Source: Tetrapyrgos nigripes
Taxonomy: Eukaryota; Basidiomycota; Agaricomycetes; Agaricales; Campanellaceae
DNA: 64,000 bases
Direction of reading: 5' to 3'
Assembly: GCA_013368315.1 (NCBI GenBank)
Contig: JAACJM010000199.1
Location: forward strand, 1 to 64,000
The notes under the pieces are model-generated. The model saw only the letters and a program-made list of their open reading frames with translations. It was not told the DNA's origin and did no database searches. Each line of letters opens with the position of its first letter. Position 1 is the stretch's first letter. A program made the position numbers and the translations under genes. Of this stretch, positions 1 through 64,000 are shown piece by piece.

Positions 1-91
1 CGCTGCACATGGGGGGGAGAGGATGGACCAGGGCGATGTAGATTGGGCAGAGGTCATCAAGCTAGATGTGTAGTTCAGTGGACATCCCTAC

Positions 92-388
92 GTGCGGAAC
101 ACAGAGGGAATCATGGATGGGGGACAGCAGTGTATGGGGGCACACATCACCCTACAATATGATGATAATGACAATGGAGCGGGCTGGAGAGCAGCGACTG
201 ATACGACAGGATGGGGGGACTTAACAGACTGGAACGACCCTAGGTGGAATATTACAAACAACACGACGGGGTGGGACAACTTAACGAAGTACTGGCCGAG
301 TCAAGGCGACGTAGACAGACGACTTTGCAAACAATGGGCGGAGCACTGGAAAACTAGCTTGCCAAGCTCCAGTGAAAGCTCGTCCTAA
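92..388 (+). pseudogene. Tail of an LTR-retrotransposon polyprotein (probable)
   Basis: An open frame runs in from the left and stops just before a purine-rich tract and an LTR-like start. The predicted peptide is rich in Trp, Asn and Asp and ends in a serine run; I see no protease, reverse transcriptase or integrase motif in it. Its position directly before the polypurine tract is what suggests the end of a retrotransposon coding region. The rest of the element lies outside the window, so the assignment is inferred from position only. Confidence 0.35.
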
Positions 389-390
389 AG

Positions 391-830
391 AGGGGGTAAT
401 GTCACGAATTGCTCCCCGCTTATTCATTTCCTTTCCATTCTTTTCCCTTTACTACCTACTTCCCACTTTAACCCCGTAAACATCAACCATTTCCCATCAT
501 TGTCTATAGTTACCATCTCCATAGATCTATAACTCACACTCTTATTTTCTCTGCTCCCTATCTCCACGGATATTCTCACTGTCAATCATCCTTATGATCC
601 AGTACCTTCATCTATCCATATCTAACTCATTATTCTCTCACCCTTGACGTTTCCACATGATACTGTCTATTATTACTTACTCTTTCCCATCCGTTCATAT
701 TTTACTTATATATACCTGTGATCTCTGTAACCTATTCCTTAGTTCGTTCACTTCGTCTCTGCTCCGTACTTCTACTACGCAGTGTAGAGCCTAGTCAGCT
801 CACTTTCTCTCTATCTCTCTATCTCTCTAT
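391..830 (+). mobile_element. Polypurine tract and 3' LTR of an LTR retrotransposon
   Basis: The purine run AGAGGGGG at 390-397 is followed by TAA and then TGTCACGAATTGC from position 400. This is the usual order of polypurine tract then TG-starting LTR in Ty3/gypsy elements. A TATATA box lies near 706-712, fitting an LTR promoter, and the right part ends in a (TCTATC)n stretch near 805-835. The exact right end is uncertain because the adjoining sequence (from about 830) already reads as a different, minus-strand element. The 5' LTR is not in the window. Confidence 0.5.
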
Positions 831-1196
831 CTCTTTTGACCAATCTATTCGCTTGTAACCGGCTTTCTCATATTGTGTGACTTGGGTGGTTATTGAGTGT
901 ACCGACAACCCTGACACGTACATCCTAAGAATACCCACAGTACCTAAGAAACTCTGAAGCTTGCTAAGGTCCTTTGGTATGGGCCATGTCTTAATTACTT
1001 CCACTTTTTCTTCATCCAGTTCCCGACCTTCATAAGTACATATATGACCAACTATCTTAGCTTCTGGACTACAGAGGAACGTCTTCTTCCCAGAGAAGGT
1101 CCCACCAGTGTACTTCATGCACTGCACTACTCAATTCAAATTTTGGAAGTGGTCCCAGATGAATTTTCTTATGCCCAGATTTTCTGATATTGTCTC
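820..1196 (-). pseudogene. Ty3/gypsy reverse transcriptase, C-terminal part (relic)
   Basis: Minus-strand translation matches the end of the gypsy reverse transcriptase palm and thumb. It reads ETISENLGIRKFIW next to the hAT insertion, then FSGKKTFLC, EAKIVGHICTYEGRE, VEVIKTWP and FLGTVGILRMYV. In-frame stops (for example just before VVQCMKYTGG) show that it is dead. The preceding part of the same domain lies at 2230-2376, separated by a hAT element. Low-coordinate homology fades near 830, where the LTR of another element abuts. Confidence 0.75.
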
Positions 1197-1204
1197 ATAG
1201 CCCC

Positions 1205-2221
1205 CAGTGTTGTCCTTAAGGCCTTAATTAAGGCCACCCAATGAAGTTACATCTTAAATTGTTAATAATAGTTTTTAATTAAGGGCATTTTAAGCCCAAA
1301 TTAAGCCACCTGTACTAAATGAAGGGGTGTGGGCCAGCGCTGAGCGTGGCGGAAACGAGTCCAGTGAGTTCAAATTTAAGATGCTAGACCACACTCCAGT
1401 GAAGATATTCAACAAAAAACAGATATTGCTGGTTCAATTTCTGAGAAAAGTACTAGAGTGTAGATCATTGTGTAGAATCAGAGGCTCAGAGCTATAATCA
1501 ATATACATGAGAAGAAGATACAGCCCTTGAGCTCTTGAAAAGGGAATACTTACATGCTGAAAATACAAAAATATCTGCTCGGCAGAAAGGCATACAGAAA
1601 CACACTTTTTTACAGATATATCTTATATCAGTAGTAGTGATGTGATCTATCCGTCAAGTGGATATTTTTGTCTTTTCAGCATATTACAAGAATAGGGGTG
1701 CATATTCTCTATTACTGGAGAAAATTGGAAAGAAATTTGATCAAGACAGATAGAGGAAATCGGGACAAACTCAACATAGCCACACGCAGAAATGCAGTGT
1801 AAAGAACTCGTCCTCATTCTTCGGCCTCATAAAAATCTGGTCCTCTAGAACACTCCCAATCCAGCATCATTTATTAGACTTCCTGCTGTAGAAGCTACAC
1901 ATACAACTTTTTGACAGTATATGCTGCTCTTTGTCCCAAGAGTCTGTGTCTGACTGCAGCAATGACTTTGAATAGTCTTCTTGCCTGCAGAAAAAAATGA
2001 AATGGTGATCCTTAATATTATGAGCAAATGTAGATAAGTAGACAGCTTTTGAACAGTCTTGAGCATATCATTGTCTCCAGAAGAAAAAAAAGAGCAGTGG
2101 CTGTGATAATGCTAAGGTCTTAATTAAGGCTTAAATTGTTTTTCTTCTGAAGTTAGGTCTTAAATTAAAAGTTTTTTAAGGCCTTAATGTTAATAACTGT
2201 TAAGGCTTAAGGACAACACTG
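1205..2221. mobile_element. Non-autonomous hAT element, 1017 bp
   Basis: The ends are perfect 16-bp inverted repeats beginning CAGTGTTGTCCTTAAG. They are flanked by an exact 8-bp target duplication, ATAGCCCC, at 1197-1204 and 2222-2229. CAGTG-type ends and an 8-bp duplication are diagnostic of the hAT superfamily. Subterminal copies of AAGGCCTTAA are present at both ends. No ORF resembles a transposase, so it must have been moved in trans. It sits inside a gypsy reverse transcriptase, whose reading resumes on the far side. Confidence 0.9.
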
Positions 2222-2229
2222 ATAGCCCC

Positions 2230-2376
2230 CATCCTCAGTTTCATATCTCGACGGTGGTCCCTTGATGGGCACATCGTCTACATAAGGAATAGTGACATGA
2301 GGCATCTCCTCCTTGAGAATGTAAGTAACATTATCATGGAAAATCGCTCGATACATCAGTAAGTACACTCTTGTAG
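2230..2376 (-). pseudogene. Ty3/gypsy reverse transcriptase, catalytic part (relic)
   Basis: Minus-strand translation reads MYRAIFHDNVTYILKEE, then MPHVTIPYVDDVPIKGPP and RYETEDGGY. YVDD is the catalytic box of reverse transcriptase. The peptide continues after the hAT element as ETISENLGIRKF at about 1196, so the two blocks are one interrupted domain. Upstream gag, protease or integrase parts of the same copy are not recognisable. Confidence 0.8.
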
Positions 2377-2409
2377 AGGTGTTTCATTTTCTTACATGTC
2401 TTTTCAGAA

Positions 2410-2841
2410 TTATGCTCTTCCCATGCAATGCGCTTTTGTTCTCTTCGTATATGCACAAGTTGTCCCTTTCTTGGGCCCAGATGCCTTCACTTTGCCTCCT
2501 CCATTATGACTCTTGACAGCAGTCCCATCAAGACTAACTGGATCATTCCAAGCTCTAATCTCAAGGAAGCTACATCTAGCGATAAACCCAATCGCAATGT
2601 TCTCTTTGCGATTGAACCTCAGTAAGAGTGCATCGTTATCTACCTTCCATCTTCTTTCTGATCTGGGACATGAACCTCTAGAGACCCAAAAACCGGCCAG
2701 TTTCACAAGGGCGCAAGAATCCTTGATTATTATGTGTCCACACTCAGAAACTTTGGTAGAATGGTCAAGATTGAAGACGACAGAATGCTTTGGCGACGAA
2801 AGATTGAGAAATTCATGTTTCCTGAGGACAAGGATTCTCAA
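2410..2841 (-). pseudogene. Unidentified open frame next to the gypsy relic, possibly gag-like
   Basis: A 143-codon minus-strand frame without an ATG start at its upstream end. Its C-terminal third is basic and glycine-rich (SHNGGGKVKASGPKKG, then CAYTKRTKAHC), vaguely like the nucleocapsid end of a retrotransposon Gag. It lies directly upstream of the reverse transcriptase relic on the same strand. I do not recognise the rest. It could equally be chance. Confidence 0.25.
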
Positions 2842-2959
2842 AGTGTGGAACTCGGAGAGGAAGTTCTTCCTGGAAGTTGTTTTATGCTTGGTAGGCGATC
2901 TGATTTATATTTCAAGCATTGTACTCAGTGCCTTTTCAGGAATGGACTTTAGTCCATTG

Positions 2960-4697
2960 GGTACCATAGTGCTGAAGGTGTACTATGTTACCTTCCGAGC
3001 TCCTCCTTGGGATCTGGCCTCTCCTCCACTGAACACACAGAGCCCTGTGTTCATAGGGGATCTCAACCTTTCTCCCCTGTGTAAATTGACCCAAGACCTT
3101 GATCTGTCACTCGCCCAGCCGTTCAATCTCTTGATGGAATACATGAACAGCATTGATAAGGAGCTTTGCCCCGCGTTCAAAATAGTAGCCACCAACTGTG
3201 TCACTCCTTTGAAGAATCATTTGAAAGTAAGAATCTCGATGTTTCTGTTCAGTGCCGTGACTACCATTGACTTCTTTCTATAGATCTACTGTCGTACTAT
3301 GAAAGGTACTTCTTGGGATGATGCCAAGAGCGGTTTTACTCTTGGTGATCGTCTCAAAGGGCCTGAAATGGAAAAAGCCATCAAGGTTTTGAAGACCCTC
3401 TGGGATACCATGTTCCCGAATGCTGTTGAGAACCATTCACAGCCCTTGGAGAGATCTAAAGACGCTGTGAAAGCTGAGAGGAATATTCATCCTCTTGGTG
3501 TACTTTTGTACTATTACGAGTTTGTTCCCGGACAGAACTTAGTCTTCCTGAAAGTCTACCTGCCAATCCAGTGAGTTCTACCTTTTTAGAGCTCTTGCTG
3601 GCCATACTGACCTGAGTTTACTGTAGTGTATACTCTACAAACGATTTGAGTGTTTGTGAAGCGCTGGAACGATTCTACCGTTGTATTTAAGGCTGCAACC
3701 AAATACTATTAATTACTGTTATAACAGGTTAATAACATGTTACACCTGAGTTCAGTAACAGGTTTTAACTGTTATAACCTATTATAACTGCTTAGTCTCA
3801 AGTGGTGGCTCAAGGAGCGAAAAATAAGCTGTTTCAGACATATTAATACCTCTTCAGTACCTGAATAAAGACAACCTCACCTGTCAGAATATCAATTACT
3901 AACCTAAAAGAGTATTTCACCATCTAAAGTTGGTCTTGGAAAGCTTACAAAGACTGTTCCTTCATCTTCTGCCAACTTATTGCAGAGGGTGCCCTGAGCT
4001 AGGTCTGAGCATGCTAAGTGTGTAAATAAATAAAGAATTATCCTGCTTTTTGTGTGGTAATGTAGTCGCAGATTGTGCACTGAGGACATATCAGGCCAGC
4101 ATGGGTGGTAACAGTGATACCTGAAAAAGATGGATTTTTGAGACAGAAGGAGCCTACATACTTGCTACAAGTATCATGTGAAATGACGGAGAGAGGGGAG
4201 GGTTATGTGAAAGGAAAACTCTGTATGTACACTTTAGATGAGAGGTAAAGTCAGAAACAAGACCATTGTAAAGTATAAAAATGGATTCAACTGAAAATGG
4301 GCTCTGTAAAGATTATCACCAGATGGAAATTTGAGTCAAAAAAGAGTGTCCATAGGGAACCAGTTAGTAACTAGTTATAACTAGTTATAACATATTAATA
4401 CCTGTTACCTGTTAATTACGCTCTGAGGCATAACAGTATTTAACAGGTTGCAGCCTTAGTTGTATTGGTCTGACTGAACATCTCCCCGAAGGCTAGTTCG
4501 TCTGAGAGGTATCCAAAGTCTAGTAAGTAATTCAACTTGGTTGCTGGAACGTTCGCCTCTGAAACAATACCTACAGTTCTCATAGGCCTCTTGATTCCCC
4601 AGGCAAAGCTATTCAGACTTATTTGACATTCTCAATGAAGAAACACGGTTGGGAGCTGACAAGCTACTTTTCGCCTGAAGTTTGGTTGAAATATTAA
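2960..4697 (+). pseudogene. DMATS-type aromatic prenyltransferase relic, split by a hAT element
   Basis: Four exon-like blocks in order match the fungal dimethylallyl tryptophan synthase fold. Block 1 (about 2960-3226) contains LDLSLAQPFNLLMEYMN and PLKNHLK. After an intron (3227-3283), block 2 (3284-3570) reads IYCRTMKGTSW, TLGDRLKGPEMEKAI, LKTLWDTMFP and FVPGQNLVFLKVYLP. A second intron (3571-3626) precedes block 3 (3627-3687), YSTNDLSVCEALERFYRC, which runs into the hAT insertion. The last block (about 4573-4697) gives YSSHRPLDSPGKAIQTYL and LTSYFSPEVW with a natural stop at 4695-4697. Family members prenylate indoles or other aromatics with DMAPP in secondary metabolism. The N-terminus is missing, stops occur at 4494-4506, and the hAT insertion disrupts the frame, so it is inactive. 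Confidence 0.7.
3688..4458. mobile_element. Non-autonomous hAT element, 771 bp, inside the prenyltransferase relic
   Basis: Perfect 13-bp inverted ends beginning TAAGGCTGCAACC are flanked by an exact 8-bp duplication, GTTGTATT, at 3680-3687 and 4459-4466. Subterminal regions are full of TTATAAC and TAACAG motifs in both orientations, as expected of transposase-binding repeats. The interior has no transposase-like ORF. The end sequence differs from the element at 1205-2221, so this is a second, independent hAT family. Confidence 0.9.
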
Positions 4698-7600
4698 TAA
4701 CGACATTCCAATCGCTCAGGTTCTTGTTCTTCCTCATGATCATAGGCTGGTTTATCTATTTCGGTCTGAAAAATAGCTGCAAAATAGTATATGTAGCCCT
4801 CCGAGGGCCTTGAATGTGCCGAAATTCTCTGTACTTTCCACTATTTATTAGAAATCAAAGATATCTTTGATTCTGTAGGACTGTTCTAGGATAGAAAAGT
4901 CCAAGCCACCTAGACGAGGTACAAGATTAAGAACGAATAACTCCAGGTGTACTCGAGTGTAAGATGGCAATATGACGACGGCCCGTCCTTTCATCATCCC
5001 AAGCTCTTCCCCCTCGAGTTCCTGGACAAGCCCTCCACCTTTCATAGTTGTAGCCTGGGGCACCTGCTCCATCTTCTACCAACTTGGCCCCAGTCTCCAA
5101 TTTCTCCATTCCTTGTGCAATCCACCTTCCCGTGCCTTTCGGCCTCGAGTGTGATATACGCCAAAGCCAACGCGTCCATAATTAGAACTGCCAGGGACTT
5201 CCGATGGGGACGGCTCTATACGTCGGGACTCGGGGTAGACGTTAAGATATGAAGGGAGTTTTACGATCTTGAGGCATGGGCAGTAGCACCAAAGCCTTTG
5301 ATCCAACCTAGAGACAAAGATGAGCATACTATGGTTGCGAGGCCCTTTGGGACTCGTTCTTAAAACTGACGCTACTACATATGTGATTGATTGGCAAGAG
5401 CGCTCCGAAATGACCGCAGCCATTTCAACTGACGCTCAAGCGCTCAAGCCTACAAAGCACCGATGCGTCATCGATGACGAACCTCAGGCAACCTCAGGCA
5501 ACCTCAGGCTCTTACTCCAGCTTTCCCCAAAAGTCTTCATAGTGTTGAGGATGAGACCGGACTTGGCGTTTCCCGCCGACGCTAAGCTTTCTCAGAGTCG
5601 TTATCCCGACCGCTGGCAATGGCAACAGTATCCCGTACGCGTCGTCCCCAGCTGTACCTTTCTCAAGATCTCATTACTTCAGCAGATGGACGTTGCTGAA
5701 AGGGATGCATAAACAGCTTAATACAAAGTTCACGAGTAAGTATCTGATCTGTCTCCGAGTCCCGTCGATTCTGACGCAGCAACACAACAGCACCACTAGA
5801 AACGTATCAATATGCGCTAGATACGGAGAACAGAAAGTCCCATCTACCTATTGTCTGTCATAAGACGCCGACGTCCTAGCTCTTCGAAAGTCTCGTCTTC
5901 TTCTCTCCCGAAGCAAGCTGGAAGTACTCAAGGTCGTTCATATATAGACTGTTTCCTTGTCTGTTTCATGTTCTCTACCTCACGGATGCTTGGCAATGCA
6001 GCTTGCGTGCATATGTTGAGCCTTCCCTTAGATCCTTGTGAAGATTTTCATTATTTTTGCCGCCAGGAAATGATCTGCACTCGTGACGACAATGGTGGTG
6101 AAAATCATAACGAATCGATAAATTTGCATTAACCTTCTTCGAGCGCATTCTGTATTTGGTATGTACCAGTTCTGCGAGACTCAGGGAAGTAAGCGGAATA
6201 CCTTATCTGCTTCTCTACCCCTCATCCGATGTTGGCATCCATGCGCTCGCGTCAACTTGTGTATACAATATCTTGATGCAACCGCAGCCCTTCTCGGCAT
6301 TTACAGGGCTGCTGACAATGGGATCTATCACCCAAAGACAGACTTCCAAAGCTCTGGATATATCATACGTGAACTTACTTGGATCATAGCCAGAACATCT
6401 TCAGAAATATCCTTATCAATTTGTATGTCAATGTCAAATGAGACTCACTCGAGTCAATGGCTTCTATTGGCTTCCTGTTGTACACCTTTCAAAGTTTATT
6501 GACTCGAGACCCTACTTAGCCACCTCAGATCAGCTGCTACTCAATAAGAGTACCTTATTCACAAGACGAATCAATATCTCTCTGAAGAAAGGGGTGGTGT
6601 TGGTAACTTGAACTGTAGAACTTAGACGGAAAAATTCTCACGGCTGAGGAATTTGTGAATGAGTACATGGCGAGTTCAGCCAATTATGGAAGAGCAACAC
6701 GCCCAAAGCGCACCTCCGAGTCGCGATAAAGTATTTATAGTAGTCTTTGACATCCCCATCAATCATACTACATCTGGTTACAAATTGCCTGACGAGAAAT
6801 GCCAACATTCCCGTCTCTAAGTTTAGATACCCGCATAAGACCATCAGCGGGAATGTGGAGGTAATCCGAGCGTAGTGGACTATCGGAGTCAGCACTCCGC
6901 GCCAATACACAGTGTGTTCCATGGAAAATCTCATGCGTGGTGAATCACAATTGGAGCAAAATAAAAGTAAATTCGCTGCTGGATATCCTTTATTATGTTG
7001 AAGCTCACGTATCCCTCAACGTCCTTAGCGAGATCTTGGGGATAGTGCGAGGGGTGCGACTGCTGCAAAGTCTCCATGCAGTGCTTCAGCCACAATTGCC
7101 TGCCGTCAGCCGAGTTTGCCGGTGTTTTCCCGTTGATTATTTGCGCTCAACATCCACTCTCATATCTCCAGCGGTCGCGGAAAGCCCGGTGTCTATACCT
7201 GCAGTTTCTGGTAGATGCGGTTCCGCTAACCCGGATTCTCATACTAGTAGCACAGCTGTTTTCGTCTTCCAAGGCTGGTCCAGCCTATGTGATCGGCGTG
7301 TAAGAAGATGGACTTGCGGTGAAGGAGGTTCAGGGAACTGTGAGCTTCTGGGTCACCCGAGGCTGCCTTAACGAAACAGGTACGTCAATGAGTGTATAAA
7401 TCTCCGCAATGTCCTCATAATAAATCTATCTATAGATATTGAAGATAAACTGAAATTTTCGTGCCGTTGGTTAGTAACATACCGACATATGCGTATGGAA
7501 TGCCGAGCCAATATAGACCGTTTCAGAACTGTCTGTATATCTCTCTTCACGGTATATATTGCCCTATGCTTTAATGTCAAATCTTCAGTCCCTCTGCAAG

Positions 7601-7745
7601 AGATCTCCCTCCCTATCTGCCAATAAGCGCTCTAGCCTGAGCAAGGCAGCTTCCTGCTCCTCTTTCGCTACTTATCGTCTCTAAGTGCTAACTGAGACTC
7701 ATTCCCTCTTGTTCTCCGTCTCCTCACTCACTTCCCATTATCATA
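4698..7745. other. Gene-poor stretch with no recognised gene
   Basis: Only short unsupported open frames occur here, for example 5320-5712 on plus and 6638-6934 on minus; I recognise neither. A perfect tandem triplet of the 10-mer ACCTCAGGCW lies at 5481-5510. The last 150 bp before 7746 are CT-rich with TATA-like sequence, as expected for the promoter of the chitin deacetylase gene. Confidence 0.6.
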
Positions 7746-9835
7746 ATGAGGTCTCTCAGTCTCTTTCTCATTGCAACGCTGCTTCCTCGAGGTGGATGGA
7801 CCGCAGCTATCGACAGGACAGATGAAGCTAGCGAAGCGAGTATCACAGGTAAGTAAATACCATCCATTCCACCATCATTTGTATGCTAATCCTCTGCTTA
7901 TCATGTGCGAATACACAGATGGCAAAACCGAGTGTACATCGTATGACTATCCTCCCGTCACCAGTCAATTATCAAAGTTCCCCGGGAATTGGCAGACAGC
8001 GAAAATCCTCCAAAATGACGGCGTCGCCTTGGATCTTTGGAATTCTATCTCAAACTCTATCCCAAACATAGCGGTCAAGGTGAGTCACTGAGTATTTATG
8101 CGAACCGATACTGACTCATACTCTTCCGTGTGCTAATGCAACTGTAGAGCACTTCCACATCGGGATACTCTGCAAGTGATCCTGATTGCTGGTGGACATA
8201 TAGTCAATGTACCGAGCCGAAGCTAGGAGGTCTACAGCCAGATATAACTGCGCCTCCTGAGGTGAGTAGATGCAATTATATTCTCGTTTTATTTCCTTCT
8301 AACGGACAGCGCCTGTATCGTTCAACAGCCATCGACGCTCGGCTACGGTTTTGATGACGGTCCAGCTTGTGACCATAATGTTTTCTACGATTTCCTGGCC
8401 AGCAATAATCAGAAAGCTAGTACGTCTTTCCATCATTTCGTTACTTCAAGGCGTTAACAGCTTACGAACGTGATTGCCACCTTTCCTCAACAGCTTTCTT
8501 CTACATTGGCAGCAACGTCCAGAACTATCCTCTTGAAGCTCAGAGAGGCCTGGCTGATGGTATGTTTAATACGTATCTTGCGTCAATAGTAAGCTAATTG
8601 TTTTTTCACGATACTTAGGTCATGAAATCTGTGTTCGTGAGTATATAGCTATATAGATGCCTCACTCCAAGCGTCGCCTTTCCTTACTTACTGATTATCT
8701 TTAGACACATGGTCTCATCCTCATAGTGAGTTACTATCTCTCGTTAACAGCAAGTCCCCTATCAACGCATTGATCATTTTTTATCACAGTGACAACACTC
8801 GCAAGTGAGGATGCCTTCGCAGAAATTTACTATTGTATGTATCGTCTCATCATCAGTTCTACAAGCCGCTGACAGTGATGTTGTTTCTCCAGCTGTACGA
8901 GTCTTTATTTATTTCATTACCATTAGTGCTTGATGAGAACTGACCTTTCGGTTCCGCTCTATTCAGATACAGGCTGTGAAACTCGCGGTTGGCGTAACAC
9001 CCACTTGTTGGCGAGTAAGTAGAATCCCGCACTTGAGTCCTATTTTTACCTTGGCTGATCTATTCCACCCTCTAAAGCCACCCTACGGCGATATTGACGA
9101 CCGAATCCGTGCCATATCCAAAGCTTTGGGTCTCCAGACCTTCATGTGGGGCTACGACACCGACGATGCCGACGTTGGCGACGGTTCATCCGTAACAGAA
9201 GCAGATGTTGAAAACTTGTATCAGCAGTTCATCAGTAAGGCGCAGAAGGGAGATTTTAATAATGTGAGCTCATACCTATAATACTATTTTGGGTACGAAG
9301 GCTGACTGCTTCTCCCAGACTGGTGCCATAGTCCTCACTCACGAACTGAATAACTTTACCATGTCAGAAGCCGTCAAGCATTATCCTCAGCTGAAGGCGG
9401 CCTTCAAGGTATGTTTCAAACGACCGATTTATCCGGTCCCGTATAGCCCGGAGGGGAAAACTGATGACGTCATTAGAATATCGTACCTGTGGGCGTAGGG
9501 CTGAATATTACGCAGCCATACCTGGAGACAAACTACACTTTACCAAGCTTCGAGCAATGTAAGTTTCAGAATCTCGTGCATCTCAAGGGCTCTTTCTGAA
9601 GCATCGTATGACAGATATTGCTGGAAACACTGTTCTGACTGGGACTACAACAAATGTCTCCATAAGCTCGACAACGACCTCAGAGGCTCCTGCGCAAAGC
9701 TCATCTTCATCGAGCTCTCCTCCTGTGAACTCGGGTAACTCGGACAAAAATGGTGCTGTTCCGGAGGCTGTGGTATTCAGAGGCTCAGTACTCCTGACTG
9801 GGCTGATGGCAGTTATTACGACCTTTCTTCTTTAA
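7746..9835 (+). CDS. Chitin deacetylase (CE4), secreted, probably GPI-anchored
   Basis: The product should remove acetyl groups from cell-wall chitin to give chitosan. Fourteen exons close in phase to 415 residues: 7746-7848, 7919-8079, 8148-8261, 8329-8419, 8494-8559, 8619-8636, 8705-8725, 8790-8834, 8893-8894, 8967-9014, 9078-9263, 9319-9408, 9477-9558 and 9615-9835. The N-terminus MRSLSLFLIATLLPRGGWTA is a signal peptide. CE4 motifs are clear: GYGFDDGP (catalytic base Asp plus metal Asp), HTWSH (metal His pair), RPPYGD, and VLTHEL near the end. A Ser/Thr-rich tail follows, then a hydrophobic end (GSVLLTGLMAVITTFLL), the GPI-signal pattern. Several exons are tiny (18, 21 and a required 2 nt). 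Family assignment is firm; the 2-nt exon is inferred from phase. Confidence 0.92.
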
Positions 9836-10506
9836 TGTTTAAGATTTATTTTACGCAAGGACTCATGCACTGACACTCTAGAACAGTTTTGTAGGCTGGT
9901 ATTTCTGTTCTAATTCTTGTTTGTATCATGGACACGTCTTAATGACCTACTGTATCTCATGTCACACGTACGGTAGTACTACCTTCGCTTCGAATGGAGA
10001 TGTTTGGAATCTTCTGTAGGGCATCTGTAGGGCCACTCTCAATTCTGATGCAGCTAGATAATTGTAACTGATCCGTCCCCATCAGAAATAATGTTTTGAA
10101 GGATCGATCCTTACTAAGGTTAGGGTGAATGACCCCTGATGTCGATAGACATCTGCCGCGTTTACACTTCCTTTCGCTCTAAGCTCACCAAGGTCCTCGT
10201 CCTTACCATCTATTAGTGGTATTTGTCCTAGACTCAACTCTGCCCTTGTCGCCTCTTACTCCTGGGCTCTAGTAGGATCTACTAGTTGGACAACTCAACT
10301 TCAGAACGACCATCATCTTACTTGCGCCACAAAACTACGGTGGTCATTGGTCTCATTTGGGTGCGTAAGCTGTTCTATGGTTGACTTCACTTACAGATGC
10401 TAATTAGGAGCGGTTTGAAAACATCATCGTCGCCTCAGTCAGTACTATAGCTTCGTATCTTCATTGCGCCACAGAGAGTAATAGATCCACTGGCAGAATT
10501 CTGGAC
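9836..10506. other. Intergenic, no feature seen
   Basis: This holds the 3' side of the chitin deacetylase gene and the upstream side of the DUF6699 gene. I see no further ORF, repeat or RNA gene. Confidence 0.6.
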
Positions 10507-11214
10507 ATGTCATCTCCTCCTTCAAGCATGTCATTTTATCAGCCAGCATATCCAGACGAGCCTCCAGAACCAGAGTACCCATTGTATTGCAATCCATATC
10601 GACCCTTTTGGACGAGCTATTGGCATTGGACCCCCGCACGCGATAACCACCGGACGCCCGTCACTACTCACAGCGGGCCTCTGGAAACTCGTCCACAGTC
10701 GGTCATCATTGCTCGATCAGCTTCAGCTCTCCGATACATCCATCCCATTGTTCTCCGGAGAAAGAAACCGCTTCCATTTCAAGTTCAAGGACCGGTTGAC
10801 CTACATCCTTGGCTGAAGCTCAGTGGAGAGACTCATCTTCCAATGCACGTAAATTTGACGGTCCCACCGGAAGATGTCGTACGTATGAGATCTCAGAATG
10901 CTATTGAGCTTGGAGCGTTGGACTCTCCAGCTACAATTCCTGGGTTGCCGTCGATGAGCATTGTCCACGCACTTGTGCCTTGGCCGATTACAGTGTCGCA
11001 CAGCAAATTCACGTATGTGACGGTCGAAGATGTGATACTCACTCTTCTGGCTCGGTTCCAGACTCCACTTCAGAATGGAGACGGAGGGTATGTGCCACTC
11101 GAATGTAGAAGGCCAGGTGGGAAAAGATATGATATCCTCAGGGGTCAGACCAAGATGATAGGTTTACAAAGATGCGATTACGGAGGAGATATTTGGATTC
11201 TGAGGACTGCGTGA
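10507..11214 (+). CDS. DUF6699 domain protein, 235 aa
   Basis: An uninterrupted 235-codon frame starts at ATG 10507. The first 95 residues are proline- and tyrosine-rich and probably disordered. From about residue 98 the pattern of the Agaricomycete DUF6699 domain appears: DLHPWL at 98-103, an aspartate/proline-rich strand (VNLTVPPEDV), SPATIPGLPSMSIVH, PWPITV, then VTVEDVILTLLARFQTP. The domain's biochemical role is unknown; genes of this kind occur in many copies in mushroom genomes. No signal peptide or membrane segment is visible. A second, larger DUF6699 protein lies at 17760-19343. Upstream in-frame ATGs are absent, which supports this start. Confidence 0.8.
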   Translation: MSSPPSSMSFYQPAYPDEPPEPEYPLYCNPYRPFWTSYWHWTPARDNHRTPVTTHSGPLETRPQSVIIARSASALRYIHPIVLRRKKPLPFQVQGPVDLHPWLKLSGETHLPMHVNLTVPPEDVVRMRSQNAIELGALDSPATIPGLPSMSIVHALVPWPITVSHSKFTYVTVEDVILTLLARFQTPLQNGDGGYVPLECRRPGGKRYDILRGQTKMIGLQRCDYGGDIWILRTA

Positions 11215-11678
11215 TTGGAGGGGAATTTCTACGAAGTAGATTGAGCGCTGGAGTAGGGATTATTGGCATCCTACTCCAGTATTCAGGCGGAGATTCCGGA
11301 TATACGTGTTTGTCTAGGTTCTATTCTAGTTCGTTCCGGCCGGCATCCTACTCAGGTATGTAGTAGCCCTTGGCTACTCTAGTGCGTCATGATTGATAGG
11401 TGCACTTAGTAGCATCTCGCAAGCCCTTAAAGTTTTCGAGCTTTATCTTACTTAGGAGGTCCTTACGATTTATATTGGCGATTTTTCGTAAGGCTGTCGC
11501 ATGTCCTTGATCTCTTACAGTACTATTGCCAGAGCAAATGTGTATTATCGGAGATCAACACAGAAGATACCATAACCAAAAGCTGATAAGGAACGGCTGA
11601 TTTTTAGGTCAGTATGTTGCGACCTGAAATAGGAGAGCATGAAAATGCTCACAGTTACTAAGCTGTGATCATAGATCA
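11215..11678. other. Intergenic between convergent genes
   Basis: This is the shared 3' region of the DUF6699 gene (plus) and the GPPAW-repeat gene (minus). A partially palindromic, CTACTC-rich segment occurs near 11240-11365. No gene is seen. Confidence 0.5.
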
Positions 11679-12452
11679 TCAAACGGGCGAAACCTCAGGA
11701 TGCTTGGCGTTCATATGCGCCACCTCGGATTCATTTCTCCTCCAAACTGGGGGACCGGCTTCATCATCTTCACTGCGGCGCTTCCAAGCTGGGGGACCAG
11801 GCTCGTGACGCCATGCAGGTGATCCCGCTTTCAAATTGACCGAATCATTGGAAGGAGAAGAGGAAGCAGGCTCTTGATCCCATGCAGGTGGTCCTGGTTT
11901 GTTGACTAAATTGTTAGAAGAAGAAGTGGAAGTGGGCTCAGGATGCCATGCAGGTGGTCCCGGTTCATTATTCGAGTCATGAGAACGAGACTCGAGGTTC
12001 TCCGTCTCTCGACCCCTTGCTGGCGGTCCGGGCTCATTATCGGAACCAACAGAACGAGATTCGAATTCCTCCGTCTCTCGAAGCCATGCCGGTGGTCCCA
12101 GTGCTTTATCCGAATTATGAGAACGAGACTCGAACGCCTCTGGTTCTCGGTGCCATGCAGGTGGTCCCAGTTCATGATCCGAATTATGAGAACGAGACTC
12201 GGATGGATCCATGACACTCTGTAAGGACATATTTTATGAGTGATTCGGCCTAAAGAGGGGAGAACCTGGCTCACTGAAGAGCTGCTGCGCTGCACAAAGC
12301 TGACATCGCGAGACGCGCGAGATTCTATTTGCTTTGGCATGAATAAGTAAGTATGGCCTTGCAGCATAAATTAATAGAGTACTGACCACTGGATAGGCAT
12401 TGACCTTGAACAGTGTAACGAGGATGGGAAGTATGATCTGAATAACGCGCAT
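11679..12452 (-). CDS. Secreted GPPAW-repeat protein, candidate processed-peptide precursor
   Basis: Three exons on the minus strand (12387-12452, 12266-12331, 11679-12218) join in phase to 223 residues. The start ATG (12450-12452) gives a clean signal peptide, MRVIQIILPILVTLFKVNAYP. After about 40 leader residues come eight copies of a G(P/S)P(A/V)(W/R) core at residues 62, 85, 108, 131, 153, 176, 185 and 199. The first six are spaced by 22-23 residues. Each core is followed by a partly basic doublet and then E(P/T) (HREPE, LRETE, GRETE, KRRSE, RRNES), resembling worn Kex2 sites followed by Ste13-type dipeptides. The spacer ESRSHNSD is conserved in four repeats. I do not recognise a named family. 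It could be a repetitive pheromone-like or RiPP-like precursor, or simply a repetitive wall protein. Confidence 0.7.
11700..12210 (-). repeat. About 69-bp tandem coding repeat, 4-6 units
   Basis: The DNA encoding the GPPAW repeats shows a period of 66-69 bp. The plus-strand signature CATGCAGGTGGTCC (with variants) recurs near 11885, 11945, 12085 and 12155, each with a following AACGAGACTCG block in the upper half. Units decay toward low coordinates, where spacing shortens to 27-42 bp. Confidence 0.75.
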
Positions 12453-15400
12453 CTTGAAGTAGGGAAATCTTCAATGGAGGTATTGAAACAAGGAGCGACG
12501 GGCCCTTTTATATGAAATGGCATGAAGAGCACTCCACTACCCGATACATGTCTTTCTCCCACTTTGGCTTTTCGAGTCCACCACTTTGGGTTTCATCTCC
12601 TTAATCAAGCCTACTGGGATTCCAACAGCCAAGATTGAAGGACGAAACCAACTGCTGAACTCAAATTGACAGCAGATATTTGCCACTGCGGAACATGTAC
12701 TGAAGTGCGTTAAAGGGCCTTATCAGTTTTGAAAAGTTAGGAGTATCGGCTCTGGATTCAGAACTTCTACTTTTGATTTGCGACAGAAAGCTAATGATGT
12801 ATCATCCGTCGCCAATACCGCGTAACAGATTTTTGATACATGGAGCAACTAGTCCTGGTCCGCTGAGAATCCACGATGGTACCCATGAATCATTGACAAT
12901 AAGGCTCGTTAACGCGATTGATATCTGTATAACGTCCTGTTCGGATTGAGTCATCGCTTCATAGATTGAACAGGCAGCGCCTGATATACCGCAAGACTAT
13001 TTTGATAGTGTTAAGGAGGATGTCTACGTGCAGACTTAGTGCGAAAGCGGCAATCCTGCGGCGAGCCCACTGTGGCATGGACCGCGATCATTGGATTTTC
13101 ATCGAGTAAGATAAGTGGGTTTTCTATGTCATGGTGCTAAGCAGAGAATTAAACACTAGAAGGTCCAGGCACTAGACAGAGAAATACGTAGAGTGTTGGC
13201 GTAAGTGGCTGAGATGTATCCGGCACAAATGGCGTTGTGGCGGCAATACTAAACGGCCCGGCCCCGGCCCCGGCGTCACGGCCACGTGTTGCTTGTTTTA
13301 TCTCTTCTCGCAGCGACGACGATGGTGACCAGCTACATATTTGCGTCCCAGTCGCTACGGCTCGATTCATCGTCCTCTTCCCTGTCAAGATTGTCACTTC
13401 AAAGCTCAAAGCTAGGGTCAAGACCACCGTTTTGGACGGGATTGGGACGGAATTATACAAGATTGCCTGATGTGTAAGAGTGCTACGTTTGGAACATAAG
13501 CTTTTGTACAAGCTGTCTGACACTAATGGTCCAAGGATCTCTCGAAGAATCCCCCCTCGATCAGATTGTACGCCGGTGGTTACTCCAATTTGTGCTGCTA
13601 AAGACAACTTTTGAATTATGCTCAAAACTTGGCTAGTCTAGTACTTTTGCACAGCTGCTTGCAATGCCCGTCCCCAACGACGCTCCGCCTTGTCCTGATA
13701 GTGTCATGGTGCCAAGTACTGTCCGCAAATGGTACGTTCTGGCCCATTTCTTGATTCGATGTTGACATGCTAAGGCTCAAATAGGTCAAGTATGGCTCAT
13801 GATGACTCGCCATAATAGCTCCTCACGTCTCATGAGTTCCAGAGACGCAGCGAGCAAACTCCTATGTGTATCAAACTTTGACACTGTGGGTCGTTTTCAG
13901 AATCGCCGTCCGATAATCTACTGCTTGTCTAATGTCCGTCGACATCCTCCCGAGCCGATTCCGAGCATATCCACCAGGAATCAGGGCTGTACTTACTTGT
14001 GAGTTGTCGTTTCTTGCAGTCGGAGTGAGTCTGTACTTATTGATGGACATAAACACTACCAACCAGATCCTCAGGTCCAAAAATCAAACTCAGGCTGATG
14101 TCATCCGATTGGCTGAGCGGGACGTTGACGGCAGATTTCCATTGTGAAGCACACCTTTATACTCATTTCAGAACGTCGAAGCCAGCAGCTCCAAATATCA
14201 GTACCAGGAATGGTCTACGAGCCATTTGTTCTGAATTTTCGTTCTGATTTTGTTCAATGATTGCTGCAGCCTCTCTGATAGATTGTACTCACAGAGAAAG
14301 CTTCTTCCGCGTTCTTGGAGTGTAGGCGTCGACTCTTCATCGTTTTGTAGAAACAGTCATTGCCTGTTTAGGCCAGAAAGCCTCACGTCATGTCAGCATT
14401 CTCCTGAAGAGAGGTCGTTGAATACTTAATTTGGTACTATGGAACGAGAATGTTTGATGGGCTTTTTTTGGGTCTTTTGGTTTTACCATGGAATGAAACT
14501 TTCTATATTGCGTTTGAAAATGACCATCAGACGCCTTGAAGACTAGACTCAAGAAGATGCATAACATTCTCCTCATAATCTCTCGAAGCAACACGTTTAT
14601 CCAAACCTTACAACGAGGAATGATTCTGGCTATGCGTGTATATTGGTTGATTAGTGGGCCCATAGAAGCAGCAAAGCTGTAAACGGTAGCGTTGAGAGGA
14701 AGCATCCATTTCGGTCCACATTCGCAATGTAAGCTGTGTAACTGAGATACTTTGGAATATATAAGGAAAAAGGACTTCCCTGCATCTCAGGTGCTTGGTT
14801 GTTTATGATGATATATCGAGCCTATCGTCCATAACTCGACTCAGACGTGGTTAGGGACTACTGAGTCGATTACATAATCCGTTTCCATGCAACACGAAAA
14901 ACACCCTCCGAGTCGGAGTCGGTCCCATCTTACCTCCACTCTACCACTGTCAACACTAGTAAGTCAACGCATATATACTTGGGTGTGGAAAACTTTTACC
15001 CAGAAGCAGTCCAATGGCACCATAGCCTATCTCGTTGTGAAGGTCTCCTTGAATGACGCGGCTCGACGTCTATCGCATACAGGAGGAGCGACAGCCAATC
15101 AACGAAGAGTTTTTAGCTTTTGCATTTCTGATTTGCTCGGACCGAAAGCGATGGTTGTCCGTGCGTATTGCTCCATGGTGACAGAGGTACACTGAGCCTT
15201 TTCACTTGATAGACTTTCAAGACAAGAAACCTTGCTCACTTCTTCCGCCAATAGGGACGAGACTCTCAAGGCACGTCTTCCGACGAAAGTCTCGGTGTTT
15301 TGAAGTCCGCGTTCCCGCTGGTTGGACTACATATGGCATCAGGATCGGAGGCTCTTTGTCCTTGGCTACTAGGTAAGGGGTTTATCTTGTCACTCAAAGC

Positions 15401-17759
15401 TTTGACGATGCTCAGCGAATCCATTTTTACCCCAGACAGCTGCCTCTCCTTCAGTTTGCCTGGACACCTTACTAATACCGACATCTTACACTAGTCGCTG
15501 ACAGCCGCTGCTGCCAGTGCACCCGCGACGCAATGTTGGATATCAAATTGCTCACAAAAATCTCGGCGCTCAAGCTCCACTCCTTCAATGTCCCAATCCT
15601 CCTAAGCAATTTATCTATGCACTGAAGAGCCCTGAAGTTGGTTGACATGCGTCATTGCTCCCGAAATCCTCTCTACATACGGTTGCAGCTTCCTCTTCCT
15701 CTTCCTCCGAAATTGACGACAAGTCATTTTTTTTTCTCGTCTCTGCACCGATATCAACAGGATCCCAGGATAGCCGTCTTACTCGCATTTTCAATCCAAC
15801 ATCGTTATAGAGACACTGCAAAATTCGAGCCGTCATCCGGGGACCCGGAAGACAGCCAACTTCCAAGTCAAAATGGCACGACGATTCCACGACTAACTCC
15901 TTCCCTTCACTTCAAACCTTCTTGGATTTTGGATTGATTTCGCATTGGTCATTGGAAGTTTGGAGAATCCCCAGACAAGACATTCCCTGGGTCGATATGC
16001 TCTGCTCTATGCGTCGCCAGGTGATAATCTGACTGGGACTGTTGCTCGAATATTTTTATTTTTTGCTGCGTAAAGCATCGTTATACTTACACAAAGAGAA
16101 AAATAATTATGCCTTCAAATTACCTTACTCCTAGTGGTTGCGTAGGCTGTAATCCAACCTTTACTACTCTGACCGCTTTAGCTTCGTAATCCAGGTTTAG
16201 TCGTCTAGGAGTTTGCCAGTGTCATTGTCGTCCGCCTGGATGATTCTTACACTCCTTCTGCCCAAACCACCATACGGCTCTGGCCAGGCAGAACCCAAAC
16301 ACTTCTCTCTCTGCGTAAAACGAGTTCTCAGTCGCTTGACGACATTGCTTATGGCCTGACTGTCTGAATATGGCATTGCAAAACCGTTGCTTCTTCCTAC
16401 CGAAAAACCCGTCTGGATAGCGATGACAATTTGGAAAGGTGTTCAAGGTGTGTCTGATGGCCATCCGGATTCTGGGTTTTACTGATGGGAGATTCTTTAA
16501 CGAATAGACACTACAAATCTGACAAATCTACATGAAAAGCGTGTACTGAAATATAGAACGCCGGCGGATCGGTAGCTTGCTACATTTGGTCAACCTCTTT
16601 TGGATTGAGGAAATCTTTTCCCTGTTTTCTGGAACAGTCAGTCGCACTGCATTCATCCATCAAAATCTGTATCGGAGCATTGCGATTCATGGAGATTGCA
16701 GCTTTTACGCGTTTGGTAAAATGTGCATTTGACGGAGGATGTCGCTCGTTGTATGTGGTCTTTTTCTTTTAACTCTTTCCTTGCTGATGCTTGCGGAATG
16801 GCATTCACTTCAACAGCGTTTTTCCTCACCGATATGTTCCTATTGGTTATTGGTGTCATGTATACGTTCTATCTTTGAAGTTGGTTTTTCGAGGCCACTG
16901 CGACATGTTTGGAATTGCCTTCCTTAGGGCCGGTTCTGTCGGCCTTCGTCATCGTTTGGCTGTTGTGGGTCCACAGAACGGCCGTCTTTCGCCGTCTTCC
17001 AATCTTTTGACCGATTGCTGTTTTCTCTGTTTCCTGTCCGGTTATCGAGCTCCCAATAACCTCGTTTGAGGGTCTGTTGTAGATGGGCTTTGGATGGGCT
17101 TCAATGTCCTTTAGCCTTGTGGTCGTCTTCTAGAATCGCGTTCCTGGAACCTTATGGCTTGACGGGATACTTCGGACTTCTTCGTTGAGGGACGTCGTGG
17201 ATCCAGCGCAGAATGTTGATTTAGTGGAAGGGCCGTGGTTTTGGGGAGCGCCTTGAAATATCTTGCAACGATTTTCCGAGCTTTACGTTTTGACAAGTAT
17301 CATAGTGGCACCCAATAGAGAGCTGCTAGCTTGGTGATCACAGCGCGGCAGTTCTATTGGGGATTTGTTCCAGGCGTAATAGCTTCTGTGGGCGCACACA
17401 TATCTTGTGTTCTTTCTGTCATCATCTCTATGTGCGCCCATCAGCATCATCTCTTTAGCTATACAGCTGCTACACCTCTTCATTTACCGTGTCATAGTAC
17501 TCTCTTGCCACCTTTTTCCCACTTTCGTCTCATCCCAAAAACAGTCTTTCCCTCGTGCGCATAAACTTCAGCTTATTTTGCGTCACCTGCAACGGCAATC
17601 ACTTCCCTGAGATGGGAGCTAAACACGGTCTTGGGTCGCATATACCAAAGCTGCGTTCATTCATAAATAGACGGAAGCTTCTTGTTGGTCCATGTGGGGT
17701 GCATATATATATGGGAAACGCGAGTTGTATGTGGTCGTGCCATCCACTAGTATTTGACG
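12453..17759. other. Long gene-poor stretch
   Basis: About 5.3 kb with only short overlapping open frames on both strands; the longest is 13149-13625, minus, 158 codons. None has a recognisable domain, a convincing splice model or a signal peptide. I found no LTR, terminal inverted repeat or RNA gene. It may be decayed transposon or regulatory DNA, but nothing in the sequence decides this. Confidence 0.5.
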
Positions 17760-19343
17760 ATGAAGCTCCTCAAGAAGATGCGTGAAGGGGATCCTAAAAC
17801 TCCAAGTCGGAGTCACCGTCACTCGTCTCACTTGCACTCTAAGCCCAAGGCTAAAGCAACCGCCCAGCCGCCAAAGCCCAAGGTGTATATCCAAGCCCCT
17901 CATCCGGTGATAGTCACCGGATCTCCATCCAGACACGTCAATGCGACAACATCTACCCCGCAAGTGGCGCAGCTTCGTCAAAGTCATGTCACTGCCAGTG
18001 GTGCAGTGGCCACCAGACGGGGACCTGCTACGCATACGCAGAGCCTTGCTGCTGCTGCTGCCGCCGTCGCTCATGCTCATACGCATGCTCAACCTCAACC
18101 TCATACCCATACAGGTAGGTTGTCATTTCGGCATCATACTCATAGGATAAACAAGCTAATTTGCACACTACCTATCTTACCTATAGCCCGGACCCGACGA
18201 TCCTTTGCATGTCTGGCAGATTATCAGCCGGGTCAGTATGGTCCACCGATCGTCACCACCGGTCCTCCCTTACGCGAAGAGTGGATCTATCGTGGGCCAG
18301 GCCAGGGGAAGAAGAAGATTATTTATGAGAATGCGGATGTGATATATAGGGAGAGAGGAAGGGCTGTTGTTATTGATGAAGGGAGGAACAAGGTTCGGAT
18401 GATTACGCCTTCTGTTTCGACTATTGGGATGGACACGCCAATTCCGGGTATCACGCCTTCGGATAAGACGATGCATCCTAATGCGTTTGTACGGGCCAAG
18501 GCACCCTCGCCAGCTACTTCCCGGCATCACGGTCCCAGGACGCAGACGTCGTATCCAGTCTTACCCAACGTCAAAACTGTCCCTCTTCCTCTGAGACAAC
18601 AGACCTCGTTTCCAGCCTTACCTCGCGAAAGAATCCATGTCCCTCATCACGATATTCCAACTCATCGTGACCCACCACATATACATAAGGTTCTCCTTTA
18701 CCCCAACGACAATAAGGCCATTCCTACCTCGATATATTGGAATGTCACCGAGCATCCTCGTAATGCTACCCTCTTCTCCCGTGATCCCTCTATGGGCCCC
18801 ATTGAAGATTTGCCATACCCATATTACTCGAGCCAAATCATGAAGAAGTTGGCTACCGCTCCTGCTCATTTGCGTCTGACTCTACAAATTCCGGTACTGG
18901 CCAAGGCTCTGAACAGCCAGACATATAGCCAAGTTCAGGTTGTGAGGAAGGATGGTGAAGCGATAACTGTTGGCGATGTGTTGAGCAGTATCTACAAGTT
19001 TCTTCATTCAGAGTTGGACGAAGATGAGGTTGAGAGGATGACTCGGAGGGGGCGGAGGATATTGATGGATGGGTACTATAAGAGGATGACTAGGGAGAGT
19101 CGGAGCGACAGAGAGGACAGGAGAAGTCAGAGTAGGGGCAGGAGCACCGGTAGGAGCAGAGAGAGACACGCACACACGAGCAGGATGAGGGATGATGTCG
19201 ATGATGATGATGATGATTATGATCATGATTATGAGAGAAGATATATGAGGGTGGATTTGTTGGACGGGCATACGAGGTTTGCGGGGATTGTTTTGAGACC
19301 GAGCGAGGAGGTCGCCTTTGATGTGCATCTTGCTAGGGAGTGA
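17760..19343 (+). CDS. DUF6699 domain protein with basic, low-complexity flanks
   Basis: The ATG at 17760 (MKLLKKMREGDPKTP) opens a 527-codon frame. An intron with good consensus (18115-18186, gtaggt to ctatag) is 72 nt, a multiple of three without stops, so spliced and retained forms both stay in frame; removing it gives 503 residues. The N-terminal 130 residues are His/Pro/Ser/Thr-rich and basic. The DUF6699 core lies around residues 320-430 (ILYPNDNKAIPTSIYWNV in spirit, NATLFSRDPSMGP, LRLTLQIPVLAKALN, ITVGDVLSSIYKFLH). A basic SR-rich and acidic tail follows (RSRERHAHT, DDDDDDYDHDYE) before a final strand, RFAGIVLRPSEEVAFDV. Function is unknown. The low-complexity tracts suggest a disordered, perhaps nuclear protein, but that is inference. 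Confidence 0.75.
   Translation: MKLLKKMREGDPKTPSRSHRHSSHLHSKPKAKATAQPPKPKVYIQAPHPVIVTGSPSRHVNATTSTPQVAQLRQSHVTASGAVATRRGPATHTQSLAAAAAAVAHAHTHAQPQPHTHTGRLSFRHHTHRINKLICTLPILPIARTRRSFACLADYQPGQYGPPIVTTGPPLREEWIYRGPGQGKKKIIYENADVIYRERGRAVVIDEGRNKVRMITPSVSTIGMDTPIPGITPSDKTMHPNAFVRAKAPSPATSRHHGPRTQTSYPVLPNVKTVPLPLRQQTSFPALPRERIHVPHHDIPTHRDPPHIHKVLLYPNDNKAIPTSIYWNVTEHPRNATLFSRDPSMGPIEDLPYPYYSSQIMKKLATAPAHLRLTLQIPVLAKALNSQTYSQVQVVRKDGEAITVGDVLSSIYKFLHSELDEDEVERMTRRGRRILMDGYYKRMTRESRSDREDRRSQSRGRSTGRSRERHAHTSRMRDDVDDDDDDYDHDYERRYMRVDLLDGHTRFAGIVLRPSEEVAFDVHLARE
18115..18186 (+). other. Candidate 3n intron in the DUF6699 gene
   Basis: The sequence begins GTAGGT and ends CTATAG. It is 72 nt and contains no in-frame stop, so retention would insert 24 residues. 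Confidence 0.6.
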
Positions 19344-22007
19344 GATGAAGTGAGGTGCGGAGAGGAAGGAGACCGTGACAGACAGACAGAGAGAGAGAGA
19401 CAGAGTTGCAGATCTCATTTTGCGAAATGGTGACCTGACTTGCTTCTTCTGACAGTGACTACCACTATGCATCTATCCATATGTTTTGTGGGTCTCGATT
19501 TCGTTGCATGCTAGGATTCTGTGTCCGTGTTCGTCTTAATGATGATGACTGCATATATCCCCATCTCATGAATCTTATAAACGTCCGTGTAGTGTATACT
19601 TGTATCCAGGATTTAATGGAACGCCAAAAACGTTTGCCGCAGTGAGCTCAGTGAGTTTTGAGCAAGTTTTGAGAGTCATGCCGTAAACAACAGTCAACAT
19701 TTTCTCCAACCACCATCATCTGACATCATGTTATCGACATCGTCAAGCATATCTCGAAATCTTGAAGGAAGACCGTTACAAACAAGCATCAGTTGCTGTT
19801 GCTTTAGGATGTCCTGACTCCAAAGGGAAGCCAAATGATAAATTTAAATCAAGTCGCCGTACGTACATTCGTCGTTAATCCCAACAAATTTAAAGTCAGG
19901 TTGCTGCAGGCTTCACGCGCTCTCCGGATCCTCGACACCACCCTGGCGCTACTTGCCTGGCTTGAGCTGCAGAGCACCATGTGCAGAATCGCAGAAGTGT
20001 TATCTCTTCCTGTGTCGCTCGACCACTGTCCTTCTGTGGTCCATGCACATTCCTCGCCAATCTCATCAGCGAAGGCCTACTAAAACGAACCTTCTACTCG
20101 CCATTCCGAGTCCTATCCGAAGACAAGCCTTGCAGACTCCTCGCAGAGTGCACTGTCGAATCTCGACCTTCCATCAAGAATTGCTTGGGACTAACTGCCT
20201 CTATGCCTCCTCCCTCCATCGCTACCAAGGTTACCAGAGATAGCCTTGGCAGTGCGCCCCTGGTCCCTGGAGGCTTTAATTCATCCTCTCTCGACATAAT
20301 TGATGATTTTCCCGTCTCTATCTAACGGCAGCTGTATTATGATCAAGACGCAGTCAGAATGGGGATCGTTAGGAGGGTTGTCGGCCGCAGCGGTGGTTGT
20401 ACTTGTACAAGTCCGTCACTTCGCTGGTTTGCAGTCTGGAGGTCTGACCTGGTCCGACAGGTCGTGGAGCTGAGACGCTGTTCGCTCTTATGCCCTCTCC
20501 GGGGATTCTTTTTTCGTGGAATGGGTCTATCATCGACGACTGCTGATGCTAAACAAACTGTGTCATATGCTGGGCCAACCATTGGGAATAGCATTGCGTG
20601 ATTGCGTCCTGGTCGCTGTTGCTATTGCCGTCGTCGTCGTCGTCGTCGGGGCCATTTGCTGCCATTTCCATGGCTGCTTTCCAAAATCCCAAGAGACAAG
20701 ACGAAAAAACGAAGACGTAGTCTATGACGGATCAAACCAGAGATTTGGATGTGGAAGGCTTGCGTCATATGGAGGTCTGCAGTAATATGTATGCCATTCC
20801 GATGCCTCCTTTGGTCATCGTTTGATTTCTGCTACGCTACTGTCTCCTCACTATGCGCAAATGCTTGTTTTTTGGACTTTTGTGGATGTTACGAAGTGCT
20901 AAGCGGCGTTGAATTCATGGAGGTCGTTGTGAGCGTGATAGCTGCAAGCGACGTCTCTTCCGTGTCTCCACTTCGAACTCGGCGTCGTTTCCCATGTCAT
21001 ATCGTTTATTCTCTTTCGGTAACATAGTATCGTTTGACTTCGTGTCCATGCTCCGCTACCCTGCCTTCACTATATTTCTCAACGGTGTTACGGGGTGCTA
21101 GGCGGTGGATTACTTGAGGCTCCATGGAGGTTGCTGTGGGCGTTATACATAGTAACATACATAGTTGGAAGCGACCTCTCTTCCGTGGCTCTAATTCGGA
21201 CTCGGCGTCGTTCCCCATGGGCCATGTCGTATCGTAAACGCATGTTGAAAGCATGTATGCAATACATACCACTATCACTTGAATTTTGCTTTCCTCATGC
21301 CTCTCGGAAGAGAGCTGGTTCCTGTATAAGTTACAACGCCGTTTCGGGATAGCGAAGTCCCGAAAATGGGCTATATTTGACTATAATCAATGTCTTCTGA
21401 AACAGTCTTCAGTGCGTCCATAGGGATGGTACCAGGGAGACGACCAGGGAACCTAAGATTGCCGCGAGAGGGTCCGCATTTCCTCCGGTTATCGTGTCCC
21501 TTAGTTAGTGCCACCACACTTATAATCACTTGGCGGACTCAGGTCCTGATAGCGCCCATTTCCGGATCTGGATTGTGCGTTTGACGTGTACCGCCTACTC
21601 CCTGGAGGTGTGTGAAGCGCCCACTTTCTGGATCTGCGTTTGACGTGCAGGAGTATCGATGTAGCCAATGGGTAACGTCTTCTAATATAAGCTTATGCGT
21701 CCTGTCCATGGGATAATGCTTGACTAGTGATGTGCAGGCCTAAGCCCGCCCAAACCAAGCCTAAGCTAAAGACAATGTGGAAAAGTGCCTTGCTTCAATC
21801 ACAAGTTCACAACTTAAGGATAATTGATAATGATGCGCAGGGACCAGGTGAATTGAAGATCGTGCTCATGCAATTGTCAAGCAATTGTTGTCAGTAAGTA
21901 ATAAGTATGTAAGTACTAGTAAACTAACAAGCTCTACTGTTAAAACGTTAACCCGATAAATAATCAGATAAATAACTCAAAGTACATCCCTTAAATAAAT
22001 AATGAGC
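19344..22007. other. Gene-poor stretch with diverged direct repeats
   Basis: No convincing gene. Two related segments (20889-21007 and 21087-21236) are listed separately. A short duplicated motif around CGGATCTG...GCGTTTGACGTG occurs at 21560-21583 and 21629-21645. Near 21738 the sequence CAGGCCTAAGCCCGCCC resembles the end of a hAT-type element, but no partner end was found. Confidence 0.5.
20889..21236 (+). repeat. Diverged direct repeat pair
   Basis: Segment 20889-21007 and segment 21087-21236 share ordered blocks: TTACG..GTGCTA.GCGG, CATGGAGGT.G..GTG.GCGT, AAGCGAC.TCTCTTCCGTG.CTC and ACTCGGCGTCGTT.CCCATG. The second copy carries about 30 extra bases. The pattern fits an old tandem duplication of about 200 bp period. 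No coding function is apparent. Confidence 0.7.
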
Positions 22008-23914
22008 TCATAGAGTAGCCCTAGCAGACGATATCGATATCTGCTCCGCTCTAGCTCGCACTGCCTCTGCATAGGCTTTGAACGACTTCTCCGTCTGCCA
22101 TCTACTCGATCCCTGAAGATGTATCATGAGTCTCCCGTTGTACTCCCATGTATGAGCGACCATTGCAGGGCAGTTTGTCGAACTAATTCCAAAAATCCAA
22201 TCATGGATTTGGAAAAGCGAGTTTGGGTATTCAGACACATACAGAGGGCTGAAAGGTGTGAAGATACCCAGGCGCTCGACGCTACCGAGAGACGATGCCA
22301 TGACACACTGGTTCGACACAGGATTTCGCTTGATCTGAGGACAAACTGCTTCGGCCATCTGGGCTGCGACATGATATGCGTGAGGAGGTTGCTGTGGATG
22401 TACGGTTTTAGTTTGGCATGAAAAAATAAAAGGAAAGATCATAGTACTTACGCGACCCCCAACTTTGAGACCATTCTGAGTCTCTGGAACGAGACCATCC
22501 CAAAATCCATGACCAGAAAGGTTTCTTGTCATTTTACCGTCAGGACCAACTTGAACACACCTCCGAACGTGGTTCATGGTATGGTGTGTAGGGAAGGAGA
22601 TGTTGACGGAGCCACCGGTTGTGACGCCTCCCAAAGCCTTCGCGTGCTTGGGGTACACATGTGAGCGCTAAATAGGACTCGTTCAGCCAAGTCAAGAATG
22701 ATTGAACGTCCTCTGCACATACCATGTCTGCAATATTGACGCCAAGGGTAAAAACGTCCGAGGTCCTGAAGGATTCGATAATCCTCGCGTACTCGTCTGG
22801 AGATGCATCAGCAGCAAGCTGAAGACTCGTCTCGATTTCAGCAAGGACCAAGATTGAATTGACCACTGCCGTCAAGCTAGCCCGGTACTTTTTGCAGTTC
22901 ACCATCACAGCCTTGGTTTGCTCGGGAGAAAGACGAATGGAATGAGAAATTTCGTCTGGGCCCGCCACTTCACGCTCTTTGCGAAGGAAGCGTTGGAATT
23001 GTACCTTCAATGGAATGGTAAGATGAAAATCCTAACTCTGAGTGTGGTATCCGGTCACTCACAGGCTCGGCGGGTTTTTGCGGTGCTGCAAGCATATCAT
23101 TGGCGCCTACATTGGGAACTATGAGGGCAGCGTTGGGAACGAGGCGACTGATCTCCTCTCCCCAAGGAAGATTTCGGTATAAAAGAACACCACCTTGAAG
23201 CTCTTCTTGAAAATTGCGCAGGAAACGGTCAGTGATGGAGAAGAGCCCTTTGCCGTCTGTGGTAGAATGGGGACATGAGGGCCTACAAATCATTCGCTAA
23301 GACAAAGGATCACAAATACGACGCAAAGACTCACATGAAAAACCATTGATTAGGCTCTTGCCCCTTTGCGATATGCATCTCAACGCCAAAATGACCCGAT
23401 CCAGTCTTCCAATGGTTTTGCTTGATCATCGGCTCCCACTCGCGGAAAGATAAAGATTCGGTCCTCCAGACGATGGTCTCGTCAGCCCATGCCTCAGCTT
23501 CATCAGGCTTGGAGGATTTCTTGTATTCGAAGTAGAAGGAATTGGGCTCGGAGCTGTTGAGGGATTTGCAACGGTAAGCAATCCAAGGGGCTGAGAACCG
23601 TAGATGGATCCAGGCTGCTTTGATGTGGGCCGCCAATTCTTCCCTCGATAGAACTTGCTTGAGTCGTACGTCTGCGAGACCCATTTGTTGACCGAGTCCC
23701 TCTCCATAGTCTCTACAGATAAAACAGTCAGTGAAGGGCAGAAACATAGCACGCTATATACTCACGTAGTAACCCCGGACAACCTTTCTTTGCCATGCAG
23801 CCTACGTGTGTAATGTATCCCGTCCGTTGTCGCAAACTCTAGATCGGGGATTGATGAGCGGGCTTGGTCGATCTTCACCGACTCCACGGAGAGGAGAGAC
23901 GTAAGGGCAGCCAT
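22008..23914 (-). CDS. HxxxDG (condensation-type) acyltransferase, 542 aa
   Basis: Six exons (23766-23914, 23335-23712, 23063-23282, 22723-23004, 22452-22667, 22008-22391) close in phase to 542 residues. The fold signature is the active-site motif HSTTDG in exon 3 (PHSTTDGKGLFSITDRFL), the HxxxD of CoA- or carrier-dependent acyltransferases and condensation domains. Supporting features are AAWIHLRFSAPWIAYRC near the N-terminus, SPEQTKAVMVNCKKYRASLTAVVNS in the middle, and a C-terminal WEYNGRLMIHLQGSSRW strand pair. Basidiomycete relatives are annotated as trichothecene-acetyltransferase-like or alcohol-acetyltransferase-like proteins. The natural acceptor is unknown. No signal peptide is present, so it is probably cytosolic. 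No other biosynthetic gene is adjacent. Confidence 0.78.
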
Positions 23915-25027
23915 AGAAACAAGTAATGAGAGTGGAGAAGGTAAGATCCTTTAAATAAGAGGAAGACGGGAAGAAGAGGTAATAAAATATCAGGGGAAGA
24001 AGCAAGAAAGAAGGGTCGTACGCTAAAAACTGGTTGCATTTCTTGTCATTCTTATATTGAAATCAAAAGACCGTCGAATGGGCAACTCATGTAAGCACAG
24101 GTACTGCTGCCGGAGGGAATGCCCTAGGATACCAGATGGAGGTAGAATAGTGGTTTGATTCCTTGTAATTAAAGATTCTTTTTTGATGGCGGATCTCGTT
24201 GAAAGGCCATCGCTGAGTTGATGCCAAATGGGACTCGATTATACGCTCATATGTATGTTCCCGTTTCACATAAAACTCGAGCAAATTTTGAGGGGACCCC
24301 CGGTTCCAGGTTCACATAACACTGGACAGTTCACTTAAGATTGCCTAGCCAGGAAGGTGTTCGGAGACTTTCTGAGCAGGTCGCGACTGCCACAAGGAGG
24401 GCGCGGCGCCGATAGAATAAAAGTGTACCTCTAGTAGCCTAAATGTTGCTGGAGACGATGGGGTCAAGAGCAGGAATTAAAGGAAATTTGACATTTCCAC
24501 TCCTTTTTGTCCCTTCTGTGCAATTGCTCATTGTCGCCTGCTACTCTTGCCAAATGCTCAGTTTCATGACCAAGTAAAGCGTAGATAGATAAGAAAAGAC
24601 CGAAACCTACATGGATAGTCCGGATCCTAGAGTGGCTGGACCGTCTAGTTGCACTCGAAGAGAATGAGATCGAGTAAGTCAATTACTTTCGTCAGAATAC
24701 TCGTCAAGAGTGCAAGCCAAAAGAAAGCAGGCCGTCATGAGATGGCTACTCACTGCGGCCGTAAGCCAAGGTTGATCGAGCTCATGTTTACTACATACTC
24801 GGCTGGTTGCAAAGAGATTTCTTGATACGGTACCTGACAGTCATCTTTCACACATGTTAGTAAGTAACCTTGAACTACACAGACCGAGAACAAACCTGGG
24901 CAGAGCAGTCTAGGACATTGGTCGGTAGGGTGTGTGAGTGACGTTGAGGGGGATGAGGAGAAGGGGGGGAGGAAGGAGCGGTGGAGGCGGTGCGCCGAGG
25001 TCGCAACACACGAGTGGCGGGACCCCT
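23915..25027. other. Upstream region of the acyltransferase gene, no gene seen
   Basis: AT-rich sequence with pyrimidine tracts near 23930-24010 probably includes the acyltransferase promoter. Only short, unsupported frames are present. Confidence 0.5.
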
Positions 25028-25145
25028 GGTGATTTTGAAATTCATATTCAAGTGCGCGACTTCGCGCCGCGCGGATGTAATATTCTAGCCTATTCTGGCA
25101 TACATCCGGTGATTTTGAAAGTCATATTCAAGTGCGCGATTTCGC
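25028..25145 (+). repeat. 38-bp direct repeat, period 80 bp
   Basis: Copies at 25028-25065 and 25108-25145 begin GGTGATTTTGAAA and match at 36 of 38 positions. They include CATATTCAAGTGCGCGA and TTCGC. They lie just left of the mariner-like MITE and may be a local duplication or a remnant of an older element. Confidence 0.85.
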
Positions 25146-25163
25146 CGATGTATTGGACTCTTA

Positions 25164-25374
25164 CAGTAGCTGCGAAAATTAATGCCGCTTCCTTTTTTTG
25201 AATTTAGTTCCGGGCTGGTTTCCGGCTTACTTCTTGATTTGGGATGGGTCAGGACATATGAGAGAAGACTGCTGCACCACTTTTCTAGCGTTGCGAAGGC
25301 TGCGTTGAAGGAGAGTGAAGCAAAAGATTGTGACCCGGCACCCCGGCACCCTGCATCAATTTTCGCAGCTACTG
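25164..25374. mobile_element. Mariner-like MITE, 211 bp
   Basis: Terminal inverted repeats of 22 bp begin CAGTAGCTGCGAAAATT and differ at one position between ends. TA dinucleotides flank both sides (25162-25163 and 25375-25376), the target duplication typical of Tc1/mariner. The interior is non-coding. The outermost bases with the TA form the palindrome GCTACTGTAGC on the right. Confidence 0.75.
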
Positions 25375-25376
25375 TA

Positions 25377-26152
25377 GCTTCCCGTCCGCCCTTGGCGGTC
25401 CTTGGTATGCTGATATAGGTTGTTCATAAATTCACGAGACGTTAGAGTAGACCCTCCAAGAGTCGGCAAGCTCTTCTGTACGAAGACTGTAAGTAAATCA
25501 TAGAAATGTCAAATGAAAACAAAAAATGATGGGCGTAACAAGATGGGATTGAAGATGTCGTATGTAAATATCGTATGTAGATACAATGCATGACAGGCTT
25601 GAGAAGAAAAAGAGAAATACTTAGCATTAATGTGTTATCTATAAATAACGTCCTTGTAGCTTTGCAAGATTGTAAACAGTACATAGTCCATTGTAAATGC
25701 GCTTACGAAGGGGCATGAGAGAGATATCCGAAATGCGTAAATGCAAGAAGGGTATAGAGAGAAAGGCTATATGAAGCAGAAGAAAACGGACTGAGTGAGA
25801 TGTTATGCACAGCTGGAAAAAAAAAAGGATGGACGTACACAGGCAGGAGAAAGTGGGCAGCAGGTCTGCGCATTGATTAGACCTCATGGAGTGCATGCTG
25901 GACGACGAGTAAAAGCGACGCGTAAGTGACAGCCGCGGAAACCAAGAAGTTGCGGCGAACAGCGCCCAACGAGAAGCGAGATTGATACCAGTGCATGCAC
26001 GGTATGATGGATTGGAATAAGAGCGTAAGCAGCCAAAGTCGGCGTGTGGGTGCATGATTGGTTGTAGGACATGACGAGGAGCCACTTCTCATACCTCGAA
26101 CGCTTCTACATCAACGTCAATGCATCCTTTAAACCCAATACCACCTCATTGA
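25377..26152. other. Downstream region of the large disordered-protein gene
   Basis: No gene recognised. Minus-strand reading is pyrimidine-rich near 25530-25840 and is likely the 3' untranslated region and terminator area of the gene ending at 26153. Confidence 0.45.
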
Positions 26153-29100
26153 CTATCTCGCCGCCTTTGTCCTTTCCTGAACCGGCCTTTGCTTCGAACT
26201 AGCATTTTGCCCTACACTACTGCTGACCGACTTTGGATTCGAAACCTTTGAGCTGACTTCATGTCCACGACTAGCACTAGTATTCCCAGTACTCGGTCGA
26301 CTTGTACTCCTCGTTCCAGTACCTGTACTAGAAACCGTTCCTCTACTAGTGCTCTCTGTACTCTGCTGACTCCTCCCTGTCCCAGTGGTACTACTCCCAG
26401 ACCCAGATACCACCGAAGCCGGTACAGACTCTTGACTACGTCCATGGCGAGGTCTAGGTGTCGGCGTCATACGTGGAGTCATGGGTGGTGACATCGGTCT
26501 TGCCGATATTGAAGGGATAGACGGCATAGAAGGCATAGGAGGAATAGGGGAAGCAGCTGAAGCCCGAAAGGTGACGCTGTTGGCGCTTATCCTTCCCATT
26601 CTACGAAGTGAACGAGGTGAGGTCGGTCTTATGGGAATATCTGGCTGTGAACTCGATCCGTCATCTGAACCTCCCTCTCGAATATCTTGAAGAGCCATCA
26701 ATCCAAATCCGGATCCATGGGGGCTTTGAGCAAGAACTGTTTGTTTACATAGGTTTCCAGAGATCTCTCTGCTTCTGGGTTGATTCTCCAGGAGACGACC
26801 GACGCTCCAGCCAGAACCAGTACTAACGCTGGTACCGACGCTGGCGCGAGAATCACGTCTGCTGGCACTTCCTCCTGGTTCAGATGACGGTACCTCACTG
26901 CCAGCGTCACCAAATTCGCTTGGGTCTGGTGCAGTGAAATAGGCTGTTTGTATCGAGCTTCTAACATCAGAGCTGGCCTGCGTTGACTGATAATCTTGTC
27001 CCAGTCCTGATGATACTCTTAGCCGGTCCTTTCCATCGTCTGCCGCGCTAGCATCTCCCCCGTCTCTCCCCCGTACCGGATGTCTACCATCACTAGCACC
27101 ATCCCATTCCTCACCTCCAGCCCTACCATCCCCATCCTCACTCCCATAATCCAACAAACTCGACTGCGCCTCCAACTTTGCAACCAACGCATCAATCTCC
27201 TGCTCATCCATCATCATACTCCCATCCGTCATCAACGACCCTCTAGATCCTCTATACTCTCTATACCCCGAATCTCTATACAACGAGTTCAAATCCTTTA
27301 TCCCTCTTTCTTTCACTCTGACTGAAAAACTGCCGGTGCTGGCGCCGGGTACACTTAGTAAGCCCAAGCCTGGTCGAAGTCTAGGTCTAGCTCTGGCACT
27401 TCGACCACTTTTACGACCCCAAGAACCAGAGATGCCGGACATGTTGGTGAAACGGCCGGAGCCGAATGGGGAGGATGTTTGTGAGGCTGAGGCAGGGTGA
27501 CGATATCGAGGCTGAGAGGATGATTGACGGGATTGGTATGAGCGGAAGGTTCGCCAGGATCCGTAATTACTGGACCCAGGGCCAGAAGCGGCTTTTGTTG
27601 CGTTGGTATTGGCTGCAGCAAGACTAGCACCAGCACCAGCACCAGCACCTCTTCCTTTGGGATTATGGTTTTGATTTCTCTCCTTCTGGCCGAGACTCCC
27701 ATTCCCACTACGATGGGAAGAACGACTTTGACTTTGACTTTCCTCTGCTCTAATGAAGATGGGGATAGAACTTGACGTTGCATGGCTGTGAGATTCGTTG
27801 TCGTTGTCGTTGTCGTTGTCGTACATGGTATCATTCTCCCCGTCCTGTCCATCTTCTCCATCTTCTCCTTCCTCAAACTCATCCTCTATCTCTCCTTCTT
27901 CTTCCTCCTCCTCGATATCATCCCACACCCCATCTCCATCCTCATCCTCGTACGCATACTCATACTCATTCCCATCCCCCTGCTCGTACTCATACTCATA
28001 CTGAACTTCATACGTATCCGTATGTGGATACGCATTCCCAAACTCGTTAGGGTCTCCTTCGATACCTTCTGCCTCCTCTTCCCATTCCCCGTCTTCTCCT
28101 TCTCCCTCTCCCTCTCCTTCCAACCCTTCTACATCTCCATCTTCATAATCATACCCATCATCTTCATACCCACCACTATACCCACTCCTACTCCCCCTGC
28201 CATAAACCCTACTCCTACTCCCCTGACCAATAGAACTCCCACCACCACCACCACCATTACCATTACCATCAAACGAAACCACCGACGTCGCTTCCAACTT
28301 TGCCATCAACGCTTGGAAATCTCTTTCGTCCAACTCGGGCTCATCGAGGGTGTAGTAGACTTCTGCTGAGGCTGAGGCTGAAGCTTCTGCGGCGTCTTCT
28401 GGGTTGAAATGTGCACGTAGAGGAGATTGCATTGGTTTTGGTTTTGATTTTGGTTTTGGTCTTTGTCTTTGTCGTTGCTGATACTGGGACTGGTACTGGG
28501 ACTGGTACTGAGACTGAGACTGTGGTTTCCGCACTCCAGGTCCAGGTCCGGGTCCAGTCACGCCTTTCGGTTTCGATTTCGGTTTCGATGTCGTCTCTTT
28601 CCCAAATACACTCCCCAACGCTTTCGTATTCTCTGAACCAGACCCAAACGGCACCAACCTCCTACTCGACATAACATCCAAACTCGAATCCTCAGAAGGA
28701 GGAATCGGACCTGGGGGACGTGGGGGCATGTCTAGGTCTAGGGATAGGTAGGATGAGATTGGGGATGCGCTGGGTTGGGATTGAGCTTGAGTTTCTGATT
28801 CTATTTCCGATTCCGATTCCGGTCGAGACCTAGACCTAGACCCAAAATGAGGTGAACGGGATTGGGATTGGGACTGGGATGGGGTATGAGGTCGAGATTG
28901 GGAACGAAATTGGGGTTGAGATTGAGATGGAGAGATTAAAGACGGCTGAGACTGAGACTGAGACTCGGAGGAAAAAGAAGGCGGTGAAGCCAACTTGTAA
29001 AAATGAGAAGGTGAGGGCGATTTAGGATGGGGTAGGGAGATGGGTAACACATGGGCATGCGAGTTGTTGATGGTAGAACGAGAAGAAGAGGAAGAATGGT

Positions 29101-31038
29101 TAGGGTTTTGGTTTTGGTTTTGAGATGAGTTGGGATAGTTCGTTTGGTGATGAGAACGAGAACGAGAACGAGTTGAGGTTGAGGTTGAGGTTGAAACCGA
29201 CAATGCGGATGCGGATGGGTTTGAAAACACCAACTCTCTCGTCCTATCCTTCTGCCCTTGCCTCTGTTTCTGTTTCTGTCCATACCCGTGCCCGTTTACG
29301 GTAGCAGTACTACCACTACCACTACGACTTGGAAGACTAGTTCTAGATCGGTTCGCATTCCTCTCTTGTGCTGCTGCTGTCGTCGACGTCACAAGAATAT
29401 GACGAGAGCTCGAAGAATGAGACATATGAGACGTATGTGGTGGATGCAAAGTATGCAGCGAAGTCTGCGACAAAGTCGGAGGAGGCTGTCGATCATAAGG
29501 AACCCAATCCATCTCGCTAATTTCTGCTGTATCTGCTTGAGAGGCTAAGTCTGGGTGCTCTGGGTCTATTTCTTCTGTCCCTGTCTGTGTTTCTGTCTCT
29601 GTTTCTTCTCCTTCGGCTGCACCTTCGTCTTCATCGTACTCTCGTCCTCGTTCTCTCCTCCCATTCCCATTTCTCCGATGACCACCCCTTGCTCCAGCCT
29701 TTCTAGATTCTGTACGCACACCCATGCCGTCCACGGAGTCGTCCACGCCAAACTGTCCCTCTCCCTCTCCTTCCCCTTCAACATCCCCCTCACTTATCCG
29801 ACTCGGCTGACGACCATGCCCATGTCCATGTCCTAGGTAAGGATAAATAGCTTCATGAAGTGGCGACCTTAACAAAGTCGGTGTCGACGACGACAACGAT
29901 AAGGATTTGGACCTCGTTCTGGGTTTTGACTTTGAGCTTGATGACATATGTATACGTGCATCCCCATCCCCAGTCCTAGGTCGTTCAGGTAACGGTTTAT
30001 CCAACAAACTCAAGCTGTTGTGGGGTCTGTGACCTTTCTTCGTTGTTGTTGTACTAGTGCCGCCGGTGGTGCCAGCGTGACTTTGAGCATGACTATGAGA
30101 CGTCGAGGAAGTTGTACTCCTGCCACCTGTATTGCTAGACGAGCTCCCAGCCATTAATGTCTCGCTGGACGTGGACGATCCATTGATGTAATTGGATCCC
30201 TTTCCTTTGCCTTTGCCGTTTCCCTTCCCAGTAGACGCAGACGTAGACATCCCTCTACTCGTGTCCGTGCCCGTACCCGTACCCGCACTCTGTTGACGTT
30301 GTAATGGCGTAGTCGCCGCTCGATGTAGAGTCGTCGTACTCGATCCACTTTGAGCCCGTGGTCGTGAATGGGACTGTGACATAGGCGAAGGCAAACTAGC
30401 CCCCGGCCCAGCATTAACAGACCCAGCAAACGACATGACGGATGGTGCGAAATCCATCACTGGGTAGAGTTTGTGGGCGTGGACGCGGGATGTGGACATT
30501 GGGAAAGGAGAGGACGGGGATTGGGACTGAGATGGAGAAGGGGTAGAGGTAGAGGTAGTGTGAGAGTGAGAGGATGGGTTGGGGTGGGATTTGAGATTGG
30601 TGTTGGGATTGGAAGTGGAAATGGAAGTAGATGGACCGTCCTCGACATCTTTGGCGGATTGAAGAGATTGAATAGCGCCATGCCCATGCCCATGACTATG
30701 ACCATGACCATGTAAAGACTTTGATCTCGGCACAGATACAGACGTAGAAGCGGATGTAGGAGCGGAAGCGGAAGGAATATTCTCAATCCCACCAGACGCG
30801 TCATATCTGAGAGACGCCGAAGGTGACGTTGTACCGAAATGGTCTTGCGTGGATGGGCGTTTACGTTTGAAGCTCAGTGAGCGTGTGGGTGTGTGTGTGG
30901 ATTTGGGTGTGGATGGTGATGTGGATGTGGGCGTCTCTGAACTGAAGGCTTCTGTAGTAGTAGATGGACCATTAGCGACTGAGACTGTAGATAGGATGGA
31001 GACGCACCAGAAAACCTCTTCTTCTTCCACCAGTTCAT
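26153..31038 (-). CDS. Very large low-complexity (disordered) protein, 1609 aa
   Basis: A giant minus-strand frame is best read with a short first exon. ATG at 31036-31038 gives MNWWKKKRFSG, followed by a 56-nt intron (30952-31007, branch-like GCTAAT, ending CTACTACTACAG), and then the long exon 26153-30951 in phase. The protein is almost entirely low complexity: Ser/Thr/Pro-rich N-terminus with a basic RSLSFKRKRPS, Gln/Ser runs around the middle, a strongly acidic Glu/Asp/Gly/Tyr segment (EGEGEGEDGEWEEEAEG type), then Arg/Ser-rich and Pro/Met/Ser-rich C-terminal parts. Two short related motifs, ERDFQALMAKLEATS and EQEIDALVAKLEAQS, may be helical binding elements. No enzyme domain is visible. 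Codon-level integrity over 4.8 kb argues for a real gene. Function unknown. Confidence 0.7.
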
Positions 31039-32964
31039 TGTATAGTGTGATTGTGATTGTACTTGGTAGGTAGAGTAGTCTGCCAGAGATGCGACGATGA
31101 GTGGTGATAACCACGAGGATAGTAGTTCCTGGATGAGAATAGATGGTTTTGGGTTTGGTCTGGAATGGATTGACGATGGTAGCAAAGAAGACTGTACAAG
31201 CAAGAAGGAGTAAGAAGATCGTCAGTCACTTCTCCACAGCTATCACTGTATCGGTTAGATACATATGATGTCAACTCGACTCACGTCTGTCAGGACCGAC
31301 TAGCCGAATAGTAGTAATAACCCAAATTGTCTACTCTGAGGCCATGTTCTTGAGGGAAATTTGACGAGCACTGGTTTGACAGAATAAGTATCAGTATGCG
31401 CAGTCGGACTAGACGGATAACATGTACAAGAAAGCGCCAATGATGATGGAGACGGACAACATGTACAAGAAAGAGCCTCGAGGCAGTAAACAACACCAAC
31501 AGCAACAACTTACCTACGACTTGATAGGTTTAACCCGATAACACTCCACTGATCCGAAGTGCCTATACATACAGTGTAAAAGAAGTAAGGTTCCACCGAA
31601 CACATGAGCACAAAGCTTATTTACTTACTGTATTCCTGTAGAGCTTTGGAGGAAAGAGCCTTCAAGGCCTGGCAGTGCAAGACTAGTGGTAGTACTGGAA
31701 GACTAACACCGGAAGGAAGACTCGGGAGGAAGAAGGAAGAGACAAAACGAAAAAGAACACCAAAATAGGAACAAGACTGGTCTAGAGGCAGCTGGCATGA
31801 TGTCAATGACGCTCGAAGGAAAAAATATCGTGGGAACAACGTTGACATGTTTTACTTTAACATCGTACACGAGGAAAGAGTACGTTATCTACGCGACCGT
31901 CTACATCGCTTCAAGAGGTTAAAGGGAAGTATAAGTAACTCTCCTATGCAAGTCCTATCCGAGATTAAGGTACTGCAGGGCATGGCACTACAGCGTGCTA
32001 GCAAGCGCCCGTCTACCACACCATGGCCAACAATAGCCAATACCATTCACACCCACTGCCACTACTTACTACTTCTAGACTAGTGACCTTGGAGCCTGCA
32101 GCTAGAGGTGACCTACACACGCAACACGCGGCAAACACGAGGCGAACCGCAAGCTGCTGGCGAATAGTGGGCGAACTGATGGTGATAGAAGAGGTGGGGA
32201 CATTTCAAGGTGCTGTCAGAATCAGATGCCCATGTCATGGGCTCGTCAGGTCACAGAAGCACTCGTCGTCTAGTGACTGGAGACTGGTGACTGGTGTCTT
32301 GGGGAAGGAAGGTTGAAGATTCCAATATAGCGATATAACGCGATATATGAGCATCAACACGAGTCGAACGATAACACCATGTGCCGTTCAGAACCACAAT
32401 GAGAAGCATAATCTCAAGCGCCACGTAGAAAAACGCGTAGGCGTCATGGATGACGGCATTGACATCAGCATCGTTGTCAACTTCAGTGTCCGTCGTCAAT
32501 AACCTTGGAAGGTCCATGGCAGGTAACAAGACCGTCGTTATTGTAAAACTCGAGTGATGCACAGCGCAGGGTCTTGGGTCTTGGAGAGCAAAAAGCTTGA
32601 GTCTTGACAAGTCGTTAGCTGAAATATGGAAAATCAGAAAAACCACATACCACATATCAAAATCACATATGTACCCAACTCACTCCTCGTCCGAGTCTGA
32701 CTCTTAACCTAATCTTTCAGTTATGGTGAATCACCGAGATGACCATCCATGGTCGACTGGGACGACGAGTAGTTATAGCATGGTCATGCCCATGCCATGG
32801 CAGGCAAAAGTCCATGTTTCGGCGTCGCAGTCATGATCAATTCCCGTCGTAATCTCGTAAAGTTCATGTTGACAGTAAGTATGATTATCTGAAATAAAAG
32901 TCTCGTCAGTTAATACTAAGTATGAATGAAATAAAAGTGAAGGAAGAAATATAAAAGTTAGTGG

Positions 32965-32997
<33 letters not shown>

Positions 32998-33551
32998 GAA
33001 GAGCACTAAGAAGAATTTAATGACCAAAAAGAAAGAGGGAAAGGACAGAAGAAAGAAAGAGAGACGACGCACAGGAAGCACAGCACACCTCGTCACATCA
33101 CTACATCACATCACATCACATCACTATCTGAGACTGGGACTGGAACTGGTTCCAACTTCAACAAGGAAGAGAGAGGCTTGCCATCAGCTTCCAGCATCCA
33201 GCAGAATCGCGTTGTCATCAGAGTCAAGAGTCGGAATTAGATTTTTTCCCTGAACTCAACTTCCAAGACTAGAATACTTGGAACAAGAAGAAAACGTCGT
33301 CAGTGTCATGGTCATGTGTGTGGCATAGAGACAAAAGGAGGGGGGGGGGGGTGATAAAGCAAGGGTAAGGGTAAGGGAAGTAAAGGGAAAAGGACTCAAA
33401 ACGGGCCCGGGGGTAGGAGAAAAAAGAAAGAAAGAGAAAAGAGAAAGGAATCGGTAAAAAGAAGAAAAGAAAAGAAAAGAACTGCAACACACCTCATTGC
33501 TCATTGCTGCCAAGACCAGGTTCGTTCATCAGGACAGGTATCTCCGTCCCT
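31039..33551. other. Intergenic with simple-sequence tracts
   Basis: No gene recognised. An (AAACG)n microsatellite occupies about 32965-32996, a (CACAT)n tract about 33093-33123, a G11 run lies near 33341-33351, and GGGTAA and AAAGA-rich stretches lie at 33361-33480. The first few hundred bases upstream of 31038 should include the promoter of the large gene. Confidence 0.5.
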
Positions 33552-34178
33552 TAGGGCTCCACTCCGTACCAGTACTGTATGGTTTGTACTGGTACCGTAC
33601 CGTACAAGGCTGCTGCAAGGTCCAATACGGGTACGGGTACTGGACGGGTAAACCCGTATTGGACCGTATTTTTTACGGCCGTCGTACAGGTCAGCCATGC
33701 ATCAGCGAAGGCTTTTCTCTGTGTTTATGCCATACACTACCTCTGTCAATTAAACATCGTCAAATACTGAGCAGTTTGCGGCAGAAAAAATCTTGGGAAA
33801 ATTGATGCTTGGTCACATCGAGGGAAAATGTACTTACCAAAAAAGAAAAAGGTGCGTAGAGACCTGCCGAAGTGTTACCGAAATGCTTTGTGCCTCAAAG
33901 TCATCTCGAACGCACTGTTAAGGCGAGCAGTGCACTAAGTACTTCGAATTGTTTCTCGCATTAATAAGTCCAATAAGTCTATTTCAAATCAGATTCCTGG
34001 CCATTTCCCGGTAAAAGACCCGTGTACCCGTATTGACCCGTAATACTGCCGTATCAGTACCCGTATCGTATAAGCTTCCAGATGAACCCGTACGAATACG
34101 GGGACGGGTACATCGTACCAGTACTGGATCCGTAAAAAATACGGGCGTACCAGTATTACTGGACGGTGCGGAGCCCTA
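33552..34178. mobile_element. hAT-like inverted-repeat element with GTACGGGTAC subterminal repeats
   Basis: Ends are TAGGGCTCC (33552-33560) and its reverse complement GGAGCCCTA (34170-34178). Imperfect similarity extends inward (CCGTACCAGTACTG versus CCGTCCAGTAATACTG). Inside each end, motifs built on ACGGGTAC, CCCGTATT and CCGTATTTTTTACGG recur in both orientations. TAGGG-type ends with dense subterminal repeats fit a non-autonomous hAT. A clean 8-bp duplication is not visible; flanks share only CGTCCCT with different offsets, so the class is uncertain. It lies 254 bp upstream of the aldo-keto reductase start. Confidence 0.6.
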
Positions 34179-34432
34179 CCGGCGTCCCTACGAGTGTTGT
34201 GTTCTTCGGTCTCCTTTCTTCAGTAAGAATTGCCTGCCTACCAGTCCGGTTCGCCGCCGGCACTTCCACAAGCTTTCTCGACGTGACGTCAAAGCGATGT
34301 GCTTACTCACCCTTTTAAGTAACAACTCTACCACCACGACTATAGTGTCTGTGAGCTCCAAGCACTCTTGACTAAATCCTCAAGCAGACCACCTTCCTCT
34401 GCTCTTCAAACGTCTCCCCGTCTCTTTTCATA

Positions 34433-36325
34433 ATGGTCCTCGGCTTTCGCCAACTCCAAGCATCCCGAAGCAACGCGCTCCGCCGGGTAACAAACAGTGG
34501 GCCGGGTAGATGTCATCATCATACCAGACCAAATTTTGCGGGAGGCCTCCAAAGCGAATATGTGCTAAACTCGGGTGATAAGATTCCTTCAGTAGCTCTT
34601 GGTGCGTTTTGTACTCTCCACATCCCAGAGTAACCACATGCTATGACGAGCTGGTTAACATGTCGTTCATTGCCTCTCCACTTCCAAAGGTGTCTGGAAA
34701 GCCAAACCAGGAGAAGTGGGTCAAGCAGTTAAAGTACGTACATGCTTTTTTCATTGTCAACATTTTGTTCGCTAGCTTTCCATTTCTCACGAAACTTCAC
34801 CTTCTACTTAACAGACTGCACTGGGAGCCGGATACAAACATATCGACGGGGCGTGGATCTACCGGGTCAGTCAGATGTTCTCCCATATAGGATCTAGGTT
34901 AGGTTAAACTGACATCTTTTTTTTTTCGCATTACGCAGAACGAAGCCGAAGTCGGTCAAGCATTGAAAGAAAGCGGAGTTCGTCGAGGAGATATCTGGCT
35001 TACCTCCAAGGTACGTGATTCTTCTTCAACTCATTTAGTCGTGGACATTCATCCAACGGATGTGATAATTCTGCTGGTAGCTCTGGAATTCATTCCACGC
35101 CCCAGAGGATGTGGAAGTTACGCTAGACGACTCGCTGAAGAAGTTGGGTACTGATTATCTTGACTTGTACCTCATTCATTGGTGCGTGTGTATCCTAATT
35201 TGACTGTCCTCCCTTGACCTTACTTAACCTTGCTTGATGATCACGTTTCGCTCGCGATCACTCAGGCCTCTAGCCCTCAAGAAAGACGGAAAACCCTACG
35301 ATAAAGTGCTCACTGATTATCCTTACCCGACTTGGCAAAAACTAGAGGAGATGGTTCAGAAAGGAAAGGTTAGGAATATTGGTGTTAGCAAGTGAGTCTT
35401 TCGTCCCGTCCGTCTGCTGTCCGGCCTTCCTTTCGAGGCTCAAGTGCTGATGCGCTTTACCTTGAACGTTTTATCTATATTATGATGCTAACCCGGATTG
35501 TAGCTTCAACATTCGCAAGTACGTTTTCCTATCCCCGATATTGATGACCTCATCCTGAAGCTTTCACTCAAACAACGCAATAATTGTCTCGTTGTATCTG
35601 ATAGGATCCAGAATCTCACCGCAAACCCACTGAAAATCCAACCTGCAGTCAATCAGGTTGAGATTAATTACTTCTTCCCTCAACCTGAGCTCGTCAAGGT
35701 AGGCACCCTACCGCTCTAGGCTCTTCAAAACATGTTTCCAATGTACAATGTACTAACCTAAACTCATTAACGCGTTCTTTAGTGGTCCAAAAAATCCGGA
35801 ATCCTTCTCGAAGCGTATTCTCCTCTTGGAAGCGACGGACGAGTTTCGGATTCCCTAAATGTTCCGGTGGTATGATAATCTCTCTTTTTGGGGTTCACTC
35901 GTGCCGATACCCTCTCGATCAATCGCCAGGTCAAAGAAATCGCTACAGAAACTGGAATGACGCCGGCTCAAGTTATTATTTCATGGCATGTACAGCGTGG
36001 GGTACGTCTGTTACATCAACTCACCATCTCTATGTACTAATTTGTCGACTTCCTAGACTATCGTCCTCCCCAAGAGCGTCACACCCTCTCGTATAGCCGA
36101 GAATATACATCGTTGAGTCTTCCTTCCTTCCCCATATATATTCTTTTTGGGCGATTTGAATTGACACACTTCTCCCTTTCACTTATCACAACTTGAATGA
36201 CATCAGTCTCCAAACTCCCTGACGCCGCCTTCAACAAACTCGAAAAAGCCGCCACGTCTCATCCTCCTCAACGAGGTCTGAATCCGAGTAAAGGTTGGGG
36301 GTTGGATTTTGATGTTTTTGAGTAG
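34433..36325 (+). CDS. Aldo-keto reductase, 334 aa
   Basis: Twelve exons (34433-34601, 34690-34733, 34815-34865, 34939-35010, 35081-35181, 35266-35391, 35504-35518, 35605-35698, 35783-35869, 35930-36001, 36057-36111, 36207-36325) close to 334 residues. The family's NADPH-dependent carbonyl reductase signature is complete: [13 protein letters not shown] (Asp and Tyr), TSKLW (Lys), DLYLIHWPL (His), [18 protein letters not shown], and the cofactor-binding ILPKS-like [12 protein letters not shown]. All four catalytic residues are present, so the enzyme should be active on aldehydes, ketones or sugars; the substrate cannot be told. The first about 45 residues are basic and extend beyond the usual start, which may be a targeting sequence or a mis-chosen start. 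Exon 7 is only 15 nt. Confidence 0.92.
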
Positions 36326-37062
36326 TCCTAGTCAGCCTGAGTCGAAGCATGGAACATACTACTGCAAGTAACCATAACAGTACGTTTCCTGCAGAATCGG
36401 AAATCACTCTACCAGTACTCTACTTCGTAGCTTGAGCTGACAGCTCGTCTCGTCGCGGATGCAAAAACTCCTACTAGTACAGTCAGCTCCCAGGAGATCC
36501 ACGAGTACTGATGTTTATCCATGAGTTTTATTGGACATATTCATTCCGACTTCTTGAGGCTATACGCAGTAGGTCAGTACTGGTATAACCCGCTCCTGAT
36601 CATGATGGATCACTTACCACTGGAACCAAGTTATGCCGCTTCCCGCTTGCTATCGCATCATTTCAATGATTGCGGATACTGTCTGTTTATAAGAGACTAC
36701 TTCCCGCTTCGACTCAAGGTGGAACGCTTTGGCATCAACAAGTGGGTCATCGGGGTGCTATAAGAATCTGATTATCAGACAATCCTGCTGAAATCTCCTT
36801 CAACGTTCCCAAAAATAGACGATCAGTGTCTTCGATACTGCCTTTGACCTTTGAAAGACATCAAATATCCCATGGGAGTGGGAAGGTCTTTCTGAATATA
36901 GACATGCTTCTCCGAGTCGGCTCGTTCTTTTTTACTCTACTTCCTCTTTCATTTAACTCATATAACTACCCTCGAGATGATTTCAATAGATTCCTACCTG
37001 TACACCTCGTTCACCCCTCTGACACTCCAAACTGAATGCCAGTGCGAGCAACTTGAAGAAAG
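36326..37062. other. Intergenic, no gene seen
   Basis: This is the 3' end of the reductase gene and the promoter side of the next gene. Only an unsupported 80-codon frame (36521-36763) occurs. Confidence 0.5.
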
Positions 37063-38807
37063 ATGATATCTTTACAAGATACAGAGCAGGCAGATCCAGC
37101 TACATCCACTGGTCCTTCACTCGGCGTGCTGGAGCTTGGGATCTTGATTTCCTCCGTTCTATATGGGATATCGTTGGTACAGATATATGACTATTATGCC
37201 GCGTCATTCAAGAACGACAAGGTCTTTTTGAAGATTACAGTACGTCCCTAATATCGCTGATGTATGCAACGGAACGCTAATAATCAACGGTTCTCTGGTA
37301 GGTTGGCTTCTTAGGGTGAGAAGTCTATCGAGCTCCCTTTTTCGATAGTATTCTACGGCATATTGATGCATATTTTAGCATCATGGAGACAATTCACTCT
37401 GTAGGTCTCTGGATATACCTATACGGCCAAACTGTGTCGAATTTCGGAGATCCCGAAGCATTAGGCCGGATTGATTGGACTATACGGGTACCAATTGTCG
37501 CCACCGCAATGGTATGCTTCGTCGTTCAAGTAAGTACTAAGAGCAGCCAAATCAAAAGACTTCCCGTGATCCCGTACGAAAGACTGTCGTTGATTCTTTC
37601 TTCTTTCTTTTTGCTCAGCTCTTCTTCGCCTATCGTGTCTACGTCTTCGCCCACGGGCAAACCTATTTCATCCTATTCACTCTCGCATCCTTGACTCGAA
37701 TGGGGCTTACCATTGGACTGGCTGCTCAACCCATTAGCCAAATCGATACTCTGATATCCAAGTTCTGGTGGCTTATTATCGCTGGAGCTATTGTAGGCGC
37801 AGTCATTGATATGGCGAATACGGTCGCTCTGTGTCTTTACCTGAAGATCAATCAGACAGAGATGTGGAGGTATGTATATCTTTGGGTATGGGCCTCGGAG
37901 CGGTTCGGTGTAATCATGATGGCCTTTACTTACAGTACAAAGGAGCTAGTCAATAAACTCGTCCTTTGGACTATTGGTGAGTTCTTCGTCATCTCCCTGA
38001 ACAAGGATATCATATTTATGATTTTTCAGAGACTGGCCTGCTTACAAGGTGATTGAAGATTCAGACCAAAAGGTTGAAAAGGCTGACCCTCGAATAGTAT
38101 TTGCGATCTTATTCTAGCAATCTTGGTGGGTCAAGCTGTGAACTACATATATGATAGACTTCAACTTTGACCTTCCAACAGATCATTTCTATGCCACACA
38201 ACTGTACGTCTGGTTGTTTGTTTGCTTATAAGAGCCTTTACTCCGAGATTGACTCTCTCACTGACAGTGATCTGGATATTCTTCTTTATCCAGTCAGCCA
38301 AGTGTAAGTGACTTGGTCCATAACTCGCTGGTGATATCGTAATAACTAGCACTTGCATCTCTCAGTATACTCCAACGTCATGCTTGCATCGTTAGTGCAT
38401 TTAATATCGCCTTCCAGTCAATCATACTGAACAAAGGCCATACTACACACAACAGACTGAATCGCAGGATATCCTTACGAACCGCCAAGGCCAAAGGCCA
38501 TATCCATCCTTCAGTGATTGGGCCAAGAGACCATGGTTCTGAGGGTTCTGATTTGGTGGGTTTCCCGAGGCTGCTCGTCCAACATCATTATGAGCTAAAT
38601 CCATTCACCAGCACGAGCTCGAAGTCCGTGTCGAAATGAACATCGAAAGAATGCAGGATCCAGCGTCAAATGCATCTCGCCCATTAAGCTTGAACCGGAA
38701 TTTGAAGCAGGTAAATGCGTGCTTTCTGTTGAAATCGTCTTCCCGGTAGCTAACCACCAATTCATCGTCTTTAGGAAAGCTCTGATTTAAGTCTGAAAGG
38801 CAACTGA
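37063..38807 (+). CDS. Seven-helix membrane protein, DUF6534-like, 331 aa
   Basis: Thirteen exons close in phase from ATG 37063 to TGA 38805-38807. They include a 14-nt exon at 37302-37315 and several of 19-41 nt. The protein begins with a polar 20 residues, then hydrophobic helices (LELGILISSVLYGISLVQIYDYY, VGFLGIMETIHSVGLWIYLYG, VPIVATAMVCFVVQLFFAYRVYVF, FWWLIIAGAIVGAVIDMANTVALCLYL and later ones). The family hallmark near the last helices is ELVNKLVLWTIETGLLTS with HNLIWIFFFIQSAKLYSN.MLASLN. Such proteins are abundant in mushroom genomes, resemble receptors in topology and have no established ligand. The C-terminal tail is polar and cytosolic. Its stop lies 37 bp from the stop of the convergent transporter gene. 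Confidence 0.82.
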
Positions 38808-38844
38808 TCCCATGTAACAATAATAAATAATAACCGTTTCGTAT

Positions 38845-40375
38845 CTAAGCTACTACGTATCCTCCAGCGACAAAAGCGCTCAGCCATCCTACTGATTCTA
38901 CGAGGCCATGACTCCTGCCAAACGCAAATACATCCACTCTTCCATTTTGATAAAAATGAACAGCAGAGCGACCCAGGTTCACGAGGACAGGTCCAGCTAG
39001 TACCCAAGATCCATAAGCATCATCTAGAGCCTGTTAGGTACAGGGACAAAAGGCCACTCACGACAGACACCAGCCAAACCCCATCCGATACCAAATAAAG
39101 CCGACCCCAATACTAATCTGTTGTCCACGCTTCCTACATTCCATCCTGGACGTGGGACCGACCATGGACCTCCTAAACGAGGGTGAGGTTCCTCAAATCC
39201 AGTCGGTGATTCCATATCGTTTTTCAGATAGTATAGAGGCTTGATCCAAAATTGATACAGTGCGAGTGTGACAGGTATCGCACCAGCTGCGAGGACAAGA
39301 AGCGAGGGATCGAATGAAGGGTTGGGGTGCCCTAGCGGCCATGGAAAAGGAAGGATGAGGAAAGAAAGAACCTTCAACGCGTTGGTGAGGTCTGAGACTC
39401 GCAAAGCCAGAGCGAATTCTAGGGAGGTGGTAAAGTACGCGATAAGACGGGGTATAGTCCGAGGCGTTCCATAGTTAGCCTTCGATACAGATTCGAGTGA
39501 CGTTGTCTCCGACGGTTCCCTCGGAGTGTTGTGATGATGAGAGGTGCCTGTGGCTGGCATAGAAGTTGAGGGATACTATATCATTGATTGATAAAGGATT
39601 AGTGAATAAACATCAGGACGGATTCGTGATGTCATGATAGATAAGTTTAAACATGATCAGAGTGACGTACGCAGAGGTATAGCAGACTCGATGATGCGAG
39701 GGGAGCTGCCTGCGCAACTATGAGTATTTTGCTTGTCTGATCAAGTCCCCAGAATGGTGGAAGGCTTGCAAAAAGAGACGAACTATGAGCGGCGAACGTG
39801 GTCAAAGAACCGAAGATAAAAAATATTGCCGTAGCTGTCACAGATCTGTAAAAATGGCGCATATGAAAGAGCGCCCGCATTAGTGATTAATTGTGGTAGA
39901 CCAGAAGACCTTGATACGTACCTCTTTGACAAGCGCGATATTCCAGCGAGCATATGCCTAGAAGTTCACTGTTAATGAATGACATGAAAGGTGGGAAAAT
40001 ACAGACTAACCCGGACGTACACCCATTTGACAACTGCATACAAAAGTTAGTACAACGCGTCAATAATGGGTGCACAGAGCTCACCTTTGTACCCAAACCA
40101 AGTAAAAACCCTGAAAATAACAAATTCGGAGGAGACACGACGGCCATACTATGGGCGAGTTCTCTGGCTTCTGTTTGCGTCTCCATGAAACCCACGAATA
40201 ATCCTCCACAGACTAGTCCAATAGCCCCTAAAAGCGCTTCCTTGTTTCCCCTGGCAGCTCGGTGAATGAAGCCAGATATACCAAAGACATTTCCGTTCAG
40301 AGCAGCTAGGGAGTAAACGGGAAATGCAAGGCCAATTCCACCAAGAAAAGACCTGAGGGGAGTGGGAGTAGACAT
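38845..40375 (-). CDS. YeeE/TsuA-type sulfur-compound transporter, 396 aa
   Basis: Six exons (40085-40375, 40011-40033, 39922-39957, 39671-39845, 39062-39575, 38845-38996) close to 396 residues. The start ATG sits in a perfect GCCACCATG context. The sequence is a string of hydrophobic helices. It carries the two cysteine-centred signatures of the YeeE/YedE (DUF395) family: LSNGCTSGHMLAGISR early and WGLAGVCPGP late, each followed by a helix. Bacterial TsuA of this family imports thiosulfate by relaying it along conserved cysteines; the fungal homologue is annotated as a sulfur transport protein by similarity. A polar loop of about 40 residues (SHHHNTPREPSETTS) separates the two halves. Both key cysteines are retained, suggesting function. 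Confidence 0.85.
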
Positions 40376-41398
40376 GGTGGCAGGTACGCGAATAATCAAA
40401 CCCTTTATAGATTCGCGAATAAAATATTTCCGAAGGCACATGATATTTACTTCCGCCACTGATCGGCGGGGCCGGGTGCGTGACCCCTCCATGGTGCGTC
40501 TGTGAAGCTCGAGAGTACTAGTATACTTATCATGAGTAACTTGATAATCTAGTCATGCAAAAGTGTGTGACCTTAGTCAGTCTTTCTAACAGCAGGGAAT
40601 TGGATTACATCCCGTGAAGCGGAACGATTACAAAAGCTCCCGAGTGACTCAAAAGCACACGTGACGTCGGTCAGATTAGTAGTGATATGCGGGCTTTGGG
40701 CCTGGTTTTGAAGGGCTCAGGCTTCAGGAAATCAGATCTCAAGTCCTAGGCCAAAGCATGACACCGCGGGCAGCGAACCATATTTGAACTTTTTTCAAAG
40801 CAGTTTCTGCTCGCCGGACCTACTCCATATGGGACTAAATTAATGCCAATTACGAGGCCCGTAGGCTGAGTTAACTTAGGTCGACCTCGAAAACTTTTCC
40901 ACGGGTTCAAGCTCCCACCCCTGTTCGTTGGCGCTCGGCAAGCGCTCATCGATCATAGATCTGGAATCACGGTCGAGAGTCGAGACCATCATGACGTCGT
41001 TCACGGCTTCCTCGGACAAACGCATAACCAAGGCAGCGTAGGCAGCATCAGGGTGCGCCTTGTCTTCCTCCTTGCTTCCTCCCCTGATCTGAGGGCCTCG
41101 TAGCTTGCCACGCGAAGCGATGGCACTTTACCCCATATTCCATATGGAGTATGTCCGGGGCCGAGCAAAAATTCGTCATTTAAGTTTAGATGTTTCCAAG
41201 CTCCAAATATGGATCACCGTCCGCGGTGTGATACAGGCTTGGGCCTGCAAGGGCTTTTCTGATGGAGATTTAGATGGAGTGTAGTATACGCTATGTACCA
41301 AGTTTGCACACCAATTATACTTAGTGTGGCATTACACTAGTACATCTTCCCATTCATCGTCGTCGTCATCCTCCGGCCGCCATATCTCTACATAGGTC
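40376..41398. other. Intergenic, no gene seen
   Basis: This is the upstream region of the transporter gene followed by sequence with no supported gene. The right part (from about 41200) may be the 3' flank of the hAT relic. Confidence 0.45.
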
Positions 41399-41517
41399 TT
41401 ATCCTTCACAAATTCTTCCTGCTCTGCAATGATCTGTAGCTCCTCTATTACTTCTTGCTCCTCCAACGTGTACTTGTTTTTGAATCGTTGATGAAGCTTG
41501 AGCTTGTTCGCAGGCCC

Positions 41518-42113
41518 GGTCTCGTTTAATCAGGGATTTGAGAAACTGCAAGGCTTTAGTAAAATTCCTTTTCAGACGATTAAGGTGCTTTAAAACCACT
41601 ATACCACCTCCCGAAAAGGCGCGTTCACTCGAGACCAATGACTCCATGATAGAAAGGTAATCACCGGCTAGTGAGCTCCAGGTTGGATATGTCGACACTC
41701 TTCCATTGTGATCTATGAGAAAGTGAAGAGATTGAACCCACACCCGTGACGGCCCACCACTGTACAATTGACATGCCCTCCGATAATACATCTACTGCAC
41801 TCAAGTACAGATTGAACTCAGTGCGCCCCGCTTCCACCGAAGAGTTCCGAGCAGGGTGTTGCATTGAGGGTTTGTCATCTTCATCGTCGGAAACTTCACA
41901 CAATAAGGTACTATTCAAGGTTTTCGTCAGCTTTGTTAGTTGGCCAAAATTTGTACCTGCTGCGCGTGGACATGCTTGGTCTGTAGTCATTTTTTCTCTT
42001 GTTTGCACGTAAAGGGTTTCGTAGTTGATCTCAAAGATGATTTCCTTACGAAGTATCATTTGATAGGCTTCGAGTACTTCGAGTCTAACCGGAAAATTGC
42101 ATGGCCGATGCAT
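41518..42113 (-). pseudogene. hAT-family transposase relic (C-terminal dimerisation region)
   Basis: The minus strand carries the conserved hAT C-terminal region split over two frames. The first frame (42113 to about 41735) ends SAVDVLSEGMSIVQWW. After a frameshift, the second (to about 41518) reads STYPTWSSLAGDYLSIMES, SLVSSERAFSGGGI and NRLKRNFTKALQFLKSLIKRD. This matches the intertwined dimerisation motif (WW...YP..A..YL...SS..SER.FS). The catalytic N-terminal two-thirds and the terminal repeats are not found. It cannot encode an active transposase. Confidence 0.8.
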
Positions 42114-42291
42114 AGCTACTTACCACAATGACCCTGGAAAAAGAGCTATGAACCTTTCACACCTCCGAAGGTTCCTCATAACTTGAAAGTCCCCTATCCC
42201 ACCATAATAGACTCACGCCACCTTTACACGTAAAAACCCATACACCCGCGACAGTAAATCTAGATCATAGGGTCTCGAAAATGTGAGCAGA

Positions 42292-42600
42292 TTAAGTTTC
42301 ATGACAGATACCGGTATCCAGCCCATCTGATCTAGACATATCGAGCACAGTGAATGAATTATCGAATGCATGCCGGTCTTGGACATTTTTTGCCTGAGCT
42401 CTTCTTTGAGTACAAGTCCACTTAAACTCTCCGTCCCACAGCCCTGTCGTACACTGTGACATGTCCCGGCTATGAGGAAGTGATATGGACACGTTTGGAG
42501 TCACAAGTTCCGAGTTCCTCGCTATACCCGTGATGGTAGTGGCATGTCCAGCCGTATAATCGCAAGCAGGAGGTTTGGGCACTGGGTCAAAAATGTACAT
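42292..42600 (-). CDS. Unrecognised short ORF
   Basis: ATG-initiated frame of 102 codons (MYIFDPVPKPPACDYTAG...). It has five cysteines and a polar composition but no signal peptide in this exon. No splice model giving an upstream exon closes convincingly, and I do not recognise the family. It may be chance or a fragment. Confidence 0.2.
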   Translation of the reverse strand: MYIFDPVPKPPACDYTAGHATTITGIARNSELVTPNVSISLPHSRDMSQCTTGLWDGEFKWTCTQRRAQAKNVQDRHAFDNSFTVLDMSRSDGLDTGICHET

Positions 42601-43420
42601 CGTATGTCGTGATCGGGATCACTTGCCTAGCTCCTCGGAAACAGCGTATCTGATTTTGCTGGAACTTCATGCTTGCGATTGCATGGGTTGTACTGGTCAA
42701 TGACGAATTTCCAAAACATTCTGTGAAAAAGTTAGTACGAGGAAAGCGGCCGGGCTTCCCAGATCCTCAAGTACAGATGTTCAGAGCTGCGGTCGGTTAG
42801 TAGCATTGTAAACAGGTGATATGATTCTCTCACCGAGTATAGATGGAGAGATACAGAACTCCGAATCTTCCTAAAGACACGGAAGAATCAAAGCGGAAGT
42901 CACTGCTGTACCAAAAACCGAGGTTCCAAGAATTGTCCCATTGTAATGTCTAATAGCAGTGTGGAAAAAATTTTACAAAATGAGGTGAGGTGAGGTAGCA
43001 CATAAGCGCCAAGAGGAAAGTCCGTGAATGTATATGGACGGTAAATTTGTACAGAATGAGTTGAGTGAATAAAGGCGTATGACTACGCCTCTACCTCGAA
43101 AAGAACGGCGTAATGCATGACTGAGAAATTGAGAGAGGATTATTAGGGAATGGTGACGTGACAAGAGGGATGAAAACAGTCCGAGTATACTAATGGTATA
43201 CTTAACGCAAATGAAGCAAAAAGTCCCGAGCAAGAAGCATTAGAAAGATACACGAAAGGTCCGTTGCTGCCGCTCTAAGCTGCACGACGACTCTAAAACC
43301 CAAAACAAATGACCAGAGACAATGCGTGAAAAGAAAATACGTGAAGACGACAAGTCTAAGCTTTTTTTGAGGCAATGACAGCGTGAATCATGATTGTTAC
43401 GTGGATGACGATGTTCAAGA
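42601..43420. other. Intergenic, no gene seen
   Basis: Contains the 3' region of the FKBP12 gene. A short GAGGT tandem (near 42982-42996) is the only repeat noticed. Confidence 0.45.
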
Positions 43421-44019
43421 TTAGTTGATTTTGATGAGCTCAACCTCGAACCTGAGGATGGCGTTGGGTGGGATTACGGGAGGAAATCCACGAGCGCCGT
43501 AAGCCTGAGTTAAACAGGGAGGAAGGTTGAGAGAACAAGCAGTGAGCTCTCCAGATAATACGTACGAAATCAGGGGTGCAGACAAGGACGGCTTTCTGAC
43601 CGATGGAAAGCTTTACGACACCTACAATTCGTTGGGTTTAATACAGGGCAGCATTCGAGCAGGACATCATCACCTTCATCCCAGCCTTTAATAACCTTGC
43701 CTACACCAATCTCCGTAATGAACGGCGACCCTCTGTATGCAAAGATAAGGAACACTGGAATGGTACAAGTGCTGTGACCTCACCGATCTCGACTTGAATC
43801 AAATTTCTTGCCGTCCAAGAGAGTGCCGACGTAATGTATCTGGACTCTATCTACAAATTTGACATTCTTCAAGATAAAATACAGGGTCCTTGGTTCGAGA
43901 ACGTACCGCCTTTCTGGGGAAAGTTTTTGCCATCCCCTGGGCATAAAGACTCGACAGTGACACCCTACGCATAAACTAGGCAAGTGCCCGGTACACGAAT
44001 TGATAGAGACGCGTACCAT
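43421..44019 (-). CDS. FKBP12, FK506/rapamycin-binding peptidyl-prolyl isomerase
   Basis: Six exons (44017-44019, 43907-43964, 43784-43850, 43674-43732, 43566-43621, 43421-43504) give exactly 108 residues, the classical FKBP12 length. Signature segments are [72 protein letters not shown] and [16 protein letters not shown]. Drug-pocket and active-site residues of the family (Tyr in IHYVG, Asp in FDSS, Trp in GWDEG, Tyr in DFAYG, Phe in LRFEVEL) are all present. It should be a cytosolic prolyl isomerase and the target through which FK506 and rapamycin act. The first coding exon consists of the ATG alone, followed by a 52-nt intron. Confidence 0.95.
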
Positions 44020-45261
44020 GTTCCAAGGCAAGAAAAGAATACCAAGCGAGACGATAGTAGAAAGGGGAGAGGAACTGCGCCCAGAATGAAATTATTGTTC
44101 TTTGGTCGTCATCTACTTATACGTGGATGGCGGATCTGGATCCGGAAAGACGATCGTCCCTCAAGATTGCACCTAGCCTATGGTCACTGGACAAGATGAT
44201 CTCCGCTTTCGGCGTCAAGCGAATCTCCCTTCTGAAGTTTAATTATTTGATACGGCGCGTCGGCATCTCTCTGAATCTCGGAAACTTTTCTGATTTCAGA
44301 TCTCCATATGTACACTTCACATTCATAGAACGAACCCTCTTTTTGCACCGCGCGATCAGTCGGATCGCCTTCTTTCATTAGCTCATGCATAATAAAGAAC
44401 AATGGAACTAGCACATCAGCTTCCTCCCAAGGTGTCTTCGATATGTTTTTGACGGTCCAAAGCATCATGTTGTCTGCCATCTTTACCGCCCTCAAATCGA
44501 TTTCCCGATGACCTAAAGGAAGCTATGCGCCAGTTAATGCATTTCCCTTTAAATAGAATGTTCTCGCCTTCGGTCTACCTTATCTTGAGTACCTCTTCAC
44601 TGGGTATGTAAGCGCCTGGCAGTCTTCGAAGTTACCTCACAACCCTCTGGAGATATCATAATCAGGTATATAGGACTGGCGCTGAGTTTGAAATCCCTTG
44701 CAGTACCCCGTTAGCCCGGTCTCGAGTACCCCATTGCCTATATCTCGGTTTGAAGTTCTGATTGCATGGATATCTTACCCTGGAACGTTTTTTTCTGCCG
44801 TTTCATTGCTTCCCCAAAGTAGCAAGTGCTAAAAGTGACAATAGGGCAGAGTCTATTATGGCCCAAACAGGAGGAAAATTAATTAAGAATAAAAAGCTAG
44901 GACACGCGAGCAAGAACTACAGAAAAAGACTGGGAGAAAAAAAGCGACAGACAGAAATATAGCATCAGCCCCGACGAGTGACGCTGAGATGACGTCAAGA
45001 GATTTTAGTATAAATATCTTCATGAGATACATGAGATACACGCGTTCTTGGTGACGACGTCAAAGGTAGGAAAAACAGAAAAAATTAGTACATAATGAGA
45101 ACGATGAGGCAAGAAATCGAGAGACAAAAACGCGCGAGGTTGTTGGAGCGTTGTGAAAGAATGAATACAACGACGCTGAGTTTTTGGGGGAGTAGCTGGC
45201 CTCTTTTTCCAAAGAGAATGCATCGATTCGAGGAAGGTACCTGCTAGGATGCGTTAATAGA
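44020..45261. other. Intergenic, no supported gene
   Basis: This is the promoter side of FKBP12 and the 3' side of the transcription-factor gene. A 103-codon minus frame (44184-44495) and a 66-codon plus frame (44762-44962) are open but have no recognisable content. Confidence 0.45.
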
Positions 45262-47385
45262 TCACCGTGTCGCAGCAGTATACATTTGTCGGACTTGAGT
45301 GAGTTGAGCATCTGCCAAGAACGTGGAAAGTGGGGGAAATACGAGAAGATCAGAGAAAATGAGGGTCAGCATATGATTGAAGAAACCCCATATGGGGAAT
45401 AAAGCAAATCCAAAGCACCAGGAAGACTGAGGAAAGATTGACTTACCCATGAGCGGCGACCGTACCGCGAAGACTGACATAGCTGAGAGAATCGAATCAA
45501 CAGCCGTCATGAGGTCTTTCGGGGACATTCGTGAAGACCGAGAGACACCCCCAGATCGTTTTCGGGTGATTTCGTCTGTGAGAACTTTAACGGTTGCGAT
45601 CCAGAGAGTCTGTAGGCAAGAAAAGAAGGTTATAATATAGCTACTGATGGGCGCTGATGGCACGCACCCCCATGATAGGATCGATGAAAGGGAAATCATC
45701 GAGATTTGCAACTCTGAGGATGCTGACGACATTCAGAGCGGCGGATAAAACTTGAGAGTGGGAGGAAGGGTCCTGCATTGCGAACGTGTAGTGCAGTTGG
45801 ATAGTAGACACGTATGTCAATGTATGTATGGTCAAGAGGCGTCGAGCGGTACTGCGTGCGTCAGATGGGGAATTGGATTGTCGGATGTCTGCGTCACTGG
45901 GGATAGGAGGAAGTTCGGAGGTGAACCGCATAATAACGTTGTGCAGACTTGTGAATTTTGTCTGAAAACGTGTAGCTTCTTGAAGATTCATATCTGCCAA
46001 GATCGTGAGTTATATGTGAAGTAGAAAAGGATTCTTGACTACCTGGTCTATATCGACGAAGCATAAGAGAAGCTTGCTCGAACAGAATGGCACCTTTCGC
46101 GTGTAAGGCAAGGAGAGAGTATCCGCTATCTCGAGCACCAGACAAGAAATTCTGGATGGTGGAACCCCCTCTGAGATCGTTCGGTAGCGGGGTCTGATTA
46201 TCCCATTAATGGTGTAAACCAGAGCCAATGAAACGAACAGTATTCACATACCCGCGTATAAGCACCCGTATCCAAAGGCCAAGGGGTGTCGATCCTCGAT
46301 TCTGGTATATCGTAAGATATATTGGAGGGAGATCCATCCGCGGCTGACCAGCAGTGATTAAGGATGAGTACTGTCCAGAGAGCATTGATCCTCTCTCCTT
46401 CCTCAGTGACGTCTCTCGGAGGTGGAAGTGCATTGATACCAATGCCAGATCCCGAGCTAGAGGCACGGGATGACCAATGGAGCTGCTCTGCTGAGCGTAT
46501 CTTGTGGAATCCAGAGCCAAGTATAATCGATACAGCGGTGCCAACACGATATTTACCTTCTAAAATTCGACCTTGAATGAAGAGATACTGAGCAAGAAGG
46601 CACTCCGCTTGAATGCAGTAGAGCACACGCTGTGGATTGGAAAGCGAAAAACCTTGGATCGCGTCATGAATAGAGCGGGAAAGAAATGCGGGTTGCATAG
46701 ATGAAAGGTCGTTCGACGGTGAAAGATATGAACCGAATAGGTATATGGAGGTGAGAAGGAAAGGCGCTATCTGCGAAGGGTCTGCCGAAAGAGTGTTTGA
46801 AAACCGATTGTAGTCCAGCAGAAACCCAAAATCGGATGCGTAGGGCATGAATGAGCGAATTCTAGAATGTCATCAGCATTGATCATATGAAATCAAACAA
46901 GGAAAACAGACAGGTTGCGTCGAGTATCCGATGATAACTGTCCGTTCTCGTTAGTACAGTAAGCAGAAGTACAACAGAGGCGTATGTCATACATTTAAAT
47001 TTGGAGCTTTGGTTCTTGAAGGCGATCCATATGGACTATTCAATGCCATAGACCCTGGTGAGCCAGCAGGATTTTGAAGCTGTTCAAGCCTAGATTCGAG
47101 CAGGGATATCTCTTCTAGCAGTACTTGGTCCTCAGACGGTCCGCCATCTGAATATCTGCAAGTGTTACTTGCGAGCCTGCAGGTACCGCACACTGGACGG
47201 ACACCGTCACATCGCTGTAGGATAAGACTGTTAGATGTGCTTCTGAGCCTCAACGAGGTACACACCGATTTGCGTTGCCTGCGAATGCACGTGAGCCAAA
47301 GGTTACGTGCAGTTTTATGAAGTACTTACCTGCAGTGTAAACAAGCTGAACCTTTCGGTGCACGCCCTGAAGGAGTCTTCGACAT
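45262..47385 (-). CDS. Zn2Cys6 fungal transcription factor
   Basis: The start ATG at 47383-47385 gives MSKTPSGRAPKGSACLHC. Exons 47330-47385, 47266-47278 (13 nt) and 46993-47214 join in phase to form the binuclear zinc cluster CLHC-RQRKS-RCDGVRPVCGTCRLASNTC (six cysteines, correct spacing). A linker and coiled coil follow (EDQVLLEEISLLESRLEQLQ). Later exons encode the fungal-specific regulatory domain: RSFMPYASDFGFLLDYN, QAECLLAQYLFIQGRILEGKYRVGTAVSIILGSGFHK, ERINALWTVLILNHCWSAADGSP, then LLTIHTLTYVSTIQLHYTF. The end is AQLTQVRQMYTAATR. It should be a nuclear DNA-binding regulator; its targets cannot be inferred from the neighbours, which are FKBP12 and an unknown gene. Confidence 0.88.
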
Positions 47386-49098
47386 CTAGCTGAGAGTGAT
47401 CTTTGTGGGTGGATTTGCTTCCTTGAACTGTTCGAATCTTTTCGAATTCCGTCTTGATTATATATGCGAGAGTGGATGGAGACGTTAGGCCGTCTATAGT
47501 ACGGCTAGTAATTCCAAAAAGGACTACACAAACGAGATAGAGAGGCCCATCAACTCCAATAAGTTTTGAACGTACCCAACGTCGGTCAAAGGAGCCCATG
47601 CTCTGATGTCAACTTCTCAATATTGACAGATAAGATATCGAAGCCATTCTCCTCGAGTTTGTGCATTTGGTGTTATGTAAAGGCTCTTTTCTAGTGATTG
47701 ACCGCGTTGCTTGAAGAGTGCAGCCAGGAAAGAGGCCGTTGCGACCAAGAAAAAGAGAAAAGACTCGTAAAGCCCAAAACGACAACGGGTCGGCAAGGCC
47801 GCATAGTCCCGTCACTGTTTGGCGGCGGATCATCCAATGACCAACAACACTAAGGCGGTGACCAAAGGTGAGTCGACTCCCGCATGCTTTTCCCGAAGTC
47901 ATCATTGATAATTCGTTGATAACTGTCACAGCGAAGGTGAAAGTTGACCGCTGATCCCTTGGAGACAATTTTTTCACGCGAACAGAGAACAGATGCGCGT
48001 CTGGATATTAATGTTTGCCAGAGTCAAAAAGACACAAGTATGCAATGTATGCAGTCCAGGAGGAGGGGGAGGAGTATGATGCCCGGGCTGGTCCAAGAAC
48101 TGGGTCCGGGAGACAGGATGTGGATTGGGATTATCTAAAAATTGTCATGCCAACCAAGGCTAAATTGGTCATTGATCAGGCGTAAGCATATAGGCTCTCA
48201 GTCATAACGAGCTCAGACCAAAAGACGTTCTATGTACAAGCGAGATACAGTAGTGCAACGCCGACAATGGTCCAAGACTCCTAGTACAAATTTCCAACCT
48301 AAGCCAGGCCGGGTGATATTTCTGTACGTGAGCGTTCTGCAGTTGTTCTGCAGCTGAATACATAGCTGTAAAAGGGGGGAAATGTTAGCACCAGGTTAGG
48401 TACGTTTTTCGGTGACTAACTTCAATTTTGGCACAAGGAGAGAAATTCGTTTTTCTCAGGAGACGGACTTGGTCTGCACGGCTAAGTTCTAACCTTCTAT
48501 TCGCGCTTAGGTGGCCCGACCTTCCCAAGGTTTTTTCCCCCTTCTTTTGGCCCTCGCGTATGCACGACTACCGTATGAATAATCTCCGTGTACTATTCAA
48601 CATAGTAAGGCTGAATTAAACGCCGGAGGATCGACAAGACTTGTTTACAAAATGATATTCATCTCCGCCTAAGAAATAGACTAAGGTACATATGTCGACC
48701 TCGATGAACTTTACTGTAAAAGAAAGAAAGTACGAAAGAATAGATAATAGATAGTTGCATTAATAAAAGCATTGCATGAGGGCTCCCTCTCAATTTGAGA
48801 ATGGTACCAGGTGAAAAACCTGAGCCCCTATTCAGGCGTAACCACACTGTACCTTTGGAGGTCTTTGCTGGGACAGGTAAAAACTCTTGTTATTCTTTTT
48901 CTCAATTCATAACTTCTGTTGCAACTATTTAATGCCCCGTATCCGCCGTTTGATTCTGAAAATTCTGAGTCATTATTGAGACGGTCTCTGCATGATGCGC
49001 ATGTTGAACTCTATGGAACCCCCGTCGCTTACAAACCGACTTGCTGCACTTAGTAGGTCCATCTAAACCGACGGTGACTGACAAAGAGGTATACAAGG
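47386..49098. other. Intergenic, no supported gene
   Basis: About 1.7 kb upstream of the transcription factor. It has short open frames only and no repeats or RNA genes noticed. Confidence 0.45.
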
Positions 49099-49696
49099 CT
49101 AAACGGCCATCAGATGCAAGATACGAGCATACCTTACCTGCATAGGCCTGTGATATAGCGAGTTGCTTGGGGATTGGCTCAATACTTCTGGAGTCGATTC
49201 TCCTTGGAGCCTGCGCCACAATGGCGTGAGGTGTAGATTGATAACACGGAGATGACTTGAAGACAGAACACGGAGCCATCGAACAACGGCCTCACAGCCG
49301 TCGAGCCCGTAAAAGATTTGCAAGACGATTGAAATCTTGGTGCCCGGCAGGGCGTTCGCCGGCCCCGAGTCAATTGTGATAGACGCCCTGCTAAAGTTCA
49401 GCAACAAGTCACGACAAGGATGCAGCCACAAGTACCGCACTCGACTCGAAAAAGTGAACAGGTCATTTATTTGCGGATCCGCTCCTCATCTCCAACTGAG
49501 ACCATACGGTCAGTGCAATGTGGAAGTGTTCCACAGATAGCTTCACGGTTTCTCTCGACCGCCCCACTACGTCGATTCGGATATCTGGAATGCAGGATTT
49601 GACATTGGACAGTTCATATCCACATTGAGGCCTACAGCGCTTCAGGTCCTCTTTGTCCTCCTCGGAATATCTGTCGAATGTCAAAGCTAGTACCAT
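49099..49696 (-). other. Possibly decayed coding sequence
   Basis: Two adjoining minus-strand open frames have protein-like composition: 49463-49696 (YSEEDKEDLKRCRPQCGYELSNV...) and 49099-49440 (LLNFSRASITIDSGPANALPG...). I found no splice model joining them and no recognisable domain. They lie beyond the duplicated 3' end of the next gene. Confidence 0.25.
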
Positions 49697-49743
49697 TGGG
49701 TAGACGTATTTCAGTGTTTCAACCTCTTCCCGTTAAATATGCG

Positions 49744-50068
49744 CTACATCGCAATACACCGCTCTGCTTAGCCACCTTCCTTACTTCCTCACAATCTTTC
49801 GTCCGAATGGTCGCAGACAACAACCAACGATGGGCTTCCCTCAGTGCGTCTTCGTTACTTCCAATATTGATCATTATCCTTCTTATGCTCCTCCTGAACT
49901 CGATATTCCGAATCACCGTGTCAAGGTCAAGGTATACGCCACATCGCAATACCACCTCTCTGCTTATCCACATTCTTCTTCACCTCCTCACAATCCTTCG
50001 TCCGAATTGTCGCATATAACAACACACGAAGCGCTTCCCTCAGCGCGTCTTCGCTACTTCCAATATTC
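49744..50068 (-). repeat. Direct duplication of the 3' end of the adjacent gene
   Basis: Segment 49744-49870 repeats segment 49939-50068 in the same orientation with scattered substitutions. Both encode on the minus strand (S/N)EDALREA.R.LL.ATIRTKDCEEV followed by a short Lys/Gln/Ser-rich end. The 50.0-kb copy is continuous with the gene at 49927-51939; the 49.8-kb copy has diverged at its C-terminus. Confidence 0.8.
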
Positions 50069-51939
50069 TTCGTGTCCTTACGCTTCTTCCCAAACCCAAT
50101 CCCAAACCTCTCCCAATCCACGCACAACTCGATGAACTCATACAAGATCCCAAGGATTTGGTCAAACTCGCTACTATTAGATCCCCCTTCGTCTCCACCT
50201 CCACGTCCGCCTCCAGAAGAGTCTGAGTCTTCTTTCACCTCGACCTTCCACAACCGCTCCAACGTAACCGCACTCCAAGCCACCAACGGCGACCCCGGTC
50301 TAACAGGCACGACAATTGCAGGACATCTGTTGAATAGAACGTAATTGATGATACTCTCTTCTGGACGTGCACAAGTCGTCCAGTGATTTCGTCTATAAGG
50401 GGTGATACAGAGAGCGAGGATGACGAGACGGCGTGGGGGTTGGGTGTCAACGTCTGAGGTAGTAGGGTTTGGATTTGACTCTTCTTGGGCTTTTGCAGCC
50501 GCTTTCGAGTCTTCTGCTTCTGCTCTGCTCTGCGTCTGCGTCTGCTTCTGCTTCTGCTCCGGCGTTGGCTTTGGCGTTGGTGTCGTCGTCGTCATGACCA
50601 CCTCCGCCGTCGGCACCGTCCGAGTCGGCGTCTTTATCCTTATCCTTGGAACGTTTCAGTTTCTCCGAAATCTTGGAGATCTTGGCCGACGCCTTGGTCT
50701 TGGTTTTGTCAGTCTGAGTCTTCTTGGATGAGTTGCTCGAGGATTTTTCGTCGTCGTTGAGAAGGGATACGTCAGAGTCGGAAAAGTTAATTATGTTGTG
50801 GGACTCGGATTCCCGGAGGAGCCGTTGACCGACGGCGTAATCACCTTTTTCAGAGAAAAGTTGGAGAAAGGTGAGTACAGGCGTGAGAAAGAGACTCCGA
50901 GTCGGAGGTGTATGTAGACGAGCATGACTATACTTACCTTGCAAGAACGGACCATGACAGAAGACAAAATCAGGATGGATGATTCTAGGTATGACCGGCC
51001 TTCGATTACTGGCAAAAAGATAGGGAGAGAACCACCCCTTGTCAATGTCCAAATAATCCTTCATCTTCGTGAATAGATTGGAATCACTGACCACAAGGAA
51101 GTATTAGTACTGTCTTATCTGAAAAGATAATCCAAATAACGCACGTATGCACTCCGCTCCTATAAAACCCCAACGCAGCGTCCTTCGTCGTAATCTTATA
51201 CTTCAGCGTAATACACAAAATCTTCACTGCTGTCGTTCCTCCTAGTCCTTTCTTCGCTCTATCTCTCATCTCCTGAATTGCATCAATGGCATTATCTACT
51301 GGTTTCCCAGTAATCAAATCATCGACAGCACCGGTAGCTAGGTCAAACCCGACGTTGAGGACTGTGTCGACGAGGATAGTGGATCCGCCCATGGAGGGAA
51401 CGAGAACATCGCTTACGTCGGGCATGATGGGGGTTGCTATTGATGCTGTGCCGCCCTGGGTGAGTGGAAGGCAGGAAGGAAGTGAGTATGTACCTATTGA
51501 TTAGAGGAGCCAGCTGAGGAAAGTGTCAGTACGCACTGTAGCTGCCAAGACAGATTCAATTGCTAAGTCTCTAAAACGTATGGATGGGAGGATAAGAGGT
51601 GATTGGTCTCCCCACTGTAAAAGCATAATCAGAAGAATAAACATACAAACGTCGGCGGCTGGAACATATCAACCAAGTGTACTCACTGGAGACAAGCATG
51701 TTACGCTATTACCCGTAGCTTTCAGAGATTCGTATGAGGACTTGAGTATTCTTCCTGTAAGTGACTTTCGAGTCACGGACGCCAGAATGGTCAATGAAAG
51801 GAAAGGAAAAGACAACAAATCGGTCACTCACTCCGGTAATTTGTCTCCTTACCCAAGACGCAGACTCTTCCTTCTCAGTCGACTCATTTATAGTGGATGG
51901 ATCAACGGGGCTTAGTACACAGGCTTTCGTTTTCGTCAT
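49927..51939 (-). CDS. Conserved protein of unknown function, multi-exon
   Basis: Minus-strand exons read in order: MTKTKACVLSPVDPSTINES (ATG at 51937-51939), RILKSSYESLKATGN, WGDQSPLILPSIRFRDLAIE, then GGTASIATPIMPDVSDVLVPS with DDLITGKPVDNAIDAIQEMRDR. Next come SNLFTKMKDYLDIDKGWF with HPDFVFCHGPFLQGK and GDYAVGQRLLRES, a long Ser/Lys/Asp low-complexity stretch, and finally RRNHWTTCARPEESIINY, CPAIVVPVRPGSPLVAW and EALRVLLYATIRTKDCEEV. The order and style fit basidiomycete-specific conserved proteins. No catalytic motif or membrane segment is evident. The joins after the first exon and across the low-complexity region (50447-50655) are uncertain. For the latter, a phase-compatible intron from GTGGTCATG to CTACCTCAG exists, but a frameshift is possible. 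Confidence 0.6.
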
Positions 51940-52885
51940 CGTTCAGAAATAAAGTGAAAGCAAAGTGAAAGAGATGATAAGGCTGGGTGTTCGAAGCTTT
52001 GGGAAAGGGAAAAGGATGATACATAAATGCGGAATTACTTTAGCCCTTAGTTGTACCAAGTTGTATCCTTAGGCCTGGGAGACGGTGGAGAGCAGTGCGG
52101 TCACAAGTGCGTCATTTCAACGAGGCCGGCTTTACGCGCAATTTACGCGTATTTACATGCAACGTATGTACATAGCTTGAGTATTCAAATCAGAATATAA
52201 GAGTTCGGAGTGTGGGATTCTGGTTTTTGCAAGGATTTTCAAGGGTTTATTGGCAAGAGACAAAGAGAATGATAGATTCGGGACTCGAGGGCTTCATGAG
52301 AATTGAGAGTAGATTATAGGAGGAAGGTGACTACGGCTGTGACGTCACTAGCACTGACGGTTGCGCCTCGTCTCGCGGTACCGTAGGCTGTATATTCCTA
52401 GACCGCCTGTTAGAGAGCCTAGGAACGGAAGTCTGGCATCGGAAATACATTCTGCCTATATCTTTCTAGGAAGAAAGAGGGTAGGTTTCGAAAACGTCAA
52501 AGGACAAAAGGACACACACTAGCGGGAGCAGTCATCTGGAAAGTTCTTACTGGGTGCACCCTAAAAACACGACCCAAATCACGCAGGAAATTTGTGTGCC
52601 CTCTGTTACTAAAGTACTTCAAGTTGCTCGTTGCTTTAGGAAAGGACCTATCTGCCTACCTATGAAGACCCTTTTTCTTGTTCCCCGTCCGCAAGGCGCT
52701 GTGAAGGCTGTCAGAGAGCCATGGCCTATATACTCTATGTAGCCCCAATCAGCTGTCTAAACGCCACCACTACCGATTTACTTGCGAATCGATTTCGAGA
52801 AGGCTGTCGTACGACAACTAGGTGGATGATCTTTAGAAGCTTGGACTAGTCTTCGGGAGTAGACTACATTCCTTCTTTCTTTACC
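51940..52885. other. Intergenic, divergent promoter region
   Basis: Lies between the start of the minus-strand unknown gene and the start of the TMEM50-family gene. A short unsupported frame occurs at 52554-52742. Nothing else seen. Confidence 0.5.
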
Positions 52886-53805
52886 ATGTCATTTCTCAGA
52901 CGAGATTCCAATGCTTCCATCCACAGTACTACTACGCCCATAGAGGTGGAAGTGAGAGTGGAAGTCGAGGTACATGATGATGCGGACGGGGAAGAAAATT
53001 CTCACGCAGCCCAGGAACCGTTACCCAGTACGCCCGTCTTTTTGTACCACTACCACCACCACCCACAGTTCCTAGCCACTAACGGACGACTATTCGTCTA
53101 GCAGACTCTGCCATGTCCCTACCACGAGCAGATTATGACCCCAGGCGGGTCTGTATAAACCCGTTCCCAAACATTACCCTCGGAAGACATACCAGGACGG
53201 TTGGTGTATACCTCGCTGGTGGTTTGGTGCGTCTGACTGTCTCTATTTTCTCCCAGAAATATTCCTGACGACTATGAACAGTTTGCCCTCGCTAACTGGA
53301 TCTTCCTGGACGCTGCTATCTACTCCGCCCATGCTAAAGTCTCTTGGGGGGGTGGTGACCCTCCTGTACACGTATCGTTTGTCGACTGGGTCCCATGCAT
53401 TTTCTCGCTCATCGGATATCTCATAATCAACCTCATTGACAAGGACAGAGTAAAGGGAGAAGAAGGTTATGGTGACGCGAACGCTGTATGGAGAGCGAGG
53501 TTATTCTTGTTTATTGGTTTTGCGATGATAGCCGGAGGTTTGGCTGGTAGTGCGGTGCGTAGTCCTACTCGGGCCCTTGACCGGGACCTTTTCATTCACC
53601 CCGTGCTCATGCTCATGCTCATGTCGTTTGGAATTACCTACAGGCCGTTCTGGTCCTCAAATACATCCTCAGCAACTACTCGGAAATGTTTAAATACTAC
53701 GGCTACGCCAACCTCTCCCAGAATATCCTGCTCATGGTGTCCGCTGCTGTCCTGTGGATGGCGCAGAGCACGAGTAGCGAGTACGAGTACAACCTCACCC
53801 TCTGA
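52886..53805 (+). CDS. TMEM50/Vps68 (UPF0220) family membrane protein, 233 aa
   Basis: Four exons (52886-53027, 53102-53226, 53282-53554, 53644-53805) close to 233 residues. After a polar, acidic N-terminal about 50 residues comes the conserved core RVCINPFPNITLGRHTRTVGVYLAGGLF with helix FALANWIFLDAAIYS. This is followed by FVDWVPCIFSLIGYLIINLIDKDRV, ARLFLFIGFAMIAGGLAGSA and NLSQNILLMVSAAVLWMAQ, giving four helices with the family spacing. Yeast Vps68 acts at endosomes with the ESCRT/Vps55 system; a similar role is inferred. A shorter version starting at ATG 53113 (MSLPRADYD) is possible if the first intron is not used. Confidence 0.85.
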
Positions 53806-54628
53806 CCATAAATGGCAAACAACAAAATGCTGCTACTGCTACGTATTTATCAGCTAAAGCTATGTATGCGTTATTGACCTGGGTCGGTTCCTTTGGCCCT
53901 TTGGTGGAGAAGGAGGACTGCAGGAGGACCGGGACTGGAAGTCGTGGTGGTCTACCCAGATACTCAAAGTGTTGTACTATGCTGTTGTACATTGCCCAAA
54001 TGACATTGGATGTGGAACTCATACCCCAAACTTTTCTTCATGGACTGCGTTTCGCGACCAAGTATTAAAGAGGCAGTGATATCGTCGCGGCCCGGACAAG
54101 AGCTTTTGGTCAAGCGGGAAGTGGGAACTAGGCTATCTATGGTCAATGGTCATCTGCGTCTTCGTCCCTGAAAGCTAGTGTATCGTATAAGCCGCGGTCA
54201 GGCTCCGAGATAATAGGGAGGTCCTTCTGGTGGTATGTTTTTCTTCCTCGCAGCATAGAAACGTTTTAGCTTTTACTTCAAGGAGTCTGCAACTGTAGGT
54301 CCTGGAGCCTCAGTGGAGGTAGTAGGATGCGCTGCTCTCTACCGCCTTCTCACTAACTTGCAACAACCTCGCAGATAAGTAAAAGACGGCTGGACCACAA
54401 GACCCGTATCAAACAATTCATTTTACCCCCATTTTCTATAGACTCGTGGGCATCCTTCCTTCCCTAAATATCCGGGCTTCCTGGAGTATGTAATTCATAG
54501 ACAATGGATAAAAAGCACTCTTCGGTTCCAGGGTGCTAGAGGCTCTTCCTTCCCTCTGAAGACTCGGAAAACCTCGCGCGGAGAAGACGTCGACCAAGAC
54601 CTTGCGGAAGGATAGCAACATCGGCACC
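53806..54628. other. Intergenic, no gene seen
   Basis: This is the 3' end of the TMEM50-family gene and the promoter of the sugar transporter. No supported ORF or repeat. Confidence 0.5.
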
Positions 54629-57600
54629 ATGTCCAACGCACACGACAAATCGAGGACCTCTTATCATGACGAATTAGCGGAAGACGATTTGAAGCTATCT
54701 AATTCTGTGGTTGGGTCTCCTTCACTAAAAACCCAAGAGGTCCCAAACTCAAGCTTAAAGAACGAGAAGATTGAGATGGTGTACAACAGCGAGTATGAGA
54801 AGGCTGTAGCCAGTACAAAGCTGGATCCGTGGAGTGGGAGGGCTTTTAAGGTGTGTTTTCCTCCTGAGTTGAACGCGCTTCCTTGATGGCTTACTCGCCG
54901 TTCCTCCGACTTTGGTTTGCTTGACGTCTAGCTCTACTTCATCGTTATGGTCGGCTTTCTCAACGCCGTTTCCTCTGGGTTCGACGGAAGTCTGATGGGC
55001 GGGATCAATGCTATGGAGCAATACCAGGATTTTGTGAGTACAACGTCACCGTGATCGTGACTCTGCTTGGATCCCGGCAATGTCAAGCCACTGACATTCT
55101 TATCATTTTTTCGTGTCCTTGTGTCCTTGTGATGGTGGTGTCGTGTGCCCATGTGTCTATCTGGTGTATGTGTGTCGTGTCTATGTGCTTAGTTCCACTA
55201 CGAGTCCGTTGGAGCGTCTACTGGGATTGTTTTCATGATCTAGTGCGTTTACTATCTTATTTCTTTCAAAGCTACAACTAGCTCAGAAGGCGTTTTGGCA
55301 ATGGCAGTATCCTGGGCAATTGTGTCGGATCGTTCTTCGCGGGACCTATGACGGATATCGTACGTCGTTCCTCCATACGGCATATGCATCCCGCCTATTT
55401 TATGTCGTTACACCTACTCATCATCTGATCCTGATTCCCGATTTACATTTTCTGATTGTTCTTATGCTGTCAATTATCAATTTAGTTTGGAAGACGAGGC
55501 GGAATGTTCGGGGTATGTACTCCTTCTCTCCATTACTATCTAACGGGTTTGCTCAACGCCGGTACTAGGGCGGCTTTTTCATCCTCCTTGGATCTTCAAT
55601 CATCACCGCCGCTCAGAATCGTGGAATGTTTCTCGGAGGACGGGTAAGTACAATCATCGATGGCCGCGTTTCACTCGCTGCCAGCCTGGGTGATTTCTAA
55701 TGACAATGGTTATGTCAATGCTTCTTTTTCAGTTCCTTCTAGGATTTGGTATCTCCATCTCCACGACAGCTGCACCGACCTGGGTAACGGAATTGGCACC
55801 TCCACAATGGAGAGGGAGACTCGGAGCGTTGTATAATTCGTATGTTTCTGCGTTTACCTGAGTGTCTGGCGTGGATAGGGGCTAATGTGCATTCTACGTG
55901 ATCAAAGATGTTTCTTCATCGGAAGTATCCCAGCTACAGGAGCCATGGTCGGTACGGGAGAAATGAATTCGACGTGGGCGTGGAGGATACCTTTGGTCCT
56001 TCAGGTTATCCCTCCGGTGTGTATCATTTTGTCACTTCGAAGTACAGTTTGACGCGTCCTGAAGTTTGTCCTAATGTCTCTACTTTGCAGATTATCATCA
56101 TGTCTTGCGTCTACTTCTGTCCCGAATCCCCTCGTTGGCTTGTTCAAAAGGGTAGAATGGAAGACGCTAGGAAGGTGCTGATTGCTCATCATAGTAATGA
56201 CGGGCAGTCGAATCCGATTATCGAAGTATGTACTCTCATGTGTGCTTTTGCTCACTGTTTCCTGGATTGTTCATGTAATGGTTTTGACCATTATTAAAAC
56301 TGACATCCACTTCATCCATTTCTTACTTAGTTACAACTCCGAGAATTCGCAGAAACGATCAAGGTTCAAAAATTGGAGCCTGTTTGGGATTATAGACCGC
56401 TGTTTAGGGATACTAACAGGAGTGCGTACGATTCCATGGTACCGTTTGACGTTTTTCATGGACTGATTACTGTGTGTGCATAATTAGGATGGCGTATGCT
56501 CTGCCTGACGTTGATGGTTCGTTTCTCGAATTCTACTTCGCATGACGTCAAGCATATCCCGATGACGACCAATTTCTGCTGTTTAGTGTGTAAACGGTCA
56601 ACTAGCAGGCAACGGTCTCATCACCTACTTCTTACCAACGATGATGAAGAACGCTGGAGTTACCTCGACGCATACGCAGCTTGTCTAGTACGTCATCGTC
56701 CTTGTCCCTGTCCGCCTCGCTCCGTCGCTCTGACCAACTAATTCCGTCTCGTCTCACCTCCATACAGTAATTTTGCAAACTCTATCCTCTCAGCGTTCGG
56801 TGCTTTCCTCGTAAGTCAGAAATGGTCCTTCATCTCCGTGATGCACTTCAGCTCAGACTTTTATTTCCTAATTCCCTAGGGAGCGGCTGTAACAGATTCC
56901 ATCGGTCGTCGTCGCAGACTTTACATCGGGCCTTTTGTTTTGGCTTCCTTACTTTCCATCGTTGCTGCTTTGTCTGCAAACTGTGCGTCTTCCTTCTAGA
57001 TGTCTTCTACTTGCCTTCAAATCCTCTTGTTTTTGTTCTATTGAGATTGAGCTCACTCACATCGGTTCTTTCTCTCATTCTCACATATGCTATATAGACG
57101 GTAAACCAGGAAATACAAACGTCACAGGAGCCAACGCTTCCATCGCATTCGTCTTCTTATTCGGCATTGTGTATAGCTTCACGTATACGCCTTTACAAGC
57201 GCTGTATTGTGCTGAAGTGATGAAACAAGACATGCGGGCTAAAGGAATGGCTGGTTGGTATCTTTCCCCCTGTTCCTTTCCTTCTTCATTGAGTCTCGAC
57301 CCTAACTAATTTGACGTGCTTTCCAAAATCTAAACCAAAATCTAGTCCATATCCTGATCTCCAACTGTGCCGGGTTTATCAACACCTTTGCCAATAGTGT
57401 AGGGCTTCAGAAATTGGGATGGAAATATTACTTTGTGTAAGTGTTCCTTCACGTTGATGTACTGCTTCGGTGTCTAAAAACATATATTTTTCTCCAGTTT
57501 TGTAGCATGGAACATATGCGCCTCCATCTTGTGGCTCTTATTCTGCGTTGAGACGGTAAGCGTTTTGGTTCTCTTTCATACCTATCCAGTTGGCGTTGGC

Positions 57601-57784
57601 GTTGCATCGCGGGCCTGACATCTGACATCATGATCCTGTTTCCCTTCCCCTTCAGCGTGGACGTACTCTGGAAGAGCTCGATGAAGTATTCAATGCTCGC
57701 TGGCCTGCCCTTGTTAGTGGTCGGAAGGTGAAAGTGGCTATCAAAGAAGACGGGGATGTTAAGGTCCTGGACTCGTCGACTTGA
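54629..57784 (+). CDS. MFS sugar transporter (hexose/lactose permease type)
   Basis: The start ATG 54629 is in a CACCATG context; stop is at 57782-57784. Many short introns interrupt a protein of roughly 540 residues. Order of motifs: a polar N-terminus, helix 1 LYFIVMVGFLNAVSSGFDGSLMGGINAM, loop FGRRGGMF (the D/N-x-GRR box), GRFLLGFGISISTTAAPTWVTELAPPQWRGRLGALYN (PESPRWL-preceding signature), CPESPRWLVQKGR, GNGLITYFLPTMMKNAG, DSIGRRRRLYIGP, YCAEVMKQDMRAKGM and a C-terminal VETRGRTLEELDEVF. These are the sugar-porter hallmarks including PESPR and ET(R/K)GRTLEE. It should be a twelve-helix plasma-membrane proton symporter. The exact sugar is not decidable; the style is that of fungal lactose-permease-like proteins. 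Confidence 0.92.
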
Positions 57785-59340
57785 GTCTTACTCTTGCGAC
57801 CTTGAAGCTGATTGATCTTGTTGATGTGTTTGGGTTTGCTAGGATTATTGAGCTTTTACGAATTGTATTTACGATAGGTGGGGTTTACGCTTGAAATCAT
57901 GTATATGTACGTACATACTTGTAGACCATTGTGGCGCCGTCTATTGACTTTACCCGGTGGTTATTCAAAAATCTCCGTCATTATGCCAGTCACCTTGTAG
58001 ACGGCAGTGGTTGAGACCTTCAGCCCTTCACACACGTAGTAAAGTCGTGTTTAAACTGCTCATGGCTACACCTGCGCGCACTTGAGTAGTATTCTTGGTT
58101 TCGATGAACGCACGTTTTGAAGAGATACTACCTACTATTCGTTGAACAGTGTGGTTCGATAACCCTTTAACCACGGCACCGGTAAGGATGCAGGCAGATC
58201 CTTTGTTCGTTCTGATTCTAGTACGATTACTCCCGACCCATCCCCGAAGTTAATCCATTAAATATATGTGAGATTCAAAGCCTTTACAGCTATGGTATTG
58301 CGTACTTGATCATGATCATGTTCTTGGCTGAGTTGGAACTTGAAAGCTCTTCGTGAATGGTCTATGTAAGTACGTGTGTGCCTATACTTTTTCGACCAAT
58401 TCTGGCCGGTGTGCTGGTCGGATGCACACACGCATATCACGGAAATTGAAGCTATGTAAGGGACACTACTGCATGCACTCTACAGCTTTACTTTTACAAT
58501 CGCAGACCCACGTCACGGAAAGGATACTTATCAGCATGTCCGGATCCGAGTTTTCATCACCAGTGGCATCGAGTACGAATATCAAGGCTGTGAAGTGTAT
58601 TACACGGTAAGAAAAATGTACTGTGGCTTACTTCAAGCCACCTTTTAGTATCTACTCCTACTAGGCTACGACTTAGCAACATCTCTATAATACACTGGAC
58701 AGACTTTGCCAACGCAATACCTACTGAAGGAATTTTTTTCAGCCACAGTCATTGCACGCCAGTCTTCAAAGAAGATGTGCTACCGGTCCGAGTACGGAAC
58801 GAGAAGCAAGATGAAAGGAAGCTTCTGGTATGTATTGATTTTCTGCCGCGACATGAGCCAGGGACGGTTCGCTCAAAGCTGCTCAAAGATGCGTGTAAAG
58901 CGGGGTAAACGTTTACGATGACTGATCAACCAACGAGTTCAGCTTCATCTAGCACAACTTGAATGCGGCCTTTACTTTGCCTTTACAATGACTCGGAAAA
59001 TAATTTCTTCTATCTTGAAGACTTCTAGACTATGATATCTAGAGAAAATAGTTTCGAACCTTGTATCCTCAGCTGAATCACGACAAATCCACGAATTTTG
59101 GAAGGAGGTCTAAGAATGAAATCGGGATCAGAATCTCGACCTCCTCCACAGCTTGGCTTCCTTTTTGGGCGATACAGCGTCCGTGAGACTGAAAGCCTGT
59201 TACAAATAAATACCGCTGACCTCACCCACAACAATTTCTTCCCAACCCATCCCGGCTACACATAACTCTTTACCTCTTTGCTCTTGTAGCAAATATACCC
59301 ACCAAAACCTCTAGGACCCAACTAGTCTCTCATCAACTTC
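57785..59340. other. Intergenic, no gene seen
   Basis: Short open frames without support; no repeat or RNA gene noticed. The last 100 bp are the promoter side of the next gene. Confidence 0.5.
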
Positions 59341-60428
59341 ATGTTCGTTCCCTTCATCTCATCGAAATACTCCACTTCCAAAAAACGACGTGACCTCGAA
59401 AGACGCAAAGGTGGTGGAGGAGGTGGAAAAGGTGGTAGCGGTAGCGGTAGAGCAAGTGGAGGGTCATCTGGCTCTGGTGGTGGTAGTTCCGGTCGTACTT
59501 CGTCTATCAACACCGGTGGAGGATCGACGAGGTCTGCCACCTCGTTTGGCAATGGTGGTGGACCGGTTTTGACGATTCCTGCTGGCTCAGCATTTGCAGG
59601 ACGGACACAGGGTGGAGCAACTAGGGATCAGGTGTATGGGACCTCGTGAGTTGGTTTGCTTGACGTATGGTGCAGTGCAGTGCTCGCAGAATACGCCTAC
59701 GGACTCGGAGCTTGTCGGCTGAATAATCTTCTTTAGGACGTATGGGAGCGGGTATCCTGGAATATCTGGTGCAGGTGTAGCCAGCCGTGGATTTCCGTTC
59801 TACTTCTGGCCTCTCGGCTGGGGCGGTGCTGCAGGTCTAGGTAGTGCAGCCTATTTGCACAATCGTGAGGTAAGAAAGACCTAGACGTCTCACGTTCCTT
59901 TTTTTTACTTGCTGACTTTTTTGGTCACTATTCACTTAGTATGGCGACCCAGACAACTCAACTCGACCAGGAGGACCCATGATGTTCGCTACCTTTGTCT
60001 CTTCATCCCAAAACACAACCTTCCACGTCGTCGCAGACAATACCACCGTCATCGATCTCATCTCCGACATCTCCGCGAATTGTTCTTCATCTATAAACAA
60101 CTCGTCTTCGACGTCCACTCCTCAAACATTTAACGACTCTTCGCCTACCGCACCCAATGCTCAATCTGTTATACAATACTACCGAGCGAGTAGTGTTGCT
60201 TTGACGTTGGATGGGTATAATAACTCGGCAACGTGGGGTAATGCTACGGAGAGTACGCCAGATTCGCCGTTACCCAGTAACATTGATAATACGCTAAAGG
60301 ATTGTTTGAACCTGACGATTGGAGCAGCGGTTCCTTTGGTTGATGGTGCGGGACGTAATGTTGGTTCGATGAGTGCAGGGATTGTACCGTTGTTATGGGT
60401 GGTGTTGTATTTGAGCGGAGTGTTGTGA
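59341..60428 (+). CDS. Agaricomycete surface-type protein with Gly-rich N-terminus, 308 aa
   Basis: Three exons (59341-59645, 59737-59869, 59940-60428) close to 308 residues. The N-terminus is basic (STSKKRRDLERRKG), then a Gly/Ser-rich run, then the conserved core PAGSAFAGRTQGGATRDQVYG, YGSGYPGISG, RGFPFYFWPLGWGGAAG and YLHNREYGDPDNSTRPGGP. A region with eight or more N-x-S/T sites and two cysteines follows, and the end is a hydrophobic helix (AGIVPLLWVVLYLSGVL) typical of a GPI signal or C-terminal anchor. No classical signal peptide begins the protein; the FPFYFWPLGWGGAAGLGSAAY segment may act as a membrane anchor, putting the glycosylated part outside. I recognise this as a widespread mushroom family of unknown role. 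Confidence 0.7.
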
Positions 60429-61197
60429 GGGTAACTTGGTGGATGTTTTCATTGTCTTTTTCGTCTGTTATGCTATCGTCACGAATGGATGAGTTTATTT
60501 GACATGGTTCTTTTATTTCTTTACCGGTCCACCACTATTATAGGAATGATTGTCGTTCTATGTATTCTAGTTTCGGAACTCATGCGCTTTGCATGCCCTT
60601 CACGTTTGTGATGATTACTTATTCTTATTGCTAAGGCTGTACCATATACGCTTTCAGCTGTCGCTTCAGCTTACCGCTACTTTGTACTTTGTACATGTAC
60701 ATATACCTACTTAACGTACTTAACCTTCGATTTAATGCTTACGATTTTTGCTCACGAAAACTTTGTCATCATTCTTATCCACATCCTCACTGTCGTTGAC
60801 AATCATCTATGACCATCCGTCATCAATTCCAGACCTGCGCAGAAAACAATCACGCTGTCTAAACCCCCACTTTATCCATTTCCAGACTCGCTTTCTTGGT
60901 GAATCGTCAAGGCAATCAACGTAGGAACGAATTGATCGTGCATATAATCCAGATATCATTCACTTGTTGGCATCAACTTCCTCGATAGCAGATATGTGGC
61001 GTCAGTAGACACGGGAAGGTTGATATTCAATTCTAGTCAAGAAAAAAATAGCAGAGAAAACATTCGGTACCCTTCGCTTCTCCCACTCTTCAGCCTTCAG
61101 ATTTTTCAAAAACTGTGTCTGGCAACCTACAAGCGTCTCTAGACTGCCTTTTCGTCGCCACCACAGTGCCACATAGTATGAACTACGATCTTTCGAA
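60429..61197. other. Intergenic, no gene seen
   Basis: This is the 3' flank of the surface-protein gene and the promoter of the next. An unsupported minus frame (61002-61271) overlaps the next gene's first exon. Confidence 0.5.
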
Positions 61198-62597
61198 ATG
61201 AATACTATCACTCCTTCAACCGTAACCCCATTCAATGTCACAGCGCTAGCAGCTATATCAAACCTGCTCATACCGTTAGAACTCCTTCCAGCGGACTTGG
61301 CGCGTGCGGCGCAAAATGCGGTCTATGTTCAAGTTGGGACGCTTGGGGTGAGTATGGCTCGTCCTTCCTACTAAGTACTTGTGAAACTTTGATTCATTCC
61401 ACCCACACTGGTTTTGGTAGATGTTTCTTTGGGACATCTTGACGAATCTTCGTGGAGATTGTCAGGTTATTGTAGGGCTTGCTTCTCATCAAGCCAGCCC
61501 AAGCAAACTTCCTTGGATTGGTCTGCCAACCGTGGTGTACTTTATTTCCCGAATGATGACGTTGGGATGTCAGTTGAGCTCGACACTTCTCATGAGTGAG
61601 TAGTCCTTTCAAGCAACACGGTATCACACTACTGCTCAACTCTTTGCAAACGGTGCATTTACTGTCCAGCCGCATCAGTCCCCTGTATTCCAACCATTCA
61701 CATCATCGGAGTCACATCCTACCTCTCCATGACCTCCACTGCTTTACTCTTCTTCTTCCGAGTCAGTGCTTTATACCACAATCATCCCTACATTCGAGCT
61801 ATCTTCTTTTCACTCTGGATCATCACTGTTGGACTTGCATCGGTTGCCAATTTGCTGTTCATCGACGTTGGTACGGTAACCCTACCGCTCTACCTCCCTC
61901 CTCCGGATCTGGAATGTGGCAGGCCACACGTGTACAGTGTGTGTTGGTGAAGGTTAAAAGGATTTTTGGGTTGATACCTGCTTTGGCGATGCTATCGCTT
62001 GATACGTCGGTGTTTTTAGCGATTTCATATAAGCTTTATAGGAATGCGCATGTGGAGGAGCCATTGGTTCGGGCATTTGGAAGTAGGACTGGGGCATTCT
62101 TCTTTCCGGGAAAGAGATTACCAGCGTTTTCGAGGGCGTTTTTAAAAGATGGCCAGGTGTATTATTTGTAAGTACTACTATTTTCCCAGATGTCTGTCCA
62201 TCATTTACGGTGTACTGACTCCATTACCCGCCAATAATTCTTTTCATCCAGAATTTCCTTCCTATGCTCCACTGCTCTAGTGGCACTCCTCCTCACGCCA
62301 AATGTCAGCGACTATTATCGATTGTTCTTGAGTCCTCTTCATATCGCAGTGATCAACTCCATGGCATGTCATGTCTTTAGGAATGTCAAGCTAGGGAGGA
62401 TTCAGAATCGTCAAATCGACGAGTCGCTTACTATTTCAGCAATGCAGTTTCATGGATCCTCAGTCGTTGCGCCGGTTGCATCTGGAATGCATCCTTCAAG
62501 TCGATGGGAGAGTCCGAGTCCTTCAGTCATCGAAGCACAGACGGAAACGGGTACAGAGACTCAGACTGAGGGTTGGGATGAGAAACGATCCAGCTGA
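61198..62597 (+). CDS. Seven-helix membrane protein of a basidiomycete-specific family, 373 aa
   Basis: Five exons (61198-61347, 61421-61595, 61670-61875, 61923-62167, 62252-62597) close to 373 residues. The pattern MFLWDILTNLRGDCQVIV, LPTVVYFISRMMTLGCQLSSTL, then TSTALLFFFRVSALYHNHPYIRAIFFSLWI matches a large mushroom family of integral membrane proteins (first helix, D.L..L..D, PT.VYF.SR, then a conserved RV..(L/V)Y). Later helices are SVFLAISYKLY, SFLCSTALVALLLT and a final one before RNVKLGRIQ. The tail is Ser/Thr/Glu-rich. Function is unknown. The third intron (61876-61922) is only 47 nt but is required to keep the frame; without it the protein stops at 61950. Confidence 0.78.
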
Positions 62598-63445
62598 ATC
62601 GAAGAAGGATTGGGATACATTGTAGACTGGCATGTAGTACCTGGCCCATGGGCAATCTAGTAAACTAGTGCAGTTGTATACTGAAAACACTGGTGGCAAA
62701 AACCACATTCGCGCAATTACCCTTCTTGCGAACCACCCTATTGGATTACCTGGGGGAATATTAATCAGGACGAGGTCTACAGTCCAGAACATGATCAACT
62801 TTCAAGGCACTATCGTTTAGAATCCTTGAAGGACCCAAGAAAGCTCGCTGTATTCTGTATGTTTCCTCTTGCTGAGTTAACGGAGGCAATAACGGATGCG
62901 TATTGGCCTCAAACGGTCGATTTCCCGGCAGTTCCCTCGGTAGGGACCGATGAAGATGGGTTTATGGAACAGGTGGAATGCAGCAAATTTAGGTTTGTGT
63001 CAAGGAGTCGAGTAGTATGATATCACTGTAATTTGGGCAAGAGGAAGAAGCTTTACAAGGAAGGAGCTTGAGAGTGACGTCAGAAAGTCCCTGACTTAGC
63101 GTGACTATCACGTGATATTCCCACGGCAAATTTTGGTCTGAGTCTACCTCCCGTCCGCTTCAAGTTTCTGCCTCCCAATGCCAGTTTGTACTCTGCTCCT
63201 ACCCAAACTTTCGACTTTTTGCTACCATCTCTCTCCAAGATTAACGAGCCTTTTGGAAGCTTTTCAGTCTCATATCGTTGAACCTTAGCACTTGGCACTG
63301 ACTCGATCCATGGTATGTACTTGCATTTTCTAATAGACTACGGGACCGAGGAACTGAATGACGATATATGCAGCTGATCACTCTTGCGCCTTAACCATCA
63401 TCAACGTTCTACCCAACACCCCAACAGTGCGAAATCCACCCAAAA
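62598..63445. other. Intergenic, no gene seen
   Basis: This is the 3' flank of the membrane-protein gene and the promoter of the reductase gene. No supported ORF. Confidence 0.5.
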
Positions 63446-64000
63446 ATGCCGACCGTTTTCGTGAGTGTCATCATCTACATCGACGCTGAGGCACCTTCTC
63501 AAATCTGATTTCTGTCCTAGGTCACTGGTGCTTCTGGTTATATTGGGTTTGACATCGTTCATGAGTTGCTGAAGGCTGGATATCGGGTTCGTGGGTGCGT
63601 GCATTTTCAATGTCTCTGTCTTTGTCGCTATGTGCCTATCCAAGCTCACCTCCCGCCTTTTACCAGATCTGCCCGAGGATCCAAACTCCAAGGTCTCAAA
63701 CATGCTCTCGCCGATGTTCCCGAATTTGAAGCTTTCGAAATCGACGACGTGTCTTCTGCAGACTTTACAGATGCCTTCAAAGGTATGCGTCTTCATCTTG
63801 CGCGTATCCTGCGCGTCTGCGACGTTCTAAGCTGAAAGATACTTGACTGTCTCTCTCTGTATACTCTATATATGTGCCTTATCCTCATTAGATGTTGAAG
63901 CTGTAATCCATACTGCTGCTCCAGTCCCTGCGAGATTTGATGCTACTACAGGTTTAAAGGTGTGTCCACCGGTGTAAATGATCATTTTCGTCGCTGACGC
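63446..64000 (+). CDS. Extended short-chain dehydrogenase, DFR-like (5' part, runs off the window)
   Basis: Exons 63446-63460, 63521-63594, 63667-63782 and 63892-63959 join in phase; the fourth ends in a GTGTGT donor and the gene continues past the right edge. The protein begins MPTVFVTGASGYIGFDIVHELLKAGYRVRG, the TGxxGYxG nucleotide-binding motif right at the N-terminus. It then has SARGSKL, AFEIDDVSSADFTDAFKDVEAVIHTAAPVP, the Asp-Val-x-x-VIH-x-A-x-P segment of dihydroflavonol-4-reductase/methylglyoxal-reductase-like NAD(P)H enzymes. The catalytic YxxxK is outside the window. Substrate is unknown; basidiomycete relatives reduce aldehydes or ketones. Confidence 0.88.

What the first reader, a model, noticed from the sequence alone, without database searches (positions are those of the whole stretch)
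11679..12452. Secreted 23-residue GPPAW repeat protein with worn Kex2-like sites: candidate peptide precursor
Seen: a signal peptide followed by eight G(P/S)P(A/V)(W/R) cores, six at a 22-23 residue period. Each is followed by HR, LR, GR, HP, DQ, RH, KRR or RR and then mostly E(P/T/S). Established: repetitive secreted precursors cut by Kex2 at KR/RR and trimmed at E-A/E-P dipeptides give fungal pheromones, repellents and some RiPPs. Inference: only the two C-terminal repeats keep true dibasic sites, so the gene may be a diversifying or decaying precursor releasing a short Pro/Trp peptide. No tailoring enzyme (for example a UstY-like protein) is adjacent.
Basis: partly seen in the sequence, partly recalled or inferred. 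Interest (0 to 1): 0.75.

Follow-up and report, generated by a model that had tools for sequence, protein, structure and literature searches.

The report
Mushroom Trp-ended peptide precursor, partly worn
A mushroom gene encodes a secreted protein that repeats the short motif GPPAW; it resembles known mushroom peptide precursors but keeps clear cutting sites only near its end, and the same genome holds a cleaner precursor of that kind and overlooked receptor genes resembling the yeast alpha-factor receptor.

Summary
On the minus strand, 12452..11679, a spliced 219-aa protein has a signal-peptide-like start and eight G(P/S)P(A/V)(W/R) cores; only cores 7 and 8 are followed by dibasic sites. The genome is Tetrapyrgos nigripes (Agaricales). 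The gene is probably unannotated. The core codons look conserved by selection (pN/pS 0.14 against 0.60 in the spacers, copies 1-4), and the eroded sites lie nearer to dibasic codons than chance gives. It works like a KEX2-processed repeat protein (KEP) with Trp-ended cores, a kind known from mushrooms (Coprinopsis releases GPPAPSW and DDDPEGPPAPSW). It fails the published KEP counts, so I file it as a KEP-like variant, not a member. Predicted clean product: SEDDEAGPPVW, perhaps trimmed to GPPVW. The genome also holds a canonical Trp-ended KEP on contig C18. Following the ligand idea, I found about 11 places encoding STE2-like (alpha-factor-receptor-type) 7TM proteins, one inside the STE3 cluster, with relatives in other Agaricomycetes; a 2025 survey and a 2026 review restrict STE2 receptors to Ascomycota. 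Nothing shows that these receptors bind the peptides.

The parts
12505..12512 (-). TATA-like box 60 nt upstream of the start codon
   Evidence: TATAAA found at 12512
12383..12452 (-). exon 1 (model A): signal peptide MRVIQIILPILVTLFKVNA and start of the pro-region
   Evidence: hydropathy of the N-terminus high; SignalP not available
12325..12382 (-). intron 1 (model A), GT..AG, 58 nt; model B uses 12386..12332
12275..12324 (-). exon 2 (model A): pro-region; absent in model C
12219..12274 (-). intron 2, GTGAGC..TTACAG, 56 nt
11679..12218 (-). exon 3: repeat domain with eight cores, to the stop codon
12153..12167 (-). core 1 GPPAW, followed by HR EP
12084..12098 (-). core 2 GPPAW, followed by LR ET
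12015..12029 (-). core 3 GPPAR, followed by GR ET
11946..11960 (-). core 4 GPPAW, followed by HP EP
11880..11894 (-). core 5 GPPAW, followed by DQ EP
11811..11825 (-). core 6 GSPAW, followed by RH EP
11784..11798 (-). core 7 GPPAW, followed by KRR
11775..11783 (-). KRR, dibasic site after core 7
   Evidence: aa 186-188
11742..11756 (-). core 8 GPPVW inside SEDDEAGPPVW, the only fragment with dibasic sites on both sides
11736..11741 (-). RR, dibasic site after core 8
   Evidence: aa 200-201

Best explanation
A secreted precursor of short linear Trp-ended peptides that works like the mushroom KEX2-processed repeat proteins, but with most of its Kex2 sites eroded. Shown: signal-peptide-like start, eight cores, two dibasic clusters, fewer amino-acid than silent changes in the core, and Kex2-type and dipeptidyl-peptidase-IV-type genes in the genome. 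Inferred: the protein enters the secretory pathway; Kex2 cuts after KRR and RR; a Kex1-type carboxypeptidase trims the basic residues; this frees SEDDEAGPPVW, which other peptidases may trim to GPPVW (Coprinopsis yields both DDDPEGPPAPSW and GPPAPSW), and leaves a long N-terminal part ending in GPPAW. Cuts after the single Arg of copies 1-3 could free more, inefficiently.
For: Anatomy. Core pN/pS 0.13 over 8 copies and 0.14 over copies 1-4, against 0.60 for the spacers of copies 1-4; the two wrong frames give 1.04 and 1.36. The core is the lowest-pN five-codon window of 19. Codons after cores 1-6 are close to dibasic. Known mushroom KEP products GPPAPSW, DDDPEGPPAPSW, QMRPPSW, QYKAPSW, and apparent cuts after single Arg in Pichia (PMC9769878). 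A canonical Trp-ended KEP in the same genome. Kex2-type gene with subtilase and P domains and DPP IV-type gene.
Against: Fails the published KEP thresholds: KR/RR cutting gives three fragments of 2 aa or more (168, 13, 18 aa), not four, and not three alike. The dibasic sites are followed by SE and NE, not XA/XP. No homologue at E <= 10 in the protein collection. No expression or peptide data. The repeat copies are related, so the selection counts are not independent.
Confidence: 0.6

Rival explanations
1. A secreted, disordered repeat protein that acts uncut, for example as a wall-associated protein or an effector, with GPPAW as a repeated binding motif. The dibasic pairs near the end are incidental.
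For: Six of eight cores have no dibasic site after them; composition is rich in Ser, Pro and Glu. Conservation of GPPAW fits a binding motif as well as a released peptide.
Against: The codons after cores 1-6 are nearer to dibasic than random sets. Trp-ended KEPs with GPP cores exist in Coprinopsis and in this genome.
Confidence: 0.22
2. A decaying former KEP with no present function.
For: Six of eight cores lack a dibasic site; core 3 has lost its Trp (GPPAR); the own-genome search found only this locus.
Against: Intact frame and plausible splice sites; core pN/pS 0.13; TATA-like box.
Confidence: 0.13
3. Not a gene: a chance frame over a 69-bp DNA repeat.
For: No protein of the collection matches it, although the collection holds other T. 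nigripes proteins.
Against: Only this frame shows low pN/pS; consistent splice sites and a signal-peptide-like start.
Confidence: 0.04

Closest known systems
Coprinopsis cinerea KEP 447393 (peptides GPPAPSW and DDDPEGPPAPSW, PMC9769878)
   Same: Secreted precursor; acidic spacer, then GPP...W at the peptide end; the predicted SEDDEAGPPVW has the same layout.
   Different: GPPAPSW has seven residues and comes from a non-repetitive C-terminus; here a five-residue core occurs eight times. The full sequence of KEP 447393 was not available to compare.
Coprinopsis cinerea KEP 490115 and the Trp-ended basidiomycete KEPs (QMRPPSW, QYKAPSW; PMC9769878)
   Same: Repeated cores ending in Trp, with basic residues after some of them.
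   Different: KEP 490115 has RR sites and STE13-type XA/XP dipeptides; here only two dibasic clusters remain, followed by SE and NE.
T. nigripes contig C18 KEP (L024, found here)
   Same: Same genome; signal-peptide-like start; Trp-ended cores; two of them begin with GPP (GPPGSAFPPSW).
   Different: KR after five of its six cores, EP or EA after two of those KR; three of the four QIRPASW repeats in an exon of their own; different core sequence.
Ascomycete alpha-pheromone precursors
   Same: Layout: signal peptide, repeats, Kex2 and Ste13-type signals; cores ending in Trp in some species (recalled).
   Different: No recognisable alpha-pheromone core (the cores have no Cys); basidiomycete host. 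A resemblance of layout, not membership.

Membership tests
KEX2-processed repeat protein (Le Marquer 2019) | signal peptide | tested here: met
   By inspection and hydropathy only; SignalP not available
KEX2-processed repeat protein (Le Marquer 2019) | cutting at KR or RR (else KK) gives at least four fragments of 2 aa or more, with at least three similar | tested here: not met
   Fragments of 168, 1, 13 and 18 aa, so three of 2 aa or more; no KK (rule)
KEX2-processed repeat protein (Le Marquer 2019) | repeated motif at least 15% of the protein | tested here: met
   8 x 5 residues of 219, about 18%, counting all eight cores
KEX2-processed repeat protein (Umemura 2020) | at least three tandem repeats of 8 aa or more between Kex2 sites (KR, KK, RK, RR) | tested here: not met
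   Only two dibasic clusters (rule)
STE13-signature KEP / alpha-pheromone-like KEP | XA or XP dipeptides directly after the Kex2 sites | tested here: not met
   KRR is followed by SE, RR by NE; EP follows four of the six non-dibasic sites
Dikaritin / ustiloxin-type RiPP | UstYa (DUF3328) gene nearby | tested here: not met
   33 UstYa matches in the genome, 0 on contig C194 (counts are lower bounds)
Trp-ended mushroom KEP peptides | peptide actually released | not testable with these tools
   needs peptidomics
STE2 (class D GPCR), for the side finding | Pfam PF02116 profile | tested here: met
   Marginal: P0002 27.4 bits against cut-off 27.2; 13 of 24 aligned members match at E <= 0.1, 11 do not; 1 of 4 genome matches over the cut-off
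STE2 (class D GPCR), for the side finding | Ste2 fold | tested here: met
STE2 (class D GPCR), for the side finding | binds an alpha-factor-like peptide | not testable with these tools
   needs a receptor assay

The most novel reading that the evidence does not exclude
Mushrooms keep an alpha-factor-like signalling pair beside their lipopeptide/STE3 mating system: Trp-ended KEP peptides (GPPAW/GPPVW here, QIRPASW and GPPGSAFPPSW from C18) are ligands of an overlooked STE2-like receptor family in Agaricomycetes, one member of which sits inside the STE3 cluster of T. nigripes. The eroded sites in this gene would then mark a ligand whose dose or form is being retuned.
Probability: 0.12. Interest if true: 0.9.

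Novelty: new variant of a known kind. Interest (0 to 1): 0.55.

Why it matters
Most KEP peptides have no known function; knockouts of six KEPs in Coprinopsis gave no visible phenotype (PMC9769878). This gene keeps the core while most cutting sites are gone, so it can show which part matters. The side finding makes an open question testable: Le Marquer et al. speculated that basidiomycete alpha-pheromone-like KEPs have G-protein-coupled receptors, while a 2025 survey and a 2026 review place STE2-type receptors only in Ascomycota. A STE2-like family in Agaricomycetes gives concrete receptor candidates.

Tried and rejected
Homologues: the full model shared words with 1092 proteins, none at E <= 10; that search needs shared 5-residue words, so distant KEPs could be missed. 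Pfam on the repeat exon: 0 families at E <= 0.1. Own-genome protein search at E <= 10: only itself.

Patterns in the own genome. A triple W-K-R pattern gave 8 matches, all in one satellite on C26; the reversed control gave 119. GPPAW followed by MRN and MGN codons gave 3 matches, control 0: two in this gene and one on C171 (L017), a single copy in a short frame between stops, taken as chance. A two-copy W-(K/R)-R pattern gave 19 matches, control 12. Six of the 19 read W-(K/R)-R...W-(K/R)-R in one frame (L024, L029, L030, L031, L036, L040); a seventh (L034) reads W-R-S first. Only L024 (C18) and L040 (this gene) carry repeated cores; the others were judged by eye.

C18 model: a scripted splice search returned no chain, so the borders were set by hand from visible GT..AG sites.

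KEPs near the STE2-like genes: scanning L020-L022 and L052-L059 for W-(K/R)-R pairs within 450 nt gave one pair each in L021, L056, L057 and L059, of which only the first peptide was printed and none resembles a core; L060 gave three single W-R-R. C45 44.5-74.5 kb and 124.5-144.5 kb, the rest of C149 and C72 were not fetched.

Receptor evidence that is weak: the Pfam match is marginal and 11 of 24 aligned members miss it; PDB sequence searches reach Ste2 only at E 0.023 and 0.018; Foldseek E 0.011. In one search locus L004 was read on the strand opposite to the receptor frame (compare), so its 0 families says nothing. Alignment A2 holds 24 of the 26 hits (P0005 and P0019, both T. nigripes, left out). 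The receptor exon joins are approximate; the C158 join matched the annotated P0002 at 100% over 100% of the query.

Literature on STE2-like receptors in Basidiomycota: 129 papers, 15 listed; 0; 3; 178, 12 listed; 1; 2. I saw no report of them in what was listed, or in the passages read of PMC12842992, PMC13308352 and PMC3251606; PMC4915694 and PMC1088943 were seen in listings only. GPPAW as a term found one unrelated paper. Only open-licence papers are held, so absence from print is not shown.

Full report
Observation. The minus-strand gene 12452..11679 is as described. Three splice models stay in frame; all keep the signal-peptide-like start and the eight cores, so the choice between two and three exons does not affect the reading. 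A TATAAA lies at 12512. Cores, spacings and following residues were counted: eight cores, the first six at 22-23 residue spacing, and dibasic sites only after cores 7 and 8. Tandem Repeats Finder scores the 69-bp array at 290, and 20,000 shuffles of the 200 residues after the signal peptide never gave more than one core.

Where it is. A frame in the same window matched the annotated protein D9758_014704 of Tetrapyrgos nigripes (99% identity over 38% of the query) on a contig of 150,835 bases, the length of the window's contig C194. T. nigripes is an agaric, placed in Campanellaceae by the NCBI taxonomy. STE3-type receptors abound in the genome (22 exon-level matches), as expected of a mushroom. 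The protein collection holds annotated T. nigripes proteins, yet the repeat protein matched none at E <= 10, so it is probably missing from the public annotation (inference).

Selection. Counting silent and amino-acid-changing differences between repeat copies, the five core codons give pN/pS 0.13 (8 copies) and 0.14 (copies 1-4). The surrounding 18 codons of copies 1-4 give 0.60. The same DNA in the two shifted frames gives 1.04 and 1.36. Of nine distinct core substitutions six are silent (P 0.009). The core is the lowest-pN window of 19. The copies share ancestry, so these figures are guides. They argue for a translated gene whose pentapeptide matters, and against simple decay.

Worn sites. 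After cores 1-6 the two codons lie on average 1.5 changes from a dibasic pair, against 2.68 for random sets of six (P about 5e-5). Copies 1-3 share CGA at the second codon, presumably by descent, and offset +6 ties at 1.5, so the support is moderate. It fits the loss of Kex2 sites in most repeats.

Likely mechanism. The genome has a Kex2-type gene (P domain and subtilase; one place found, a lower bound) and a DPP IV-type gene. The only fragment flanked by dibasic sites is SEDDEAGPPVW. Its layout matches DDDPEGPPAPSW, which Coprinopsis cinerea secretes together with GPPAPSW from KEP 447393 (PMC9769878; I read the outline, results parts 1-2 of 3 and the discussion; its supplementary alignments were not available). 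The same paper reports apparent cuts after single Arg in Pichia and many basidiomycete KEPs with Trp-ended cores. From recall, a Pro after X-Pro blocks DPP IV-type enzymes, so trimming would stop at GPP. All processing of this protein is inferred.

Membership. Under the published rules it is not a KEP: cutting at KR/RR gives only three fragments of two residues or more, against the required four (PMC6339444; outline and sections 9, 15 and 24 read), and it lacks three repeats between sites (PMC7329392; outline, section 13 and passages). It is filed as a KEP-like variant. No UstYa match lies on the contig (0 of 33).

A canonical one in the same genome. A two-copy W-(K/R)-R pattern search (19 matches, 12 in the control) led to contig C18 (L024). 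Six phase-0 exons, set by hand, give a 129-aa secreted protein with four QIRPASW-KR repeats, two of them followed by EP or EA, and two GPPGSAFPPSW cores; KR/RR cutting gives six fragments. QIRPASW resembles the Coprinopsis cores QMRPPSW and QYKAPSW. An own-genome search at E <= 10 found only this locus (4 exon-level matches).

Neighbourhood. Next to the gene lies a DUF6699 gene (10507-11214). A Trp_DMAT-type prenyltransferase gene lies at about 2506-3687, one of seven such places in the genome (19 exon-level matches). By my own arithmetic about 0.001 would be expected this close by chance, but the comparison was made after the fact among many possible enzyme types. Prenylation of the peptide's Trp is a thought, not a finding. 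Pfam scans of 1-9999 and 13000-22998 on both strands showed only this gene and the second DUF6699 gene at E <= 0.01.

Verdict. A real gene-like feature and a credible, partly worn precursor of Trp-ended peptides: a new variant of a known kind. The larger interest lies in the receptor family that the question led to.

Noticed in passing
G000:C45 about 55-134 kb, C149:26800-27487, C158:129580-130292, C67:171959-172515, C72:281523-281858 (parts in L020-L022, L060): STE2-like 7TM genes in a mushroom, about 11 places, one inside the STE3 cluster on C149; relatives in other Agaricomycetes. The C72 place rests on one 32%-identity match.
   Followed up: partly
L024:886-1584 (G000:C18, about 237.2-237.9 kb): Canonical Trp-ended KEP: four QIRPASW-KR repeats, three of them in exons of their own, then two GPPGSAFPPSW cores.
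   Followed up: partly
window 2506-3687 (+): Trp_DMAT-type prenyltransferase gene (D9758_014704) about 8 kb from the GPPAW gene; seven such places in the genome.
   Followed up: partly
window 10507-11214 (+) and 17751-19343 (+): Two DUF6699 genes on either side of the finding.
   Followed up: no
window 26153-31225 (-): Open frame of 1690 codons without any Pfam match at E <= 0.1.
   Followed up: no
G000:C26:35072-35222: 11-bp unit TGGAAACGAAG repeated in tandem.
   Followed up: no
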